DNA of 64,000 nt from Altererythrobacter sp. BO-6. Lineage in GTDB: Bacteria; Pseudomonadota; Alphaproteobacteria; Sphingomonadales; Sphingomonadaceae. Made by a program: the position numbers and the translations under genes. Position 1 is the first letter of the stretch. Each line of letters begins with the position of its first letter. The DNA lies in contig NZ_CP049259.1 in assembly GCF_011047315.1 (NCBI RefSeq), forward strand, positions 868,001 to 932,000, written 5' to 3'. Under the pieces are notes generated by a model. The model was given only the letters and a program-made list of their open reading frames with translations. It searched no databases and had not been told where the DNA came from. This document shows positions 1 to 64,000 of this stretch, one piece after another.

Positions 1-243
1 CTCCACTATATCACCCGCTGGAAGACCGCTGCGACGATCACGACTGACGACGAAGTGCTGCTGGAAGAGCTGTACAGCCTTGCCAAGCGTCTCGACGAGC
101 GGATGGACACGGTCGAGCGGCTGGTCGCCAGCGACGACCCGGGCTTCCAGCCCAAGCGCCTGCAGGAAAACCGCGAAACCGATAATCAGCAGCTGCGCGA
201 GCTCGAACAACTGATGGCCGAAAAGAAAGGAAGCGCACGATGA
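1..243 (+). CDS. pspB: Phage shock protein B, C-terminal part (5' end outside window)
   Basis: The reading frame is open from base 1 and ends at 243. The visible 80 residues start LHYITRWKTA and continue into an acidic, leucine-rich coiled coil (DEVLLEELYSLAKRLDERMD), which is the cytoplasmic part of PspB; the N-terminal membrane helix lies upstream of the window. PspB is an inner-membrane protein that works with PspC to sense envelope stress and release PspF from PspA. The stop overlaps the start of pspC by four bases (ATGA), so the two are translationally coupled. It is longer at the C-terminus than enterobacterial PspB, with an extra segment after residue DDPGF. A GTG at 55 is internal and is not the true start. 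Confidence 0.85.
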   Translation, partial: LHYITRWKTAATITTDDEVLLEELYSLAKRLDERMDTVERLVASDDPGFQPKRLQENRETDNQQLRELEQLMAEKKGSAR

Positions 244-617
244 ACAGCCCTCGCACAACGCTTTACCGCGACAAGCACAATGCCAAGCTGATGGGTGTGT
301 GTTCGGGGATCGCCGACTACACCGGTGTCGATGCACTTTGGGTTCGCCTGGGCTTTCTGATCCTGTTGTTCACGGTCGCCCCAATCCTGCTGCCTGCCTA
401 TTTCATTGCTGGAATGCTGCTGAGCAAGAAGCCGCCGCATCTCTATGTCGACAAGGACGAGCAGCAATATTGGCAGCGTGTCCGCCAGAGCCCCAAGCGC
501 ACCGCACGCGAAATCCGCGCCCGCTTTCGCGACGTCGACCGCCGCCTGGCCGAGGTCGAGCACTATTATGTCAGCAGCAACCCGCGCCTGACCGCTGAAA
601 TCGAGCGCCTGCGCTAA
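240..617 (+). CDS. pspC: PspC domain envelope-stress protein
   Basis: 125 aa. The N-terminal 65 residues are a PspC domain (LYRDKHNAKLMGVCSGIADY, then a GVDALWVRLGF-type segment and one long hydrophobic membrane helix ending near residue 60). It is expected to sit in the inner membrane with PspB as the sensor of the phage shock response. The cytoplasmic tail is charged and predicted coiled coil. It ends in a module (RLAEVEHYYVSS..LTAEIERLR) that resembles the ends of the five proteins encoded just downstream. The start overlaps pspB by four bases. The pairing with pspB makes the assignment firm; how the regulator PspF is arranged cannot be seen because it would lie upstream. Confidence 0.9.
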   Translation: MNSPRTTLYRDKHNAKLMGVCSGIADYTGVDALWVRLGFLILLFTVAPILLPAYFIAGMLLSKKPPHLYVDKDEQQYWQRVRQSPKRTAREIRARFRDVDRRLAEVEHYYVSSNPRLTAEIERLR

Positions 618-642
618 GGATACGCAAAGGGAGGATCACGCC

Positions 643-954
643 GTGGAAGAATTTATACCGATCTTCGCGATCATGATGGTTTTCGGCATTCCAATGCTGG
701 CCATCTGGACAAGCCACCAGCAGAAGATCGCCAAACTGCAGATCACCGCTACTGCAGAGAATACCGCTGAAAAGGCTGCGCAATATGCCAGCAAGATCCA
801 GCTGCTTGAGGACCGGGTGCAAGTGCTCGAGCGGATCGTCACCGACAAGGGCTATGACGTGGCGACGCAAATCGAGGCGTTGCGCGACCAGCGCCGGGTG
901 GATGACCAGGGCAGTGGTGTGCCGCTGACCATGAACAGCAAGGAGCGCGCGTGA
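643..954 (+). CDS. Small membrane/coiled-coil protein, first of five tandem PspB-like paralogues
   Basis: 103 aa with a GTG start. One N-terminal membrane helix (about residues 5-24, IFAIMMVFGIPMLAIW) is followed by a cytoplasmic coiled coil ending in LLEDRVQVLERIVTDKGYDV and IEALRDQ. That C-terminal motif recurs in the next four genes and, more weakly, in PspB and PspC. The gene follows pspC by 25 bases and overlaps the next gene, so it belongs to the psp operon. No enzymatic motif is present. By analogy with PspB it may be an inner-membrane envelope-stress component or a scaffold; this is inference from architecture and position only. An alternative is a DUF of unknown function specific to sphingomonads. 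Confidence 0.75.
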   Translation: MEEFIPIFAIMMVFGIPMLAIWTSHQQKIAKLQITATAENTAEKAAQYASKIQLLEDRVQVLERIVTDKGYDVATQIEALRDQRRVDDQGSGVPLTMNSKERA

Positions 955-1277
955 TGGATGCTGCAGCACTCTCGGTTCTTGCCCCGGTGATCGGCGGTGG
1001 GATGGTGGCTATGTCCATCGCATGGGTCGCCAACACGTGGATCAGGGTCAAGAACGGCTATCCGCTCGATGGCGCCTGGGGCCAGGCGGTCTACCCCAAG
1101 AAGAATGACGAAGCGATCGAGCGTGTCAAACTGCTGACTCAGGAAAACGCCCAACTGCGCGCCGAACTTGGGTCGATGAAGGACCGTTTGGCCAATGTGG
1201 AACGGATCGTCACAGACAGCGGCTATCACCTGACCCACGAAATCGAGCGACTGCGTGAAGAGAAGGGGGTCAACTGA
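954..1277 (+). CDS. Small membrane/coiled-coil protein, second of five tandem paralogues
   Basis: 107 aa from the ATG at 954, which overlaps the previous stop (TGATG); a GTG one codon earlier (951) is also possible. An N-terminal membrane helix (LAPVIGGGMVAMSIAWVANT) is followed by a short basic loop, then a coiled coil with the family motif MKDRLANVERIVTDSGYHL and EIERLREE. Compared with its neighbours it has an insert between helix and coil (residues about 28-50, YPLDGAWGQAVYPKK). It is translationally coupled on both sides. Function is unknown; it shares the helix-plus-coil layout of PspB. Confidence 0.72.
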   Translation: MDAAALSVLAPVIGGGMVAMSIAWVANTWIRVKNGYPLDGAWGQAVYPKKNDEAIERVKLLTQENAQLRAELGSMKDRLANVERIVTDSGYHLTHEIERLREEKGVN

Positions 1278-1591
1278 TGAATGTCGATCTGCTTCTCATT
1301 TTCGCTTTTGTCCTTACAGTTTGCCTGATCGTCTTCCCGTTCGCCTTTACCATTCACCGCCGTACGGTGGAGCATGAAGAACGCAAGCTGGAACTCAAGG
1401 CACGTATCGAGGAAGCCAAGGCCAGTCGTTCCAATGCCGACGTCGAGGCACATCGCAAGCTGGAAGAGCGGGTGCGCGTGCTTGAACGGATTGCTACCGA
1501 CAGCAACCACGCGCTTGCCAGCCAGATCGAGCAACTGCGCGACCTGCACGAAATGGATGCCATTTCGGAAAAGCGGGAGATTGCACGATGA
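1277..1591 (+). CDS. Small membrane/coiled-coil protein, third of five tandem paralogues
   Basis: 104 aa. A strongly hydrophobic helix at residues 4-25 is followed by a long charged coiled coil (EERKLELKARIEEAKASR) and the shared motif KLEERVRVLERIATDSNHAL with IEQLRDL. The start overlaps the previous stop and the stop overlaps the next start, so synthesis is tightly linked along the array. Like its neighbours it has no cysteines or histidines in a catalytic arrangement. A structural or regulatory role at the inner membrane is the only inference the sequence allows. Confidence 0.72.
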   Translation: MNVDLLLIFAFVLTVCLIVFPFAFTIHRRTVEHEERKLELKARIEEAKASRSNADVEAHRKLEERVRVLERIATDSNHALASQIEQLRDLHEMDAISEKREIAR

Positions 1592-1878
1592 GTTGGGCCT
1601 CGGCCGTCGTCCTCATCGTATTGATCACCGCAATTGCCGGCGTGATGCGCTCGCGCCATCGCGGTGGCCGCAGATTGCGCGATGGCGAGCAGGGCCAGTC
1701 TCACCTGCCAAGCGCACGCGAACAGCAGCTTGAGCGCGAAGTCGATGATTTGCGCGAACGCATCAAGGTGCTGGAACGGATCGCCACCGAAGGCAATACG
1801 ATCGAAGCACGCGAAACCCGGCGGATCGCCGAAGAAATCGAAAGCCTGCGTGACCAGCAGGGCCAACACGGCAATTAG
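1588..1878 (+). CDS. Small membrane/coiled-coil protein, fourth of five tandem paralogues
   Basis: 96 aa with a very short N-terminal membrane helix (SWASAVVLIVLITAIAGVM), a basic stop-transfer stretch (RSRHRGGRRLR) and a coiled coil containing LRERIKVLERIATEGN and AEEIESLRDQQ. The spacing between the two parts of the family motif is longer here (extra EARETRRI), which suggests divergence rather than recent copying. ATGA overlap with the previous gene. Function unknown. Confidence 0.72.
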   Translation: MSWASAVVLIVLITAIAGVMRSRHRGGRRLRDGEQGQSHLPSAREQQLEREVDDLRERIKVLERIATEGNTIEARETRRIAEEIESLRDQQGQHGN

Positions 1879-1907
1879 GTCACAGGTTCAAGGAGGACAT
1901 GAGGGAT

Positions 1908-2141
1908 ATGTTCGAACCGACATTGATTATCGCCGCCGCCTCGCTTGTCGGCCTTTGCGTGGTCGCGTTCGCGCTGCTCAAGGCGTGGCAAGGCTGGCTG
2001 GCGCTGAAGCAGCGTGAGCTTGACGCGGTCCCGCGCGAAATCGAAGGCGGCGTCAGCGTAGGCGCCGCCCGGATCGAGATCGCCGATCTCAAGGAACGTA
2101 TCAAAAAGCTCGAAGCGATCGCCAGCGGGGTGGATTTGTGA
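1908..2141 (+). CDS. Small membrane/coiled-coil protein, fifth of five tandem paralogues
   Basis: 77 aa from ATG 1908. An in-frame ATG at 1899 is only two bases from a strong AAGGAGG (1890-1896), too close for initiation, whereas 1908 is 11 bases away. It has an N-terminal membrane helix (LIIAAASLVGLCVVAFALL), an aromatic/basic linker (KAWQGWLALKQRE) and a shortened end of the family motif (IADLKERIKKLEAIAS). The final IExLR part found in its paralogues is missing. It has its own ribosome-binding site rather than an overlap, and closes the psp-like array before sufE. Confidence 0.68.
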   Translation: MFEPTLIIAAASLVGLCVVAFALLKAWQGWLALKQRELDAVPREIEGGVSVGAARIEIADLKERIKKLEAIASGVDL

Positions 2142-2166
2142 GCCAAAGCGCCTAGATGCGCACAGC

Positions 2167-2574
2167 ATGCGATCGCTCGAAGATATCTACGAAGAATATG
2201 AGTTCCTTGAGGGCGATGAACGCTATCGCCTGCTGATCGAGCTTGGGCGCGAGCTTGACCCGATGCCCGATGCGCTGAAAACCGATGCGACGCTGGTGCG
2301 CGGCTGCTCCGCCAGCGTATGGGTTTATCCCACGGAAGCGGACGGCAAGCTCCACTTCCTGGCAGACAGCAACGCCGCGATCACCAAGGGGATCGTCGCG
2401 CTGGTCATAGCAGCCGTGCAAGACAAGCCAGCGCGCGAAGTTGCCGCGCTCGATGTTACCGCAGCGCTTGAACCCTTCGATCTCAAAAGCCAACTCTCCT
2501 CCAACCGCACCCAGGGTGTGCCCAACATGATCGCGCTGGTCCGCGAACATGCCGCGCGGCTGGCCGATGCCTGA
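2167..2574 (+). CDS. sufE: SufE-family cysteine desulfurase accessory protein
   Basis: 135 aa, a normal length for SufE. SufE takes persulfide sulfur from the desulfurase SufS and hands it to the Fe-S scaffold. The sulfur-accepting cysteine is present at about residue 47 in the conserved context LVRGCSASVWV, and the downstream NRTQGVPNMIALVREHA segment is also typical. Soluble, cytosolic, no signal peptide. No sufS or sufBCD is nearby; in alphaproteobacteria sufE often stands alone. The BolA/Grx4 pair at 8.5-9.1 kb is another Fe-S trafficking module but is not in the same operon. Confidence 0.92.
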   Translation: MRSLEDIYEEYEFLEGDERYRLLIELGRELDPMPDALKTDATLVRGCSASVWVYPTEADGKLHFLADSNAAITKGIVALVIAAVQDKPAREVAALDVTAALEPFDLKSQLSSNRTQGVPNMIALVREHAARLADA

Positions 2575-2588
2575 GTGGAGCAGCTGAC

Positions 2589-2936
2589 ATGCGCCCGCTA
2601 TACGCGGCGGGGGGTATCATTTCCGTTGGGTTGGCGGCGATTGGCGCATTCTTGCCGATCATGCCCACAGTGCCGTTCCTGCTGGTGGCTGTGTTCTGTT
2701 TCGCGCGCAGCAATCCGGCGTGGGAGAAGAAGATCATGGACCACCCGCATTGGGGGCCGCAGGTGCGCGACTGGCGCGAGCGCCGCGCCATCAACCGCCG
2801 AGCAAAAACCATGGCGCTCGGTGCGATGAGCGCAGGCACTGTCTTCACATGGTATACGCTGGGCGATCCCTGGTACTGGATATCCATCGCAATCCTTGTC
2901 ATCGCCGGCGGATGGATCTGGACCCGCAATGAGTAG
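2589..2936 (+). CDS. YbaN/DUF454 family inner-membrane protein
   Basis: 115 aa, the usual size for DUF454. The diagnostic N-terminus is present: a glycine-rich membrane helix (GGIISVGLAAIGAFLPIMPT) followed by VPFLLVAVFCFARSNP and a HPHWGPQVRDWRERRAI loop, then two C-terminal helices. It is an integral membrane protein of unknown biochemical role. The start is 14 bases after sufE and the stop overlaps the start of bciA by eight bases, so sufE-ybaN-bciA may be cotranscribed. Confidence 0.85.
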   Translation: MRPLYAAGGIISVGLAAIGAFLPIMPTVPFLLVAVFCFARSNPAWEKKIMDHPHWGPQVRDWRERRAINRRAKTMALGAMSAGTVFTWYTLGDPWYWISIAILVIAGGWIWTRNE

Positions 2937-3867
2937 GCGCGTCCTGCTGTTCGGCGCGACCGGCACGATCGGCCGGGCCGTGGCGCATGCTTTGGCCGAA
3001 GCGGGGTTCGAACCGGTCTGCGTGGTGCGCTCCGGAGCCGAGAATTGCCCGGAGCTTGCGGGCTACATTTGCCAGACGGCGGACGTTTCATCGGTTGATT
3101 CCGTGCGGGAAAACGCATTTTCGGGTGACCCGTTTCACGCGGTCATCTCCTGCCTCGCCTCGCGCAGCGGCACTCCGCGCGATGCCCGGGCAATCGATTA
3201 TCAGGCGAACAGCAACATCCTTTCCGCAGCCAAATCGGCGGGCGTGCCGCAGATGATCCTGCTTTCCGCCATCTGCGTGCAGAAGCCGCGCCTTGCATTC
3301 CAGCGGGCCAAGCTGGCGTTCGAGCGGGAACTGATCGATCCCGGCCTGACCTGGTCGGTCGTGCGCCCGACCGCCTTCTTCAAGTCGCTCTCAGGTCAGG
3401 TGGAACGGGTAAGGCAAGGCAAACCGTTCCTGCTGTTCGGCAATGGCGAGATAACCCGCTGCAAGCCGATCAGCGATACCGATCTGGCGCGCTACATTGT
3501 AAGCTGCATCGACGATCCACAGTGCCACAACCGGATCCTGCCGATTGGCGGACCCGGGCCAGCGATCACGCCGCTGGAGCAGGGCGCAAAGCTGTTCGAA
3601 TTGACTGGCCAGCCGCCGCGCTACCGGCGCGTTCCCCCGGCCCTGCTAGATGTGATTATCGCCGCGCTAGGCGTCGTGGGCAGGTTTTCGCAATCCGTTG
3701 CCGACAAGGCGGAATATGCACGGATCGGGCGCTACTATGCGACCGAGAGCATGCTGGTGTGGGACGAAACTGCCGGGCGTTATGACGAAGCGGCCACACC
3801 CGAAGCCGGCAGCGAGACGCTATTCGATCACTATACGCAATTGGTCGAAGAGTCGCCCGAGCGCTAA
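2929..3867 (+). CDS. bciA: Divinyl chlorophyllide a 8-vinyl-reductase (BciA type)
   Basis: 312 aa. It reduces the 8-vinyl group of divinyl (proto)chlorophyllide with NADPH during (bacterio)chlorophyll synthesis. It is an atypical short-chain dehydrogenase: the Rossmann motif LFGATGTIGRAVA is at residues 6-18. The segments SCLASRSGTPRDA, LLSAICVQKPRLAFQRAKL, VVRPTAFFKSLSGQVE, CKPISDTDLARYI and ILPIGGPGPAITPLEQG match the plant DVR / bacterial BciA signature very closely, and AEYARIGRYYATESML is typical of its C-terminus. A generic NAD(P)-binding protein would not share these. No other bch gene is in the window, so whether the organism makes bacteriochlorophyll cannot be told here. Convergent with crtZ. 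Confidence 0.92.
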   Translation: MSRRVLLFGATGTIGRAVAHALAEAGFEPVCVVRSGAENCPELAGYICQTADVSSVDSVRENAFSGDPFHAVISCLASRSGTPRDARAIDYQANSNILSAAKSAGVPQMILLSAICVQKPRLAFQRAKLAFERELIDPGLTWSVVRPTAFFKSLSGQVERVRQGKPFLLFGNGEITRCKPISDTDLARYIVSCIDDPQCHNRILPIGGPGPAITPLEQGAKLFELTGQPPRYRRVPPALLDVIIAALGVVGRFSQSVADKAEYARIGRYYATESMLVWDETAGRYDEAATPEAGSETLFDHYTQLVEESPER

Positions 3868-3873
3868 CGTGCC

Positions 3874-4392
3874 CTAGCCGAGATCGGCCGAACGCACGAC
3901 GGCGATGCCCGCCTCGCGCTGCTGCTTCAATTCCGCCTTCAGCCTGGCCGGATCGCGCGCAAACAGAAAGCCGAAGCTTACCCCGCCCTCCTTGCCGATC
4001 GTGGCATGGTGGAGCTTGTGCGCCTGCACGAGCCGCTTGGCATAGCCGCGCTTGGGCACCCAGCGGAAATAACGCTGATGTACCAGCCCGTCATGGATCA
4101 GCGTGTAGATGATCCCGTAGCCAAGGATGCCCACGCCAATCCAGGTGGCCGGCAACCATGCCGCCTCGCCAGCGACCAGCGGACTGCCCCACATGAACAT
4201 CGAAATGCTCATTACCGCGCCAACCACGCCGTAAAGATCGTTCTTCTCGAAAGTCTTGTCGTGCGGCTCATGGTGGTCGCGATGCCAAGCCCAGCCAAAG
4301 CCGTGCATGATGTATTTGTGGCTCGACCAGGCGACGAATTCCATCGCCAGGATGGTGGCGACAACAATCAAGAGAGGAATAGCGATTTCCAT
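3874..4392 (-). CDS. crtZ: Beta-carotene hydroxylase (CrtZ type)
   Basis: 172 aa from the ATG at 4392, which places a membrane helix at the N-terminus (EIAIPLLIVVATILAMEFVA). It adds hydroxyl groups to the beta-ionone rings of carotenoids to give zeaxanthin. All histidine clusters of the di-iron fatty-acid-hydroxylase superfamily are present: HKYIMH, HRDHH, HDGLVH and HKLHH. Between the clusters lie further membrane segments. It is 20 bases downstream of the thioesterase gene and probably cotranscribed with it. An upstream in-frame ATG (4491) would add an implausible basic leader and overlap the thioesterase gene. Yellow xanthophylls fit a sphingomonad. Confidence 0.93.
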   Translation of the reverse strand: MEIAIPLLIVVATILAMEFVAWSSHKYIMHGFGWAWHRDHHEPHDKTFEKNDLYGVVGAVMSISMFMWGSPLVAGEAAWLPATWIGVGILGYGIIYTLIHDGLVHQRYFRWVPKRGYAKRLVQAHKLHHATIGKEGGVSFGFLFARDPARLKAELKQQREAGIAVVRSADLG

Positions 4393-4412
4393 ACTCCAGT
4401 GGATATAGGCGA

Positions 4413-4811
4413 TTATGCTTCGGGGAAAAAGAACCCGCGCAAATGCTCGCCGATCTTGGCGGGGCGCAATGTCTGCGCATCGATGCAGCACCAGCTCGAT
4501 TTGACTTCGGCCAGAACTTCCTCGCCGCGCCGGATCACCGTATGATAAAATGCACGTGCGCCCTGGAAATGTTCGAGCACGGTTTGCGCAATCACATCGT
4601 CTTCAAGGAACGCCGGCTTGCGATAGGTGATTTCGTGCTTCAGCGCGACCCAGGCCTTGCTCGCGACGTCGTCGGCCGGTGCCAGCTTGCGCCAGTGGGC
4701 CAGCACTGCATCCTGCACCCAAATAAGATAGCGCGCGTTGTTCACATGCCCCATGAAATCGATATCTTCGGGCAGAACTTTGATCGGAAAGGCAAAAGGC
4801 GTTGCTGACAT
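4413..4811 (-). CDS. Acyl-CoA thioesterase, hotdog fold (4HBT/YbgC-like)
   Basis: 132 aa, the length of a single hotdog domain. The N-terminal DIDFMGHVNNARYLIWVQDA is the 4-hydroxybenzoyl-CoA thioesterase/YbgC signature: the Asp and the HVNN segment form the active-site region at the start of the central helix. Substrate is unknown; candidates are short or medium acyl-CoAs. It is the first gene of a two-gene unit with crtZ, which is a common neighbour arrangement but does not prove a link to carotenoid synthesis. Confidence 0.85.
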   Translation of the reverse strand: MSATPFAFPIKVLPEDIDFMGHVNNARYLIWVQDAVLAHWRKLAPADDVASKAWVALKHEITYRKPAFLEDDVIAQTVLEHFQGARAFYHTVIRRGEEVLAEVKSSWCCIDAQTLRPAKIGEHLRGFFFPEA

Positions 4812-4931
4812 GGGTGTCAGTTAGACATGAAAATCTTTCCTTTCCATGACTATCGATTTCTTGGACCCTAATCGCCTTGCCAGTGTTGCTTCTGTGCCGC
4901 TAATCGACCCGCACAAGGGAACAGGAAAGCC

Positions 4932-6362
4932 ATGGCCAGCAAACCGCGCACACTCTACGAAAAGATCTGGGACGCCCATGTTGTGGAGACCCGCGATGAC
5001 GGGACTTCGCTGATCTATATCGATCGCCACCTCGTCCATGAAGTGACCAGCCCGCAGGCCTTCGAGGCACTGCGCCTTGCCGGGCGCAAGGTCCGCCGCC
5101 CTGACCTGACGCTGGCCGTGCCCGATCACAACCTGCCCACCACCGCTCGCCTCGACGCCAGTGGCAATCGCATTCCGATCGCGGACCCGCAAAGCGCGCA
5201 GCAGCTGGCCGCACTTGAGGCCAACGCTCCCGCATTCGGCATCCGCTATATCGACGCGACCGCCGCGGCGCAGGGGATTGTCCATGTGGTGGGCCCTGAA
5301 CAGGGATTCTCGCTGCCGGGCACGACTATCGTCTGCGGCGATTTGCACACCGCCAGCCATGGCGGGATCGGCGCGCTCGCATTCGGTCTTGGCACGAGCG
5401 AGGTCGAGCACGTCCTGGCGACCCAAACATTGCTGTTGAAGCAATCGAAATCGATGGAAGTGCGGGTCACAGGCGAGCTTGGCCCGGGCGTCACTGCGAA
5501 GGACCTGATCCTGCACATTATTGGCACGATCGGCACCGCTGGCGGCACCGGCCACGTAATCGAATACCGTGGCCGCGTGTTTGAAGCAATGAGCGTCGAA
5601 GAACGGCTGACGGTCTGCAACATGAGCATCGAGGCAGGCGCGCGCGCAGGCCTGATCGCATCTGACGAAACCGTGTTCCGCTACCTGAAAGGGCGCCCGC
5701 TCGCACCCAAGGGGGCGGAATGGGATGCAGCCCTGGCCTATTGGAAGACCCTGCATAGCGACGAAGGCGCGGTGTTCGACAAAACGGTCACTATCGATGC
5801 CAGCGCGGTCGAACCGACGGTGACATGGGGTACCAGCCCGGAAGACACAGTCGCGATCGGTGGCGTGGTGCCCGATCCGGCGAGTTTCGCCGACCCCTCG
5901 AAACAGGCCGCGGCCAAGAAAAGCCTTGAATACATGGGGCTCACTCCCGGCCAGCGGGTCCAGGACATCACGGTCGAGAATATCTTCATCGGCAGCTGCA
6001 CCAACAGCCGGATCGAGGATCTGCGCGCCGCCGCAGCAGTGCTGAAAGGCCGCAAGAAGGCGGGTAACGTTAAGTGGGCGATCGTCGTGCCCGGCTCCGG
6101 CCTTGTGAAGGCGCAGGCCGAGGAAGAAGGGCTGGACCAAATCTTCCTGGAGGCCGGGTTCGAATGGCGCGAGCCGGGCTGCTCGGCCTGCCTCGGCATG
6201 AACCCTGACAAGGTGCCGCCGGGCGAACGCTGCGCATCGACCAGCAACCGCAACTTCGTGGGGCGGCAGGGCCCCGGCGCACGCACCCACCTTGTGTCGC
6301 CTGCGATGGCTGCTGCCGCTGCTGTCACGGGACACCTCGCTGACGTGCGTCGACTCACCTGA
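4932..6362 (+). CDS. leuC: 3-isopropylmalate dehydratase large subunit
   Basis: 476 aa, standard for LeuC. With LeuD it isomerises 2- to 3-isopropylmalate in leucine biosynthesis through an aconitase-type 4Fe-4S cluster. The N-terminus [12 protein letters not shown] and the segments [21 protein letters not shown] and [14 protein letters not shown] are diagnostic. Cluster cysteines are visible in GSCTNSR (about residue 355) and as CSAC (about residues 417-420). The C-terminal [16 protein letters not shown] is also conserved. The start has an AGGAAA ribosome-binding site seven bases upstream. It leads a leuC - small ORF - leuD - quinone reductase operon. Confidence 0.96.
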
Positions 6363-6404
6363 TCCGGCCTTGCCCCTGTCCCCCGCGAACACCATAGAGA
6401 TAAC

Positions 6405-6557
6405 ATGACCAAATCGAACAAGACCAAGGCCGCCATCGGCGCTGCAGCAATCGGTTCCGCCGCGATTGCTGCGGCTCTGCTTTATGCCAACAAGCGCAAG
6501 AAGAAGGACGAGCCGCAGCCGGTCGTCCCTTCGGGCGAGAAGCCGGAGACTGATTGA
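6405..6557 (+). CDS. 50-aa small membrane protein between leuC and leuD
   Basis: The ATG at 6405 opens a 50-codon frame ending at 6557, where its TGA overlaps the ATG of leuD. The predicted protein has a basic N-terminus (TKSNKTK), an alanine-rich hydrophobic stretch ([20 protein letters not shown], about residues 9-28), a KRKKK stop-transfer cluster and a proline/charge-rich tail. This reads as a single-pass membrane microprotein. Overlap with leuD supports real translation. Similar short ORFs in sphingomonads are sometimes labelled 'isopropylmalate isomerase', which the sequence does not support. Function unknown. Confidence 0.7.
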
Positions 6558-7159
6558 TGAAGCCTGTTCGTGAAGTGCATGGCCGCGCCTATCCGTTCGG
6601 CGCGAAGAACGTCGATACCGATGTGATCATCTCCGCCGAATGGCTCAAGACGATCACGCGCGAGGGTCTGGGCCGCGGCGCTTTTGAAAGTGTCCGCGCG
6701 CAGGAAGGCAATGTCTTTGACGATCCACGCTATTCCGGCTCGCCGATCCTCATCGCGGGCGACAATTTCGGGTGCGGATCGAGCCGCGAACATGCGGCAT
6801 GGGCGCTGGGTGACATGGGCGTGAAAGCGGTGATCGCCCCCAGCTTCTCCGACATATTTTCCGGCAACGCCTTCAAGAACGGCATCCTCACTGTCGCTTT
6901 GCCGCAGGAAGCCGTCAACCGGCTGCTTCAAGTGGCAGAGAGTGACGAGATCACCATCGACCTTGAAAGCCAGACGGTGACCACGCCGTTCCAGGATCGC
7001 TTCACTTTCGAAATCGATCCTTTTCGTAAACATTGCCTGCTGAACGGGCTCGACGAAATCGGCCTCACGCTGGCACGCGACGAAGCGATTGGCGCCTTCG
7101 AGCAACGCCGCAGCGCTGCCATGCCGTGGATCGAGCGAGGGACGGAGATTGCCGCATGA
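6557..7159 (+). CDS. leuD: 3-isopropylmalate dehydratase small subunit
   Basis: 200 aa, normal for LeuD, which supplies the swivelling domain of isopropylmalate isomerase. Signature segments are [15 protein letters not shown] near the N-terminus, [21 protein letters not shown] (active-site loop, about residues 69-90) and [18 protein letters not shown]. The ATG at 6557 overlaps the stop of the 50-aa ORF, so translation is coupled. Its own stop overlaps the next gene (ATGA at 7156-7159). Confidence 0.96.
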
Positions 7160-8154
7160 AAGCCCTGCGTAGCCACACTGTTGGCGGCCCTGAAACGCTG
7201 ACGCTCGACGAAATCGACGTACCGGTTCCAGGCAAGGGCGAAGTGCTGGTCGATGTCAAAGCCTGCGCAATCAACTTCCCCGATACGCTGATCATCCGTG
7301 ACCTTTACCAGTTCAAGCCGCCCCGCCCCTTTGCGCCCGGCGGCGAAATCGCGGGTGTGATCGAAGCGGTCGGTGAAGGCGTCGAAGGCTTCAAGGTCGG
7401 GGACAAGATCATGGCCGGGATCGGCAATGGCGGCCTCGCTGAAAAGGTGATCGTCCCGGCAGGGCGGATGTTCCCGATCCCTGACGGGGTGCCGTTCGAG
7501 AAGGCCGCAAGCCTGCTGATGACTTATGGCACCACGATCCATGGCCTGAAGGATCGCGGGCATATCAAGGCGGGTGACACGGTGCTCGTGCTGGGCGCAG
7601 CAGGCGGGGTTGGCCTGTCGGCTGTCGAACTGGCCAAGGCTTTCGGTGCGCGGGTTGTCGCCGCTGTCTCTAGCGAGGAAAAAGGCGAGATCGCGCGACA
7701 GGCGGGCGCCGACGAGGTCGTGATTTATCCCAGGGAAGCGATGGACAAGGAAGCGTCCAAAGAGCTTGCCAATGCCTTCAAGGCAGCCTGCGGCCCCGAA
7801 GGCGCCAACATCGTCTATGACATTGTCGGTGGGCAATATTCCGAACCCGCGCTGCGTGCGATCGCGTGGGAAGGCAAGTTCCTGGTGGTGGGTTTCCCCG
7901 CCGGGATTGCCAAGATGCCGCTCAACCTGACCCTGCTCAAAAGCTGCGACATTGCCGGCGTGTTCTGGGGCGCCTTTACCGCGCGCGAGCCGGTCAAGTT
8001 CCGCCAGCAGGTTGAAGAGCTGTTCCAGTTGATGAAGGACGGCAAGATCGATCCGCTTGTCTCGGAGACGTTCCCGCTCGAGCGGGGCGGCGAGGCGATC
8101 GCCAAGCTGGAAAGCCGGCAGGCCGTGGGCAAGCTGGTCGTCACGATGGACTGA
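7156..8154 (+). CDS. NADPH:quinone oxidoreductase family (MDR superfamily) enzyme
   Basis: 332 aa, zinc-free medium-chain dehydrogenase/reductase of the quinone-reductase group. The N-terminal GroES-like domain (residues 1-130) contains [21 protein letters not shown] and [17 protein letters not shown]; the Rossmann domain has [20 protein letters not shown] (about residues 143-162). It likely reduces quinones or activated alkenes with NADPH. It overlaps leuD by four bases, yet there is no biochemical reason to tie it to leucine synthesis. The true substrate is not predictable from the sequence. Confidence 0.88.
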
Positions 8155-8222
8155 CGCGGCTTGCCGCACGCGCAAGGCAATCCTATTTCCACTACGACTC
8201 ACATCCCGAGGGGACCGTATCA

Positions 8223-8546
8223 ATGACCGATTTCAGGGACCGCGAACGCGGCGAAGAAGCCAAGTTCGCATTCGACGAGGAAAATGCGTTCAAGATCGCC
8301 GCCCGGCGTAACCGGCTGCTGGGCGAATGGGCCGCAGGACTGATGGGCCTGACCGAAGAGGAAACCGACGCCTACAAGAAGGCGGTGGTGCAGGCCGATT
8401 TCGAGGAAGCGGGCGATGAAGACGTTATCCGCAAGCTGCTGGGTGACCTGACCGCAGCCGGTTGTGACGTCAGCGAGGCCGACATCCGTGCCAAGCTTGA
8501 AGAAAAATCGATCGAAGCGCGCCGTCAACTCATGAGCGGAAGCTGA
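8223..8546 (+). CDS. DUF1476 protein, F1Fo-ATP synthase zeta inhibitor subunit family
   Basis: 107 aa, all-helical and highly charged. The N-terminal MTDFRDRERGEEAKFAFDEE is the hallmark of DUF1476, the alphaproteobacterial zeta subunit that, in Paracoccus, inserts its N-terminus into F1 to block ATP hydrolysis. The body (FKIAARRNRLLGEWAAGLMG) also fits. A GAGGGG ribosome-binding site lies about nine bases before the ATG. Inhibitory activity varies between species, so the family is firm but the exact role is inferred. It starts a run with bolA and grxD. Confidence 0.87.
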   Translation: MTDFRDRERGEEAKFAFDEENAFKIAARRNRLLGEWAAGLMGLTEEETDAYKKAVVQADFEEAGDEDVIRKLLGDLTAAGCDVSEADIRAKLEEKSIEARRQLMSGS

Positions 8547-8550
8547 TCCT

Positions 8551-8790
8551 ATGCCCATGTCTGCCGCCGAAATCGAAGGAATGATCACTGCCGCGCTACC
8601 CGGCGCGGTGGTCGAAATGACCGATCTGGCCGGCGACAATGACCATTGGGCCGCAAAAGTTACCGCTCCGCAATTCGCAGGCAAGAGTCGGGTCCAGCAG
8701 CACAAGCTGGTCTATGAAGCGCTTGGCGGGCGAATGGGCGGCGTGCTCCATGCCTTGCAACTGACCACCGCGGTCCCCACCTCCGACTAA
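8551..8790 (+). CDS. bolA: BolA family protein
   Basis: 79 aa with the BolA core: an alpha/beta N-terminus (IEGMITAALPGAVVEMTDLA), a central loop with a histidine (GDNDHWAAKV) and the signature helix QHKLVYEALGGRMGGVLHAL. BolA proteins share a bridging 2Fe-2S cluster with monothiol glutaredoxins, with the histidine of this helix as a ligand. The partner is encoded immediately downstream at 8820. GGAAGC at 8537-8542 favours ATG 8551 over ATG 8557. Confidence 0.92.
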   Translation: MPMSAAEIEGMITAALPGAVVEMTDLAGDNDHWAAKVTAPQFAGKSRVQQHKLVYEALGGRMGGVLHALQLTTAVPTSD

Positions 8791-8819
8791 GCGATTTTAC
8801 CAAGTCAGGTTGAAACACC

Positions 8820-9149
8820 ATGTCCGACGTCAATGACCGTATTTCTGCCATCGTGAACGACAACGATGTCGTCCTGTTCATGAAGGGCACTCCGCTTTTC
8901 CCGCAATGCGGCTTTTCCAGCCGCGCCGTGGCGATCCTCGACCATTGCGGCATCGCCTATGAAGGCGTCGATGTGCTGCAGGACATGGAAGTCCGGCAGG
9001 GGATCAAGGCCTTTTCCGACTGGCCGACCATTCCGCAGCTCTATGTGAAGGGCGAATTCATTGGCGGCAGCGACATCATGATGGAGATGTTCGAAGCTGG
9101 CGAATTGCAGCAGCTGCTCGACGAAAAGCAAGTGGCCAAAGCGTCCTGA
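8820..9149 (+). CDS. grxD: Monothiol glutaredoxin, Grx4/GrxD type
   Basis: 109 aa. The CGFS active site is at about residues 30-33 in the context [13 protein letters not shown], preceded by the conserved [29 protein letters not shown] carries the cis-proline and glutathione-binding loop. It binds a glutathione-coordinated 2Fe-2S cluster and, with BolA, acts in Fe-S delivery and iron sensing. It is the last gene before a strong terminator, so DUF1476-bolA-grxD form one transcript. Confidence 0.95.
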
Positions 9150-9198
9150 TTTCCGCGCGCCATGACCGGCGTGGCGACAGGCAAGAATTCCAAACAAA

Positions 9199-9236
9199 AA
9201 AGCCGCCCCGGGGGTACCAGTGGGGCGGCTTTCTCG
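9199..9236 (+). terminator. Rho-independent terminator after grxD
   Basis: An 11-bp perfect stem, AAAGCCGCCCC (9199-9209) with GGGGCGGCTTT (9222-9232), around a 12-base loop, followed by TTCTCGT. It ends the DUF1476-bolA-grxD transcript 50 bases after the grxD stop. The rest of the gap to 9461 (about 225 bases) shows no further gene or clear repeat and should hold the promoter of the Nudix gene. Confidence 0.85.
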
Positions 9237-9460
9237 TATCGGGGAGGCGTGCCGGGAGACCAGTGGCGTTGCCTCTTTATCGAAGACTTGTTCGGTGCCT
9301 CGTGCTTTGCACATCCCGTGCCAGTTCTGCAAAGTTGCGCTTTTGCGCGGCTTTCGATGGTTAATGCACGAGAAACCCCATCCGGCAGTGTCAAGTTTTC
9401 CGACAGCGCAACACATTTGGTGATTGGCAATCCGGTTTGGCCCCGTCCATAAGTTCGGCA

Positions 9461-10243
9461 ATGGCAAGCTCTCCCGATACATCTCCTGACGGCATACCTG
9501 CTGCGACAGTCATCATCTTCCGCAACGGCGCGGAGGCAGGTCCGCCGGAAATCCTGATGACGATCCGTTCGCGTGAAATGGTATTCGCAGGCGGAATGGC
9601 GGTGTTTCCCGGCGGAAGGGTTGATCCTGCCGATTTCGAATTGGGCGCGCGCCTCGGCGGCCCGCTCGATCCCGACGAGGCTGCGCACCAGGTCGCGGTG
9701 GTGCGCGAGACGCTGGAAGAGACCGGCCTTGCGATCGGCCTTGCCGGGGATATCGACGCAGCCAAGGCGCAGGCGGCGCGCGTGTTTCTGCAGGAAACGG
9801 GCGAACTGGCGCCCGTGCTTGAACACTTCGGGTGGGAGCTCGACCTTCAACAGCTCACGCCTTTCGCGCGCTGGTTTCCCAAGAACGAACGCATCCCGCG
9901 GGTTTATGACACACGCTTCTACCTCGCCAATCTGGGCACCGGTGCGGTCGAAATCGAAGCCGACCTGTCTGAAAACACCCATCTGTTCTGGACCACCGCA
10001 CAAGGAGCGCTCGAGGCTGCCGAGCGCGGCGAGATCAAGGTGATCTTCCCGACCCGCCGGAATCTTGAGCGGTTAGCCCTGTTCGGCAGCTTCGCGGCGG
10101 CCAAGGCACAGGCGGAAGCTATTCCGGTGCGCACTATCACACCCGTCATGGAGGAGATCGGCGGCAAGACCTGGCTCAATATCGGCGAAGACCTGGGCTA
10201 TCCGGTAACGGGCGAACCGCTCGACCGGGTACTGCGGGGCTAA
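9461..10243 (+). CDS. Nudix hydrolase, NUDT7/NUDT19-like
   Basis: 260 aa from ATG 9461; a longer upstream frame has no better start. Two elements identify it: an N-terminal VFPGGRVDPADFE and the Nudix helix VVRETLEETGLAIG (REUXEEXGU). The box is split by an insertion of about 20 residues, the arrangement of NUDT19-like proteins, which hydrolyse CoA or acyl-CoA diphosphates. The C-terminal 100 residues (RIPRVYDTRFYLANL, TEADL-type acidic stretch) complete the long-form fold. CoA hydrolysis is inferred from the subfamily; other nucleoside diphosphate derivatives are possible. Confidence 0.82.
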   Translation: MASSPDTSPDGIPAATVIIFRNGAEAGPPEILMTIRSREMVFAGGMAVFPGGRVDPADFELGARLGGPLDPDEAAHQVAVVRETLEETGLAIGLAGDIDAAKAQAARVFLQETGELAPVLEHFGWELDLQQLTPFARWFPKNERIPRVYDTRFYLANLGTGAVEIEADLSENTHLFWTTAQGALEAAERGEIKVIFPTRRNLERLALFGSFAAAKAQAEAIPVRTITPVMEEIGGKTWLNIGEDLGYPVTGEPLDRVLRG

Positions 10244-10323
10244 ACCCCTTTGGAATGTCGGGCGACCGCGCTCCCGTAGGAGCCACATCTGCCATCTGCC
10301 ACCCCTGCGGGGTAGCTGATGGC

Positions 10324-10400
10324 TGGCGCGCCCGGCAGGACTCGAACCTGCTGCCTCAAGATTAGAAGTCTCGCGCTCTATCCAGATGAGCTACGGGCGC
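10324..10400 (-). tRNA. tRNA-Arg (anticodon TCT)
   Basis: The reverse strand folds as a complete cloverleaf of 77 bases including an encoded CCA. The acceptor stem GCGCCCG/CGGGCGC is perfect; the D arm contains GCTCATCTGGATAGAGC; the anticodon stem CGAGA/TCTTG encloses loop CTTCTAA with anticodon TCT; the T arm is GCAGG TTCGAGT CCTGC. It reads AGA (and wobble AGG) codons, rare in this GC-rich genome. A hairpin lies just beyond its 3' end (about 10290-10325) without a T-run. Confidence 0.95.
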
Positions 10401-10461
10401 GCGCCGGTGCACGCATTAGCGCGCTTTCGCGTTCGTTCAAATGCCGTTAGGCAGTGCAGCG

Positions 10462-11205
10462 ATGGATAATTCGAGAACCCCAGTGGTGACCAGCCACGCG
10501 CCGCAAAGCTTCCGCTATTACGACCTGGTGATGGCGGGATTCGTCGCGATCCTGCTGCTGTCCAACCTGATCGGCGCCAGCAAGCCCAGCTATATCCCGT
10601 TGCCGAACGGGGAAACCTGGATCTTCGGCGCGGGCGTTTTGTTCTTTCCGATCAGCTACATCATCGGTGACGTCCTGACCGAAGTTTACGGTTATGCGCG
10701 CGCGCGGCGGGTGATCTGGACGGGCTTTGCCGCCCTGTTGTTCATGGCCTTCATGGCGTGGGTCGTCGTTTCGTTGCCACCCGCCGAAGGTTGGCCGTTC
10801 CAGAGCGATTACGAGAATGTGTTCGGCAACAGCTGGCGCATCGTCCTTGCATCGATGACCGCGTTCTGGGTCGGCGAATTCGCCAATTCCTATGTGTTGG
10901 CGAAGATGAAGGTGTGGACCAGCGGACGGTTCCTGTGGATGCGCACAATTGGTTCAACCGTAGTCGGACAGGGTCTCGACAGCCTGATCTTTTATCCGCT
11001 CGCGTTCTGGGGCCTGGCCGGTTGGCCGCCTGAAACCCTGGTCCAGGTTGTGATTTCGCAATGGCTAATCAAGACCGCGTGGGAAGCGCTGCTGACGCCG
11101 GTCACGTATCTCGTGGTTGGCAAGTTGAAGAAAGCAGAAGGGGTCGATCTCTACGATACCGAGACCGACTTCTCGCCCTTTGCATCGACCAGCCGGGACG
11201 GTTAG
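10462..11205 (+). CDS. Queuosine precursor transporter family (YhhQ/VUT) protein
   Basis: 247 aa from ATG 10462. Six or so membrane helices are visible, starting with YYDLVMAGFVAILLLSNLIG. The segments FFPISYIIGDVLTEVYGYARARRVIW and the later WMRTIGSTVVGQGLDSLIFYPLAFWG are characteristic of the YhhQ family, which takes up queuosine precursors such as preQ0/preQ1. Acts in the inner membrane. No queuosine biosynthesis gene is adjacent. The family assignment is strong; substrate is by homology only. Convergent with ppx. Confidence 0.88.
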   Translation: MDNSRTPVVTSHAPQSFRYYDLVMAGFVAILLLSNLIGASKPSYIPLPNGETWIFGAGVLFFPISYIIGDVLTEVYGYARARRVIWTGFAALLFMAFMAWVVVSLPPAEGWPFQSDYENVFGNSWRIVLASMTAFWVGEFANSYVLAKMKVWTSGRFLWMRTIGSTVVGQGLDSLIFYPLAFWGLAGWPPETLVQVVISQWLIKTAWEALLTPVTYLVVGKLKKAEGVDLYDTETDFSPFASTSRDG

Positions 11206-11214
11206 CAGCAGCGG

Positions 11215-12777
11215 CTATTTCGCGAAGTCGAATGGCGCATCCCCTGCGCCGTCAGACCAGACCGTGTCGTCCGGCACGATCTCGACTGCGGGCTCCAGCT
11301 TCAGTCGCTCCGCCAGCAGGGCCAGGTCTTTCTCGACCGGTATTCCGTAAAGGTCACGGTGGCTTTCCTGCAGCCGCAGGACTAGCCGATCGCCGTCACG
11401 CAGCAAGCGACTGACCTGGAAAGACTTGCGCGAGCGCGCGCCTACCCGCCGCGCCAGCCGGATAGCGAGGCCCCAGCAGAACGCCTCTTCCAGCGCCTCC
11501 GGAGAAGCAAGCTTGCTGACCGACTTGGGCAGGCTCAGCTGGTTGCCATTGGCGGCAACGGTCGCTGCCAATTGCGCGCGGCCCACGGGATCGAGTGCGA
11601 TCCAGCGCTTGTGCAGCGCCCAATCGATCGCCAGTGGAATCCTGAGGTTGGGCTCGATCTGGATCGAGGCCAGCGCCAGCATGGTTGCGGCCAATCGTAC
11701 CCGCTCGCTTCCGGCCGCACCGGTCGGCACCGCTTCGACCGTCCAGCCCGCGATCCGGGCGGCAAGCTGCGGCGGCGCCCCGCGATGGCTCACGAAATGC
11801 GACATCCCGGCAAGCAGCGGGTCCTGCGCCATCTGATGCGGCGCGAGGCGGCTGTAAAGCAGCCCTTCCCTGAGGCCCCATGACGAGAACACGATCCTTG
11901 TGGGCGCCAGCGTCTTGATCAATGCCTGGAGCAGCACGGCGGCCTCAGGCAGGACCGTAGCGCGCGTGGCAGTCAAACGGGGGATCTTGGCCAGCGTGTC
12001 GCCCGAAACGCGGGCAACGCGCCGCGCCAGAAGGGACGCTTCCTTCGCATCCAGTTCAAAACCGTGCGGATCGGACAGCGGATATTTGCGCTCCTCCATC
12101 GCGTAGACGGCGAGAGCTCGCCAGGTCCCCCCGACCAGATACAGCGGCGCATCGATGCGGCTGGTCCAGCCGCCCCTCTTTATCGCCTGGCCAAGCCGTT
12201 TGCGCATCGCGGCGGGATCGTCTTCGCCGTCATGGCGATATTCCCCCAGCCGCAAGGTCCCCAGCGGCAGCGAAGTCGCGGTATCGCTCTGCCCGCCCAC
12301 GATGTGGACCAATTCCAGGCTTCCGCCGCCAAGGTCCGCCACCACACCCTCCGCACCGGGAAAGGCCCCGATCACGCCGCTGGCGCTGACCGTCGCCTCT
12401 TCCTCGCCCGACAGCAGGCGGGGTTCGAAACCAAGGCCGCGCACCTGCTCCAGGAATTCTGGCCCGTTCTCGGCATCGCGCGCAGCGGCAGTGGCGACTG
12501 TTTCGACATCGTCAACGCCCAGGTCTTCGAGCAGCAAGGCAAAGCGCCGCAGTCCGCGCATGGCCAGATCGATCGAATCTTCCGCCAGCCGCCCGGTGGT
12601 CGCGATCTCCTTGCCGAGTTGTGCCACGACCTTTTCATTGAGCACCACCACCGGTGCGCGCATTGTGCCGCCGTAAACCACCAGGCGCACCGAATTCGAA
12701 CCGATGTCGATGATGGCGCGTTCGGCGATATTGCCTGAGAAGCTGCCCGCCCTGTCCCCCCTGCGACGTGCGATCAT
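11215..12777 (-). CDS. ppx: Exopolyphosphatase, Ppx/GppA family
   Basis: 520 aa. The N-terminal actin-like ATPase fold shows RAIIDIGSNSVRLVVYGG (phosphate-1 loop), the catalytic-glutamate region VATAAARDAENGPEFL, SGEEEATVSASGVIG and VVADLGGGSLELVHI. The C-terminal half is an HD-like helical region typical of long Ppx proteins. It removes terminal phosphate from polyphosphate and possibly pppGpp. The start overlaps the ppk1 stop by four bases, so polymer synthesis and breakdown are coexpressed. The substrate preference between polyP and pppGpp cannot be settled from sequence. Confidence 0.9.
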   Translation of the reverse strand: MIARRRGDRAGSFSGNIAERAIIDIGSNSVRLVVYGGTMRAPVVVLNEKVVAQLGKEIATTGRLAEDSIDLAMRGLRRFALLLEDLGVDDVETVATAAARDAENGPEFLEQVRGLGFEPRLLSGEEEATVSASGVIGAFPGAEGVVADLGGGSLELVHIVGGQSDTATSLPLGTLRLGEYRHDGEDDPAAMRKRLGQAIKRGGWTSRIDAPLYLVGGTWRALAVYAMEERKYPLSDPHGFELDAKEASLLARRVARVSGDTLAKIPRLTATRATVLPEAAVLLQALIKTLAPTRIVFSSWGLREGLLYSRLAPHQMAQDPLLAGMSHFVSHRGAPPQLAARIAGWTVEAVPTGAAGSERVRLAATMLALASIQIEPNLRIPLAIDWALHKRWIALDPVGRAQLAATVAANGNQLSLPKSVSKLASPEALEEAFCWGLAIRLARRVGARSRKSFQVSRLLRDGDRLVLRLQESHRDLYGIPVEKDLALLAERLKLEPAVEIVPDDTVWSDGAGDAPFDFAK

Positions 12778-14927
12778 GCAGCGCGCCCCTTGCGCAGCGA
12801 CAATTTCGGCACAGCGTCTGGATCGAGCGCTTCCCCGCGCCCCGAAAGCGACGGGTTGGTCATGAAATAATGGTGGCAGTTGAACGACCGGTCTTCCGAA
12901 ACGACGCGAGAATAGCCGCCATCGGCCCTGAGCAACCAGCTCTGCTCTGTATCGAGCATGTTGGCGAGCAGCACTTGCTGCAGCACCTGGTCATGCACGG
13001 TGCGATTGCGGATCGGGATGAATATCTCCACCCGGCGATCGAGATTGCGTTCCATCAAGTCGGCCGAGGAGATGTAGACCTTGGCCGCGCTGCTGGGCAT
13101 CGGCTCGCCATTGGCAAAGGCATAGATCCGGCCATGTTCCAGGAAGCGCCCGATGATCGATTTGACGCGGATATTGTCGCTCACGCCCTCGACACCGGGC
13201 TTGAGGCAGCAAATCCCGCGGACGACCAGTTCGATCTCGACCCCGGCTTGGCTTGCTTCATAGAGCTTGTCGATCACCGCCTGGTCGGTGATCTGGTTGC
13301 ACTTCGCCCAGATCGCAGCCGGCCTGCCAGCCCGCGCATTGGCGATTTCGCGGTCGACTGCGGCGTTGAATTCGTCACGCAGGTTAAGCGGCGAGATCAC
13401 CAGCGCTTCCGTGCTGCGCGGTTCGACATAGCCGCTGACGAAATTGAACAGCTTGGCCGCGTCGCGTCCGAATTCAGGAGCGGCGGTAAAGAAGCTGAGA
13501 TCGGTGTAGGTGCGCGCGGTAACCGGGTGATAATTGCCGGTGCCGAAATGGCAGTAAGTGCGGAAGCCGTCTTCCTCGCGGCGCACCACCATCGCCACCT
13601 TGGCATGCGTCTTCCAGTCGACGAAGCCATAGATCACCTGCACCCCGGCCCGCTCCAGCTGCGAAGCCCACATCAGGTTCTGTTCTTCGTCAAAGCGGGC
13701 CTTGATCTCGACCACGGCGGTGACCGACTTGCCCGCCTCCGCCGCGGCAATCAGCGCACTGATGATGGCTGACTGGTTTCCGGCGCGATACAACGTCTGC
13801 TTGATTGCCACGACATCGGGATCGCTCGCGGCCTGGCGCAGGAAATCGACCACCACCTCGAAACTCTCATAGGGGTGATGGATCACGATGTCCTTTTCGC
13901 GGATCGCGGCAAAACAGTCGCCATCATGCTCGCGAATCCGCTCAGGATAGCGCGGCGTATAGCTTGGGAATTTCAGGTCAGGACGATCGATCGCAACGAT
14001 CTCGCCCAGGCTCTCGAAGCCGATCACACCACTGCTTTTCAGGACCAGCGCATCGCTGATCCCCAACTGTTCAAGCAGGATCTGCTCGGCCACAGGATCG
14101 AAGTCATGTTCCAGCTCAAGCTGGATCACGGTGCCGCGGCGGCGGCGCTGGATTGCGCTGCGGAAGGTGCGCACCAGGTCTTCGGCTTCTTCCTCGATCT
14201 CGATATCGCTGTCGCGCAGCACGCGGAACAGCCCGTCCCCTTCGATCGTGAAGCCGGGGAAGATGTGGTCGGCAAAGCGGCAGATCAGATTGGTAATGCT
14301 GATGTAGATGTCCTCATCGCCTGGCACCCGCACGAACCGCGGCAGGGCGGAGGGGATCAGGATCATCTCGATAACCTGCTCCCGGTCGGCATCGCGGGTC
14401 AGCGTGAACAGCAGGCCCATCCCGCCATTGGCTACAAACGGGAACGGATGCGCGGGATCCAGCGCCTGAGGGGTGATGACAGGCAGGATTTCCTCGAGGA
14501 AATAGCGCTGCATCCAGGCCAGTGCCTCCGGCCTGACCAGGTCCCCGTCGCCGACATGGATGCCGGTTTCGCCCAGCAAGTCGTGCAGTTCCTCCCAGAC
14601 GTCTTGCTGGCGCTGCGAAAGCTCGGCGACCCGCTCACGGACCGCGAGCAGTTGCTGTGACGGCGTACGCCCATCGATCGACAGGCGATCGATCCCGCGC
14701 TGCACCTGCCCGGCCAGCCCGGCCACACGGATCATCACGAATTCATCGAGGTTGCTGCCGGAGATGGCGAGAAAACGCAGCCGTTCAAGCAGCGGATAGT
14801 TCGCGTTCGATGCCTCAGCGAGGACGCGCTCGTTGAAGGCCAGCCAGCTGAGCTCGCGGTTGAAATAGAGCTCGTCCGGCGCTCGCAGTGCGGATGCTAT
14901 CAGGTCGGTGGCGGGTTGGCTGCTCAT
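12774..14927 (-). CDS. ppk1: Polyphosphate kinase 1
   Basis: 717 aa, the expected length. It polymerises the gamma phosphate of ATP into polyphosphate through a phosphohistidine. The N-terminal YFNRELSWLAFNERVL and FLAISGSNLDEFVMIRVAGL are diagnostic. The phospho-acceptor histidine lies in VDWKTHAKVAMVVRRE (about residue 441) and the second conserved histidine in YCHFGTGNYHPVTARTYTD (about residue 460). C-terminal segments RNLDRRVEIFIPI and IHDQVLQ-type ends fit PPK1. It is 57 bases after virB11 on the same strand and overlaps ppx. Confidence 0.96.
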   Translation of the reverse strand: MSSQPATDLIASALRAPDELYFNRELSWLAFNERVLAEASNANYPLLERLRFLAISGSNLDEFVMIRVAGLAGQVQRGIDRLSIDGRTPSQQLLAVRERVAELSQRQQDVWEELHDLLGETGIHVGDGDLVRPEALAWMQRYFLEEILPVITPQALDPAHPFPFVANGGMGLLFTLTRDADREQVIEMILIPSALPRFVRVPGDEDIYISITNLICRFADHIFPGFTIEGDGLFRVLRDSDIEIEEEAEDLVRTFRSAIQRRRRGTVIQLELEHDFDPVAEQILLEQLGISDALVLKSSGVIGFESLGEIVAIDRPDLKFPSYTPRYPERIREHDGDCFAAIREKDIVIHHPYESFEVVVDFLRQAASDPDVVAIKQTLYRAGNQSAIISALIAAAEAGKSVTAVVEIKARFDEEQNLMWASQLERAGVQVIYGFVDWKTHAKVAMVVRREEDGFRTYCHFGTGNYHPVTARTYTDLSFFTAAPEFGRDAAKLFNFVSGYVEPRSTEALVISPLNLRDEFNAAVDREIANARAGRPAAIWAKCNQITDQAVIDKLYEASQAGVEIELVVRGICCLKPGVEGVSDNIRVKSIIGRFLEHGRIYAFANGEPMPSSAAKVYISSADLMERNLDRRVEIFIPIRNRTVHDQVLQQVLLANMLDTEQSWLLRADGGYSRVVSEDRSFNCHHYFMTNPSLSGRGEALDPDAVPKLSLRKGRAA

Positions 14928-14984
14928 GATCCGATCGGCACTCTACTATGTGCCTGCGATAATGTCGAAAAGGATGATCCGGGC

Positions 14985-15983
14985 TCAAACCAGTGAACGG
15001 CTTTCAGCGATTTCTGTGATGCCGCGCCGCCCTTCCCCATCGCGGCCGAGCTGGACGATCACATCGATGACCGAGGCGGCATACTGGATCGTATCCGTGC
15101 GCGACAGGCCGATGCCGGTCTGCATCACCATCAGCGCCAGTTGCTCCAGCGCGCCGCGCAGGCTGTTGGCATGGATAGTCGAGAAGCTGCCCGGGTGGCC
15201 GGTGTTGATCGCGCGCAGGAAGCTGACGCTTTCCGCCCCGCGCAATTCGCCCAGCACGATGCGATCGGGCCTTAGGCGCAATGCCGCCTGCAGCAGTTCG
15301 TTGGCCGTCACCTTGGCTTCGCCCAACTCGCCCTTCACCGCAACCAGGCCGACACCGTTGGCGCCGGGCAGCTTCAGTTCGGGGGTATCCTCGACCAGCA
15401 CCACGCGCTCGCTCTTGGGGATTTCCTGTAGCATCGCGTTGAGGAACGTCGTCTTGCCCGTACTGGTGCCGCCGGAAATCAGGATGGTCCGGCGCTGGCG
15501 GATCGCATCGCGCAGGAAGGCGATCGGTTCCGCCTGCGGATCGGGCAGGTCGGGCGCTTCCGGCTTTGCCAGCGGACCGGCGTCATAGGCGTCAAGCGGC
15601 AGGTCGAGCCGCCGGTGCCGCCGGATCGCCATCGCCCAATGCTTGCGCGCGGCGGGCGGTCCGCAGAACTGGATACGCGCGCCATCGGGCAAGGTCGCGC
15701 CAAGGAGGGGATGTTCGCGGTTGATCCCCTGGTGGCTGACGCGGGCGACCTGTTCGGCCAGGCGCTTGACCAGCGCATCGTCAATCTCGGGCGTCTCGAT
15801 CCGCTGCATGCAGGGGCTCGCGGCGTCTTCGATCCAGACTTCGCCGGGCCGATTGATCATGATTTCCGTCACGCTGTCCCGATCAAGCCAGCGGCGGAAC
15901 GGCGCGAGATAGGCGTCGAGATAGACGCTGCGTTCGCCGTGGATCTGGCCCTCTGCCGGAAGCGGATGGATTTCCGCGCTCAT
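14985..15983 (-). CDS. virB11: VirB11-type secretion ATPase
   Basis: 332 aa. The N-terminal domain (residues 1-150) includes SVTEIMINRPGEVWIE; the RecA-like domain has Walker A ISGGTSTGKTTFLNAML (about residues 168-184), the Asp box VVLVEDTPELKL, Walker B RLRPDRIVLGELRGAE and the His box FSTIHANS. It is the hexameric traffic ATPase of a type IV secretion system, peripheral on the inner membrane. The start overlaps the virB10 stop (ATGA). It is the last secretion gene; ppk1 follows. Confidence 0.95.
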   Translation of the reverse strand: MSAEIHPLPAEGQIHGERSVYLDAYLAPFRRWLDRDSVTEIMINRPGEVWIEDAASPCMQRIETPEIDDALVKRLAEQVARVSHQGINREHPLLGATLPDGARIQFCGPPAARKHWAMAIRRHRRLDLPLDAYDAGPLAKPEAPDLPDPQAEPIAFLRDAIRQRRTILISGGTSTGKTTFLNAMLQEIPKSERVVLVEDTPELKLPGANGVGLVAVKGELGEAKVTANELLQAALRLRPDRIVLGELRGAESVSFLRAINTGHPGSFSTIHANSLRGALEQLALMVMQTGIGLSRTDTIQYAASVIDVIVQLGRDGEGRRGITEIAESRSLV

Positions 15984-17083
15984 CCCGCAACCCGTGAGAA
16001 ATCGAGATCGCGCGCGGTGAACACGCGGATCGGCTCGCCCTGGCGCACGCGGATGGTTGGGCCGACCTTGCCGTCCTGCTCCACCGCCGCCGCAGCGGCC
16101 GAACTGCCACCACCGAGCACTACCGAGGCGCCGCCAGAGGCAATCGCTGCCAGCCCGTCAACAACCGACAGCACGAGGGCCGAACCGAAACGCTGGAAGA
16201 AGTTGGACTTCACCTGCCCCTGCAAACCCGTTGTTCCGTCGAATGCGACTGCAGGGGACGCGAGGTCGACCGATGCGCCATCGGGCCGGATCAGCCGGGT
16301 CCAGATGACATAGGCCCGCTTCTGTCCGCCTTGCAGGCCGGACTGGTACTGCCCGACCAGGCGCGAGCTGCGCGGCACCAGCACGCGGGTGCCGTCAAAG
16401 CTGCGCACATCCTCGCTCACCACTGCGCGCACGAAACCAGGCACGTCGGTATCGATCGCAGTTTCAAGGATCGCGGGGATCAGCGTTCCCTGCGTTACCG
16501 TGGTCGAAGGGTTGCTCATCGCCCGCGCCTGTGCCGGCGCGCCGCCGACCCCGCCGATCCGGCTGGCAAAATCGCTGGCCGCATTGGTCCCGGCACTAGC
16601 AGCCGCGGGGGCACCGGCGGTCGCGGTTGGCGCGGCAATCTCGGCAGACTGCACTGCCGCGCTGGCATCGAACACCACAGTCGGACTGGCATAGGGATTG
16701 GTGGCCGGCATGGGAGCAGCCACTTGCCCTTCATTGATCGGCATCGGCGAAACGACAGGCTCAGCGAGTGCTTCCTGAGCTGCTACTGGCGCAGGCAAGA
16801 CAACCGGCCCTGCCGGCACTGGCACCGGTGCAGGCACGGCGGCAACCTGCGCCGGCTCTTCCAGCCGCGCGGAATTCATCGCCCAGAAGGCCACGGCACC
16901 CAGCCCTGTAACGATCGCGACCCCGGCCAGCAGGCCGAGCGTGTCGGACTTGTTCTGGCGATGCGCCACGACCGGATAGGCGGTGCGGCTGGCGAGATCG
17001 ATAATCTCGGCCGATTCCTGCTCGCGCGGGTCCTGGTTTCGCGACTTGTCGTCCTTTGCGGGTATCCGGTTCGAGAGTCGCAT
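15980..17083 (-). CDS. virB10: VirB10/TrbI-type T4SS core protein
   Basis: 367 aa. A cytoplasmic N-terminus (residues 1-45) is followed by one membrane helix (TLGLLAGVAIVTGLGAVAFW), a long proline/alanine-rich periplasmic linker (PAQVAAVPAPVPVPAG and beyond) and the C-terminal TrbI beta-barrel (TVTQGTLIPAILETAIDTDV, VPRSSRLVGQYQSG). VirB10 spans both membranes and gates the outer-membrane pore. Overlaps virB9 by one base and virB11 by four. Length and layout are normal. Confidence 0.94.
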   Translation of the reverse strand: MRLSNRIPAKDDKSRNQDPREQESAEIIDLASRTAYPVVAHRQNKSDTLGLLAGVAIVTGLGAVAFWAMNSARLEEPAQVAAVPAPVPVPAGPVVLPAPVAAQEALAEPVVSPMPINEGQVAAPMPATNPYASPTVVFDASAAVQSAEIAAPTATAGAPAAASAGTNAASDFASRIGGVGGAPAQARAMSNPSTTVTQGTLIPAILETAIDTDVPGFVRAVVSEDVRSFDGTRVLVPRSSRLVGQYQSGLQGGQKRAYVIWTRLIRPDGASVDLASPAVAFDGTTGLQGQVKSNFFQRFGSALVLSVVDGLAAIASGGASVVLGGGSSAAAAAVEQDGKVGPTIRVRQGEPIRVFTARDLDFSRVAG

Positions 17084-17877
17084 CAGTTCGCCTCCTTCGC
17101 CGCGCGTTCAGCCTGCGCCAGCGCGCGGTCGTCACGCAGCGGCGATGCCACCCTCTCAGGGCCGGTATTGACCAGCAGTGCGGCTTCGTCACCCGATCGC
17201 AGCACGATCTCGCGCGGCACGCCCTGCACTACGATGGTGTCGCCGCGCACGGTGAAGTTCACCGGCCCTTCAGTGCCATCGGTATCCTTGACGAGGATGG
17301 CGGGCACCGATCGGTCTGATGGCCAGCTGAGGAAGGTCGCCAGTCCATCGTCGAAGGCGCGGACCGGGAACAGAGCTGCATCACCGGTCTTCTCCCAGGC
17401 GAAATTGAGCGCGGTAGGGTCTACCACCGCATAGGGATCCGTTGCCGCCGCCATTTCGGCCGCATTGGCCGTTTCGCGTTCGGCATCCTCGCTCGGCGGC
17501 GGTTTGGGATAGGTAAAGCTCAGCACATAAACCGGGCGGCTGCGCGGGCTCGCGACCAGATCGAACAGATAGGTCCGCTGGCTGGTGACGACCGTCATAT
17601 TGGTGGCAGCCGTGGGGGAAAGCGGCTTTACGAACAACAGGTTGGCGCGCTTGTTTGGAGTCACTTGCCAGCTTTGCGAATCCCCGATCGCGACGTTTTC
17701 GATCACTTCGTCATCGCCGAACATGATCGTCGCCTGCACCTTGGCGCGGCCGTCGATGCGGACGACTTCCGCCGGATTGTAAAGCCGTTCGACAAGGCGC
17801 GGGTCTTCGGCGGAAGCAGGTAGCGCGATAGCGGCAGATAGCGCGAGTGTAGTCGCAAATAGTGCGGCGCGGATCAT
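17083..17877 (-). CDS. virB9: VirB9/TrbG-type T4SS core protein
   Basis: 264 aa with a clear signal peptide (FATTLALSAAIALPASA, cleavage before EDPRLVE). The N-terminal domain includes VQATIMFGDDEVIENVAIGDS and TNMTVVTSQRTYLFDLVAS; the C-terminal beta-sandwich (RAFDDGLATFLSWPSDRSVP) binds the VirB7/VirB10 outer-membrane ring in known systems. No virB7-like lipoprotein is encoded next to it. Overlaps virB6 and virB10 at its ends. Confidence 0.93.
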   Translation of the reverse strand: MIRAALFATTLALSAAIALPASAEDPRLVERLYNPAEVVRIDGRAKVQATIMFGDDEVIENVAIGDSQSWQVTPNKRANLLFVKPLSPTAATNMTVVTSQRTYLFDLVASPRSRPVYVLSFTYPKPPPSEDAERETANAAEMAAATDPYAVVDPTALNFAWEKTGDAALFPVRAFDDGLATFLSWPSDRSVPAILVKDTDGTEGPVNFTVRGDTIVVQGVPREIVLRSGDEAALLVNTGPERVASPLRDDRALAQAERAAKEAN

Positions 17878-19040
17878 GATGTAATCTCCGAAGGGCGCGC
17901 CAATGCGCGCGATTGCACCGGGCGGAAACGATTGCCGATTCCGCGGGTGCGTGAAGGCCCGGCTTGAGCGACAGCGGCGTTGCCGGATGCGGCAGAGGTC
18001 GCATAGACACGCGTTTGCCGCACGCGGCTGTCCGATCCGGTCGATCCGGCGTCGTTGGCTGGCGTTGCGGCAGCGACATCGACGCGGCGCGTCCCGCCCG
18101 CGGCCGCGGCAGCAGCGTAGCGCGGATCGGGTTGCCGCATTGCAGGTGGTGCCGCAGTCTCGCTCGAACCCACCGCGCGATCGCCCGCACCCGGCGCCAT
18201 GCCGAACACCTGCCAGCCGGCGACCATGGTCCCGGCAACCTTCAGCACCATGAACATCAGCGCGGCGTGCACTGCCCCGACCAGGAAGAACGCCATGGCC
18301 GCGCGCGGGTCAATCTGCCCCGGGGATTCCACCAGCGCAGCCAGCACTGGCACCGCCAGTTCCAGCATGATGGTGCCGCCCAGCACTGCGAAGAGCGGGG
18401 TCAGGCCAAGCAAGACCAGACCCTTCAGCCAGCCGGTGAAGAGGCCGCGTGTCCCGTTGAACAGCGCCATGACGACGAAGATCGGGCCAAGCGCCACCAG
18501 CAAGGCGAGGGCGATGCGCGAGGTCACCAATACGCCCACCGTGCCAAGCAGCAGCATTACCGCACCCAGCCACATCAGCCCGGCGGGTGAAAAGGCCTCG
18601 AAATTCTGCTGTCCCTGGCTGGCCTGCTGGACCGCCGCGAAGACCACGTCGAGCTTTTCGGCAAAAACGCGGGTGGCCGAACCGTCGCTATCAGTCAGCA
18701 AGGTCGCGAGATAGTCGGGTGTCTCAACGAAGACCGGCCAGATGAAACTGCGGAAGGCGACCCAGCTGGTCGAAAAGGCCAGCACCAGCCCGACAGTGAT
18801 CATACGCGGCAACAGCGCGCGGACGCTGAGGCTTGACCGCCCCAACATCAGGCTGATCGCAAAGAAGGAAACATACAGCGTCAGCATGATGACAAGCGCA
18901 GTCTCCAGCGCCCCACCGGGCGCGAAAATCTTGCCGAAGGCGCTCGCCGCGCCATCCTGCGCGATGCAATCGACCGCCTGCAGCGCCGCTGCGATGCCTC
19001 CGCCCATTTCGGACAGGGCGCTGTCGCACACCGTCGTCAT
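17874..19040 (-). CDS. virB6: VirB6/TrbL-type polytopic T4SS protein
   Basis: 388 aa. At least five membrane helices lie between residues 45 and 280 (for example LVIMLTLYVSFFAISLML, IALALLVALGPIFVVMALF, LVLLGLTPLFAVLGGTIMLEL), with the conserved central GLFTGWLKG and a periplasmic loop. VirB6 forms part of the inner-membrane complex. The C-terminal 100 residues are low-complexity Ala/Gly/Arg-rich and probably disordered; nothing in them resembles VirB8. Four-base overlaps with virB4 and virB9. Confidence 0.9.
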   Translation of the reverse strand: MTTVCDSALSEMGGGIAAALQAVDCIAQDGAASAFGKIFAPGGALETALVIMLTLYVSFFAISLMLGRSSLSVRALLPRMITVGLVLAFSTSWVAFRSFIWPVFVETPDYLATLLTDSDGSATRVFAEKLDVVFAAVQQASQGQQNFEAFSPAGLMWLGAVMLLLGTVGVLVTSRIALALLVALGPIFVVMALFNGTRGLFTGWLKGLVLLGLTPLFAVLGGTIMLELAVPVLAALVESPGQIDPRAAMAFFLVGAVHAALMFMVLKVAGTMVAGWQVFGMAPGAGDRAVGSSETAAPPAMRQPDPRYAAAAAAGGTRRVDVAAATPANDAGSTGSDSRVRQTRVYATSAASGNAAVAQAGPSRTRGIGNRFRPVQSRALARPSEITS

Positions 19041-21460
19041 TCCGCCGCCTGCCAGATCGGCAACTCGCCATAGGCGTCGCGGTCCGAATGGCCGGGCCAG
19101 ACGCGCCCGGTCAGCGGCGGGAACCAGTCGGCCGGATCATCGCCTACCGCCGCGCGCAGCATATCCAGCCGCCGCACAGTGCCTTCGCGACCAGACAGGA
19201 TGGTGAGCACCTCGGGCGCCCCTGATAGGTCGAGCCGCACCACGACGCTGGCGTCGGGCTGGCGAACCAGGAAGCAGCGGCTGTGTGCGGGGAGCGACTT
19301 GATCAGCGCGAATTCATGTTCGGTCAGTCCGAATCCATCGCAATAATCCTCTGGCCGCGCGCGCGAATTGGGCATGAAGATCATCGTCGCAGTCTGTTCG
19401 ACCAGCGCCGCCGAGATGCGGCTTTCCAGCGCATCACGCGCGCTTTGCGTCGCGAAACCGACCAGCGCGTTGCGTTTGCGCAGCGTCTTCAGCCAGTCGC
19501 GGATGCGTGCGGCAAAAACCTCGTCATCCAGCGCCTTCCAGCCCTCATCGATCAGGATCATAGTCGGCTGGCCATCGAGCCGCTCCTCGATCCGGTGAAA
19601 GAGGTACATCATGGTGGGCGTGCGCAGCCGCGGGTTTTCCAGCAGCGCGGTCATATCGAAGCCGAGCACGCGCCGCTCAAGGTCAAGCTCGTCACGTTCG
19701 TTATCGAACAGCCAGGCGTGTTCACCGGTGTTGATCCAGGCCGAGAGCCGATCCGCAAGGTCGCCGGGCTCCGGCCGCCGTGCACCGGCCAGCAGCTCGC
19801 GGAAATGGCGCAGGCGGCGCAGGCCCGCATCGTTTTCGTAAGCCGCATCCACTGCGGTCGAAATCACCGCGAGTTCTTCCGGGCCCTCAGCTGACAGCAG
19901 CACACCCAGCCAGTCGCGCAGGAAAGCGCGATTGGCGGCGGTGTCTGGCAGGGCAAGCGGGTTGAACCCGGTCGGTTCGCCCGCGCTGATCCGGTCATAA
20001 CGCCCGCCGATACCGCGAATGAACAGTTCCGCCCCGCGATCCTTGTCGAACAGGATCGTGCGCGGCGCGAATTTCTGCGCCTGCGCGGCGAGGAAGTTCA
20101 TGACCACGGTCTTGCCCGAGCCCGACGGGCCGATCACGGAGAAATTGCCCAAATCGCCATGGTGGAAGTTGAAGAAGAACGGCGTTGCGCTGGTCGTCTG
20201 CAGCAAGGTAACGGCATCACCCCAGTGATTGCCGCTGGCGCGTCCCAATGCAAAGCCATGCATCGATCCGAAGCTTGCCATATTGGCGCTGGAGATCAGT
20301 GCGCGGCGTACGACGTAGCGCTCGTTTCCGGGAAATTGCGCCCAGAAACCGGGCTCTAGATTGATGTCTTCGCGCACTGCAATGGCGCCGGTGTCAGCCA
20401 GGGCGGCGGCGCAAGAGGCTGTCGCCTCGTCGAGCCGGGCAAGATTGCTTTCGCGTACCAGCACCGTCAGGTGGTGATCGCCGAAGCCGACCGCACCATT
20501 GCCCAGCGCATCGCGCGCGCCCAGCATGTCCGCACGCTCGGCCGCGGCTTCCTCGTCGACCGAGCGCAGGCGCCGCAGCGCCAGGTCGATCCGCTCCTTC
20601 GCTGTGGTCCGCTCTGCCGGGGCATAACTTTCCGTCACAATCATTTCGAACGGCTGGCGCAGCAGGCCGTCGAGCAGCCCAGGCGAGGTCGCCTCCGGAT
20701 AATCCTTGAGCCCAAGCAGCGCGGCGAATTCGGGCGCGCCCGAACCGCGCAGTTCCATCGCATCAAGGCCGAAGCTGGCGCGGCGATAGGGCAGCATCTG
20801 CCCGATATCGGTATCATCGGCGGGGCGCCGCACCGGGCGCATCTCGCCATTGTAGAGCGCAGACAGCAGCTCGAGGATCTCCGAATTGGTCCCGCTGATA
20901 CCTTGGTATTCGCCCAGCACCTGCGCGCCATAGGCCTGGAGCGAGGCGACCAGCCCGGTCACCGCCGCCTTGAGCGTGCGCACGTCCTTCGGATCGGCTT
21001 CGATCTCGCCGCCCTTGCTGCGGCCCAGCAGCCGCGCCGCGCGTTCGGCGAGGCCTGCCCTGCCCCGTGCCGGACGGCGGATCAGCGTAATGAACTGGTC
21101 GTTGACGAACAGCGAACCGCCCGCCAGCCGCTCTTTCCATCGCGCATCGATGTGGCGGCACAGCGGATCGTCGAAATCGGCTTCTAGCTCGACTTCGACC
21201 CGGCGGCGGATGACGTGATGATAGAGCACGAAGCGCGAATCGAGCGTGGAGCGCAGCACCACTTCGCGGGTGGCGGCATGCGCGTTCAGGCTATCCGAAT
21301 CCTCGGTTTCGAACAGCAGGCCGGGCACCTGGATCGCGGTCATCACCGACCCGTCGCGCAGCAGCAACGTGCTTTCGTCGATCAGCCGCAGATAGGGCAG
21401 CCGATCGCCCGCGCGGGCTTCCTTTTCGCGCCAGGCAGCCGCTCCGAACCATTTGCTCAT
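19037..21460 (-). CDS. virB4: VirB4-type T4SS ATPase
   Basis: 807 aa. The N-terminal CagE/TrbE/VirB domain covers roughly residues 1-400. The ATPase domain has Walker A VIGPSGSGKTVVMNFLA (about residue 442) and Walker B TMILIDEGWKALDD (about residues 630-643), with the downstream VGFATQSARDALESR motif. It energises pilin extraction and substrate transfer at the inner membrane and is the hallmark gene of any T4SS. Starts with SKWFGAAAWREKEARAGDRL, typical of the sphingomonad type. Full length and intact. Confidence 0.95.
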   Translation of the reverse strand: MSKWFGAAAWREKEARAGDRLPYLRLIDESTLLLRDGSVMTAIQVPGLLFETEDSDSLNAHAATREVVLRSTLDSRFVLYHHVIRRRVEVELEADFDDPLCRHIDARWKERLAGGSLFVNDQFITLIRRPARGRAGLAERAARLLGRSKGGEIEADPKDVRTLKAAVTGLVASLQAYGAQVLGEYQGISGTNSEILELLSALYNGEMRPVRRPADDTDIGQMLPYRRASFGLDAMELRGSGAPEFAALLGLKDYPEATSPGLLDGLLRQPFEMIVTESYAPAERTTAKERIDLALRRLRSVDEEAAAERADMLGARDALGNGAVGFGDHHLTVLVRESNLARLDEATASCAAALADTGAIAVREDINLEPGFWAQFPGNERYVVRRALISSANMASFGSMHGFALGRASGNHWGDAVTLLQTTSATPFFFNFHHGDLGNFSVIGPSGSGKTVVMNFLAAQAQKFAPRTILFDKDRGAELFIRGIGGRYDRISAGEPTGFNPLALPDTAANRAFLRDWLGVLLSAEGPEELAVISTAVDAAYENDAGLRRLRHFRELLAGARRPEPGDLADRLSAWINTGEHAWLFDNERDELDLERRVLGFDMTALLENPRLRTPTMMYLFHRIEERLDGQPTMILIDEGWKALDDEVFAARIRDWLKTLRKRNALVGFATQSARDALESRISAALVEQTATMIFMPNSRARPEDYCDGFGLTEHEFALIKSLPAHSRCFLVRQPDASVVVRLDLSGAPEVLTILSGREGTVRRLDMLRAAVGDDPADWFPPLTGRVWPGHSDRDAYGELPIWQAAE

Positions 21461-21478
21461 CGCGTCAGATCCTTCACA

Positions 21479-21763
21479 CTACGGCGCATAGCTGTTGCAG
21501 CCCCAGCGGCCGTAATTCCTGACCCGCGGGCATTGCGACACCTTGGTGATCCACAGGTCGAAAATGCGCGGCTCACGCAGCGAAACGAAATAGCCGATCA
21601 AATGCGTTACGATCGGCACAGGGATGATCCAGAAGCTTTTCAGGATCAGGAAGGCGATTGTCGTCACCATCAAATTGATGATGAAGAAGTTCATCGTCAC
21701 CCCGGCGAACATTTGCGGCCGGGTGAGTGCGCGGTGCACCGGGTGGCGGACGAGATCGGCCAT
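21479..21763 (-). CDS. virB3: VirB3-type T4SS protein
   Basis: 94 aa. The N-terminus VRHPVHRALTRPQMFAGVT is the VirB3 signature, followed by a hairpin of two membrane helices (FFIINLMVTTIAFLIL and IIPVPIVTHLIGYFV) and the RIFDLWITKVSQCP tail. VirB3 pairs with VirB4 in the inner-membrane complex. Seven bases from virB2 and 18 from virB4. Confidence 0.92.
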   Translation of the reverse strand: MADLVRHPVHRALTRPQMFAGVTMNFFIINLMVTTIAFLILKSFWIIPVPIVTHLIGYFVSLREPRIFDLWITKVSQCPRVRNYGRWGCNSYAP

Positions 21764-21769
21764 TCCGGC

Positions 21770-22069
21770 TCAGCCAGCCGCCGCCTGGATGCCGGCGACG
21801 ATCGTGGTTGCGCCGAACAGGATGAACACCCCGATGATCACGGTCACGCCAAAGCGCCAGTTCATCCGGCCGGTCAGCATCATGAAGCCGATCGCGGCGA
21901 CTGCCATCACCGCAACAGTGGTCGCAACCGTGCCAAGCAGCGTCCCTTGCAGCCACGCGAGCGCAGCGACGACGGGGCCCGAACCCTGCGGGTCGGCAGC
22001 CTGCTGCGCCATCGCGGCAGAGGGCGCGGCGAGCATGGCCAGCGCAGCCAGGCGGGAAATAAAGTGCAT
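21770..22069 (-). CDS. virB2: VirB2/TrbC-type pilin
   Basis: 99 aa. A signal peptide (ISRLAALAMLAAPSAAMA, cleavage before QQAADPQG) is followed by two membrane helices separated by a short polar loop (TGRMNWRF), the standard layout of T4SS major pilins. The N-terminal mature segment VVAALAWLQGTLLGTVATTVA is typical. It would form the pilus or a pseudopilus. The start overlaps the virB1 stop. Confidence 0.92.
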   Translation of the reverse strand: MHFISRLAALAMLAAPSAAMAQQAADPQGSGPVVAALAWLQGTLLGTVATTVAVMAVAAIGFMMLTGRMNWRFGVTVIIGVFILFGATTIVAGIQAAAG

Positions 22070-22719
22070 TACCGGTTATCCTTGCGACTGTTGTAATTGA
22101 GGCGACCCATGATCGCTGCGACGTAGTTCTGCGTTTCGCGAATGCGCGGTATGCCGCCAGCGCGCTCGACCCGACCCGGGCCCGCATTGTAGGCGGCGAG
22201 TGCTTTCTCGAGGTTGCCGTTGAAGCGGTTGAGCTGTTCACGCAGGTAGCGCGCGCCGCCTTCCAGATTGGCGTAGGGATCGTCTGGATTGACACCCAGG
22301 TCACGCGCCGTACCGGGCATCAGCTGGGCCAGGCCGCGTGCTCCCTTAGGAGACACGGACTGGTGCCGCCAGCGGCTTTCCTGCCATACCAGTGCCTCGA
22401 TCAGTGCCGGGCTGAGATCGTAGCGCGCAGAAAGCTCCGCCACCTTGGCGGCATACTGGATCGGGACGCCGCGTGCACTTGCCTCCATACTGGAGACGGC
22501 ACCGGTGTAGGCGGGAGTCGCGATCCGATCCGGTATGACAATATCTGCCGGCGGCGCCTCGGGCACGGATCCTGCGGAGACTGCATCGCCCGCAATCCAT
22601 TGTGCGCCGTTCGGGCCGATCTCCAGCACGTCAGCAGACGCCGGCGATGCCGCCAACGCCAGCACCGCCACCCAAGGGGCAGCGCGCCAGGCACAGAGAA
22701 TCGGCTTGCGAACCTGCAT
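22069..22719 (-). CDS. virB1: VirB1-like lytic transglycosylase
   Basis: 216 aa from ATG 22719, with a signal peptide ending at ALAASPASA. The SLT domain covers the C-terminal half: catalytic glutamate in LIEALVWQESRWRHQSVSPK, then GLAQLMPGTARDLGV and LEKALAAYNAGPGRV. It cuts peptidoglycan to let the secretion channel cross the wall. It is the first gene of the virB operon. The region upstream to 22828 holds the likely operon promoter. A longer upstream frame lacks a good start. Confidence 0.92.
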   Translation of the reverse strand: MQVRKPILCAWRAAPWVAVLALAASPASADVLEIGPNGAQWIAGDAVSAGSVPEAPPADIVIPDRIATPAYTGAVSSMEASARGVPIQYAAKVAELSARYDLSPALIEALVWQESRWRHQSVSPKGARGLAQLMPGTARDLGVNPDDPYANLEGGARYLREQLNRFNGNLEKALAAYNAGPGRVERAGGIPRIRETQNYVAAIMGRLNYNSRKDNR

Positions 22720-22828
22720 TACGCCCCCATGCTTAGCGGAAGTGACAATGCGGTGACAAAACTGTGTTAACCGTGTGGTGGGAATTATTGCACAGCCTGT
22801 CCACAGCCAGCGCAATGGCGTTCGCCAT

Positions 22829-22863
22829 AAGGAAAGCGCCCCACTGCCAAAGCAGCGGAGCGC
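22829..22863 (-). terminator. Rho-independent terminator upstream of the virB operon
   Basis: On the reverse strand a 12-bp stem (with two G-T pairs), GCGCTCCGCTGC / GCAGTGGGGCGC, encloses loop TTTG and is followed by TTTCCTTAT. It lies 49 bases after the stop of the TPR gene (22912), so that gene is transcribed separately from the virB operon. Confidence 0.8.
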
Positions 22864-22911
22864 CTATAGTCTGCCCTGTCGTCAGGGCTGCCGATAGCGA
22901 ATATCTGTAAG

Positions 22912-23310
22912 CTAGCGGATCGCCATGCGAGCGGTGCGGATCGAACCGTCATCAAGCATCTGAAGCGCCTCGCGGGCCAAGGCGCGCGAATAGATCCAGT
23001 CGCCTTGCGATGTTTCGAGTTCCATCTGGTTACGGCTGGCGAGCGCCGCCTTGAACAGCTGCCGTGCCTGGCCCTCATCGCCGCTGCGCGCATAGGCAAT
23101 GCCGAGGTTGAGCAGCCGCGCCGGGTCATCCTGCGCAAGGCTGGCGTTGCTCGAAATCTCTGCGATGGCGCGCGCATTGTCCCCCGCCATCAGAGCTTCA
23201 TAGCCGACCTGGCTTTCGGTCGAGACGACTTCGATTTCAGACGATTCGCTGGCTGGCGTTGCGACCACCTGGACCCAGATCATTGTGCAAGCGACTGCTG
23301 CTGCGATCAT
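22912..23310 (-). CDS. Exported TPR-repeat protein, function unknown
   Basis: 132 aa from ATG 23310, which has a GGGAGA ribosome-binding site eight bases upstream; an ATG at 23343 gives a longer, less likely leader. A signal peptide or membrane anchor (IAAAVACTMIWVQVVATPA) is followed by about two tetratricopeptide units (VGYEALMAGDNARAIAEI and LLNLGIAYARSGDEGQARQL). TPR repeats mediate protein contacts; partner unknown. Monocistronic, with its own terminator, and divergent from the lipoprotein gene at 23630. Confidence 0.75.
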   Translation of the reverse strand: MIAAAVACTMIWVQVVATPASESSEIEVVSTESQVGYEALMAGDNARAIAEISSNASLAQDDPARLLNLGIAYARSGDEGQARQLFKAALASRNQMELETSQGDWIYSRALAREALQMLDDGSIRTARMAIR

Positions 23311-23629
23311 GTATTTTCTCCCGTTGACGCAGGGAAAATGCACCTGCCGGCGATCACGCGCAACAAAAACGTAACATTGTCATATTTTCGCAATGCAAAC
23401 AGGTCAACGCATTGAGTTACAATTGTAATATATTTACCCACTACTGTAACATTCCGCTCCCAGCGACATTCCTGCGACGTCATATTCGTCGCACTTCCGT
23501 CATAGTTTGTGGATTGTTGCAAAACCGCAATCTTCGCCCCCAAACTGTCATGCAGCCTGCCTAGCGAGCCAGCGCGTTCAAACGCGCATGCCTTTCCGAT
23601 TCTCGGTTTTCTTGAAGGGACCGCTCGCT
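23311..23629. promoter_or_regulatory. AT-rich divergent promoter region with CGTCA-type direct repeats
   Basis: These 319 bases between divergent genes are much more AT-rich than the flanks. CGTCATA occurs at 23478-23484 and 23498-23504 with a related CGTCGCA at 23487-23493, and TGTCAT occurs elsewhere (about 23376 and 23549). This pattern is reminiscent of PhoB boxes, but the spacing of 9 and 11 is not the strict 11-bp period. A GAAGGGA ribosome-binding site (23614-23620) serves the GTG at 23630. Confidence 0.4.
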
Positions 23630-25234
23630 GTGAAAAAGATTCAACAAACGCTCATCCTCGGCTGTAGCCTGCTGGCCCTTGCGGGTTGCGGCGCGGACGA
23701 AATCGCTTCGCCCGGCACGGGCGGCAACGTCATCATCAATAATCCGGCGCCCACGCCCACGCCGACGCCCACCCCGCCTGCGACGACGCAGGCCGTGGCA
23801 GCGGCCGACTGTCCCTTCATTTCGGACCCGCAGGGCCTGACCAACCGCGGCACCATCTCGGGCCCGACTGGCAGCTATCGCCTGTGCCAGCTGCCCGCAC
23901 GCTTCAATCGCTCCTCGCAGTTGCAATTCACGCCCGCTTCGGCGGCAGTTATTTACCTGATCGACGGGCAGGTGGATGTCGGCACCGATGGCGGCCCGGC
24001 AGCAGACGCTTCTGACGGCCTGAGCGACACGAATGTGGTGCTCACGATCCAGCCTGGTGTCATCCTGGCCGGCCTCGACGCGTCCTACCTCAACGTCAAT
24101 CGCGGCAATGAAATCCGGGCCAATGGCACTGCTTCGCGCCCGATCATTTTCACCAGCACGCAGAACGTGCGCGGCGAGAATGACGATACATCATCCGGCC
24201 AGTGGGGCGGTCTGATCCTCAACGGCCGCGCGCCGGTGACGGACTGCCTTTCCAACACCGCCACCCCCGGCTCGGTCAATTGCGAACGCGAGGTCGAAGG
24301 CACCACCACACCGCCGCGTTATGGCGGCAACGATCCTGCTGACAGCTCGGGCAGCGTGAGCTTTGTCCAGCTGCGCTATTCCGGTTCGGTGCTCGCCAAT
24401 GGCGATGAATTGCAGTCGCTGACTACCGGCGGCGTCGGTTCGGGCACCACCTTCAACAACATCATGTCCTTCAACAGCTCGGACGATGGCGTCGAATTCT
24501 TCGGCGGCCGGGTAAACGTGAAGGGACTGGTTGTCGTGGGCGCAGAGGATGACTCGATCGATACCGACACCGGCGTCAAAGCATCCTTGCAATATGTCGT
24601 TGCCGTCCAGCGCGCAGGTGCTGGCGATACGATCATCGAAGCGGACTCTTCGAACACTCTCGAAGAAAACACGCCGCGCCAGAACACGTGGATTTCCAAT
24701 GCCACCTTCATCCAGCGCCGCAATGGCGACCAGGTGATCCGGATTCGCGGCAAGGCGGACTACTCGCTGTTCAACACGATCGTGGTCGATGGCTCATCGA
24801 ACGGGACCGCCTGCGTGCGCGTAGACGGTATTGATGCCCTGACCCGGGCGGCGAACGCCGGTCTGGACGAAGCCGGCCCGGTTCGCTTCGAATCTGTCGG
24901 CTTGTCCTGCGCCACGCCGTTCCGCAGCGGCAGCGGTACCACGGCTGACCAGGTGCAGACGCAGTTCGGCACCGGCTCGAACAACAATGCCAATCTCGCC
25001 AGCACGCTGACGATGACCTACATCAACGGCGCCAACGAGAACGGCATTCCGTTTTTCAACGTCAGCGGCCTCACCAACCCGGCAGGCCAGGCAAGCTTCT
25101 TCGAGAATGCCGGTTTCGTCGGCGCGGCTCGCGCCGGTGATACGCGCTTCCAGGGTTGGACCTGCGACTCTGCGACCATCGCATTCGGTAGCAACAGCGG
25201 GGCCTGTACCTCGCTGCCGGTCTACACTTCCTGA
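23630..25234 (+). CDS. Outer-membrane lipoprotein with repetitive, probably beta-helical, body
   Basis: 534 aa from GTG 23630, giving a classical lipoprotein signal (KKIQQTLILGCSLLALAGC, lipobox LAGC, about residue 20). A proline-threonine linker (NPAPTPTPTPTPPATTQA) follows. The rest is rich in Asn, Gly, Ser and short beta segments (IIFTSTQNV, WGGLILNGRAPV, TTFNNIMSFNSSDDGVEFFG), the look of a right-handed beta-helix. No catalytic signature is recognised. It precedes the TBDR at 25351, and such lipoprotein-TBDR pairs suggest a surface partner of the receptor or a protein exported by it. Frames starting further upstream would bury the lipobox. Confidence 0.78.
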   Translation: MKKIQQTLILGCSLLALAGCGADEIASPGTGGNVIINNPAPTPTPTPTPPATTQAVAAADCPFISDPQGLTNRGTISGPTGSYRLCQLPARFNRSSQLQFTPASAAVIYLIDGQVDVGTDGGPAADASDGLSDTNVVLTIQPGVILAGLDASYLNVNRGNEIRANGTASRPIIFTSTQNVRGENDDTSSGQWGGLILNGRAPVTDCLSNTATPGSVNCEREVEGTTTPPRYGGNDPADSSGSVSFVQLRYSGSVLANGDELQSLTTGGVGSGTTFNNIMSFNSSDDGVEFFGGRVNVKGLVVVGAEDDSIDTDTGVKASLQYVVAVQRAGAGDTIIEADSSNTLEENTPRQNTWISNATFIQRRNGDQVIRIRGKADYSLFNTIVVDGSSNGTACVRVDGIDALTRAANAGLDEAGPVRFESVGLSCATPFRSGSGTTADQVQTQFGTGSNNNANLASTLTMTYINGANENGIPFFNVSGLTNPAGQASFFENAGFVGAARAGDTRFQGWTCDSATIAFGSNSGACTSLPVYTS

Positions 25235-25290
25235 TCGACAAGAATGGCGGGCGGCCACGCATCGCGCGAGGCCGCCTGCCCTTTACTTAT

Positions 25291-25314
25291 CCGGGAAAAA
25301 TTCCCGGTTTTTTT
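25291..25314 (+). terminator. Strong rho-independent terminator between lipoprotein and TBDR genes
   Basis: Stem CCGGGAA (25291-25297) and TTCCCGG (25301-25307), AAA loop, followed by seven T residues. A second GC-rich hairpin, GGCGGGCGGCC / GGCCGCCTGCC, sits just upstream (about 25245-25280). It lies 56 bases after the lipoprotein stop and 37 bases before the receptor start, so it should limit read-through or force a separate, very short receptor promoter. Confidence 0.88.
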
Positions 25315-25350
25315 GATGTTTTAAAGGCCTAAACGAAGGGGTCTCCTAGG

Positions 25351-28044
25351 ATGAAAACTGGCAAGCAGTTGGCGGGTCTGCTCCTGCTTACGACCGCACT
25401 CACGTTCCCGGTGCAGGCGATTGCGCAGGACGAGGGTCAGCCCGAACCTGCCGAGCAGGACGCGGGCGAAGCAGAGCCGACCGATCAATCGATCGACGAG
25501 CCGGGCAGCGATGAAGCGCAGCCGGACATTTCTGTCCCGGGCGGCGGGATCATTGTGACCGGCCGCCGGTTCCGTGACCCAACCCGCAGCTCGTCGCAGG
25601 TCATTTCCGTCCTTTCCAGCGAGGAAATCGCACGCACCGGCGAAGGCGATATCGCCGGCGCGCTGGGCCGCGTCACCGGCCTATCCGTGGTCGGCAACGG
25701 CTTCGTGTTCGTGCGCGGCTTGGGCGATCGCTACTCGCTCGCGCTGCTCAACGGCCTGCCGCTGCCTTCGCCCGAACCACTTAGCCGCGTGGTCCCGCTC
25801 GACATCTTCCCGACCAATGTCATTGCCTCCTCGCTGGTGCAGAAGACCTATTCGGCCAACTTCCCGGGCGAATTCGGCGGCGGCGTGATCAACCTGACCA
25901 CCCGCGCCGTCCCTGAAGAAACCTTCGTCAAACTCAGCTTCAGCGTGAGCGGAGATACGGAAACCACCTTCAGCAATTCGCTCGACTATTACGGTTCGGA
26001 CAGCGACTGGTCCGGTTTCGACGACGGCACGCGTGACGTGCCCCCGGCGCTCAAGGCCTTTTTCGACAGCGGCCTGCGCATCAACGATCCCGAAGTCGAC
26101 CAGCAGGAAATCGTCAAGCAGCTTGGCAACCCCAACCTGGTCCTGCTGCAGGAAGTCGGCAACACACGCCCCAATTTCTCAGGCGGGATCACCGCCGGGA
26201 CCGCTTTCGATGTCGGTTCCGACGGACGCCTTGGCATCATCGGCACCGCCTCGCTCAGCAACAAGCTGCGTACAAAGGTTGTGACCTCGCAAAACCCGCT
26301 CGATGCCGATCTCAATCTTGACCGGGACTCGCGGAACTTCGTGACCGACAACCGCATGCTTGCCAACGCCATGCTCGGCTTCGGGCTTGAAGTGGGCGAG
26401 CACAAGCTGCGCTGGACCAACCTCTTCATCCGCGACACCATCAAGCAATCGGGTCTGGGCTTCAGCGAGTTGCTGGTCGAAGGCGACAGCACGATTACGC
26501 AAAACACCGGCTGGTACGAGCGCCAGCTGCTCGACACGCAGCTGGTGGCAGAGTTGAAGTTCGCCGACCTGAAAGTGGACCTGCGCGGCGGCTATGCCCA
26601 GACCCAGCGCGAGGCGCCGTTCGAGTACGAGTTCGTCTATGTCCGCACCAACCAGGACAATGAAGACACCGGCAACATCTATATCAATGTGCTTGATCGC
26701 CAGCGCGGCAGCGCGTCGGTCGCCTTTTCGGACCTGACGGAAGACCTCTATTACGGCGGGATCGACCTCAGCTATCCGCTTGCCGACTGGTTCAGCGCCA
26801 CGGTGGGCTACGCCTACACCGACACCAGCCGCCTGTCCGAACGGCGGCAGTTCCTGATCGACGGCGGATCGCTGGTCCCGGCGGTCGGCGCGCTGCGCCC
26901 GGACTTGCTGCTGGGCGATGCGATCATCGATTTCTACAATATCGGCCTGAGCGAACCGACCCAGACCGACCCTGCATTCCAGGCCGATCTGGAAATCCAG
27001 GCGGGATACGCCAAGGCCAACATCTCGCCAATCGTCGGCGTCAGCCTGGACCTGGGCGTGCGTTACGAAGATGCCAGCCAGTCGGTCGAGACGGTCGCTC
27101 GGTTCCAGAACCCGTTTGTCTCGCTTGCCTCGACCCAGATCGACAACGACTATTTCCTGCCCGGCGCCACACTGACCTGGGAAATCACCGATGCCCTGCA
27201 ATTGCGGTTGAACGCTTCGAAGACGATCGCCCGTCCGCAGTTTCGCGAGCTGATCTTCCAGCCCTATACCGATCCTGAAAACCAGCGGCAGTATATCGGT
27301 AACCCCGCATTGCAGAATTCCGAACTGGTCAATGCCGAAGCGCGCGCGGAATACTATTTCGGACGCGGCAACCGGGTGTCGCTGACGGGCTTCTACAAGG
27401 AAATCGACAGTCCGATCGAACCCTATGTCTCGATCGGTGCCGACACCAGCTTCACCACCCGCTTTGCCAATGCGCCAAAGGCCGAACTGTTCGGCGCAGA
27501 GGCTGACTTCCAGTGGACCAAGCCGCTGTTCGATTGGGGCGCGACCGGCTGGCTCGAATCCAAGCAGCTGATCTTCGTCGCCAATTACACCTACACCCAG
27601 TCGAAGCTGAAGGTCGCAGCCGGTGACACCACACGGATCTTCACCGCCGGGGTTGGCCCGATCGAAACCGATGCTGCGCTGTTCTTCAACGATGGCGATC
27701 CGCTGACCGGGCAGTCCGACCATTTGGTCAATTTGCAGTTCGGCCTCGAGGACCAGGACAAGCTCCAGCAGATCACCTTCCTGATCAATTACGCCAGCAA
27801 GCGCGTGACCCGCCGCGGCACCGCCGGCCTGCCCGACATCGTCGAAGATCCGGGCCTGACGCTGGACTTCGTCGCCCGGCAGGAACTGAAGCTGTTCAAC
27901 CAGCCACTCGAGCTGAAGTTCGAAGCCCGCAACATCTTCGGGCGCGGCAATTTCGAATACCTTGAGAACGACGCCAACCGCATCGAAATCAACAGCTACG
28001 ATGTCGGCACCAGCTTCTCGCTCGGTATCTCCGCCGAATTCTGA
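25351..28044 (+). CDS. TonB-dependent outer-membrane receptor (lipoprotein-linked)
   Basis: 897 aa. A signal peptide (LLLLTTALTFPVQAIAQ) is followed by an acidic Glu/Gln/Asp/Pro-rich extension of about 50 residues, a TonB-box-like GGIIVTGRRF, and the plug (SSEEIARTGEGDIAGALGRV, FVFVRGLGDRYSLALLNGLP, FPGEFGGGVINLTTRAVP). The barrel ends in an aromatic C-terminal residue (LGISAEF). The VRGLGDRYS plug belongs to a class often encoded beside lipoproteins in sphingomonads and Caulobacter. The substrate is unknown; no degradative enzyme is adjacent. A terminator follows at 28071. Confidence 0.88.
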   Translation: MKTGKQLAGLLLLTTALTFPVQAIAQDEGQPEPAEQDAGEAEPTDQSIDEPGSDEAQPDISVPGGGIIVTGRRFRDPTRSSSQVISVLSSEEIARTGEGDIAGALGRVTGLSVVGNGFVFVRGLGDRYSLALLNGLPLPSPEPLSRVVPLDIFPTNVIASSLVQKTYSANFPGEFGGGVINLTTRAVPEETFVKLSFSVSGDTETTFSNSLDYYGSDSDWSGFDDGTRDVPPALKAFFDSGLRINDPEVDQQEIVKQLGNPNLVLLQEVGNTRPNFSGGITAGTAFDVGSDGRLGIIGTASLSNKLRTKVVTSQNPLDADLNLDRDSRNFVTDNRMLANAMLGFGLEVGEHKLRWTNLFIRDTIKQSGLGFSELLVEGDSTITQNTGWYERQLLDTQLVAELKFADLKVDLRGGYAQTQREAPFEYEFVYVRTNQDNEDTGNIYINVLDRQRGSASVAFSDLTEDLYYGGIDLSYPLADWFSATVGYAYTDTSRLSERRQFLIDGGSLVPAVGALRPDLLLGDAIIDFYNIGLSEPTQTDPAFQADLEIQAGYAKANISPIVGVSLDLGVRYEDASQSVETVARFQNPFVSLASTQIDNDYFLPGATLTWEITDALQLRLNASKTIARPQFRELIFQPYTDPENQRQYIGNPALQNSELVNAEARAEYYFGRGNRVSLTGFYKEIDSPIEPYVSIGADTSFTTRFANAPKAELFGAEADFQWTKPLFDWGATGWLESKQLIFVANYTYTQSKLKVAAGDTTRIFTAGVGPIETDAALFFNDGDPLTGQSDHLVNLQFGLEDQDKLQQITFLINYASKRVTRRGTAGLPDIVEDPGLTLDFVARQELKLFNQPLELKFEARNIFGRGNFEYLENDANRIEINSYDVGTSFSLGISAEF

Positions 28045-28070
28045 CCTGCCCTCCCCGGGTCAGATCGCAA

Positions 28071-28107
28071 GGGCCGTTCCGCAGGCGCGGGGCGGCCCTT
28101 CTTCTTG
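28071..28107 (+). terminator. Terminator after the TBDR gene
   Basis: Stem AAGGGCCG (28071-28078) and CGGCCCTT (28095-28102) with a 16-base loop, followed by CTTCTTG. It lies 27 bases after the receptor stop and before the convergent regulator gene. Confidence 0.75.
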
Positions 28108-28125
28108 CGGGTCACCAGTGCCGGT

Positions 28126-28822
28126 TTAGTAGGTGTCGAAGACGTAGCCCAGCGCCCGCACGGTGCGTAGCGGATTGCCCGCGCCTGCGCTCTTCAGTCC
28201 GCGCCGCAACCGCCCGACCCACACATCAACGGTCCGCTCGTCGATCGGCGGTTCGCGCTTGCCGAGGCCCTGGATCAGTTCCTCGCGCGAGAGCACGCGG
28301 TCGGGGTTTTCGGCGAAATAGCGCAGCAGGCGGAATTCATTGGGGCTGAGATCGACCACCTTGCCGCCCCACCGCGCTTGATGACCCAGCGTGTCGATGG
28401 TCAGCGGGCCAAGCTCGATCACCGGCAAGGCGCGCCGAGCGAAATTTCCATTATCGCCGAACAGCTCGCTGGCCTTGAGCGCCAGGATCCGGTCGAGCAT
28501 CGCCTTGCGATCGAAGCGGGCCGACCATGTAATCATCCGCACCGGCGCGCAGCGCGCGGCGCCGGTCCTCGGCATTGTCCTCTTCCAGCACCATGGTGAT
28601 ATGCGCTTCGGCGGTGCGCGGATCGGCACGCAGGCGGCGGCACATCTCCAGCCCGGCAAGATCGTCCATCACCCAGTCGACAAAGGCCCAGACCGGCCCT
28701 TCGATCAGCGTGCGCGGGCCATCGGGGCCAATCCGGTCGAATTTGAGGTGCAGGCTGTCATGCACGAAATCGCCCAGCGTTTCGCCCAGTTCCCCGGTCA
28801 GCAGGATGTTGATGACGCCCAC
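28126..28822 (-). pseudogene. PhoB/OmpR-type response regulator with one frameshift
   Basis: 697 bases, 3n+1, so removing one base gives an intact 231-aa protein. From GTG 28822 the first frame encodes a receiver domain (VINILLTGELGE, VWAFVDWVMDDLAGLEMCRRL, RALRAGADDYMV). Near 28511-28526 the frame must shift to reach FDRKAMLDRILALKASELFG and a PhoB-type winged helix (LSPNEFRLLRYFAENPDRVLSREEL, ERTVDVWVGRLRRGL). The receiver keeps the phospho-acceptor Asp position but lacks the N-terminal acidic pair and the conserved Lys, so it is atypical. No histidine kinase is near. The indel may be a sequencing error, because both halves are otherwise undamaged. Possible regulator of the upstream lipoprotein-TBDR pair. 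Confidence 0.8.
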
Positions 28823-28911
28823 GAGATACCACCTGTTTCCGCAACGGAGATGGCGCAGGTGTGTGACGCATTCGTGACGTATTGCCCGGCTTTTGCGTGC
28901 AAAAATTCGCC

Positions 28912-29938
28912 TCAGCCGCCCTTCAGCGAAACTTTCTCCATCGGCGGCAGCGCCATGCCCATGCCCGTGGGCCATTTGGGGCGATAGGGCGCCTCCAGCG
29001 CGGCGATTTCCTCCGCAGTCAGCTCGATCTCGAGCGCGGCCAGCGCGGCATCGATATGGTGCGGCTTGGTCGCGCCGATAATGGGCGCGGCGACCTGCGG
29101 GTTGGTGAAGTGCCAGGCAAGCGCGACGCTGGCCCGCGCCGCCTCGCGCGCTTCGGCAATTTTTCCGACCGTGTCGATCACTTCCACGATCGGCCGCGTC
29201 GTCAACCTGGTAGAGCGCCTTGCCCACGCCATCGGTCTTGCTGCGCACGGTTTCCTCATCCGCCGCGCGCGCCAGCCGCCCGCGTGCGAGCGGGCTCCAC
29301 GGGATCACGCCCACGCCCTGGTCGGCGCACAGCGGCAGCATCTCGCGCTCTTCCTCGCGGTACAGCAGGTTAAGCTGGTTCTGCATCGCAATGAAGCGGG
29401 TCCAGCCATTGGCGCGGGCTACCTCCTGCGCCTTGGCGAACTGCCAGGCATACATCGAGGAGGCGCCGATATGGCGCGCCTTGCCCGCCTTCACGATGTC
29501 ATGCAGCGCCTCCATCGTTTCCTCGATCGGGGTTTCCGCATCCCAGCGATGGATCTGGAACAGGTCGACATAGTCCATGCCCAGCCGCCGCAGGCTGTCG
29601 TCCACCGCCTGCATCAAGGCCTTGCGCGAATTGCCACCCGCATTGGGCGCGCTGCGCCATGGGAAATAGGCCTTGGTCGCGACCACGATCTCGTCGCGCA
29701 GCGCCATTTCCTTCAGCAGCTTGCCGGTGATCTCTTCCGAGGTCCCACCCGCGTAGATGTTCGCCGTGTCGAAGAAATTGATCCCGCTCTCCAGCGCCTT
29801 GCGGAAGAACGGGCGGCTGTCCTCCTCGCCCAGCAGCCAGTCGCCATGCCAGCCCTTGGTCGTATCGCCATAGCTCATGCAGCCGAGGCACAGCCGCGAG
29901 ACCATCAGGCCGGAATTTCCAAGGCGGGTGAATTTCAT
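28912..29938 (-). pseudogene. Aldo/keto reductase with one frameshift
   Basis: 1027 bases, 3n+1. The N-terminal 245 codons read [36 protein letters not shown] (catalytic Asp/Tyr), [10 protein letters not shown] (Lys) and VDLFQIHRWD (His), so the full tetrad is present. Near 29190-29206 one extra base (probably in GACGCGG) is needed to pass into the second frame, which encodes RPIVEVIDTVGKIAEAREAA, ALAWHFTNPQVAAPIIGATK and the C-terminus. Corrected length is 341 aa. It is a cytosolic NADPH-dependent oxidoreductase of the NADP-binding TIM-barrel family; substrate unknown. Its first ~120 codons and upstream region are duplicated at 30403-31226. Confidence 0.82.
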
Positions 29939-30402
29939 GCAGGTAGCCTTCCTTCAGATGGAACAGCGAAACGGGTGTTTTGGAAAAGTTTGATTGGCGC
30001 CCAAGAGGCTGAATTCGCGCCGTTTATTAGCAATCGCGGGGCTGTTTGGTGTAAACTTCCGATTTTCGCGCGGCGCACACTTCCGCGTCACAATCTGGCT
30101 GGGTTTGGCGGGTGCGCAAGTCATGCGTGGCATCCTAGCGTGATGGGCATCCGTAGGAAATCGTTCCCTACCGCTCGCCCTGAGCCTGTCGAAGGGCAGC
30201 CACCGCGATTGACAAGCCATGGAACCATTCGTGCCTATCCTTCGACAAGCTCAGGATGAGCGGAGGTGGTAAAGGCGGTTCATCTCTCGATTCCTCCTCA
30301 ACCCAGCGACAGCCCGCCATCGACGATCAAGGTCTGCCCGGTGACATAGCTGGCGAGCGGCGAAGCGAGGAACAGTGCGGCGCCCGCCATGTCCGCTGGC
30401 GA
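29579..30402. repeat. 824-bp tandem duplication, copy 1
   Basis: The block from within the aldo/keto reductase gene, through its 5' end and upstream region, to the last ~35 codons of an SDR gene is repeated at +824 (30403-31226). Fixed points confirm the offset: reductase start 29938 vs 30762, REPIN 30171 vs 30995, SDR stop 30298 vs 31122. Coding parts are almost identical while the non-coding part (29939-30297) differs at roughly one base in ten plus small clusters of changes. The 359-base gap between genes holds the REPIN and a putative promoter only. Confidence 0.88.
30171..30263. repeat. REPIN-like inverted repeat, copy 1
   Basis: Two ~25-base arms in inverted orientation: the left arm (30171-30195) has core CTGAGCCTGTCGAAGG and the right arm (30239-30263) CCTTCGACAAGCTCAGG, separated by 43 bases. 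The TTCGACAAGCTCAGG core is a dispersed extragenic palindrome common in sphingomonad genomes. It may form a hairpin in transcripts upstream of the reductase gene. Confidence 0.75.
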
Positions 30403-30762
30403 GCCCAGCCGCAGCAGGCTGTCGTCCACCGCCTGCATCAAGGCCTTGCGCGAATTGCCACCCGCATTGGGCGCGCTGCGCCACGGGAAATAGGCCTTGG
30501 TCGCGACCACGATCTCGTCGCGCAGCGCCATTTCCTTCAGCAGCTTGCCGGTGATCTCTTCTGACGTCCCACCCGCGTAGATGTTCGCCGTGTCGAAGAA
30601 ATTGATCCCGCTCTCCAGCGCCTTGCGGAAGAACGGGCGGCTGTCCTCCTCGCCCAGCAGCCAGTCGCCATGCCAGCCCTTGGTGGTGTCGCCATAGCTC
30701 ATGCAGCCGAGGCACAGCCGCGAGACCATCAGGCCGGAATTTCCAAGGCGGGTGAATTTCAT
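30298..30762 (-). CDS. Chimeric ORF: aldo/keto reductase N-terminus fused in frame to SDR C-terminus
   Basis: 154 aa. Residues 1 to about 115 are identical to the neighbouring reductase ([13 protein letters not shown] to LMQAVDDSL); the remaining ~36 ([16 protein letters not shown] to IVDGGLSLG) match the end of the SDR at 31122. The switch is at LLRLG, where the parents have LRRLG and LRRMG. The product has the reductase Asp, Tyr and Lys but lacks the catalytic-His segment and half the barrel, and has no SDR active site, so it is unlikely to be an enzyme. It is a duplication by-product with an intact reading frame; expression is unknown. Confidence 0.7.
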
Positions 30763-31226
30763 GGGGATAGCCTTCCTTCAGATGGAACAGCGAAACGGGT
30801 GTTTTGGAAAAGTTTGGCGAGCATGCAACAGGCTGAATTTAGACCGTTTATTCGCAATCACGAGGCTGTTTGGTGTAAACTTCCGGTTTTCGCGCGGCGC
30901 ACACTTCCGCGTCACAATCTGGCAATGTCTGGCGAGTGCGTCAGTCATGCCCGCTATCCTAGCGTGATGAGCATCCGTAGGAAATCGTTCCCTACCGCTC
31001 GCCCTGAGCCTTTCGAAGGGCAGCCACCGCGATTGACAAGCCATGGAACCATTCGTGCCTATCCTTCGACAAGCTCAGGATGAGCGGAGGTGGTAAAGGC
31101 GGTTCATCTCTCGATTCATGCTCAACCCAGCGACAGCCCGCCATCGACGATTAAGGTCTGCCCGGTGACATAGCTGGCGAGCGGTGAAGCGAGAAACAGT
31201 GCCGCCCCTGCCATGTCTTCGGGCGA
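30403..31226. repeat. 824-bp tandem duplication, copy 2
   Basis: Second copy of the block at 29579-30402, running into the intact SDR gene at its right end. The junction between copies (about 30395-30415) lies where the reductase and SDR genes share the short sequence GCCCANCCGCNGCAG, which points to recombination at microhomology. The 359 bases between the chimeric ORF and the SDR gene (30763-31121) contain the second REPIN and no gene. Confidence 0.88.
30995..31087. repeat. REPIN-like inverted repeat, copy 2
   Basis: Same element carried by the second copy of the 824-bp duplication; arms 30995-31019 and 31063-31087. The left arm differs from copy 1 by one base (CCTTTCGAAGG in place of CCTGTCGAAGG). 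Confidence 0.75.
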
Positions 31227-31862
31227 GCCCATCCGCCGCAGCGGAATGCGCGCGATCGCGCCTTCGCGGCGCTTTTCATTCTCCGTTGTGATCCTGGTCA
31301 TCTTGGTCGGGACGAAGCCCGGCGCGATCCCGTTCACCCGGATGCCCTCGCTCGCCCAGGCCTGCGCCAGGCTGCCGACCAGGCTGGCCGCCCCGGCCTT
31401 GCTGGCGCCATAGGCCGGATTGCCGATCATCGCGTGGAATGCGCCGGTCGAGCTGACGATAATGATCGAGCCGTGCTGCTCGGCCAATCCGGGATGGAAG
31501 GCGCGCGCGCAATCCATCACCGAGGTGAGGTTGACACCCACCACCAGATCCCACCCCTCGCGCTCGAACTCCTGCCTGCCATAGCGCACCGCGCCCTGGC
31601 ACAGCACCAGCACATCGACCGCGTCGATCTGAAGCGCCAGCGCATCGGGCGCGTCGCGATCGGTTACGTCGAGCTGGTGATAGGAGAGGCCGGTAAAGTC
31701 GCTGTCCTCGGCCTCGAGATAGTCGCCTTCATCGGGCCGCGTGCCGGTGACAAGGACCTCGGCGCCCCGCTGCCGGAACCCGTGCGCAATGCCGTTGCCG
31801 ATGCCGGACGACCCGCCGATGACGAGCACGCGTTTCGCGGTGAAGTCGAGTGGATCGGACAT
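31122..31862 (-). CDS. Short-chain dehydrogenase/reductase
   Basis: 246 aa, classical SDR. Cofactor motif VLVIGGSSGIGNGIAHGF (residues 13-30), then a serine in IIIVSSTGAF and YGASKAG as the Ser-Tyr-Lys triad; GFVPTKMTR and the C-terminal [16 protein letters not shown] are typical. A GGGAG ribosome-binding site precedes the ATG. It probably oxidises or reduces a sugar or hydroxy-acid with NAD(P); substrate unknown. Before the tandem duplication it lay directly upstream of the aldo/keto reductase on the same strand. Confidence 0.88.
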   Translation of the reverse strand: MSDPLDFTAKRVLVIGGSSGIGNGIAHGFRQRGAEVLVTGTRPDEGDYLEAEDSDFTGLSYHQLDVTDRDAPDALALQIDAVDVLVLCQGAVRYGRQEFEREGWDLVVGVNLTSVMDCARAFHPGLAEQHGSIIIVSSTGAFHAMIGNPAYGASKAGAASLVGSLAQAWASEGIRVNGIAPGFVPTKMTRITTENEKRREGAIARIPLRRMGSPEDMAGAALFLASPLASYVTGQTLIVDGGLSLG

Positions 31863-32022
31863 GGCTGCTCTCCCTTTGCGGCACTAAAGAAGCGCGCAGG
31901 CCGATTTGTAAAGCTGTCCCTTCCAGCCTTGCATCCGCTATCAGAGGGGCGAGTGAGCCTGACCGATGGCAGCTCTTGGGTGGGGAGCGGAAGGGCGTCT
32001 ATTTCACATCCGGCCAATCCGA

Positions 32023-33507
32023 TCACCGCTGTTCGACCAGAGCGACCGAGAATGCCGGCAAGGTCAACTGGTTGTCCGTGATGTCGAGCTGCGTTCGCTG
32101 CAACGTCTGGTTCCCGACCGTGCCCCGGTCGAAAGTCCCGCCAAGCAGCAGCGCCCGGCCGCTGGCCCGAATGGTGGCCGGCGTGGCGCTGGCATTGACG
32201 AAGAGATCGCGCGTCACCCCGTCCGCCGCGGTCACGCGTGCACCCAGCAAGGGACGAGTCGACCCTGCCGCGACCAGCGTCAGCCGGCGCGTGCTTCCTC
32301 CGCCCCGCGTTGCCGCACCGAGCAGGGCCAGCGTCTCGCCGTTGGCGGTCAGGGTGAAGGGCGCGCCTGTCACCACCCGCGGCTGCGCGCCGCTGTAATC
32401 GATCGCGAGGCCATCCGCCCCTGTCAGTGCCGACCACTGCCGGTTGCCCACGGCGACATGCAGCGACGACAATTCGACCCGCGGATTGGCCATAAAGTTC
32501 ACTGCCCGGGCGAGATTGGCGACGGCAATTAGCCAGCTGCCGCCCGACACCGGCGCAGCCTGATCCTCGAACACGTTCCATTCGGTGATCCAGATCCCCT
32601 TGCCCGGTGGCAGGCGCGCCTCGATCCGGGCAAGGTAATCATTGTCGTGCGCGATCATCGCGGCCACGGCCGCTTCGCCCGATGCGGGCGACGCCAGCGG
32701 GGCGAGCGCGCGCGTGTCGAAATAGGGATGGATCGTCACGGCATCGACGGCCGGCAACACCCCGCTCGCCTCGAGACCGGCCATCCAGTCATCATAGCTG
32801 ATGCCGGTATTGCGCAAGGGCGAGGGCGCGATCACCGCCAATCGGGTGTTCGGCACCTCGGAGCGGATGCGGCCGGCCAGATCGGCGGCATACAGGCCAT
32901 AGTCGCGGGCTGTCGGAAAGCGCGCGGCGGGGTTGCGGAGCCGGAAATACTCCTCATTCCCGAGCGCCACACGGGCAAGCGGCTGGCCGAGCGCCCTGAA
33001 GGCGCGGATATCGGCGAGGTTCTCGTCAACCGAGGCGGTCAGCACATTCGCCGTGAACAGCGCGGGCGTGCCGACGTCATCGAGCAGCCTGTCGACCACG
33101 GTCGGCGTGAGGCCTGAAAGAGCCTGGATCTCGGCACTGAACGGGGCAGGATCGGGGAGACCGGGATAGGGGCCGGTTCGGATCCCGCCGCGCTGCCAGT
33201 CCCAATATTCACCCAGGGTGCCACCGGGCACCCGCAGACTGCCCACATTGAGCGCGCGCAGCCCGGCGATCAGAGCCGGGTCGCCAGTGTTGTTGGCCAC
33301 TTGCAGAACGTTGAAGTTGTAACTGTTGAAGTCCCTCGCCAACACACGTGCCTCACCGACGACAGGAACGATCGGCTGTTCAGCGGCAGGAGGTGGCGTG
33401 CCGGGGCTCTGCACGGGAGCAGGACTGGAAGTGCCGCCGCCGCCGCATGCCATAAGCAAGGCTGCCAGGCCGATGATCGAAAGGTTCCTCAAATCCCGGT
33501 CTCCCAT
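32023..33507 (-). CDS. Lipoprotein of glycoside-hydrolase clan A fold (putative glycosidase)
   Basis: 494 aa from ATG 33507; a TTG at 33492 has a better-spaced GGGAG and would also give a good lipoprotein signal (RNLSIIGLAALLMAC, lipobox LMAC). A Gly/Ser/Pro linker is followed by a TIM-barrel-like domain: LGNEEYFRLR offers an Asn-Glu acid/base pair and IWITEWNVFED a second Glu as nucleophile, the clan GH-A pattern seen in GH39, GH51 and GH79. The C-terminal ~150 residues are beta-rich. It is probably tethered to the outer membrane. Specific substrate and family are not recognised. A perfect palindrome lies 54 bases upstream. Confidence 0.65.
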   Translation of the reverse strand: MGDRDLRNLSIIGLAALLMACGGGGTSSPAPVQSPGTPPPAAEQPIVPVVGEARVLARDFNSYNFNVLQVANNTGDPALIAGLRALNVGSLRVPGGTLGEYWDWQRGGIRTGPYPGLPDPAPFSAEIQALSGLTPTVVDRLLDDVGTPALFTANVLTASVDENLADIRAFRALGQPLARVALGNEEYFRLRNPAARFPTARDYGLYAADLAGRIRSEVPNTRLAVIAPSPLRNTGISYDDWMAGLEASGVLPAVDAVTIHPYFDTRALAPLASPASGEAAVAAMIAHDNDYLARIEARLPPGKGIWITEWNVFEDQAAPVSGGSWLIAVANLARAVNFMANPRVELSSLHVAVGNRQWSALTGADGLAIDYSGAQPRVVTGAPFTLTANGETLALLGAATRGGGSTRRLTLVAAGSTRPLLGARVTAADGVTRDLFVNASATPATIRASGRALLLGGTFDRGTVGNQTLQRTQLDITDNQLTLPAFSVALVEQR

Positions 33508-33560
33508 GATGCGACTCAAGTGTCGGGCCCGTGCTTCAAGCATGGCGATCGCTAGAGTCG

Positions 33561-33576
33561 TGTAGCGTACGCTACA
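33561..33576. promoter_or_regulatory. Perfect 16-bp palindrome, candidate repressor operator
   Basis: TGTAGCGTACGCTACA reads the same on both strands and sits 54 bases upstream of the lipoprotein glycosidase start, where LacI- or GntR-family repressors often bind. No other copy was noticed in the window. The regulator is not identified. Confidence 0.5.
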
Positions 33577-33766
33577 TTAACGTTGGGGCCAGAAAAACCC
33601 TTCGTGCAAAACCAGCGCCTGGCGTCCACGCAGGTGCACATGAAGAATGCATCGGATAGCCGCGACGGGCTGAGTTCCGGCCGCTTCGGGGTCGCTAGCG
33701 GCTGGTCAGCAATCGGGGTGGCACCCTCGTAAACCCGTCGCGTTCAACGAGTGGCTACGAAACCGC

Positions 33767-34909
33767 TCAAATCGCGCGGCTAACCACTTCCTTCATGATC
33801 TCGTTCGTGCCGCCATAGATGCGCTGCACGCGCGCGTCGCGCCACAGGCGGGCGATCGGATATTCGTTCATATAGCCCGCACCGCCATGCAGCTGCAGGC
33901 AGGCATCGACCATTTCCCACTGCATGTCGGTGTGCCACAGCTTGGCCGCGCTGGCCTCATCCGTGGTCAGCTCGCCGCGCAGATGGCGCGCGATCGCCCA
34001 GTCGAGATGCGCCCAGCCGACCTGCAGCTTTGCCTTGAGGTCCGCCAGCGTGAACTTGGTGTTCTGGAATTCGAACACGGTGCGGCCGAAAGCCTTGCGC
34101 TCCTTGGTGAACTTCACCGCCTCGTCGAACGCGCGCTGCGCCCCGGCCTGCGCGGTCACCGCAATGCTGAGCCGTTCCTGCGGCAGCTCTTCCATCAGAT
34201 GGATGAAGCCGCGCCCTTCCCCGCCCAGGATATTGGTCTTGGGCACGCGCACGTCCTGGAAGAACAGCTCCGAGGTATCCGCCGAATGCTGGCCGATCTT
34301 GTCGAGGTTGCGGCCCTTCTCGAAGCCCGGCGTGCCCGCCTCTACCAGCACCAGGCTGGTGCCCTTTGCGCCCTGCGAAGGATCGGTCTTGGCGACGACG
34401 ATCACGACATCGGCGTTCTGGCCATTGGTGATGTAGGTCTTCGAACCGTTGACGACCAGGTGGTTGCCATCCGGCGTCGCGGTGGTGCGCACGCCCTGAA
34501 GGTCGCTGCCCGCGCCCGGCTCGGTCATGGCGATGGCGGTGATGATATCGCCCGAGATCATGCCCGGCAGGTATTTAGCGCGCTGTTCATCACTGCCCAG
34601 CCGCTCGAAATAGTTGACGGTGATATCGTTCTGCAGCGTGAAGCCGGCCGAGGTGCCGATATAGGCCAGCTCTTCATTGAGCACGCAGTTGAAGCCGAAA
34701 TCGAGCCCCAGCCCGCCGTTCTCTTCGCTGACCGTGGGGCACAGCATGCCCGCCTCGCCCAGCGCCTTCCAGGCGCTGCGCGGCACGATGCCTTCTTCCT
34801 CATGCTGGTCGAGATAAGGCACCATGTGCTCGGCGAGCACTTTTCGCACAGTGTCACGGAAGGCTTCGTGGTCTTCGTTATAGGCGGTGCGATAGCTGGT
34901 ATCGAGCAT
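33767..34909 (-). CDS. Acyl-CoA dehydrogenase
   Basis: 380 aa from ATG 34909; a longer frame from 35029 would add a leader unlike the family. Typical segments are IITAIAMTEPGAGSDLQGVRT and HLVVNGSKTYITNGQNAD (FAD/substrate domain), KAFGRTVFEFQNTKF and the C-terminal LHGGAGYMNEYPIARLWRDARVQRIYGGTNEIMKE, where the Glu of GGTNEI is the usual catalytic base region. It oxidises acyl-CoA to enoyl-CoA and passes electrons to ETF. The substrate range (long-chain versus branched) is not settled. No other beta-oxidation gene adjoins. Confidence 0.92.
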   Translation of the reverse strand: MLDTSYRTAYNEDHEAFRDTVRKVLAEHMVPYLDQHEEEGIVPRSAWKALGEAGMLCPTVSEENGGLGLDFGFNCVLNEELAYIGTSAGFTLQNDITVNYFERLGSDEQRAKYLPGMISGDIITAIAMTEPGAGSDLQGVRTTATPDGNHLVVNGSKTYITNGQNADVVIVVAKTDPSQGAKGTSLVLVEAGTPGFEKGRNLDKIGQHSADTSELFFQDVRVPKTNILGGEGRGFIHLMEELPQERLSIAVTAQAGAQRAFDEAVKFTKERKAFGRTVFEFQNTKFTLADLKAKLQVGWAHLDWAIARHLRGELTTDEASAAKLWHTDMQWEMVDACLQLHGGAGYMNEYPIARLWRDARVQRIYGGTNEIMKEVVSRAI

Positions 34910-35103
34910 GTGATCGGCTTTCCCTGATCCGGTTTTGATGGAGGCGACCGCAATCTGCGGATTCGCTAAACAGTGCCATGACAGCACAGGCGCGACAATG
35001 GGCTTGGCGATTGTGACAGCCTTGCCCAAACTTGGCGCGACGGGGCAAGCAGGCTATCATGGGCTGTGAGACCAGGGTCGCGCAACCTGGGGGGTTACGA
35101 ATA

Positions 35104-35340
35104 ATGGATCCGCTCGATACCGGGGCATTGGTCGGCTGGAAGATCACCGATCTGGGACAGCGCATGGTGCTGCGCCTGCAAACCATGCACCGCGAAGAGG
35201 ATGAGGAGAAGCACCTGCGCGAGCGCGCCGTGCTGCTCGATCGCAACCAGGCGGTCTTGCTGGCGAATTACCTCTACGAAGTGACCGGCCAGTCCAAGCC
35301 GCAGCGGCGCAGCCTGCTTCAGAGCCTGTTCGGCAAGTGA
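35104..35340 (+). CDS. Small conserved-looking protein of unknown function
   Basis: 78 aa from ATG 35104. Mostly charged alpha-helix (MVLRLQTMHREEDEEKHLRE, LLDRNQAVLLANYLYEVTGQ) with no signal peptide, membrane segment or catalytic motif. A GGGGGTTAC stretch before the start is a weak ribosome-binding site. It is divergent from the acyl-CoA dehydrogenase and convergent with the GH97 gene 15 bases away. No function can be assigned. Confidence 0.6.
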   Translation: MDPLDTGALVGWKITDLGQRMVLRLQTMHREEDEEKHLRERAVLLDRNQAVLLANYLYEVTGQSKPQRRSLLQSLFGK

Positions 35341-35355
35341 CGCAGGCCGCGCGGC

Positions 35356-37427
35356 CTATTGCGGCACGAAGCGGATCGCCGCACCGCCCGACGAGGCTAG
35401 CCACAGCGGCAGCGTGTCACCGCCGCGCACGGTGACCTTCTCGATCGCAATCGCATAGGGATTGCTTTGCCAATGCGCGCCTTCGCCGTCACGGTAGACT
35501 TCCGCGGTGTAGCGCTTGCCCTTTTAAGGAAGCTCAGCGGGATTGACAGATTGCGCTCCGTCCCGTCGGTTACCGCGCCCAGGAACCAGTCATCACCGCC
35601 GCGCCGCTGGCGCGCGATCGCGACATATTCGCCCACTTCGCCTTGCAGCGCGATGCTTTCCTCCCAATCCGCCGGCACATCCTTGATGAACTGGAACGCG
35701 TCCATCCGCTCCTCGTAATGTTCGGGCAAGTCAGCCGCCATCTGCAGCGGCGAATAGAGCACGACGTAGAGCGCCAGCTGCTTCGCCAGCGTGGTCTGCG
35801 GGCGGTTGGCGGGATCGCCGCGCTGCATGTCTGCGCGCACCGGCGGCTTCTCGTTGGGATGCAGGTTGAAGATGCCGGGGGTGAAATCCATCGGCCCGGC
35901 CAGCATGCGGGTGAAGGCCAGTGTGGATTCGTGTTCGGGCGGATTGGGCGGTGAGCCCCAGGCGTTGAATTCCATGCCGCGCGCGCCCTCGCGCGTCATC
36001 CAGTTGGGATAGGTGCGGCGCAGCCCGGTATCCTTGACCGGCTCGTGCGCATTGATCGAGATCTGGCGCTTGGCCGCTTCCTTCACGACGCGCAGGTGGT
36101 GATCGACCATGAACTGGCTGTCATGCCATTCGTAATGGCGGATACCCTGCGCATCGACGCGGACGGCGTCACCGGCATCGGCGACATAGCCGGTCTTGAC
36201 CTGGCGCACATGGTTGTCGCGATAGAGGTCGAACGCCGCGCCCATCTGGTTTTCGTAATTGGTGATGTTGGCGGAGGTTTCATGGTGGCCGATGATCCGC
36301 ACGCCCTTGGCCAGGCCGTAATCGCCCAGCGCAGCCAGATCGAAATCGGGATAGGCCTCGGTAAAGCGGAACAGGTCGCCATTGTTGAACCAGTCGCCAT
36401 CCCAGCCGATATTCCAGCCTTCGACCAGCACACCCTTGAAGCCGTGCTCGGCGGCGAAATCGATGTAACGCTTGGTCTCCTCGGTGGTCGCGCCATGGAT
36501 CCCGTCATTGCCCCAGGTCCGCTCGCGGATATGCATCGCCCACCAGATGCCGATGTATTTGCCGGGCTCGACCCAGGAGACGTCACCCAGCTTGTTTGGC
36601 TCGTTGAGGTTGAGGATGATGTCCGAATTGATCAGCCCGACTGCGTCCTTCGCTACCTGGATCGTGCGCCACGGCGACTTGAACGGCGCCTTGCTCCGCA
36701 CCTTCGGCCCGTCCGACCATGCGCGCAGCCGCGCCTGGAAATTGCCGGGACGCAGCGCGCCGAGCGACATCGCGGAGTAATCGACCAGCGCCGCTTCGTG
36801 GATGGCGATATGGATGCCGTTGGAGCGGCGAAAGGTCACCGGCGTATGCGCGTCATTGACCTTGCCCGCCGGGGCAGTGCGATAGATATATTCATAGCGG
36901 TTGAATTCCTCGCTGGGCGTGTACCAGGTCATGGTGTCTTCGCCGACGCCGAACTGAGTCAGCTCCTCGACGATCTCCAGCTCCCCTGTCAGCGCTTCCT
37001 GCTCGCCCACTTCATAGCGGAAGCCGACGCCGCTATCGAACAGGCGGAAGCGCACGGTCATCTGGCGCGCCGGGCCGCTTTGTGCGGCAAAAGTCACCGC
37101 CAGTTCGTTATGCTGGTCGCGCACCAGGCGGCGTTCGCCCCAGGGCTGTTCCCAGGTGGTGTCATTGGCGGTGCGGACGGCGCCGATGATCTTGAGGTCA
37201 CGCTCGAACCCGTGATGCCCGGCGAACAGCAGGCCCAGCTTGGACGGGGCGATAACCGGAGCGCCGGACAGCGAAATCGCATAGCTGGCCTGCCCCCCGT
37301 CATCCGAAATGCTCAGCTCGATTGCCCCGTCGGGCGAGGTGGCGCGCAGTGTTTCCGCGCGGGCCGGCGCGATCGCAGCGACCAGCATCGCCACCGATAG
37401 AACGAGTTTGGACCAGAACCCCAGCAT
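35356..37427 (-). pseudogene. GH97 family alpha-glucosidase (SusB-like) with a frameshift near the end
   Basis: From ATG 37427 the frame encodes a signal peptide (LVLSVAMLVAAIAPARA) and a full GH97 protein: YVADAGDAVRVDAQGIRHYEWH, SINAHEPVKDTGLRRTYPN and WMTREGARGMEFNAW, where the His-Glu and the later Glu are the calcium/catalytic residues of inverting SusB-type enzymes. After PLSFL the frame is lost at an A4 run (reverse strand of 35522-35525). Adding one A restores KKGKRYTAEVYRDGEGAHW and a normal C-terminus stopping at 35356, for 690 aa. As given, the frame runs to 35397 with an unrelated tail. It would release glucose from maltodextrins in the periplasm. Divergent from the GH13 gene. Confidence 0.85.
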
Positions 37428-37455
37428 GATCATCTCCCAAAAAGTCGAGCCGGCT

Positions 37456-37592
37456 TGCATTTTTTTGCATTGAAGTGCCCAGCGCTCCCGCAGAATAACA
37501 TTTTCGAGAGGGATATCCAGTCCATTATCAATGCAATTTTTTGCAAATTATAAGTTCCTGCCCAAGATGTGATCAATCTGCAAATCTTTGCA
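37456..37592. promoter_or_regulatory. Divergent promoter with three TGCA-N6-TGCA palindromes
   Basis: Three sites with identical geometry lie between the GH97 and GH13 genes: TGCATTTTTTTGCA (37456-37469), TGCAATTTTTTGCA (37532-37545) and the perfect palindrome TGCAAATCTTTGCA (37579-37592). Centre spacings are 76 and 47 bases. The whole 332-base gap (37428-37759) is strongly AT-rich. The sites are plausible operators for the LacI-type regulator encoded at 41273, controlling both directions. GGAGG at 37745-37749 serves the GH13 start. Confidence 0.6.
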
Positions 37593-37759
37593 ATTTTTTC
37601 CACAATCTCAAGGTCATGCGTTCGCAGGCGAAATCCAATCTCTATCCGATCCTATTATAAATGAACGATTTTTAGGCCGAGCCCACCCATGTGGAGCGAA
37701 ACAAAGATTTGAAATCCGGCGGCGCTGATGCCATAGAAATCCCGGAGGGGGTTTTGGTT

Positions 37760-39604
37760 ATGAATCGCGTCAAGAATCGCAACGCACGCCTGCTTTCGCT
37801 TGTTGTCTTGCCCTTATCGGCGCAACTCGCCGCGCAAGAGCCGCAGGTGCGGCTGCCCGAAGACGAGGTGATCTACTTCGTCCTGCCTGACCGCTTCGAA
37901 AACGGCGACCAATCGAACGATCGCGGGCACATCAAGGGTGGCCGGCTCGATCACGGGTTCGACCCCACTCACAAGGGCTTCTACCAGGGCGGCGACTTCA
38001 AGGGCCTGATGCAGCGGCTCGATTATATCCAGGGTCTGGGCGCGACCGCGATCTGGCTCACTCCCATCTTCAAGAACAAGCCGGTGCAAGGGCCGCCCGG
38101 GCTCGAAAGCGCGGGCTATCACGGATACTGGATCACCGATTTCCTCAATGTCGACCCGCATCTGGGCACGCGCGAGGAATTCAAGGCGCTGGTGGAAGCC
38201 GCCCATGCGCGCGGGATGAAGGTCTATATGGACATCATCACCAATCACACGGCCGACGTGATCAAATATCGCGAATGCCACGGACCTGAGGCACCGGCCG
38301 AATATCGCGACAAGGGAGTTTGCCCCTACCGCTCGCTCGGCGAGTACCCTTACACGACCCGCGGCGGCCCCGAAGGCGCGCCGATCAATGGGGGGTTCCT
38401 CGGCACCGATGCCGAGCACATGACGGCCGAAAATTTCGCCAAACTGACCGACCCGAACTGGGCCTATCAGACCTATGTCCCGGATGCGGAGAAGTCCGCG
38501 AAGAACCCCGCCTGGCTGAACGATCCGATCTATTACAACAATCGCGGCGACAGTGTCTGGGAAGGCGAAAGCCGCATTACTGGCGACTTTTCCGGTCTCG
38601 ACGATGTCATGACCTCGAACCCGCGCGTGGTCCAGGGCTTCATCGACATCTACAAGCAGTGGATCACCGACTTCCGTGTGGATGGCTTCCGGATCGACAC
38701 GGCCAAACATGTCGATATGGAGTTCTGGCAGCAGTTTGCCCCTGCGATCCTCGACCATGCCCGGGCCGAGGGCATCGAGCACTTCCACATGTTCGGCGAA
38801 GCCTATGAATTCGAACCGGCGCAGCTCGCCAAATTCACCACGGCCGGCAAGCTGCCCTCCGTGCTGGATTTCGCCTTTCAGGGCCGCGTGCGCGGCGTGA
38901 TCGCCCATGGCGCGGCTGCAACGTCCCTCAGCTATCTGTTCGAAGCCGACGCGGTCTATGCCAACGGTTTCGAGACGGCCAGGCAATTGCCGACCTTCCT
39001 CGGCAATCATGACATGGGCCGCTTCGCCATGTTTGTGCGGCAAGCGAACCCGGAGATTTCGGACGAGGAGCTGACCCGCCGGATCATCCTGGGTCATGCG
39101 ATGATGATGTTCATGCGCGGGGTGCCGACGATCTATTACGGCGACGAGCAGGGTTTCGTATCCGACGGCAATGACCAGGACGCGCGCGAGACCATGTTCC
39201 CATCGCGTACTGCAGTATACAATGACAACGACCTTGCCGGGACCGACGCGACCCCCGCCGACAACAATTTTGATCCCGCACACCCGATCTATCGCGCGAT
39301 TGCCGATATGGCTGCGATCCGCCAGGCAGAGCCCGCGCTGCGGCGCGGCGCGCAGCTTACCCGCCACGCAGATAACGCTGGCGGCATGCTGGTCATCTCG
39401 CGGATAGACCCTGCCGATGGCAGCGAAATCGTGATCGCTTTTAATGCAAAGAATACGTCTTCAGACATCGCTTTTGCGGTCGACGGCCGTTCGCTCCGCT
39501 GGCAATCGCTGATCGGATCATGCCCGGTCGAGGCAACTGCACCTGGGGCCTATCGCCTCTCTATCCCGGCCACCGGGTTCGTCGTCTGCAAGTCGGAGTT
39601 TTGA
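37760..39604 (+). CDS. Secreted GH13 alpha-amylase-family enzyme
   Basis: 614 aa from ATG 37760, with a signal peptide (LLSLVVLPLSAQLAAQ). The GH13 regions are clear: DIITNHTAD (region I), DGFRIDTAKHVD (nucleophile Asp), FHMFGEAYEFE (acid/base Glu) and TFLGNHDMGRF (transition-state Asp). The N-terminal VIYFVLPDRFENGDQSND resembles periplasmic alpha-amylase/cyclomaltodextrinase proteins of gram-negatives. It should shorten starch or maltodextrins in the periplasm or at the surface. First of a four-gene run (GH13, GH13, LacI, halogenase) with almost no spacing. Several internal ATGs make the exact start slightly uncertain. Confidence 0.9.
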   Translation: MNRVKNRNARLLSLVVLPLSAQLAAQEPQVRLPEDEVIYFVLPDRFENGDQSNDRGHIKGGRLDHGFDPTHKGFYQGGDFKGLMQRLDYIQGLGATAIWLTPIFKNKPVQGPPGLESAGYHGYWITDFLNVDPHLGTREEFKALVEAAHARGMKVYMDIITNHTADVIKYRECHGPEAPAEYRDKGVCPYRSLGEYPYTTRGGPEGAPINGGFLGTDAEHMTAENFAKLTDPNWAYQTYVPDAEKSAKNPAWLNDPIYYNNRGDSVWEGESRITGDFSGLDDVMTSNPRVVQGFIDIYKQWITDFRVDGFRIDTAKHVDMEFWQQFAPAILDHARAEGIEHFHMFGEAYEFEPAQLAKFTTAGKLPSVLDFAFQGRVRGVIAHGAAATSLSYLFEADAVYANGFETARQLPTFLGNHDMGRFAMFVRQANPEISDEELTRRIILGHAMMMFMRGVPTIYYGDEQGFVSDGNDQDARETMFPSRTAVYNDNDLAGTDATPADNNFDPAHPIYRAIADMAAIRQAEPALRRGAQLTRHADNAGGMLVISRIDPADGSEIVIAFNAKNTSSDIAFAVDGRSLRWQSLIGSCPVEATAPGAYRLSIPATGFVVCKSEF

Positions 39605-39608
39605 CCGC

Positions 39609-41273
39609 GTGAACCAGCAAATACCGAACAGCTTGCAGGCGGTACCGGCGACACAGGACGAATGGTGGCGCGGTGCCGTGCTTTACCAGATCTATCCGCG
39701 CAGTTTCCGCGACACCAATGGCGATGGCATCGGTGACCTGAAGGGGATCGTCGAAGGACTCGACTATGTCGCATCGCTGGGCGTGGACGGGATCTGGATT
39801 TCCCCCTTCTTCACGTCGCCGATGAAGGATTTCGGCTATGACGTGTCGGACTATTGCGGGATTGACCCCAGCTTCGGCACCTTCGAGGATTTTGACCGGA
39901 TCATCGAAAAGGCGCACGGCCTGGGCCTGAAGGTCATTATCGACCAGGTCTATTCGCACACGTCCGACCAGCATGCCTGGTTCCAGGAAAGCCGCCAGGA
40001 CCGGACCAATCCCAAGGCGGACTGGTACGTATGGGCCGATGCCAAGCCTGACGGTTCGCCGCCGTCCAACTGGCAATCGGTGTTCGGCGGTTCGGCCTGG
40101 CAGTGGGACGGCCCGCGCAAGCAGTATTACCTGCACAATTTCCTGACCAGCCAGCCTGATTTGAACCTGCACAATCGCGAAGTGCAGGATGCGGTGCTGG
40201 AAGTGACGAAGTTCTGGCTGGACCGGGGTGTAGACGGCTTCCGGCTCGATGCGCTGAACTTCACGATGCATGATCCGGAATTGCGCGACAATCCGCCTTC
40301 GAGCTTGCCGCTCGACCAGGTGACGCGCCCGTTCGACATGCAGATCAAGCGCTATAACCAGTCGCATGCAGACATCCCGCTATTCCTTGAACGGATTCGC
40401 GCGACGCTGGATCAATATCCCGGCCGGTTTACCGTTGCCGAGGTTGGCGGCCCTGATCCGCTGGAAGAAATGAAGGCCTTTACGGCTGACGGAAAGCGGC
40501 TCGATTCCGCTTATAATTTCGATTTCCTCTATGCGGAGAAGCTCACCGCAGCGCTGGTCAAGAAGTCGCTCGGCCAGTGGGATGGCTCCGCCGGTGAAGG
40601 CTGGCCGTCCTGGGCCTTTTCGAACCATGACGCGCCGCGCGCGGTGACTCGCTGGCATGGCAGCTTTGGCCATGACCATGTCAGCCGCCTGATGCTGTTG
40701 CTGCTGACCTCGCTGCGCGGCAATCCCTTTATCTACCAGGGCGAGGAATTGGGCTTGCCCCAGGGCGAGGTCGCCTTCGAGGACCTGCTCGATCCCGAAG
40801 CGATCGCCAACTGGCCGCACACGCTGGGCCGTGACGGCGCGCGCACCCCGTTGCCATGGCGGGCCGAAGCGCCCAATGCAGGGTTCTCTGATGCCAATCG
40901 CACCTGGCTGAAGCTCGATCCGGCGCATGCGCAGCGGGCGATCGACCGGCAGGCCGACGACCGGGAATCGATGCTCAACTTCACCCGCCGCCTGCTCCAT
41001 CTGCGCCGCGAATTGCCGGCGCTGGCAGCGGGCGATATCGAGCTTCTCGATGCGCCCGAGGAAGTGGTGGCCTTCGTACGCACCGATCCGTCCGGCTGCG
41101 TGCTGTGCGCCTTCAACCTGTCCGACGGGCAAATCGACTGGACAGCCAGCGACAAATTCCCCAACGCGGCGCTGGTAGCAAGCGAACAGGGTGTCAGGCC
41201 CTCGGGCCAAATCCCGAGCGTCATGGCGCCGATGAGCGGATATTGGGCGACAATCGGGGGGCAGCGCGGATAA
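39609..41273 (+). CDS. Cytoplasmic GH13 alpha-glucosidase (oligo-glucosidase type)
   Basis: 554 aa from GTG 39609, four bases after the upstream gene. No signal peptide. It opens with WWRGAVLYQIYPRSFRDTNGDGIGDLKGI, the hallmark of GH13 subfamilies 17/23/31, and has VIIDQVYSHTSDQH, VDGFRLDALNF (nucleophile Asp), RFTVAEVGG (Glu) and WAFSNHDAPRAVTRW (Asp). It hydrolyses alpha-glucosidic bonds of maltose or short maltodextrins in the cytoplasm. The stop TAA overlaps the ATG of the LacI gene. Confidence 0.93.
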   Translation: MNQQIPNSLQAVPATQDEWWRGAVLYQIYPRSFRDTNGDGIGDLKGIVEGLDYVASLGVDGIWISPFFTSPMKDFGYDVSDYCGIDPSFGTFEDFDRIIEKAHGLGLKVIIDQVYSHTSDQHAWFQESRQDRTNPKADWYVWADAKPDGSPPSNWQSVFGGSAWQWDGPRKQYYLHNFLTSQPDLNLHNREVQDAVLEVTKFWLDRGVDGFRLDALNFTMHDPELRDNPPSSLPLDQVTRPFDMQIKRYNQSHADIPLFLERIRATLDQYPGRFTVAEVGGPDPLEEMKAFTADGKRLDSAYNFDFLYAEKLTAALVKKSLGQWDGSAGEGWPSWAFSNHDAPRAVTRWHGSFGHDHVSRLMLLLLTSLRGNPFIYQGEELGLPQGEVAFEDLLDPEAIANWPHTLGRDGARTPLPWRAEAPNAGFSDANRTWLKLDPAHAQRAIDRQADDRESMLNFTRRLLHLRRELPALAAGDIELLDAPEEVVAFVRTDPSGCVLCAFNLSDGQIDWTASDKFPNAALVASEQGVRPSGQIPSVMAPMSGYWATIGGQRG

Positions 41274-42302
41274 TGGCGGAATCGGATCCGGCACAAGGCA
41301 AGGCGACGCGGCTGGAAGACATCGCGCGCGAGGCCGGGGTTTCGATTTCGACCGTTTCGCGCGCGCTCAATGACAGCCCGGCGGTAAAGCGCCGCACCAA
41401 GCAGGCGATCTGGAAGATCGCACGCGAATATGATTACGATTTCCGCCAGTCGATGCCCAAAGGCCCGATCGGCGCCGAGGCGACTATCGCGGTCGTGGTC
41501 CCGGCCCCGCAAGCGCGCGAAACGCGGGTGGCCGACCCCTTCTTCCTGGAGCTGCTGGCAGGCATTGCCGAAGCCGCGCGCGAACGCACCGCTGACCTGC
41601 TGATCAGCCATTTGAGCCCGAATTCGGCCGAAGACCTCGAATATGCCCTGACCACGAGCCGGGCCACGGGCGTGATCTTCATCGGGCAAAGCTCGCTGCA
41701 CCACACCTTCAACGAACTGGCCAAGCGTGACACGCGCTTCGTTGTGTGGGGGGGCGGCGCTGCGCGACGCGGAATATTGCTCGGTCGGATCGGACAATCT
41801 GCTGGGCGGGCAGCGCGCCACCTCGCACCTAATCCGGCTTGGGCGCGAGCGGATCCTGTTCCTGGGCGATACCGAAGCGCCCGAAGCCGACCAGCGGCAC
41901 CGTGGCTACAAGCAGGCGCTCGAGCTGGCCAGCCGCGAGTTCGACGAGGAACTGACCGTTTCCGCGTCCTTCGACGTTCACTCCGCAGAGGCTGCAACCG
42001 GTTCGCTGATCCAGCAAGGGGTGGAATTCGACGGGGTATTCGCCGCGAGCGACCTGATTGCGATCGGCGCAATGCGCGCGCTTACCCGCGCGGGCAGGTC
42101 CATCCCGGGCGATGTCTCGGTGGTAGGCTATGACAATATCGCCGCATCGCGCCTTGTCACGCCGCGGCTGACGACGATCGACCAGGACGCCAACCTGGCC
42201 GGGCGCCTGCTGGTCTCGAAGCTGATCGACACACAGGGCAAGATCCCGCCGTCCGATCGCACGGAAACTAGCCTGCTGATCCGCGAAAGCTGCGGAGGCT
42301 GA
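41273..42302 (+). pseudogene. LacI-family maltodextrin regulator with a frameshift at a G7 run
   Basis: 1030 bases, 3n+1. The N-terminus carries a LacI helix-turn-helix (TRLEDIAREAGVSISTVSRAL), followed by a sugar-binding domain (ATIAVVVPAPQ, FFLELLAGIAEAARE). At 41748-41754 a run of seven G shifts the frame; with six G the sequence reads VVWGAALRDAEYCSVGSDN and continues through LIRLGRERILFLGDTEAPEA and VSVVGYDNIAASRLVTPRLT to the end, 342 aa in total. It would repress the surrounding glycosidase and receptor genes through TGCA-N6-TGCA sites. A homopolymer sequencing error is the simplest explanation; loss of the regulator or slippage-based switching are alternatives. Confidence 0.85.
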
Positions 42303-42310
42303 GGATTACC

Positions 42311-43831
42311 GTGTCCGCCCCACAGCCTGCCCCGATCCGCAACGTCCTGATCGTGGGCGGCGGCAGTGCCGGATGGATGACCGCGGCCGCTCTGGCCAAT
42401 TCGCTGGGCAACGCGTGCGAGATCACCCTGGTCGAATCCGAAGCGATTGGTACGGTCGGCGTGGGCGAGGCGACAATCCCGCCGATCCGCTATTTCAACC
42501 AGCGGCTGGGGATCGACGAAGCGACTTTCGTGGCCGAGACCAGCGGTTCCTACAAGCTCGGCATCCAGTTCGTTGACTGGGCGCGGATCGGGCAAAGCTA
42601 TTTCCACCCGTTCGGCCAGCACGGCGCCGAATTCGACCAGGTGCCGTTCTACCATTACTGGATGCGCGAACACCTGGAGGGGCGGGTCGAGGCGCCGATC
42701 GACGATTTCTCGATGGGCTGGGCCATGGCGAAGGCGGGCAAGTTTGCCCATCCGTTGCCTGATCGCCGCCAGATCCAGTCGACCTTCGATTATGCCTATC
42801 ACTTCGATGCAGGGCTCTATGCGCAATATTTGCGCCGATATGCCGAAGCGCGCGGGGTTAGGCGGCTGGAAGGGCGCGTGGTCGATACCGCGCTTGATCC
42901 GGAAAGCGGCGCAATCGCGAGCATCAAGCTGGATGACGGGCGCGAGCTGGCCGCAGAATTCTTTGTCGATTGCAGCGGCTTTCGGGGGCTGCTGATCGAA
43001 GATGCCCTGCAGGCGGGATACGAAAACTGGCAGCACTGGCTGCCGTGCGATCGCGCGGTCGCAGCGCCCAGCGCGGGCGAAACCACGATCGATCCCTATA
43101 CTCGCTCAACCGCCAAGAGCGCCGGCTGGCAATGGCGCATCCCGCTGCAGCACCGGATCGGCAATGGCTATGTCCATTGCAGCGAATTCATCGGCGAGGA
43201 CGAGGCGACCGCAACGCTGGTGGGTTCGCTCAACAGCCAGCCGCTGTCCGATCCGCGCGTGCTGCGTTTTGTCACCGGGCGGCGCAAGAAGTTCTGGGAC
43301 AAGAATTGCGTCGCGATCGGCCTTTCGGCTGGCTTCATGGAGCCACTGGAATCGACTAGCCTGCACCTGATCCAGTACGGTATATTGCGGCTGCTCGCGC
43401 TGTTCCCGGACAGCGAGATGTCACCGCTGCTGGCCGAGGAATACAACCGCCAGACCGCCGTCGAATACGAGCGGATCCGGGACTTCCTGATCCTGCATTA
43501 CAAGGCGACCGAGCGCGACGATGCCGAGCTGTGGCGCTATTGTTCGGCGATGGCGATCCCTGATAGCCTGCAATACAAGATCGACCACTTCCGCGACTAT
43601 GGCCTGCTGGTGGCGGACGAGCGCGAGCTGTTCAACAATCCCAGCTGGATCGCGGTATATCTTGGGCAGAACATCGTGCCCAAGCGCGCGCCGGCAATCA
43701 CGCAGATGCGCCCCGATGTGCCGGTGGCGGATCGTTTTGCCGCGATTGCGAACGCGATGCGCGGCGCGGTGGCGGAGATGCCCGCGCATGGCGACTTCCT
43801 GGCCCGCCACTGCCCCAGCAGGCACGGCTGA
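42311..43831 (+). CDS. Flavin-dependent halogenase (tryptophan-halogenase family), first copy
   Basis: 506 aa from GTG 42311. FAD-binding IVGGGSAGWMTAAAL at residues 14-28; catalytic lysine at about K82 in SGSYKLGIQFVDW; the halogenase-specific SAGWQWRIPL (WxWxIP); and the catalytic glutamate in SAGFMEPLESTSLH. All key residues are intact, so chlorination or bromination with FADH2 and O2 is expected, though a flavin reductase is not nearby. Homologues sit beside TBDRs and amylases in Caulobacter maltose loci and act on indoles in vitro (BrvH); the native substrate is unknown. Follows the LacI gene by eight bases. Confidence 0.92.
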   Translation: MSAPQPAPIRNVLIVGGGSAGWMTAAALANSLGNACEITLVESEAIGTVGVGEATIPPIRYFNQRLGIDEATFVAETSGSYKLGIQFVDWARIGQSYFHPFGQHGAEFDQVPFYHYWMREHLEGRVEAPIDDFSMGWAMAKAGKFAHPLPDRRQIQSTFDYAYHFDAGLYAQYLRRYAEARGVRRLEGRVVDTALDPESGAIASIKLDDGRELAAEFFVDCSGFRGLLIEDALQAGYENWQHWLPCDRAVAAPSAGETTIDPYTRSTAKSAGWQWRIPLQHRIGNGYVHCSEFIGEDEATATLVGSLNSQPLSDPRVLRFVTGRRKKFWDKNCVAIGLSAGFMEPLESTSLHLIQYGILRLLALFPDSEMSPLLAEEYNRQTAVEYERIRDFLILHYKATERDDAELWRYCSAMAIPDSLQYKIDHFRDYGLLVADERELFNNPSWIAVYLGQNIVPKRAPAITQMRPDVPVADRFAAIANAMRGAVAEMPAHGDFLARHCPSRHG

Positions 43832-43858
43832 GACAAACGATGACAGCATAGCGCGCAA

Positions 43859-43891
43859 GAAAAGGGGCCCGGCGATCGCTCGCCGAGCCCC
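43859..43891 (-). terminator. Terminator for the maltodextrin TBDR gene
   Basis: On the reverse strand GGGGCTCGGCGA / TCGCCGGGCCCC (43864-43891) forms an almost perfect 12-bp stem with loop GCGA, followed by TTTTCTTG. It lies 33 bases after the receptor stop and also separates the convergent halogenase transcript. Confidence 0.75.
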
Positions 43892-43923
43892 TCTATGTTG
43901 CGACCCTGATAGGGCTCAGACGA

Positions 43924-46686
43924 TCAGAATTCCTTCTTGATCGTGAAGTTGAAGGTGCGGCCATAGGTTTCGTGGCGGCTCGGGAAGGTGCCGATCTGGC
44001 TCCCGCCTGCATCGAACAGGTCGTTCCGCGTCACGAAGGGCTCGTTGGTCAGGTTGAACACTTCGAACTGGAAGCCGAGGCCATCAAGGAAGCCTTCGCG
44101 ATCCTCGAAAGTGTACCCGATCTGGGCATCGACGATCGTTTCGCCGAGAGCCTGGGCACCGCTGAGGCTACCGTCGAAGTTCTGCACTTCGGACAGGAAG
44201 CCCGCGCGATGACGCGCGCTCAGCTTGGCCTGGAACCCGTTCTTTTCGTAGAACAGGTCGCTCGACCACACGGTTTCCGAATACCCCGGGATATCCAGCG
44301 CGTCGCCGTTCTGATCGTCAACCTTGGCATCGGCATAGGTGAAGCTGAAGCTGCCGCCAAAGCCGTCAAGCGCGTCAGTCAGGTCAGCGAAGTCGAGGCG
44401 CACGGTGCCTTCGATCCCGGTGATCTTGCCGCTCGAGAAGTTGACAGGACCGCTGAACGAACCGGTCGCCAGTTCAGGCGCTGTGGTCAGGATCGATCCG
44501 AAGCCAGCATTGTTGATCTGCTGCGTAACGTCGATCGTATCGTTGAACTGGATCACCCAGTCCGAGAGATCCTTGTGGAACAACGCCACCGCTATGGCCG
44601 ACCCACGCGAGATATATTTCTCGAACGAGATGTCGAACGAGGTCGACTTGTATGGCCGGAGCGACGGGTTGCCGCCACTCAGGTTGAAGCAGACCAGCTG
44701 CGGCGGATTGAAGGCGATCACCGTATCCGGGATCTGGTCGCCATTGGTGTCGGTACAGCTGAGCGGGTTCACCGTCACGTTCTGATTGGCCGCGAGCTGG
44801 TCAAGCCGCGCCCGGGTGATCGACTTGGCAGCCGCCACCTTGACGAAGAAGCCATCTGCGACCTCGAACGCCAGGTTCGCACTCGGCAGCCAGTTCTCGT
44901 AGGAGTCGCTGACGTTGTTGGTCAGCCCGCCACCGAGCGTACCGAACGACTCCTGCTTGGTCTTGACATAGCGCAGGCCAACATTGCCGCGGACCGGGAG
45001 CGAGCCGAGATTGGCGTCGATATTGGCCATGGCGTAGATGTTGTGGACCTTTTCCGCCACGCGCCACTGCGTGTCGAAGGTGGCCTTGTCATAGATGTAA
45101 GTGCCATCGTCGAAGAAGCCGGACGGATCATAGGCGATGATGTCCATCCCCAGGCTGCCGGTCTTGGTTGAGCCGATAATGCTGCCTGTCGGGATGGGAA
45201 GGCCGTTCCCAAACGCTGCTGTCGGACGAATGAAGGCTTCGTTCGAATCGAAGTCCTTGTCGCGGTCGGTGTAAAGCCAACCAATCGTCACGCTCTTCAG
45301 GAAGCCGTTGTCTAGCTCGTAATCGGCCTCGGCACGCAACTGGTGCAGTTCGTCATTGATCTTCGGCTCCTTGATGAAGCCGACCTGGCCCCAGCCGCCC
45401 GGATCGGTCAGCAGGACAAGGTTGGGATCGGTGTAATCAAGCTGCGACGAAATGCTGTAGCGGCCATTGCTGGGCATGGTGAAGGTCAGCGTGTCGAGCG
45501 GACCGGACCGTGCGCGGCCTGTGCCGGCATAGGATTCGTAGTCGATGTCATCACGGTCGAGCTTGGAATAGCCGTAATCGAGTTCAAGCGTGAGGCGATC
45601 GGTGACCTTGAACGAGGTATTCGCACCCAGCGCAAAGATCTGCGATTCATTGCCCTCAGTATCGGTGCGCAGGATCGGGCCGACATTGGTGAAAGTCGCC
45701 GTGTCGGCAAATGGCCCGTCGCCGGTCGCGCCGCTGAAGGTCGCACCGCTCCACGATGCGATCGGGGTTTCCGTGCCGCGGAAGATACCGCTGTCCTTGG
45801 TATCGCCGTAGAAAGCATCGAGCGTCAGCTGGAAGCTGTCGCTCGGTTCGAACTGCAGCGCCCCTGCAATCGACAGGCGTTCGAACTCTCGGCTGACCAC
45901 GCCCTGGCGGGGGTTATCGGCCGGGTAGATCAAGCCACCTGCCGTGCGGCCAACCTGGTTCCGGTTGGTCTTGAGCTCGCGCGAGATAAAGTGCGTCGGG
46001 TTCGACTGCTGCGTCACGCCCAGGTACCAGCCCACAGTGCCGTCGGCATTCTGGTCGATGTACGAACCGAACAGGCGATAGCCCTGATCGCTGAAATCGG
46101 GGTTCAGCTTGCCGATATCGGCAATCACATAACGCGCCGACAGGTTGATCTTGCGCTCCTTGAAGTCGAGCGGGCGGATCGTGCGCAGGTCAACCGCGCC
46201 GGCGATGCCGGTCGCTGCCAGCGTCGCGTCAGGCGATTTGTAGACCACGCCCTGCCCGATCAGCTCGGACGGGAACTGGTCGAACTCGATGCCGCGGTTG
46301 TTACCGGCCGACACGACCTCACGGCCGTTGAGCAGCGCGAGCGAGAAGTCCGGGCCAAGGCCGCGGATCGAGATCTGCTGCGAGCGGCCGCGCACGCGCT
46401 GTGCGGTAACGCCGGGCAGGCGGGCGAGCGAGTCGGCGATCGAAAGGTCGGGCAGCTTGCCGATGTCTTCCGCCGAGATCACCTCGACGATGCCGGGCGC
46501 TTCGCGCTTGGCCTCAAGTGCGGTTTCGATCGCGGCCCGGATACCGGTGACGACGATCGTGTTGTCTTCAGTGTCAGCCTCGGCAGTGTCCTGCGCGAAG
46601 GCGGGCGATGCGGTTGCGATCATGACCAGGCCGGTCGCCGCGCCACACAGCAGACGTGAGTTTACCGAAAAACGATCCAATCCCAT
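43924..46686 (-). CDS. TonB-dependent receptor, maltodextrin-type (MalA-like)
   Basis: 920 aa from ATG 46686, chosen because GGGGGA sits eight bases upstream. Signal peptide ends at TASPAFA|QD. A TonB-box-like NTIVVTGIRAAIE precedes the plug (DIGKLPDLSIADSLARLPGV, ISIRGLGPDFSLALLNGRE, FPSELIGQGVVYKSPDA). The large barrel ends TFNFTIKKEF with the aromatic C-terminal signal. It belongs to the class found with LacI regulators, amylases and halogenases in Caulobacter and sphingomonads, where it imports maltodextrins. Substrate is inferred from the neighbours. Intact, unlike several genes around it. Divergent from the DUF6445 gene. Confidence 0.88.
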   Translation of the reverse strand: MGLDRFSVNSRLLCGAATGLVMIATASPAFAQDTAEADTEDNTIVVTGIRAAIETALEAKREAPGIVEVISAEDIGKLPDLSIADSLARLPGVTAQRVRGRSQQISIRGLGPDFSLALLNGREVVSAGNNRGIEFDQFPSELIGQGVVYKSPDATLAATGIAGAVDLRTIRPLDFKERKINLSARYVIADIGKLNPDFSDQGYRLFGSYIDQNADGTVGWYLGVTQQSNPTHFISRELKTNRNQVGRTAGGLIYPADNPRQGVVSREFERLSIAGALQFEPSDSFQLTLDAFYGDTKDSGIFRGTETPIASWSGATFSGATGDGPFADTATFTNVGPILRTDTEGNESQIFALGANTSFKVTDRLTLELDYGYSKLDRDDIDYESYAGTGRARSGPLDTLTFTMPSNGRYSISSQLDYTDPNLVLLTDPGGWGQVGFIKEPKINDELHQLRAEADYELDNGFLKSVTIGWLYTDRDKDFDSNEAFIRPTAAFGNGLPIPTGSIIGSTKTGSLGMDIIAYDPSGFFDDGTYIYDKATFDTQWRVAEKVHNIYAMANIDANLGSLPVRGNVGLRYVKTKQESFGTLGGGLTNNVSDSYENWLPSANLAFEVADGFFVKVAAAKSITRARLDQLAANQNVTVNPLSCTDTNGDQIPDTVIAFNPPQLVCFNLSGGNPSLRPYKSTSFDISFEKYISRGSAIAVALFHKDLSDWVIQFNDTIDVTQQINNAGFGSILTTAPELATGSFSGPVNFSSGKITGIEGTVRLDFADLTDALDGFGGSFSFTYADAKVDDQNGDALDIPGYSETVWSSDLFYEKNGFQAKLSARHRAGFLSEVQNFDGSLSGAQALGETIVDAQIGYTFEDREGFLDGLGFQFEVFNLTNEPFVTRNDLFDAGGSQIGTFPSRHETYGRTFNFTIKKEF

Positions 46687-47090
46687 TTTTATTCCCCCAT
46701 GAAGGATGCAATCTGCGTTTGCATGTTTTTTCATAGCGGGAAAATTGAGCCACGTAAATGTCCAAAAATTTGGCCGCGAAATCGCAGCCAGATTCCATTT
46801 TTTATGATTATATTACCGTATCTTGTGGATTACTCGACGATACCGCGGGAAGTCCGGAAACTCTTTGCAAACGGATTTGGTGGCCTTTGCGCCACACTCG
46901 CTGGTGGTCAAACCCCGGATTCACCCTGCCAGAGCGCATATCAGAGCGCACGGAGCTCACGCGCACCTCCATCTAACTTATTGTAATATATGTTTTTTAT
47001 TGCCAATTTTCACCGGCATTTGGATTCTCCAATCCAGTTTGATAGGCTGCCCAATCGGAATTTTTCATGCTGCACTGCGGAAGAAATGAC
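46687..47090. promoter_or_regulatory. AT-rich divergent promoter region between TBDR and DUF6445 genes
   Basis: These 404 bases hold no gene. ATGCAA-N7-TTGCAT (46706-46724) is an inverted repeat in the receptor leader that resembles the TGCA palindromes upstream of the glycosidases but is three bases wider. TTTGCAAACG occurs at about 46864. GGAAGAA just before 47091 is the ribosome-binding site of the DUF6445 gene. Both directions are likely under the same sugar control. Confidence 0.45.
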
Positions 47091-47807
47091 ATGCAAGAAT
47101 GGTCGATTTCAACGGCGAGTGCGCAGACTCTATCTTTTTCCGAATACAATCATAGCCTTGTCTCGATTTCATCGTTCCTGCAGCAGCCAGATTGCGCGAT
47201 TGAAAATGCTGTTTTGCAAAAATTTGCAGCAATTACGCCGCAATATCCGGGACTGCGCGCCGCGCTCGACTCGGAGATCGCGGACCACTGGCTCGACACG
47301 CTCTCGCCCCTGCTTTCGCGCGCCTTTGATGCTCCCGAAGGGCGCTGGTCGATGGTGGCCTGGCATTCGATTGTGTCGCATCGTCCGCAGGACCTCTTGC
47401 CGATCCAGCGCCTGCCGCATGTCGACGGGACTGACCCCGATCAGGTAGCGATGATGCTCTACCTGCACCGCACCGGGCACGGCGGCACCGCCTTTTTCCG
47501 CCACAAATCGACCGGGCTGGAGGCGCTGACAGAGGAGAATTTCCCGCGCTACCGCGTCGCGCTGGAACGCGAAGTGCGCGAGACGGGCCTGCCGCCGGCC
47601 GCCTATGTCACTGACGGCGCCCCGCTGTTCGAACGGACCTATGCCAGCGCGGGTGAATTCAACCATGCGATTTTCTATCGCGGCAATATCCTGCACAGCG
47701 GTGTGATCGATAATCACGCGCCGCTCTCGCGCGATCCACGCGAAGGGCGCTATACCATCAATGCATTCTTGAGGCCGCCCGGCGGCGAGGGACCGAATGA
47801 CGAGTGA
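47091..47807 (+). CDS. DUF6445 family protein, possible 2-oxoglutarate/Fe(II) oxygenase
   Basis: 238 aa from ATG 47091. The core reads RLPHVDGTDPDQVAMMLYLH, GGTAFFRHKSTG and, later, NILHSGVIDNHAPL and GRYTINAFLRPP. HVD, the distal His of LHSG and the Arg of GRYTINAF fit the His-x-Asp...His...Arg facial triad of 2OG/Fe(II) dioxygenases. That activity is my inference; the family is usually called unknown. It overlaps the start of the second halogenase by 11 bases, so the two proteins probably act on one molecule. Contains an internal TGCAAAAATTTGCA (47215-47228) with the operator geometry. Confidence 0.72.
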   Translation: MQEWSISTASAQTLSFSEYNHSLVSISSFLQQPDCAIENAVLQKFAAITPQYPGLRAALDSEIADHWLDTLSPLLSRAFDAPEGRWSMVAWHSIVSHRPQDLLPIQRLPHVDGTDPDQVAMMLYLHRTGHGGTAFFRHKSTGLEALTEENFPRYRVALEREVRETGLPPAAYVTDGAPLFERTYASAGEFNHAIFYRGNILHSGVIDNHAPLSRDPREGRYTINAFLRPPGGEGPNDE

Positions 47808-49308
47808 AACGGGTATCAAACGGCTGGTAATCGTTGGCGGGGGCACCGCTGGCTGGATCGCGGCGGCCGCGTTCGCGCGTCTGCTGGGCGAGCGGCTGGA
47901 GATCGCGCTGGTCGAATCCGATGCGATCGGCACAGTGGGCGTTGGCGAAGCGACGATCCCGCAGATCATCCGGCTCAACACCATCCTGGGCTTCGACGAG
48001 CACGATTTCCTGCGCCAGACCTTTGGCACGTTCAAGCTGGGGATCGAATTCGTCGACTGGTCGGCGCGGGGCAGCCGCTATCTGCACACCTTTGGCGACA
48101 CCGGCCTCAACCTCGGCAATGTCGCGTTCCACCATTACTGGCGGCGGCATGCGATGCAGGGCGGCAGCGAGAGCCTGTGGCATTACTCGCTGCACCAGCT
48201 GGCGGCGGACCAGGCGAAATTCGCCAAGCTTGAGCGGGTCGGCAACACGTCGATGACCGGGCTTGCCTATGCCTATCACTTCGATGCCACGCTTTATGCC
48301 CGTTACCTGCGCAATTACGCGGAAACGCGCGGCGTCACGCGCCACGAGGGGATAGTGCAAACGGTCGAACGCGCTGCCGAAAGCGGCGACATCGCCGCGA
48401 TCATGCTCGACAATGACCGCCGCATCGCGGGCGACTTCTTCATCGACTGCACCGGGTTTCGTTCGCTGCTGCTGGGGCATGAACTGGAGGTCGGCTATCA
48501 GGACTGGTCGCACTGGCTGCCCTGCAACCGCGCGCAGGCGGTGCCGAGCAGAAGGATCGATCCCCTGCCCCCCTTCACCCGGGCCACCGCCCGACGGGCG
48601 GGCTGGCAATGGCGCATCCCGCTGCAGCACCGCACCGGCAACGGCCATGTCTATTGCAGCGAGTTCATCTCCGATGACGAAGCCGCCGAAGTGCTGCTGG
48701 CGAACCTTGATACCGAAGCGCTGGACGATCCGCGCCCGATCCGCTTCACCACCGGGCGGCGCGAGCAGTTCTGGGCGCACAATTGCGTAGCGATCGGCCT
48801 GTCGAGCGGCTTCCTTGAGCCGCTGGAATCGACCAGCATCCACCTGATCCAGTCCAACATCAGCCGGTTGATCGAGCTGTTCCCGCGCGACCGCATCAAT
48901 GCAGCCGATCGCGAGGAATACAATCGCCGCACGATCCGCGAGTTCGAGCAGATCCGCGATTTCCTGATCCTGCATTACCACCGGACCGACCGCGAAGACA
49001 CCGAGTTCTGGCGCTATTGCAAGCACATGTCCGTGCCCGACAGCCTCACGCACAAGATCGAGCTGTTCGGTTCGGGCGGCCGGCTGGGTCGCGACGTGGA
49101 TGACCTGTTCCGCGAAGCGAGCTGGGTGCAGGTGATGCTGGGCCAGGGCGTCACCCCCGCTGATTACAACCCGATGGCCGACCAGTTGAGCAATGCCCAA
49201 CTCGGCCAATTCCTGGGCGACCTGCGCAAGATCATCGAGAAAGCGGTCGCCGGCCTGCCATCGCACGCCGATTACATCGCGCAGCATTGCGCCGCGACAA
49301 ACGCTTAG
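47797..49308 (+). CDS. Flavin-dependent halogenase (tryptophan-halogenase family), second copy
   Basis: 503 aa. FAD motif VIVGGGTAGWIAAAAFA; catalytic lysine in FGTFKLGIEFVDW (about K81); ARRAGWQWRIPLQHR (WxWxIP); and catalytic glutamate in SSGFLEPLESTSIHL. It resembles the first halogenase (42311) along its whole length but differs at many positions, so it is an old paralogue rather than a recent copy. Coupled to DUF6445 by overlap. Its stop overlaps the convergent YciI-like gene by four bases. Confidence 0.92.
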   Translation: MTSETGIKRLVIVGGGTAGWIAAAAFARLLGERLEIALVESDAIGTVGVGEATIPQIIRLNTILGFDEHDFLRQTFGTFKLGIEFVDWSARGSRYLHTFGDTGLNLGNVAFHHYWRRHAMQGGSESLWHYSLHQLAADQAKFAKLERVGNTSMTGLAYAYHFDATLYARYLRNYAETRGVTRHEGIVQTVERAAESGDIAAIMLDNDRRIAGDFFIDCTGFRSLLLGHELEVGYQDWSHWLPCNRAQAVPSRRIDPLPPFTRATARRAGWQWRIPLQHRTGNGHVYCSEFISDDEAAEVLLANLDTEALDDPRPIRFTTGRREQFWAHNCVAIGLSSGFLEPLESTSIHLIQSNISRLIELFPRDRINAADREEYNRRTIREFEQIRDFLILHYHRTDREDTEFWRYCKHMSVPDSLTHKIELFGSGGRLGRDVDDLFREASWVQVMLGQGVTPADYNPMADQLSNAQLGQFLGDLRKIIEKAVAGLPSHADYIAQHCAATNA

Positions 49309-49622
49309 GGCTCGACCGATTCCTCGGCGTCGAACAGCGGCGCCCAATCGCCGAACAGCGGCTGGAACTCATCGGCGCGGATCGAATGCCACACGCCGAC
49401 CTCGAAATAGGGGATCGCCTCTAGCCGACTGCGCGCCTCGGCCTCGTCCCTGGCCTTGATGATCAGCAGCGAGCCAACAATCTTGTCGCCTTTCGCCAAA
49501 GGCCCGGCCACCGCGAAGTGTTTGCCGTGTTCGGCAAAATGCTTGAGCAATGCATCATGGCTGTGTTCGCGGAACACCTCGCCATGCTCGCCATCGCGGC
49601 AATAGAATGCGAACAGCTTCAT
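49305..49622 (-). CDS. YciI/YCII-related protein
   Basis: 105 aa from ATG 49622; 3' overlap with the halogenase gene. It has the YCII ferredoxin-like fold pattern: MKLFAFYCRDGEHG, a His-rich helix (FREHSHDALLKHFAEH), VAGPLAKGDKIVGSLLIIKA and PYFEVGVWHSIRADEF. Family members are small, often dimeric proteins with a conserved His and Asp and poorly known roles (some are dehydrochlorinases). No partner is evident, although a link to halogenated products of the neighbouring gene is conceivable. Confidence 0.75.
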   Translation of the reverse strand: MKLFAFYCRDGEHGEVFREHSHDALLKHFAEHGKHFAVAGPLAKGDKIVGSLLIIKARDEAEARSRLEAIPYFEVGVWHSIRADEFQPLFGDWAPLFDAEESVEP

Positions 49623-49771
49623 CGATCCAACCCGTACCTGCGATCCTTTGCGAACGCGGCGACACCTTGCGCGCATCCCATCAATCGATCAAGGCCTGCC
49701 TCGTTCCTTTCGCACTCGCAACATAGGCCCTTGGCAAACGCCGGTCAGTCGTGCACCTTGCAACCCATCGC

Positions 49772-51205
49772 ATGAGTGAAAGACCGGGCACCAATTTCGA
49801 CGAAATGATTGACGAACAGGGCAATGTTCGTCCGGCCTATGCTGCCTATCGCGAATGGTATGACGATCAGGAACCGCGTTGGCTGCGGAGCCAGAATGCT
49901 CGCGCGGAAAGCTTCTTTCGCCGCACCGGGATCACCTTCAACGTCTATGGCCAGGCTGACGGCGAAGAGCGGCTGATCCCTTTCGACATGGTGCCGCGCA
50001 TCATTACCGGCGCGGAATGGCGGCGGATCTCGCGCGGGATCGAACAGCGGGTAAAGGCGCTCAACGCCTTCCTGCATGACATCTATCACAAGCAGGAAAT
50101 CATCCGTGCCGGGCGGCTGCCGCTGAAGATGCTGTCGCAGAACGAGGCTTTCCTGCAGCAGATGGTGGGCTTCAACCCGCCGGGCGGTATCTACACGCAT
50201 ATCGTCGGGGTAGACCTGGTGCGCACCGGCCCCAACGAATTCCACGTGCTGGAAGACAATGCGCGTACCCCCTCAGGCGTCTCCTACATGCTGGAGAACC
50301 GCGAGACGATGATGGCGATGTTCCCGGATCTGTTCGCGCAGGTTCCGGTGCGCCCGGTGCAGGACTATCCGCGCCTGCTGGCTTCGAGCCTTGCCAAATG
50401 CGCGCCGCCCGCCGCATCGGGCGGCGAGCCGGTGCTTGCCGTGCTGACGCCGGGCATCTTCAATTCGGCCTATTACGAGCATTCCTTCCTGGCGGACCAG
50501 ATGGGCGCCGAACTGGTCGAAGCGAGCGACCTGCGCGTGGTTGACGGGCGCGTCGCGATGCGCACTACGCGCGGCTACAAGGCAATCGATGTGCTCTACC
50601 GCAGGGTCGATGACGACTATCTCGACCCGCTGACCTTCAATCCGGACAGCATGCTGGGCGTGCCCGGCATCATGGACGTCTATCGCGCGGGCGGCATCAC
50701 CATCGCCAATGCGCCGGGCACCGGCATTTCCGACGACAAGGCGATCTATAGCTACATGCCGGATATCGTGCGGTTCTACACCGGCGAGAAACCGATCCTC
50801 GACAATGTCGAGACCTGGCGCTGCAGCGAGCCGGACTCGCTCAAATACGTGCTCGACAACCTCGCCGACCTGGTGGTCAAGGAAGTGCACGGCTCGGGCG
50901 GATACGGCATGCTGATCGGCCCGACATCGACCAAGGCGGAGGCTGCGAAATTCGCCGAAAAACTGCGCGCCAAGCCTGACAATTACATCGCCCAGCCAAC
51001 CTTGTCGCTGTCGACGGTGCCGATCTTCGCCAAGTCCGGACTCGTGCCGCGCCATGTCGACCTGCGGCCCTTCGCGCTGGTCTCCCCGCGCGAAGTCACC
51101 ATAACGCCGGGCGGGTTGACGCGCGTGGCGATGCGCAAGGGTTCGCTGGTGGTCAATTCGTCGCAGGGCGGCGGGACCAAGGACACCTGGGTGCTGGAGG
51201 ACTGA
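49772..51205 (+). CDS. Circularly permuted ATP-grasp type 2 protein (COG2308), Anbu operon
   Basis: 477 aa from ATG 49772. Signature segments: FDEMIDEQGNVRPAYAAY at the N-terminus, FNPPGGIYTHIVGVDLVRTG, FHVLEDNARTPSGVSYMLENR (ATP-grasp loop), AVLTPGIFNSAYYEHSFLA and LADLVVKEVHGSGGYGMLIGP. The ATP-grasp elements are permuted relative to glutathione-synthetase folds. ATP-grasp enzymes ligate acids and amines, so a peptide or amide bond-forming role is predicted. It is the first gene of a four-gene unit with alpha-E, transglutaminase-like and Anbu proteins, the standard order in proteobacteria. Its substrate is not known. Confidence 0.9.
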   Translation: MSERPGTNFDEMIDEQGNVRPAYAAYREWYDDQEPRWLRSQNARAESFFRRTGITFNVYGQADGEERLIPFDMVPRIITGAEWRRISRGIEQRVKALNAFLHDIYHKQEIIRAGRLPLKMLSQNEAFLQQMVGFNPPGGIYTHIVGVDLVRTGPNEFHVLEDNARTPSGVSYMLENRETMMAMFPDLFAQVPVRPVQDYPRLLASSLAKCAPPAASGGEPVLAVLTPGIFNSAYYEHSFLADQMGAELVEASDLRVVDGRVAMRTTRGYKAIDVLYRRVDDDYLDPLTFNPDSMLGVPGIMDVYRAGGITIANAPGTGISDDKAIYSYMPDIVRFYTGEKPILDNVETWRCSEPDSLKYVLDNLADLVVKEVHGSGGYGMLIGPTSTKAEAAKFAEKLRAKPDNYIAQPTLSLSTVPIFAKSGLVPRHVDLRPFALVSPREVTITPGGLTRVAMRKGSLVVNSSQGGGTKDTWVLED

Positions 51206-51212
51206 CGCGAGT

Positions 51213-52157
51213 ATGCTGGGCCGCCACGCCAACGGGATCTTCTGGATGTTCCGCTATCTTGAACGGGCGGAGAATACCGCACGCCTGATCGATGCGGGCT
51301 TCCAGCTGGCGCTGACCAGCGGCACCGAGGCGGCCGACGATGAATGGCGATCGGTGCTGGTGACGACTGGGCAGGATGACCTCTTCCGCCAGAATCACGA
51401 AAGCTATTCGGGCATGGCCGTGCCCGATTTCATGCTGCGCGGGCGCGACAATCCGGGCAGCATCCTGTGCATGCTGGAAAATGCCCGCACCAATGCCCGC
51501 GCGGTGCGCACCGCGATCACGCGCGAAGTATGGGAATCGACCAATGAAACCTGGCTGTCGCTGAAGGACATGCTCGCCCGCCCGGTCTCCGAACGGAACC
51601 TCGGCGATGTACTGACCTTTACCCGGCGCCAGGCGGCCCTGGTCCGCGGCGCGATGGAAGGCACCATGTTGCGCAACGAGATCTATAATTTCGCACGGAT
51701 GGGCACCTTCCTTGAGCGCGCCGACAACACCGCGCGCACGCTGGACGTCAAATATTACGTGCTGCTGCCCAGCATCAGCATGGTCGGTTCCGAACTGGAC
51801 AACAAGCAATGGGAGGCGGTGCTGCGCTCGCTTTCGGGCATCCGCGCCTATCGCTGGCTCAATGCCGGGCGAATGGACGCGCGCGGGATCACCGAATTCC
51901 TGATCCTTGACCGCCGTTTCCCGCGCAGCCTGCGCTTCTGCCTCGACAAGCTGGACAGCAATCTGCGCTATCTCGCCGAGGAATATGGCGAGGATGGCCA
52001 TTCGCATGCGCTGGTGCGTGACGCCGCCCAGAAGCTGCGCAGCACCGATGTCGACCGGATCATCGACATGGGCCTGCACGAATTCATCACCACGTCGATC
52101 CGCAGCGCTGCAGAGATTTCGAACGCCATCGCCACAGATTACAGGTTTGCAGAATAA
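51213..52157 (+). CDS. Alpha-E domain protein (COG2307), Anbu operon
   Basis: 314 aa, all-helical. The N-terminal MLGRHANGIFWMFRYLERAENTARLID and the internal FLERADNTARTLDVKYY are the conserved duplicated alpha-E motif (YLERAENTARLID-type), each ending in an Asp/Glu-Arg cluster. The biochemical role is unknown; it is always found with the COG2308 ATP-grasp protein. Starts seven bases after it and overlaps the transglutaminase gene by one base. Confidence 0.9.
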   Translation: MLGRHANGIFWMFRYLERAENTARLIDAGFQLALTSGTEAADDEWRSVLVTTGQDDLFRQNHESYSGMAVPDFMLRGRDNPGSILCMLENARTNARAVRTAITREVWESTNETWLSLKDMLARPVSERNLGDVLTFTRRQAALVRGAMEGTMLRNEIYNFARMGTFLERADNTARTLDVKYYVLLPSISMVGSELDNKQWEAVLRSLSGIRAYRWLNAGRMDARGITEFLILDRRFPRSLRFCLDKLDSNLRYLAEEYGEDGHSHALVRDAAQKLRSTDVDRIIDMGLHEFITTSIRSAAEISNAIATDYRFAE

Positions 52158-52972
52158 TGCGCCTGTCGATCGAACACACCTCGCGTTACGACTATTCGCA
52201 GCCCGCCTCGCACGGCTTGCTGCGCATCCGGCTGAAGCCGAAATCGACCCACGGGCAGAACATCGTCGATTGGGCGATGGAGCTTGACGGGGCGAAAGTG
52301 GAAACCCGCTACGAAGACCAGCACAACAACGCAGTGGTGCTGGCATCGGTGGAGCCTGGCACCGAGACGGTGGTGGTTACCTGTCGCGGGATCGTAGAGA
52401 CGGCGGATACCTCGGGCATTATCGGCCAGCACGCCGGGCACATGCCACTGTGGGCCTTTGCCAAGCGCACGGCGCTGACGCGGCCCGGCGCGCAGATCCG
52501 CAAGCTGGCGAGCGCCTTCGATCGCAACGATCCCGATGCGCTGGGGATGCTGCATGCGCTGTCGCGCCGGGTGCTTGAGGCGGTAACCTACGAAATCGGG
52601 CGGACGGACTCCGGCACCACTGCCGAACAGGCGCTTCAGGCCGGGCACGGCGTGTGCCAGGACCATGCTCATGTCTTCATCGCTGCCGCGCGCGAGCTGG
52701 GCATCCCGGCGCGCTATGTCAGCGGATATCTGATGATGAATGACCGGATCGAGCAGGAAGCGGGCCATGCCTGGGCCGAGGCGCATGTGCCGGACCTGGG
52801 CTGGGTCGGGTTCGATATCTCCAACGGGATCAGCCCGGACGAACGCTATGTCCGCGTGGCGACCGGCTGTGACTATCGCGATGCCGCGCCGATCACCGGC
52901 ATATCCTACGGAACTGGGGATAGCGCGCTGGAAGTGCGGCTTTCGGTTGAACAGCACACGGCGGCGCAGTAG
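52157..52972 (+). CDS. Transglutaminase-like cysteine protease (COG1305), Anbu operon
   Basis: 271 aa. The N-terminal bacterial transglutaminase-like beta domain (residues 1-85, RLSIEHTSRYDYSQPASHGL) precedes a core with the complete Cys-His-Asp triad: GHGVCQDHAHVFIAAARELG, AGHAWAEAHVPDLGW and VGFDISNG. No signal peptide, so cytosolic. Such proteins cleave or form isopeptide bonds. In this operon it is predicted to process the product of the ATP-grasp ligase, but that is not demonstrated. Confidence 0.92.
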   Translation: MRLSIEHTSRYDYSQPASHGLLRIRLKPKSTHGQNIVDWAMELDGAKVETRYEDQHNNAVVLASVEPGTETVVVTCRGIVETADTSGIIGQHAGHMPLWAFAKRTALTRPGAQIRKLASAFDRNDPDALGMLHALSRRVLEAVTYEIGRTDSGTTAEQALQAGHGVCQDHAHVFIAAARELGIPARYVSGYLMMNDRIEQEAGHAWAEAHVPDLGWVGFDISNGISPDERYVRVATGCDYRDAAPITGISYGTGDSALEVRLSVEQHTAAQ

Positions 52973-52999
52973 CGCGCTTCATTCGAAGGAGTTTTCGCC

Positions 53000-53734
53000 G
53001 TGACCTATTGCGTTGGCCTGCAGATCGATCGCGGCCTGGTTCTGATGAGCGACACCCGCACCAATTCCGGGGTCGATTACATCTCGTCTTTCCGCAAGCT
53101 GCACCACTGGTCGGTGCCCGGCAATCGCAGCATCGCCTTGCTCTCGTCCGGCAATCTCGCGACCACCCAATCGGTGATCAGCAAGCTGGAAGAGCGCAAC
53201 AAGGCGCCGAGCGAACGGCATAATTCGCTGTTCGACGCACCTACGATGTTCCAGGTCGCAACCACAGTGGGCGAGCTGCTGCGCGAGACGATCCGCGAGA
53301 GTACCCCGTCCGACAGCCCCGAAGCCAGCGGAACCTTCACCGCTTCGCTGATCCTCGCCGGACAGATTTCGGGCATGGAGCCGCGGCTGTTCCTGATCTA
53401 TCCCGAAGGCAATTTCATCGAGGCCTCGCTCGACACGCCCTTCTTCCAGATCGGCGAGACCAAATATGGCCGCCCGATCCTGATCCGCGCCTTCGACCGG
53501 GGCATGAGCTTCGAGGAAGCGATCAAGCTGCTGATGGTCAGCTTCGATTCCACGCTCAAGGCCAATCTCTCGGTCGGCATGCCATTGGACCTGCTGGTGC
53601 TGGAACGGGACAGTTTCGAGCCGCTGCACCAGCGCCGCATCCTCGAGGACGATCCCTATTTCCGCACTATTTCCTCAGGCTGGAGTGAGGCGCTGCGGAA
53701 AGCCTTCGAGGGGCTGCCCGATTACGAGATGTAG
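53000..53734 (+). CDS. Anbu (bacterial proteasome-related peptidase, COG3484)
   Basis: 244 aa with an Ntn-hydrolase fold. It begins MTYCVGLQIDRGLVLMSDTR; removal of Met1 would expose Thr2 as the N-terminal nucleophile, as in HslV and proteasome beta subunits. The FRKLHHWSVPGNRSIALLSSG and TASLILAGQISG segments are typical. Anbu assembles into open spirals or rings and has been difficult to assign a protease substrate. It ends the four-gene operon and is convergent, seven bases apart, with the yeiH-like gene. An AGGAG ribosome-binding site precedes the ATG. Confidence 0.93.
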   Translation: MTYCVGLQIDRGLVLMSDTRTNSGVDYISSFRKLHHWSVPGNRSIALLSSGNLATTQSVISKLEERNKAPSERHNSLFDAPTMFQVATTVGELLRETIRESTPSDSPEASGTFTASLILAGQISGMEPRLFLIYPEGNFIEASLDTPFFQIGETKYGRPILIRAFDRGMSFEEAIKLLMVSFDSTLKANLSVGMPLDLLVLERDSFEPLHQRRILEDDPYFRTISSGWSEALRKAFEGLPDYEM

Positions 53735-53741
53735 TCTGGGC

Positions 53742-54833
53742 TCAGCCGGCCATCATGCTGGCGACCAGGATCGAAACGGTAAAGCTCGCCAGCGTGGCGC
53801 AGACAACCGGCATGAAGGCGCGCCAGCCCAGCGTGCGCATCAGGTCCATCCGCGAACGCAGCGCCGTCGCGGTTACCGCCAGCAGCAGCAGCCCTTTTGA
53901 TACAGTCAGCGCGCCTCCGGCAAAAGCTTCGGGAAATTCGACGAAGCTATTCACCGTCACCAGCGCCAGGAAGCCGAGGATGAACCATGGCAAAGCGAGA
54001 CGGCGCAGCGGTGTTGCCCCCGCCCCGCCCTGCCCGGCGCTGCCGATCCACAGCGAAACGAGCAGCACGGCGGGCGCCAGCAAGGTCACCCTTGCCAGCT
54101 TGACGATGGTCGCTTCGGCCCCGGCAGCATCGGAGAAGGAGTAGCCGCCGCCGATCGCTTGCGCGACGTCATGCACGGATGCGCCGATCAGGAACCCCGC
54201 CGCGCGGTCATCCAGCCCGATCTGCGCGGCGATCACCGGATAGACCGCCATGGCAAAGGCGCTGGCCAAGGCGACCGCGACCAAATTCATCGCGAATTGC
54301 GCCTGCGGCAGCCGTTCGCGCCCGATCACGGCATAGAGCGCCAGCGAGGCGCTCGCGCCGCAAATGGCGGTCGCGCCGCCCGCCAGGATGCCGGCATATC
54401 GTGACTGGCCCCAGATCCGCGCGCCCAGCAGCCCGGCAGCAAAGGTCGTCGCCATGATCCCCAGCAGCAAGGCAAAGGACACAGCGCCGACATCGGCGAT
54501 CTGCGCGAAAGTGATCTGAAAGCCGAGCAGCACGATCCCGATCCGCAGGCCCTCCCTCGCGACCAGGTCAAGTCCGGGATGCGTGCCTTCCTCGCCCGCG
54601 GCAAAGCTCAGCGCGAGGCCCAGCAGCAAGCCCATCAGGATCATCGGCATGCCGTAATGGTCGCTGAGCCAGGCGGCGGCGAGACTGGTCACCCCGACCA
54701 GGATCAGCCCCGGCAGGAAACGGCGCGTGGTGCGCTTCTCAGACCCCGCTGCTTCCTGTTCGGACAGCGTCAGCTCGCCGTACAAGTCCCCGGCGTAGAA
54801 ATTGCGTTCATCGGGAGAATTGCCCGCGGCCAA
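53742..54833 (-). CDS. YeiH/UPF0324 family putative sulfate (sulfite) exporter
   Basis: 363 aa, about ten membrane helices. The family signature is clear: FLPGLILVGVTSLAAAWLS, REGLRIGIVLLGFQITFAQIA, AILAGGATAICGASASLALYA and FLIGASVHDVAQAIGGGYSFS. YeiH proteins are annotated as putative sulfate exporters; the activity is weakly supported experimentally. Position next to the sulfoquinovose-type genes, which release sulfite inside the cell, gives the annotation local meaning. It lies 13 bases downstream of the MFS gene on the same strand, so the two are probably cotranscribed. Confidence 0.85.
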   Translation of the reverse strand: MAAGNSPDERNFYAGDLYGELTLSEQEAAGSEKRTTRRFLPGLILVGVTSLAAAWLSDHYGMPMILMGLLLGLALSFAAGEEGTHPGLDLVAREGLRIGIVLLGFQITFAQIADVGAVSFALLLGIMATTFAAGLLGARIWGQSRYAGILAGGATAICGASASLALYAVIGRERLPQAQFAMNLVAVALASAFAMAVYPVIAAQIGLDDRAAGFLIGASVHDVAQAIGGGYSFSDAAGAEATIVKLARVTLLAPAVLLVSLWIGSAGQGGAGATPLRRLALPWFILGFLALVTVNSFVEFPEAFAGGALTVSKGLLLLAVTATALRSRMDLMRTLGWRAFMPVVCATLASFTVSILVASMMAG

Positions 54834-54846
54834 ACCCTGCCTCCCT

Positions 54847-56085
54847 TCAGCCCGCTTCCACGCGGCGGATCTGCGGCATCATCAGCTGCAGCCACGCCAG
54901 CGCGATCAGGTAGGACATGGCGGCGAAAACGAACAGCGGCACGAAGCCGAACCCTGCATCGAGCACGCGGCCGGTGATCAGGCTGATCGCCACCCCGCCC
55001 ATATTGCCCATGAAGGCGCCGAAGGCGGTGACCCGCCCGACCTTGGCATTGGGAACCACGTCCGTGATCGTCGCGAAGATCGACAGCGAGAAGCCCTGGT
55101 GCCCGGCCATGACCACACCCATCATCACCGCGACCGGCCAGAAGGAATTGAGTTCCAGCACCAGCGGCAGCGGCGCCACTATCAGCGCGGAAACCAGCAT
55201 CACGCCCTTGCGAACGCGGTTGACCGACCAGCCCAGCTCAAGCAGCCGGGTCGAGGCCCAACCGGCAAGCAGCGCGCCCAGGCCCGAACCGGCAAAGGCG
55301 ATCGCCAGCGGGATCGCCAGCTCCAGCGTCGTAAGGCCGAACTCCTTGCGGTAATAATCCGCCAGCCAGAAATTGATGAACCACCAGGTCATGTCCGATA
55401 GCGCCTTGGCGATCACGATCGCCCAGGTCTGCCGGTTGGTCAGGAAATTGCCGTAAGCCGCGCCGTCTTCGACCAGCGTCACGCCCTCCGGCTCGGCACT
55501 TGCCTGGCGCAATTGCGAAAGGCCGCGCGCCAGCCACATCCAGGCGATAAGCGAGATGAAGCCGCCGATACCGCCTGCGACCAGTGCCCCGCGCCAGCCG
55601 ACCGCCAGCGCCAGCGCCGGGATCACGAAAGGCATGGCGATTGTCCCCGCCCCCGCCAGCAGGGTCGCGAAGCCGAAAGCAAAGGAACGCTTGTTCGGTT
55701 CGAACAATGTGGCGACGGTCTTGATCGTCAGCGGGGTCTGCACCGCTTCTGTGACACCCAGCCCGACGCGCGCGGCGACCACCTGCCAGGTGGTGATGGC
55801 CCAGCCATGCGCCATCGCAGCAAAGCTCCAGGCCGATGCGCCCAATTGCATCGAGCGGTGGACACCCAGCCGGTCAACCAGCCAGCCGGTAAACAGGAAC
55901 GCAAAGGCCGCGGAAAACTGCGTGACCGCGGCCAGATCGCCGAAATCGCTGTCAGTCCAGCCGAAGTCCGCCATCATGTCGGGTTTGAGGATGGCGATGA
56001 TCGGGCGGTCCATCGCATTGAATACGCCCGCCACGCACAGTGTCGTGAACAATGCCCAACGCAGGCGCGGCGTGATCACCTTCAT
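54847..56085 (-). CDS. MFS transporter, anion:cation symporter-like; candidate sulfoquinovose(-glycoside) importer
   Basis: 412 aa, twelve membrane helices. LFTTLCVAGVFNAMDRPIIAIL is helix 1 with the conserved Asp-Arg, and GWLVDRLGVHRSMQLGASAW the family loop between helices 2 and 3. It resembles the ACS group that carries hexuronates and other organic anions. SQ is also a sugar anion, and the gene neighbours point to SQ or its glyceride as substrate; this is inference. The order is TBDR - MFS - yeiH on the reverse strand, divergent from the catabolic genes. Confidence 0.8.
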   Translation of the reverse strand: MKVITPRLRWALFTTLCVAGVFNAMDRPIIAILKPDMMADFGWTDSDFGDLAAVTQFSAAFAFLFTGWLVDRLGVHRSMQLGASAWSFAAMAHGWAITTWQVVAARVGLGVTEAVQTPLTIKTVATLFEPNKRSFAFGFATLLAGAGTIAMPFVIPALALAVGWRGALVAGGIGGFISLIAWMWLARGLSQLRQASAEPEGVTLVEDGAAYGNFLTNRQTWAIVIAKALSDMTWWFINFWLADYYRKEFGLTTLELAIPLAIAFAGSGLGALLAGWASTRLLELGWSVNRVRKGVMLVSALIVAPLPLVLELNSFWPVAVMMGVVMAGHQGFSLSIFATITDVVPNAKVGRVTAFGAFMGNMGGVAISLITGRVLDAGFGFVPLFVFAAMSYLIALAWLQLMMPQIRRVEAG

Positions 56086-56197
56086 GATGCGAATTCCCCT
56101 TCCCGATTCAACTGTCTACCCCGGGTACGGACACAGGCCAACCAGGGGATTCCTGGCTGGCCTGCACCGTGTTGCGACCTTTGAGGCGTCAGGCGGC

Positions 56198-58532
56198 TCA
56201 GTTGCGAACCCGCAGGCTCACCCCGAAATAGCGATCCGCATCGCGCGGGATCTGCAAGCGCTGGCCATTGCCGACATTGAGCAGCGCATAGCTTTCGTCG
56301 GTGATGTTGCGGGCATGGAAGGTCAGGCGATAACGATCGTCCTGGTCGGAGAAGCCGATCGAGGCATTCCAGAGACCATAGGGATCGATCACGCCCTGCT
56401 CGCCAAGGTCCGAATACTGCTTGCTGACATGACGATAGTCGGTGTCGAGATAGAACCGGAAACCGCCCAGATCGCCTTCATAGCTGCCGCCAAGCGTGTA
56501 GGTGAACTTGGGGGCCAACGGCAGCTGGGTGCCGTCGCGCGCGTCAGGTGCATTGGTCAGCGGGTTCGGGTTGAACTTCTTCACCGCCGCATCGGCATAG
56601 GCACCGCTGGCGCGCAAGGTCAGACCGTCTACCGGCACTACCAGCAGGTCAGCTTCAAAGCCTTCGCTCTTTACCGTACCGGCATTGGTCAGGTTCGTTA
56701 CCGTCGCGCCATTGAGCAGCACGAAGTTGTTGGCCTGGAACCCGTCATATTCGACGGTGAAGGCCGCAACGTTCAGCTGCACCCGGTTGTCGAGGAATTG
56801 GGTCTTGGCGCCCAGTTCAAACGCGTTCGACGTTTCTTCGTCAATCGGCACGGCGTTGGTGGGCGCAGTGTGGTTGAAGAAGACGTTGAAAGCCGGGCCC
56901 TTATACCCGCGGGTATAGCTGCCGTAGAACATGATGTCCTCTGCCGGCGTGAACTGCAGCACCGCCTTGCCTGACAGATTGCCGTTGGTGCTCGACCCGC
57001 GCGATACCGGCGTGCCGTTACCGCCGCCTGCGATGGTGCCGCCTGCCGGGTTACCCGAAACGCCGGGGCCGGTAGCCGGCAGGCCGGTCGCCGCATTCAC
57101 GCCCGGTGCGCGGACATGGGTGTAGCTGAGCTCGTCCCAGGTGTATCGCAAGCCGCCGGTGATCGCAAACATGTCATTCAGGCGATAGGTTGCCTGGCCG
57201 AAGATCGCGAAGTTGGACGAATTGACGTCACTGTCAGAGGTTGCGGTGGGGAAGATCGTGTTGACCGTGTCGGTCAGGTTGCACGGACGCCCGCCGGTGG
57301 CAGGATCGATCGGCAGGGTCGAGCTGGCGCAGGTGATCACTTCACGAGTGAAGGTCTGCGTATTGTCCGAATGCCATGCGAAAGCACCAACCTGGTAGAA
57401 GAACGGAGCGGTCGGATCGGACGCAATGCGCGCTTCGAACGACATCTGCTCGGTCGTCACCACACCATCGTCATGCAACTGTGCAGTGCCGACAATGGCA
57501 CGCGGCAGGAAATCGCCTTCGCGGATTTCGCGGTTGCGCCAGTTGCGATAGCCGGTGACCACGCTCAGCGTGTGCGTATCGCTAAGGTCGACATCGCCGG
57601 AGAGCGTCAGGCTCCACTGCTTGTCCTTGGTTTCAGTGACAAGGTTGTGATTGACGTAACGCTGGTCGAGACCCTGCGCCGAACCGCCCGGGAGGCCCAG
57701 CTCGGCATCGAGCACAGCACCGCGGCTGACGGTCGTAACGTCGGCGCAGCAATCGTCATCGGCCTTGAAGAGGTCCGCGATCAGGCGGACCCGTGCCATC
57801 GAACCATTGTAATCAACGATGCCGCGCGCACCATAGTGCTCATAACCGTTGATCTTGTTATTCTCACCGCCATAGACATTGGTGATGTTGCCATCATAGC
57901 TGCCATAGAAACCGGTCACACGAGCGCTGAGGTCTTCGGCGATCGGACCCGAAAGCGAGCCGCGCACGCGGTATTCATCGCCTTCGAACCATTCGGCGCG
58001 CCCTTCGGCTTCGAACGTATCGGTGCCGCCCTTCGACACGATGTTGACGAGACCGGCCGACGCGTTCTTGCCGAACAGCGTGCCTTGCGGGCCGCGCAGC
58101 ACTTCCAGCCGCTCGGCATCGACCAGGTCCATGAAGGCCTGGCCCGAACGGCTCAGCACGATGCCGTCAACCACGGTCGAAACGCTCGGCTCGGCTGCGA
58201 TCGAGAAGGTGATGGTGCCAACACCGCGCATCCACGATCGCGCTATTGGCGCTGGTCGTGCCCTTGCGGAAGGTGACCGACGGAACGAGCCGGGTAATGC
58301 CTTCAAGGCTGGTGGTGCCGGCCTGCTCGAGCCGGTCCGCCGACAGCGCGGTAACCGCAATCGGCACGTCCTGGACATTTTCGGAGACCTTCTGTGCGGT
58401 AACCAGGATTTCCTGGATGCCGCCCTCGTCTTCCTCAGCGTCCTGCGCCCATGCCGGCGCGGTCGCGGACAAAGCCATCAGGCTGACAGAAACAGCCAGC
58501 GCACGCGCCATCGATGATTGGAGTAACTTCAT
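56198..58532 (-). pseudogene. TonB-dependent receptor with one frameshift; candidate outer-membrane SQ-glyceride transporter
   Basis: 2335 bases, 3n+1; corrected length 777 aa. From ATG 58532 (GGGAGAGG upstream) it has a signal peptide ending TAPAWAQD, a TonB box region IQEILVTAQKVSENVQDVPI and half the plug (VPSVTFRKGTTSANSAI). Around 58228-58236 one extra base (probably G in GTGGATG) breaks the frame, which resumes as MRGVGTITFSIAAEPSVS, VLRGPQGTLFGKNASAGLVN and a complete barrel ending in FGVSLRVRN. The C-terminal residue is Asn rather than the usual aromatic. Its position opposite the sulfoquinovosidase gene suggests it imports SQ-containing lipid fragments. The indel may be a sequencing error. 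Confidence 0.8.
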
Positions 58533-58642
58533 CAAACCTCTCCCTGTGCAATTGGGCCGGTTCTGCCGCATCCCCTTGAGGATGCGCACAGCCCGACCGC
58601 GAATTGCCCTTGATCTGCGCTTGTCCCGCCGATATGTCAAGC

Positions 58643-58692
58643 GGTGTCACATTTGATAATCGAGATTGTGGTGCAATCGCCACAGTGACACC
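58643..58692. promoter_or_regulatory. Divergent promoter with nested inverted repeats, candidate LacI operator
   Basis: GGTGTCAC (58643-58650) and GTGACACC (58685-58692) are exact inverted repeats 34 bases apart. Between them, TGTGG-N8-CCACA (58667-58684) forms an 18-bp interrupted palindrome of LacI-operator size. The element lies between the receptor gene and the sulfoquinovosidase gene, so a regulator bound here could control both. GGAGAAGGGG (about 58694-58703) is the ribosome-binding site for the GTG at 58713. Confidence 0.55.
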
Positions 58693-58712
58693 GGGAGAAG
58701 GGGATTTTCCGC

Positions 58713-60723
58713 GTGAAATGGCGGATTCAAGGCAGTGATCGGGGATTTGACCTCCTGTTCGGGGAGCAAATCGTCCTGTGTCACACCGAATCCTGTCCTG
58801 CGGTGGTCATAGCCCGTGGCAATCCGCAAATCGAAATGTATCGCGGCAATTTCCGGATCGAGGATTCGCCGCAAGGAGCGCTCGCACTGGGCGAATGGCG
58901 GCAGTCAGGCGATGCGATCGAAGTTCCTCCATGAAGGTATTGCAGGGGCCCGGCTGGAGCTTGGTGCTGACAGCTTCACACTGCGTGCGCTCGATCCCGC
59001 GATCGACCGGCTATGGGTTCATTTCCATGCAGAACCGGGTGAAACCGTGTGGGGCGGCGGCGAACAGATGAGCTATCTTGCGCTCAATGGCCGCAGTTTC
59101 CCGATCTGGACCAGTGAGCCCGGCGTCGGCCGCGACAAGTCGACCGAGCTGACCCGCCTGATGGACGAACAGGGCATGGCCGGCGGCGATTACTGGAACA
59201 CCAATTATCCGCAGCCGACCTTCCTCACCTCGCGCTGGCTGGCGCTGCATCTCAATGCCAGCTGTTACAGCGTGCTCGACTTCACCGATCCGGCGCGCCA
59301 CAGAGTCGAAATATGGTCGGGCGAAGCACGGTTCGAGGTATTCACCGACGAAGGGCCGATGGGCCTTGTCTCGCAGCTTTCGGAGCGCTTCGGCCGCCAA
59401 CCCGAACTGCCCGACTGGGCGATTGGCGGCGCGATCCTTGGCCTGAAATCGGGCGCCAGCAGCTTCGACCGGCTCGAGCGCTTTATCGCGGCAGGCGCTG
59501 CAGTCTCCGGCCTGTGGTGCGAGGATTGGGCCGGCATCCGCGAAACCAGCTTCGGCCGCCGCCTGTTCTGGGACTGGCACCTGGGCGAGCGCAGCGCCGC
59601 CCGCTACCCCAACCTGAAACAGCGGATTGCCGAACTTGCCGACAGAGGCATCCGCTTCCTCGCCTACGCCAACCCCTATCTCTCCGATGACGGCGAGCTT
59701 TTCGCAGAAGCACTGGCGGGCGGCCATTTCTGCCTCAAGCCGGACAGCGACGAGGTCTATCTGGTGGATTTCGGCGAGTTTGACTGCGGCGTCATCGATT
59801 TCACTCGCGCCGAAACGCGCGCATGGTTCGCCGAGCGCGTGCTGGGCTGCGAAATGCTCGACAACGGGATTGCCGCGTGGATGGCCGATTTCGGCGAGTA
59901 CCTGCCCACCGATGTCCGTCTGGCCGATGGCAGCGACCCGATGGAAGCGCACAACCGCTGGCCGGTGCTGTGGGCCGAAGTGAATGCGCGGGCGCTGGCG
60001 AGCCGCGGCAAGACTGGTGACGCGCTGTTCTTCATGCGGGCGGGCTTTTCCGGCGTCGGGGCACATTGCCCGCTGCTGTGGGCGGGCGACCAGTCGGTCG
60101 ACTTCACCCGGCATGACGGGATCGGTACAGTCATCACGGGAGCGCTTTCGGCTGGCCTGGTCGGCAATGCCTACAGCCATTCGGATTGCGGCGGCTACAC
60201 CTCCCTCCTCGGCAATGTCCGCAGCGAAGAACTGCTGCAGCGCTGGTGCGAGCTGGCGGCGTTTGCGCCGGTGATGCGCAGCCATGAAGGCAACCGGCCC
60301 GACGACAATCTGCAATATGACAGCACGCCAGAGCTGCTCCAATGCTTCGCGCGCTGGAGCCGGGTGCATGCGGCGCTGGCGCCCTATGTCCGCGCGCTAT
60401 GCCGCGAAGCTGCCGCAACGGGCCTGCCCACGCAGCGCCCGCTGTTCCTGCACTATCCGCTCGATCCGGCGCTGTTTGTGATACAGGACCAGTTCCTTTA
60501 CGGCGCAGACCTGCTGGTGGCCCCGGTGATAGCGGAAGGCGCCACCGCAAGGCAGGTCGTTTTGCCCGGCGACGAGCCATGGCGGCACCTATGGACCGGC
60601 GAGGATGTCGCGCCCGGTACGCATGAGATTGCCGCACCGATCGGCCAACCGCCAGTGTTTTATCGCCCGGACAGCCCGCATGCGGCGCTGTTTGCGAGCC
60701 TGAAAGAGGAGCTGGCGCGATGA
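58713..60723 (+). pseudogene. GH31 sulfoquinovosidase (YihQ/SmoI-like) with one frameshift near the N-terminus
   Basis: 2011 bases, 3n+1; corrected length 669 aa (YihQ is about 678). From GTG 58713 the first frame ends after EWRQSGDAIEV; one extra base near 58920-58931 hides the continuation LHEGIAGARLELGADSFTLR. The rest is a full GH31 enzyme with the nucleophile in AAWMADFGEYLPTD and acid/base in LLWAGDQSVDF. The sulfonate-binding residues of YihQ are conserved: Arg and Trp in TSFGRRLFWDW and Tyr in SHSDCGGYTS. No signal peptide, so it should cleave SQ-glycerol in the cytoplasm to SQ and glycerol. The stop overlaps the LacI gene start. Whether the indel is real needs read-level checking. 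Confidence 0.87.
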
Positions 60724-61733
60724 GCGAACGCGCGACCATTCGCGATGTGGCGGCCCATGCCGGCGTGGCGGTGAAAACGGTCAGCCGCGTCCTCAACGGC
60801 CACCCCTATGTGAGCACGGACACCCGCGAGCGGGTGGAAGCGGCGATGAAGGCGCTTGATTTTCGCCCCAGCGTGGCAGCGCGCATCCTCTCCGGCGCGA
60901 AGTCCAACCAGGTCGCGCTGATCTATGACAATCACAGCCCCTATTACATGTTCCAGATCCAGAAGGGCTGCTGGGACGAATGCCATACGCGCGGGATCCG
61001 CCTGCTGGCGCAGCCGGTCGATGTCGAGGATCCCGATGTCGGCGAGCAGGTGCGCGGGCTGGTGACGGAAACCCATGTCGACGGGATCATCCTGTCCTCG
61101 CCGGTCACCGATTGCGAGCCGGTACTGAAAATGCTCGACCAGCTCGACATTCCCTTCGTGCGCATTTCGCCCGGCACCAACCATGCGCTGACCAGTTCGG
61201 TGTTCATGGACGATGCCCAGGCCGCTGACGACATGACGACGCATCTGATCAATGCCGGGCATCGCCGGATCGGCTTTATCAAGGGGCACAAGAGCCACAT
61301 GGCAAGCGAAGAACGCCTGTTCGGTTATCGCCGCGCGCTTGACCGGGTGGCGATCCCGTTCGAGCCGGGCCTGGTTTGCGACGGCGAATTCGATTTCGAC
61401 AGCGGGGTACGCGCCGCACGCCAGTTGCTCGACATGGCAGAGCCGCCGACGGCGATATTCGCATCGAACGACGATATGGCTGCGGGCGTGCTGGCCGTTG
61501 CGCATGACCGCGATATCGATGTGCCGGGCGATCTTTCGGTCACCGGGTTCGATGATACCACGCTCTCGCGCACGGTCTGGCCGCCGCTCACCACGATCCA
61601 CCAGCCGATGGCGGAGCTGGCCCGTACCGCCACCGAAATCCTTATCACCGGCGGCGACATCACCCATCGCCGCCTGCCGCACCAGTTGATCGAGCGCGCT
61701 TCCGTCGCGCCGCCAAGAAGGGACAATCTATGA
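60720..61733 (+). CDS. LacI-family transcriptional regulator of the sulfoquinovose-type operon
   Basis: 337 aa. The helix-turn-helix (TIRDVAAHAGVAVKTVSRVLN, residues 6-26) and hinge (ARILSGAKSN) are followed by a periplasmic-binding-protein-like domain (VALIYDNHSPYYMFQIQKG, GHRRIGFIKGHKSHMASEERL, LSVTGFDDTTLSRTVWPPLT). It overlaps the genes on both sides by four bases, so it autoregulates with the catabolic genes. The expected effector is SQ or a derivative. Candidate operator at 58643-58692. Confidence 0.92.
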   Translation: MSERATIRDVAAHAGVAVKTVSRVLNGHPYVSTDTRERVEAAMKALDFRPSVAARILSGAKSNQVALIYDNHSPYYMFQIQKGCWDECHTRGIRLLAQPVDVEDPDVGEQVRGLVTETHVDGIILSSPVTDCEPVLKMLDQLDIPFVRISPGTNHALTSSVFMDDAQAADDMTTHLINAGHRRIGFIKGHKSHMASEERLFGYRRALDRVAIPFEPGLVCDGEFDFDSGVRAARQLLDMAEPPTAIFASNDDMAAGVLAVAHDRDIDVPGDLSVTGFDDTTLSRTVWPPLTTIHQPMAELARTATEILITGGDITHRRLPHQLIERASVAPPRRDNL

Positions 61734-62644
61734 GCCTGTTGCCGCCGATTCCTGCCACGCGCACGCTTGGCGCCAGCGATATCGCGATTTCGCCGATCGC
61801 CTGGGGCATGTGGCGCCTCGCCGAAGACGACCGCAACGCCGCAGAGGCGGCGCGGCTCGTGCACGCAGCGCTCGATGCCGGGATCACCCTGCTCGACACG
61901 GCGGACATCTATGGCTTCGACGGCAGCGGGGGCTTCGGCGACGCCGAGGCGCTGCTGGGTGAAGTCTTCGCCGCCGAGCCCGGCTTGCGCGGCCGGATGG
62001 TGCTGGCGAGCAAGGGCGGGATCATGCCGCCGCTGCCCTATGACCAGTCGGCTGGATATCTGGCTTCGGCGATCGATGCCTCGCTGCGGCGGATGAAGGT
62101 CGACACGATCGACCTCTACCAGGTCCACAGGCCTGACATCCTCACGCACCCGCAGGAAGTCTCCCGCACGCTCGACGATGCAGTGGCAGCCGGCAAGATC
62201 CGCACGCTGGGCGTGTCGAACTTCACGATCCAGCAAGTCGAAGCGCTCCAGCACTTCCTCGGTCACAGGCTGGTATCGACCCAGCCCGAGATCAGCCCGC
62301 TGCGCATCACCTGCTTTGAAAATGGCGAGCTGGACCAGGCGATGCGGCTGGGCCTTTCGGTATTGGCGTGGTCGCCGCTCGGTGGCGGACGACTGCTTTC
62401 GCCCGAGACAGCGCGCGACAAGGCAGTGGCGGCCGAGCTTGACCGGATCGCCAAGGAGCAAGGCGTCAGCCGCTCGGTCGCGGCCTATGGCTGGCTGATG
62501 GCGCACCCGGCGGGGATCGTGCCGATCATCGGTTCGCAAAACCCGGCCCGGATCGCCGAGGGCGTGGCTGCTATGGGCATGCGCTGGACCCGACAGGATT
62601 GGTATGCGGTGCTCGTCGCCGCACGAGGAGAGAGGCTTCCGTAA
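61730..62644 (+). CDS. Aldo/keto reductase, SmoB-like (6-oxo-glucose reductase candidate)
   Basis: 304 aa. The tetrad is visible: LLDTADIYGF (Asp, Tyr), VLASKGGI (Lys) and LYQVHRPD (His). The cofactor-binding end AGIVPIIGSQNPARIAEG is conserved. In the Agrobacterium sulfoglycolytic SMO pathway, the AKR SmoB reduces 6-oxo-glucose to glucose with NADPH. Placement between a sulfoquinovosidase/LacI pair and an SmoC-like monooxygenase supports that role. Overlaps neighbours by four bases and one base. Generic AKR function is certain; the specific substrate is inferred from context. Confidence 0.82.
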   Translation: MSLLPPIPATRTLGASDIAISPIAWGMWRLAEDDRNAAEAARLVHAALDAGITLLDTADIYGFDGSGGFGDAEALLGEVFAAEPGLRGRMVLASKGGIMPPLPYDQSAGYLASAIDASLRRMKVDTIDLYQVHRPDILTHPQEVSRTLDDAVAAGKIRTLGVSNFTIQQVEALQHFLGHRLVSTQPEISPLRITCFENGELDQAMRLGLSVLAWSPLGGGRLLSPETARDKAVAAELDRIAKEQGVSRSVAAYGWLMAHPAGIVPIIGSQNPARIAEGVAAMGMRWTRQDWYAVLVAARGERLP

Positions 62645-63735
62645 TGACAGATAAGCAACAATGCGAAATCGCCTGGTTCTCGGCGCTTTGTGATGACGAT
62701 TACGAATTCCTCGGCGTTACTGACCAGTATCTCAAGTCTAGCTGGGAGCATTGCCGCAACATCGTGCTGCGCGCGGAGGAAGGCGGGTTCGACAATATCC
62801 TGCTGCCTTCGGGCTACGAGCTGGGGCTCGACACCACCGTGTTCGCTGCTGCCGTTGCCACCCAGGTCAAGCGGATGAAGCTGCTGTGGGCGACCCGCAT
62901 CGGCGAGGACTGGCCCCCGCAGCTCGCGCGCCGGATCGCGACGCTTGACCGCATCCTTGGCCCTGACGCGACCGGCACGACCGGGCGGCTCAACGTCAAC
63001 ATCATTTCTTCCGACATGCCGGGGCAGAAGATGGACAGCGGCCCGCGCTATGGCCGCGCGACCGAGGTGATGAAGATCGTGCGCACGCTGCTCAATGGCG
63101 AGCATTTGAGCCACCATGGCGAGCACTACCAGCTCGAGCTCGATCCGGCGCGGATCAGCACGATTTCCGGCAAATGCCCGCCGTTCTATTTCGGCGGCCT
63201 GAGCCATGAAGCACGCGAATGTGCGGCAGAAGGCTGCGACGTCTACCTGATGTGGCCCGACACGATGGACAAGGTGCGCGAGAATATCGCCGACTTAAAG
63301 GAACGTGCCGCGAAATACGGCCGTACGCTCAAGTTCGGCTACCGCGTCCATGTGATCGTGCGCGAGACCGAAGACGAAGCGCGCGCCTATGCCGACCGCT
63401 TGCTATCGAAGCTCGACGACGAGGCCGGCCGCGCGATCCGCGAAAAGTCGCTCGATGCCAAGAATTACGGCGTCCAGCGGCAGGCCGAATTGCGCAGCGC
63501 CGCCGATGGCGACGGCTTCGTCGAGGAGAATCTGTGGACCGGCATCGGGCGCGCGCGCTCGGGCTGCGGCGCGGCGATAGTCGGCACGCCCGACCAGGTG
63601 CTCGCCAAGCTGCGCGCCTATCAGGCCGAAGGGATCGAGGCCTTCATCCTCTCGGGCTATCCGCATGTGAACGAGTGTGACATGTTCGCGCGCTATGTGC
63701 TGCCGCAGATCGAGCACGGCCCGCTGCAATTCTGA
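62644..63735 (+). CDS. Flavin-dependent sulfonate monooxygenase, SmoC-like (sulfoquinovose monooxygenase candidate)
   Basis: 363 aa from ATG 62644, which overlaps the previous stop. LLM-type luciferase-fold enzyme of the SsuD group: EIAWFSALCDDDYEFLGV at the N-terminus, GFDNILLPSGYELGLDTT, RLNVNIISSDMPGQKMDSGP, CPPFYFGGLSHEARECA and ENLWTGIGRARSGCGAAIVG. With FMNH2 and O2 it should cleave the C-S bond of SQ, giving 6-oxo-glucose and sulfite. SsuD itself (alkanesulfonates) is the alternative, but the adjacent sulfoquinovosidase and SmoB-like reductase favour SQ. The partner flavin reductase (SmoA) is not in the window. Confidence 0.83.
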   Translation: MTDKQQCEIAWFSALCDDDYEFLGVTDQYLKSSWEHCRNIVLRAEEGGFDNILLPSGYELGLDTTVFAAAVATQVKRMKLLWATRIGEDWPPQLARRIATLDRILGPDATGTTGRLNVNIISSDMPGQKMDSGPRYGRATEVMKIVRTLLNGEHLSHHGEHYQLELDPARISTISGKCPPFYFGGLSHEARECAAEGCDVYLMWPDTMDKVRENIADLKERAAKYGRTLKFGYRVHVIVRETEDEARAYADRLLSKLDDEAGRAIREKSLDAKNYGVQRQAELRSAADGDGFVEENLWTGIGRARSGCGAAIVGTPDQVLAKLRAYQAEGIEAFILSGYPHVNECDMFARYVLPQIEHGPLQF

Positions 63736-63745
63736 CTCTGAACCG

Positions 63746-64000
63746 ATGACTGACGCCTCTCCCCCACCATTCGACCTCGCCGTGATTGGCGGCGGGGTGA
63801 ATGGTTGCGGCATCGCGCGCGATGCGGCGGGACGCGGGGCGAAAGTGCTGCTGCTCGAGGCGGGCGACCTGGCCGGGGGCACCTCCTCGGCTTCGACCAA
63901 GCTGATCCACGGCGGTCTGCGCTATCTCGAGCATTACGAATTCGGCCTGGTGCGCGAGAGCCTGTCCGAACGTGAGCGGCTGTGGCGGATCGCCCCGCAC
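63746..64000 (+). CDS. glpD: Glycerol-3-phosphate dehydrogenase, N-terminal part (3' end outside window)
   Basis: The first 85 codons from ATG 63746. FAD-binding LAVIGGGVNGCGIARDAAGRG, VLLLEAGDLAGGTSSASTKLIHGGLRYLEHYEFGLVRESL is the GlpD signature. GlpD oxidises glycerol-3-phosphate to dihydroxyacetone phosphate at the inner membrane and feeds the quinone pool. Ten bases after the SmoC-like gene, so part of the same operon. Glycerol would come from SQ-glycerol cleavage, which implies a glycerol kinase just beyond the window. GG-type ribosome-binding sequence is weak. Confidence 0.92.
   Translation, partial: MTDASPPPFDLAVIGGGVNGCGIARDAAGRGAKVLLLEAGDLAGGTSSASTKLIHGGLRYLEHYEFGLVRESLSERERLWRIAPH

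Follow-up and report, generated by a model that had tools for sequence, protein, structure and literature searches.

The window analyzed here, a stretch of 64,000 nucleotides from Altererythrobacter sp. BO-6, ends in what is most probably (at about 0.86) a regulon for sulfoquinovose (SQ) utilization through the monooxygenase (sulfo-SMO/ASMO) pathway, in the form usual among sphingomonads. This reading relies on gene identity, active-site conservation, orthology, synteny, and site conservation, all of which were observed, and the assignment of SQ-degradation chemistry is, from these sequence comparisons, very probably right.

SQ, the sulfur-containing sugar found in the membranes of plants and algae, ranks among the most abundant organosulfur compounds. 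According to the available part of a 2026 stable-isotope study, Novosphingobium dominates SQ assimilation in mangrove water (PMC13372026). The passage of SQ compounds through the outer membrane of such bacteria is not addressed in those parts of the SQ literature that were examined: TonB is not mentioned in the accessible text of PMC13372026, PMC12890257, and PMC9594981, and open-access papers containing both terms did not, in their accessible portions, connect any TonB receptor with SQ. The outer-membrane receptor of the SQ pathway seems to have been undiscussed so far, and nothing in these sources contradicts the original prediction on this point.

Gene content of the locus

The eight genes that had been assigned to an SQ locus are all present in the window where they were placed. 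The positions of the gene models held; the receptor and GH31 genes proved each to be split over two frames, and the operon is longer than the window, continuing with the rest of glpD, an FMN reductase gene, and a RibB-like gene. The features are as follows.

53742–54833, minus strand: YeiH-type transporter, proposed sulfite/sulfate exporter (PF03601, E = 3.6e-52)
54847–56085, minus strand: MFS transporter, proposed to import SQ or SQ-glycerol across the inner membrane (PF07690, E = 2.7e-40)
About 56198–58532, minus strand: TonB-dependent receptor, proposed to take up SQ or its glycosides (PF00593, E = 4.3e-40; PF07715, E = 2.4e-07)
58635–58649, no strand: TGTCAAGCGGTGTCA, proposed as a LacI-type operator, in the region of divergent promoters between the receptor and sulfoquinovosidase genes (site conservation)
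About 58713–60723, plus strand: GH31 sulfoquinovosidase, SmoI/YihQ type (PDB matches 5ohy and 5ohs, about 1e-239)
60720–61733, plus strand: LacI-family regulator, proposed repressor at 58635–58649 (PF00356, PF13377)
61730–62644, plus strand: aldo/keto reductase, proposed 6-dehydroglucose reductase in the SmoB/SquF role (PF00248; 7bbz)
62644–63735, plus strand: luciferase-like FMNH2-dependent SQ monooxygenase, SmoC/SquD (PDB 7olf and 7oh2; tree)
About 63746–64000, continuing to 65242, plus strand: start of glpD, glycerol-3-phosphate dehydrogenase (NF009906, 745 bits, cut-off 352)
65239–65814, outside the window: FMN reductase (PF03358, E = 2.2e-23)
65811–66404, outside the window: RibB-like gene (PF00926, E = 3.3e-60)

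On the plus strand, the genes from GH31 through the monooxygenase each run into the next, with overlaps of 4, 4, and 1 bases. The arrangement exceeds chance, since identical gene order recurs in other genera. The YeiH-type protein scores 109 bits against TIGR00698 (cut-off 232.6), and the best NCBIfam match of the MFS protein, a D-galactonate transporter subfamily, also lies under its cut-off (103.9 bits against 395). A scan of the ten proteins encoded between 53742 and 66404 found no ABC component, the MFS transporter and the TonB receptor being there instead, and an Agrobacterium-type smo cluster with an SQGro ABC importer was discarded for lack of any ABC gene in this set. A sigma-70 scan of 53600–59000 returned no promoter-like site, and five terminator-like sites were counted for 4.0 expected. 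Sulfatase and lyase genes lying downstream form a separate locus and were set aside. A ribB or ribA gene is also found beside SsuD-type genes in two other loci (L215 and L216).

Predicted catabolic enzymes

The best PDB matches of the GH31 protein are 5ohy and 5ohs, and it keeps all seven residues aligned with the active site of the Agrobacterium sulfoquinovosidase. In the alignment to 5ohs, K245, E270, R283, D388, D455, and Y491 are conserved (the aligned chain bears N455, its sister sequence D), as is W286, read by eye in the same numbering. We take these to include the catalytic aspartates and those residues that bind the sulfonate (K/Q, E/Q, R, W, Y) in this family; the frame break lies upstream of them. 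An ordinary alpha-glucosidase was rejected on the basis of these matches and residues.

The monooxygenase matches 7olf (371 bits) and 7oh2 (363 bits) far ahead of the next entry (209 bits), with 52.0 and 50.3% identity, respectively, compared with 35.7% for 7jv3. In a tree of 53 rows, three SsuD-type rows stand apart (99/98), the window protein falls with that of L209, a genome taken as Novosphingobium aromaticivorans, in a set of 12 rows (100/98), and 7olf and 7oh2 form a separate set of six (100/99); the node uniting the 49 non-SsuD rows is supported at 94/88, with a long-branch warning for the second gene of L216 and for L214. The protein groups therefore with the SQ monooxygenases, and an ordinary SsuD alkanesulfonate monooxygenase was dismissed on matches, identities, and tree position. 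The aldo/keto reductase finds its best PDB match in 7bbz (8.6e-56, 39.3% identity; next protein 3.6e-40). We presume that 7bbz is SmoB and that 7olf and 7oh2 are, between them, the enzymes named SmoC and RoSMO; the PDB listing calls these entries aryl-alcohol dehydrogenase, methanesulfonate sulfonatase, and alkanesulfonate monooxygenase. By homology, the predicted chemistry of sulfoquinovosidase, SQ monooxygenase, and 6-dehydroglucose reductase is thus borne out, all three proteins having their best PDB matches among SQ enzymes.

In the available part of PMC13372026, sulfo-SMO clusters are recognized by SmoB and SmoC homologues encoded near each other; here, the two genes are adjacent. A flavin reductase gene, often but not always present in such clusters, was expected beyond 64 kb and was found just past that point, two genes after the monooxygenase. 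Its product matches SsuE models weakly, below cut-off, and is predicted to play the smoA role. The search for glpK led to a glycerol kinase match elsewhere in the genome, split over two frames in this assembly.

It is very improbable that the GH31 gene is a chance neighbor and that the monooxygenase and reductase act on another sulfonate, be it an alkanesulfonate or some other sulfosugar. The monooxygenase shares only 50–52% identity with the two SQ monooxygenases of solved structure, and a GH31 match is absent from 27 of 87 neighborhoods of the gene in related genomes; Rhizobium WSM4643 (L208) even has a 68%-identical gene in a cluster without an annotated aldo/keto reductase, so that this group of monooxygenases does not belong to a single pathway. 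Against this stand the kept sulfoquinovosidase residues, a GH31 gene of at least 60% identity in all 52 loci that carry the proposed operator described below, and 86% identity to the protein of L209, the genome taken as the species with a characterized SQ monooxygenase.

Proposed operator, receptor, and frame breaks

A 15-bp dyad at 58635–58649, between the receptor and sulfoquinovosidase genes, is a new observation of this analysis. Allowing at most one mismatch, it is the single such site in the whole genome, and it occurs in 52/52 loci whose LacI regulator is at least 70% identical to that of the window, which are exactly the loci carrying it, and in 0/35 of the others (four of these 35 have a site with two mismatches). 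Shuffled loci, keeping base make-up only, gave none. The motif was defined from the loci that were then used to count it, and those loci are related by descent; independent evidence comes from the 35 loci lacking a close LacI, from the count over the whole genome, and from second sites. Among the latter, 8 of 11 have an MFS start 143–207 bases downstream. A receptor is present in all 52 operator loci, and the conserved dyad would tie it to the SQ regulon, of which it looks like a co-regulated part.

This arrangement is common. The order was sampled through 396 genomes taken from a larger group, the relatives among them not being independent, and 88 of these genomes, that of the window included, have a close SmoC. 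Within about 9.5 kb on each side of the gene in the other 87 genomes (shorter in eight, owing to contig ends or to the limits of the extracted stretch), tblastn matches with E up to 1e-10 comprised a TonB receptor relative in 82, always starting within 5 kb of SmoC, an aldo/keto reductase in 85, an MFS transporter in 68, and a YeiH-type homologue in 48. A search of genome contigs gave a receptor match in 38 of 80 loci, among the matches listed. Public annotation of Novosphingobium pentaromativorans plasmid pLA3 displays the same gene order, followed by glpK. The locus had been predicted to be an unusual rebuild, a view which these neighborhoods, pLA3, and the same cluster in L209 contradict: the cluster is the usual sphingomonad form, common in related bacteria and ordinary for its kind.

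The catabolic genes might serve SQ while the receptor and MFS transporter handle another substrate, SQ entering through porins and some other transporter. SQ is small enough to pass porins. TonB receptors are frequent, with 42 matches in the 3.04 Mb of the window genome; in addition, identity is under 60% for 42 of the 82 neighborhood receptors (at least 60% for 40), whose ligands may thus differ, and for 44 of the 68 MFS matches (at least 60% for 24). This possibility nevertheless appears unlikely given the proximity of the receptor to SmoC in 82 of 87 neighborhoods, when at the above density only some one in four stretches of 20 kb is expected to contain a receptor, and given its presence in every operator locus, its divergence from the sulfoquinovosidase gene with a conserved site between them, and, for the MFS transporter, the second sites upstream of its start.

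The receptor is not a single open frame: by comparison with an intact receptor of 795 residues in L039, residues 25–118 and 119–793 lie in different frames, with a junction near 58232. In GH31, residues 11–64 are encoded at 58737–58898 and residues 75–665 in another frame at 58945–60717. If these breaks and that of the glycerol kinase were real, SQ-glycerol use would be impaired, and a locus decaying in this strain, with that use lost, has therefore to be weighed; L039 indeed carries both receptor and GH31 intact. This explanation too is improbable. Breaks are found beyond the SQ pathway, which suggests either indel errors or widespread gene decay: the coding-frame model alone indicates further same-strand frame switches at four places in 82 kb (about 28.5–29.2, 41.2–41.8, 72.3, and 74.5 kb), and five of the 42 receptor matches sit in frames shorter than 450 residues, compared with 2 of 121 in three relatives. 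Since other genes are also broken, assembly error is the likely, albeit unproven, origin of the receptor and GH31 breaks. Pervasive sequence error is disfavored, however, by an intact rpoC and by internal stops in 0 of 25 ABC-ATPase matches.

Proposed pathway and known systems

In the SQ regulon as proposed, the TonB receptor would take SQ-glycerol or some other SQ glycoside, or else SQ when scarce, through the outer membrane, and the MFS transporter would then bring the substrate into the cytoplasm. GH31 would release SQ and glycerol from SQ-glycerol. Using FMNH2 and O2, the monooxygenase would cleave the C–S bond to yield sulfite and 6-dehydroglucose, the latter being reduced to glucose by the aldo/keto reductase. 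These enzyme steps are known from the work of others on relatives, as described in a review. Sulfite or sulfate could leave through YeiH, glycerol would be handled by GlpD together with a glycerol kinase whose gene lies elsewhere, and the FMN reductase and RibB may keep up the flavin supply. LacI, presumably bound at the dyad, would repress both divergent transcripts until an SQ compound binds it.

The more specific reading also seems likely, with less assurance: a dedicated sphingomonad TonB-dependent SQ system, in which the receptor takes up SQ-glycerol or SQ glycosides, ribB supplies flavin to the oxygenase, and one conserved LacI operator drives the receptor, MFS, and exporter genes one way and the sulfoquinovosidase, monooxygenase, glycerol, and flavin-supply genes the other. 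If true, this would be the first receptor assigned to a sulfosugar. Being tied to the regulon by the 15-bp site, the receptor makes the uptake question directly testable, and site and receptor may provide a marker for sphingomonad SQ users.

In the TRAP-type clusters of Ruegeria AD91A and Rhizobium SL42, monooxygenase, aldo/keto reductase, and flavin reductase genes lie side by side as in the window, but with a TRAP transporter and a GntR regulator, and without an annotated TonB receptor in the stretches shown. The smo cluster of Agrobacterium tumefaciens comprises SmoA, SmoB, SmoC, SmoI, and an SQGro ABC transporter (Sharma et al. 2022, as described in the available parts of PMC9594981 and PMC12890257). 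Its GH31, reductase, and monooxygenase are homologous to those of the window, with the same proposed reactions; the window monooxygenase is however only 50% identical and in another clade, the reductase 39% identical, and the operon has glpD and ribB, unlike smo. The TonB receptor and MFS transporter stand, as originally proposed, where Agrobacterium has its ABC importer.

The sulfo-ASMO enzymes SquD, SquF, and YihQ of N. aromaticivorans have been characterized (Liu et al. 2021, from the available parts of PMC9594981 and PMC12890257). In L209, glpK follows glpD, unlike in the window operon, and the window FMN reductase and RibB have no match within its 20 kb, which for the reductase fits the remark, in the accessible text of PMC9594981, that N. 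aromaticivorans lacks SsuE. The MFS proteins are only 40% identical (39.5%), compared with 86.4% for SmoC, 84.4% for LacI, 81.8% for GH31, 78.9% for the receptor, 76.3% for the aldo/keto reductase, 69.5% for GlpD, and 64.7% for GlpK. L209 thus has the whole set, including the receptor, glpD, glpK, and an exact copy of the operator.

Enzymes and gene content of the locus

All eight genes named in the original prediction are found in the window, with YeiH, MFS transporter and TonB receptor genes on the minus strand and GH31, LacI, aldo/keto reductase (AKR), monooxygenase and glpD genes on the plus strand. The sulfoquinovose (SQ) chemistry predicted for them is supported at the sequence level by three of the enzymes. 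The GH31 protein has as its closest solved structures 5ohy and 5ohs, both with E of about 1e-239; they are listed as alpha-glucosidase yihQ, which we take to be the Agrobacterium sulfoquinovosidase. Alignment indicates that K245, E270, R283, D388, D455 and Y491 (5ohs chain numbering) are kept, as is W286 when the alignment is read by eye; these residues presumably have catalytic and sulfonate-binding roles. The best PDB match of the AKR is 7bbz (39.3% identity), presumably SmoB.

The monooxygenase matches 7olf (371 bits) and 7oh2 (363 bits) well ahead of the next PDB entry (209 bits), with identities of 52.0 and 50.3%, respectively, versus 35.7% to 7jv3. In a 53-row tree, it pairs (100/98) with its counterpart in L039, a relative with intact receptor and GH31 genes, inside a 12-row set (100/98) including L209, an SQ locus of genome G399. 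7olf and 7oh2 belong to a different set (100/99), and three SsuD-type rows are separate (99/98). Fifty-one alignment columns are invariant across seven SMO-type rows and different in the three SsuD-type rows. By structure matches, identities and tree placement, the enzyme is of the SQ monooxygenase type and belongs to a sphingomonad clade, rather than being a close copy of Agrobacterium SmoC.

The genome is a single contig of 3.04 Mb, with the window at 868001-932000. Read past the window's end, glpD stops at 65242 (extended window numbering) and is followed by two overlapping genes:

65239-65814, NADPH-dependent FMN reductase family gene (PF03358), 4-base overlap with glpD
65811-66404, RibB, 3,4-dihydroxy-2-butanone-4-phosphate synthase (PF00926), 4-base overlap with the FMN reductase gene

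The flavin reductase sought beyond 64 kb is thus present as the PF03358 gene. The glpK sought with it is represented in the genome by a glycerol kinase match, but one 1.4 Mb distant and split across two frames, with an internal TGA in one part. Among 52 loci carrying the proposed operator described below, GlpD is found in 33 and GlpK in 9, within truncated stretches. Genes of the rib type recur near FMNH2-dependent sulfonate oxygenases in both plasmid loci examined, since SsuD is flanked in Paracoccus (L215) by ribB together with a gene for an NAD(P)H-dependent oxidoreductase, and in Methylocystis (L216) by ribA and msuE.

A separate locus lies further on, at 67291-81999 (5293-20000 of L003, contig 930000-949999). 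By Pfam, it encodes an FGE-type sulfatase activator, a PfkB kinase, a sialate-esterase-like protein, an SMP-30 lactonase, a sodium:solute symporter, a KDPG aldolase, a beta-helix protein, an SDR and two sulfatases; GntR-like and dehydratase-like genes were named by eye. It looks like a locus for the use of a sulfated (possibly uronic) polysaccharide.

A proposed shared operator and the receptor

The receptor-SQase intergenic regions have in common a 15-bp block, TGTCAAGCGGTGTCA, with a half-symmetric TNTGNCA/TGNCANA frame and a conservation that drops sharply on either flank. All 52 loci in which the receptor and GH31 genes are so arranged carry the site in the gap separating the two. It is present at no more than one mismatch in 52/52 loci where LacI identity reaches 70% or more and in 0/35 of the remaining loci (4 of these 35 have it at two mismatches), counts that are descriptive within these loci because the motif was derived from them. 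Shuffled loci gave no site at up to two mismatches, and a whole-genome scan of the window's genome found exactly one at up to one mismatch. This strong site-regulator pairing suggests that LacI binds there and, together with synteny, predicts that the receptor is part of the SQ regulon.

The 52 loci contain 11 second sites. In eight cases, the MFS gene starts 143-207 bases downstream; the others lie just before YeiH (L047), 59 bases past an MFS end (L068) or near neither gene (L082). In the window, allowing up to three mismatches reveals no second site; its MFS and YeiH genes come after the receptor gene on the same strand and could be on its transcript. No connection between a TonB receptor and SQ was found in the accessible portions of open-access literature mentioning both, and the receptor is the part possibly worth a specialist's attention.

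Frame breaks

Two genes, those for the receptor and for GH31, fall into two frames apiece, with the split near the 5' end; L039 has intact copies of both. According to the coding-frame model alone, run over 82 kb, more same-strand frame switches occur at about 28.5-29.2, 41.2-41.8, 72.3 and 74.5 kb; those resembling frame breaks in the window fall within 28451-29938 and 39600-42290. Receptor matches in frames shorter than 450 aa number 5/42 genome-wide versus 2/121 in three relatives. An open rpoC and 0/25 ABC-ATPase matches with internal stops count against pervasive sequence error. Residual indel errors are the favoured explanation; that the strain is genuinely losing SQ-glycerol use is judged less likely.

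Distribution and known relatives

SmoC matches (E up to 1e-60) are found in 88 of 396 genomes of the order, the window's own included, and in 90/195 genomes of the genus of G217. Neighbourhoods of about 20 kb around SmoC in all 87 other genomes of the order contain matches to AKR (85), receptor (82), MFS (68), LacI (68), GH31 (60), YeiH (48), GlpD (36), FMN reductase (24), RibB (17) and GlpK (11); at 60% identity or more, the receptor is retained in 40, MFS in 24 and YeiH in 12. In 82/82 cases, no more than 5 kb separates the starts of the receptor and SmoC genes. Since the window's genome has 42 TonB receptors, about 0.28 per 20 kb, the occurrence of a receptor in 82/87 neighbourhoods is far above chance, shared ancestry allowed for. 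Among the named loci listed from genome contigs, 38/80 have a receptor match, with no match in Rhizobium loci L151, L155 and L161.

At the receptor slot, about -4.4 kb from SmoC, some loci of the order have a receptor that shares 65-85% identity with that of the window, and in others the figure is about 40-45%, although similarity is maintained in GH31 and LacI; the receptor seems to have been swapped inside an otherwise fixed cluster. On plasmids of Novosphingobium sp. EMRT-2 (L207) and Sphingobium yanoikuyae (L217), the SmoC-type LLM and AKR genes have two neighbours, one for a TonB receptor and one of the phytanoyl-CoA dioxygenase family. A second oxygenase within SQ loci would be odd and merits attention. 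In L207, a fatty-acid CoA ligase gene adjoins the SQase gene, which would fit consumption of the whole sulfolipid.

A Rhizobium sp. WSM4643 plasmid (L208, 12001-13050) encodes a 68%-identical LLM adjoining GH31, ABC importer and sulfo-ED-like genes; AKR is absent from the annotation of this cluster, which counts against one single pathway for this LLM group.

The closest comparison is L209, whose genome we take for N. aromaticivorans DSM 12444. Identities to the window are 86% for SmoC, 84% for LacI, 82% for GH31, 79% for the receptor, 76% for AKR and 40% for MFS; GlpK, GlpD and YeiH, the last truncated where the stretch ends, are also present, and the operator is an exact match. According to a review (PMC9594981), the SQ enzymes of N. 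aromaticivorans have been produced and characterised, and its cluster lacks SsuE; the failure to find a counterpart of the window's FMN reductase in the L209 stretch agrees with this. The public annotation of N. pentaromativorans US6-1 plasmid pLA3 gives the order receptor, alpha-glucosidase, LacI, aldo/keto reductase, LLM, glpD, glpK. The arrangement was first presented as unusual; it is in fact common in the order, as the receptor counts indicate, and also found in the species whose pathway has been characterised. Since L209 and pLA3 carry the same cluster, it is the established sphingomonad form, of which the window is one more member.
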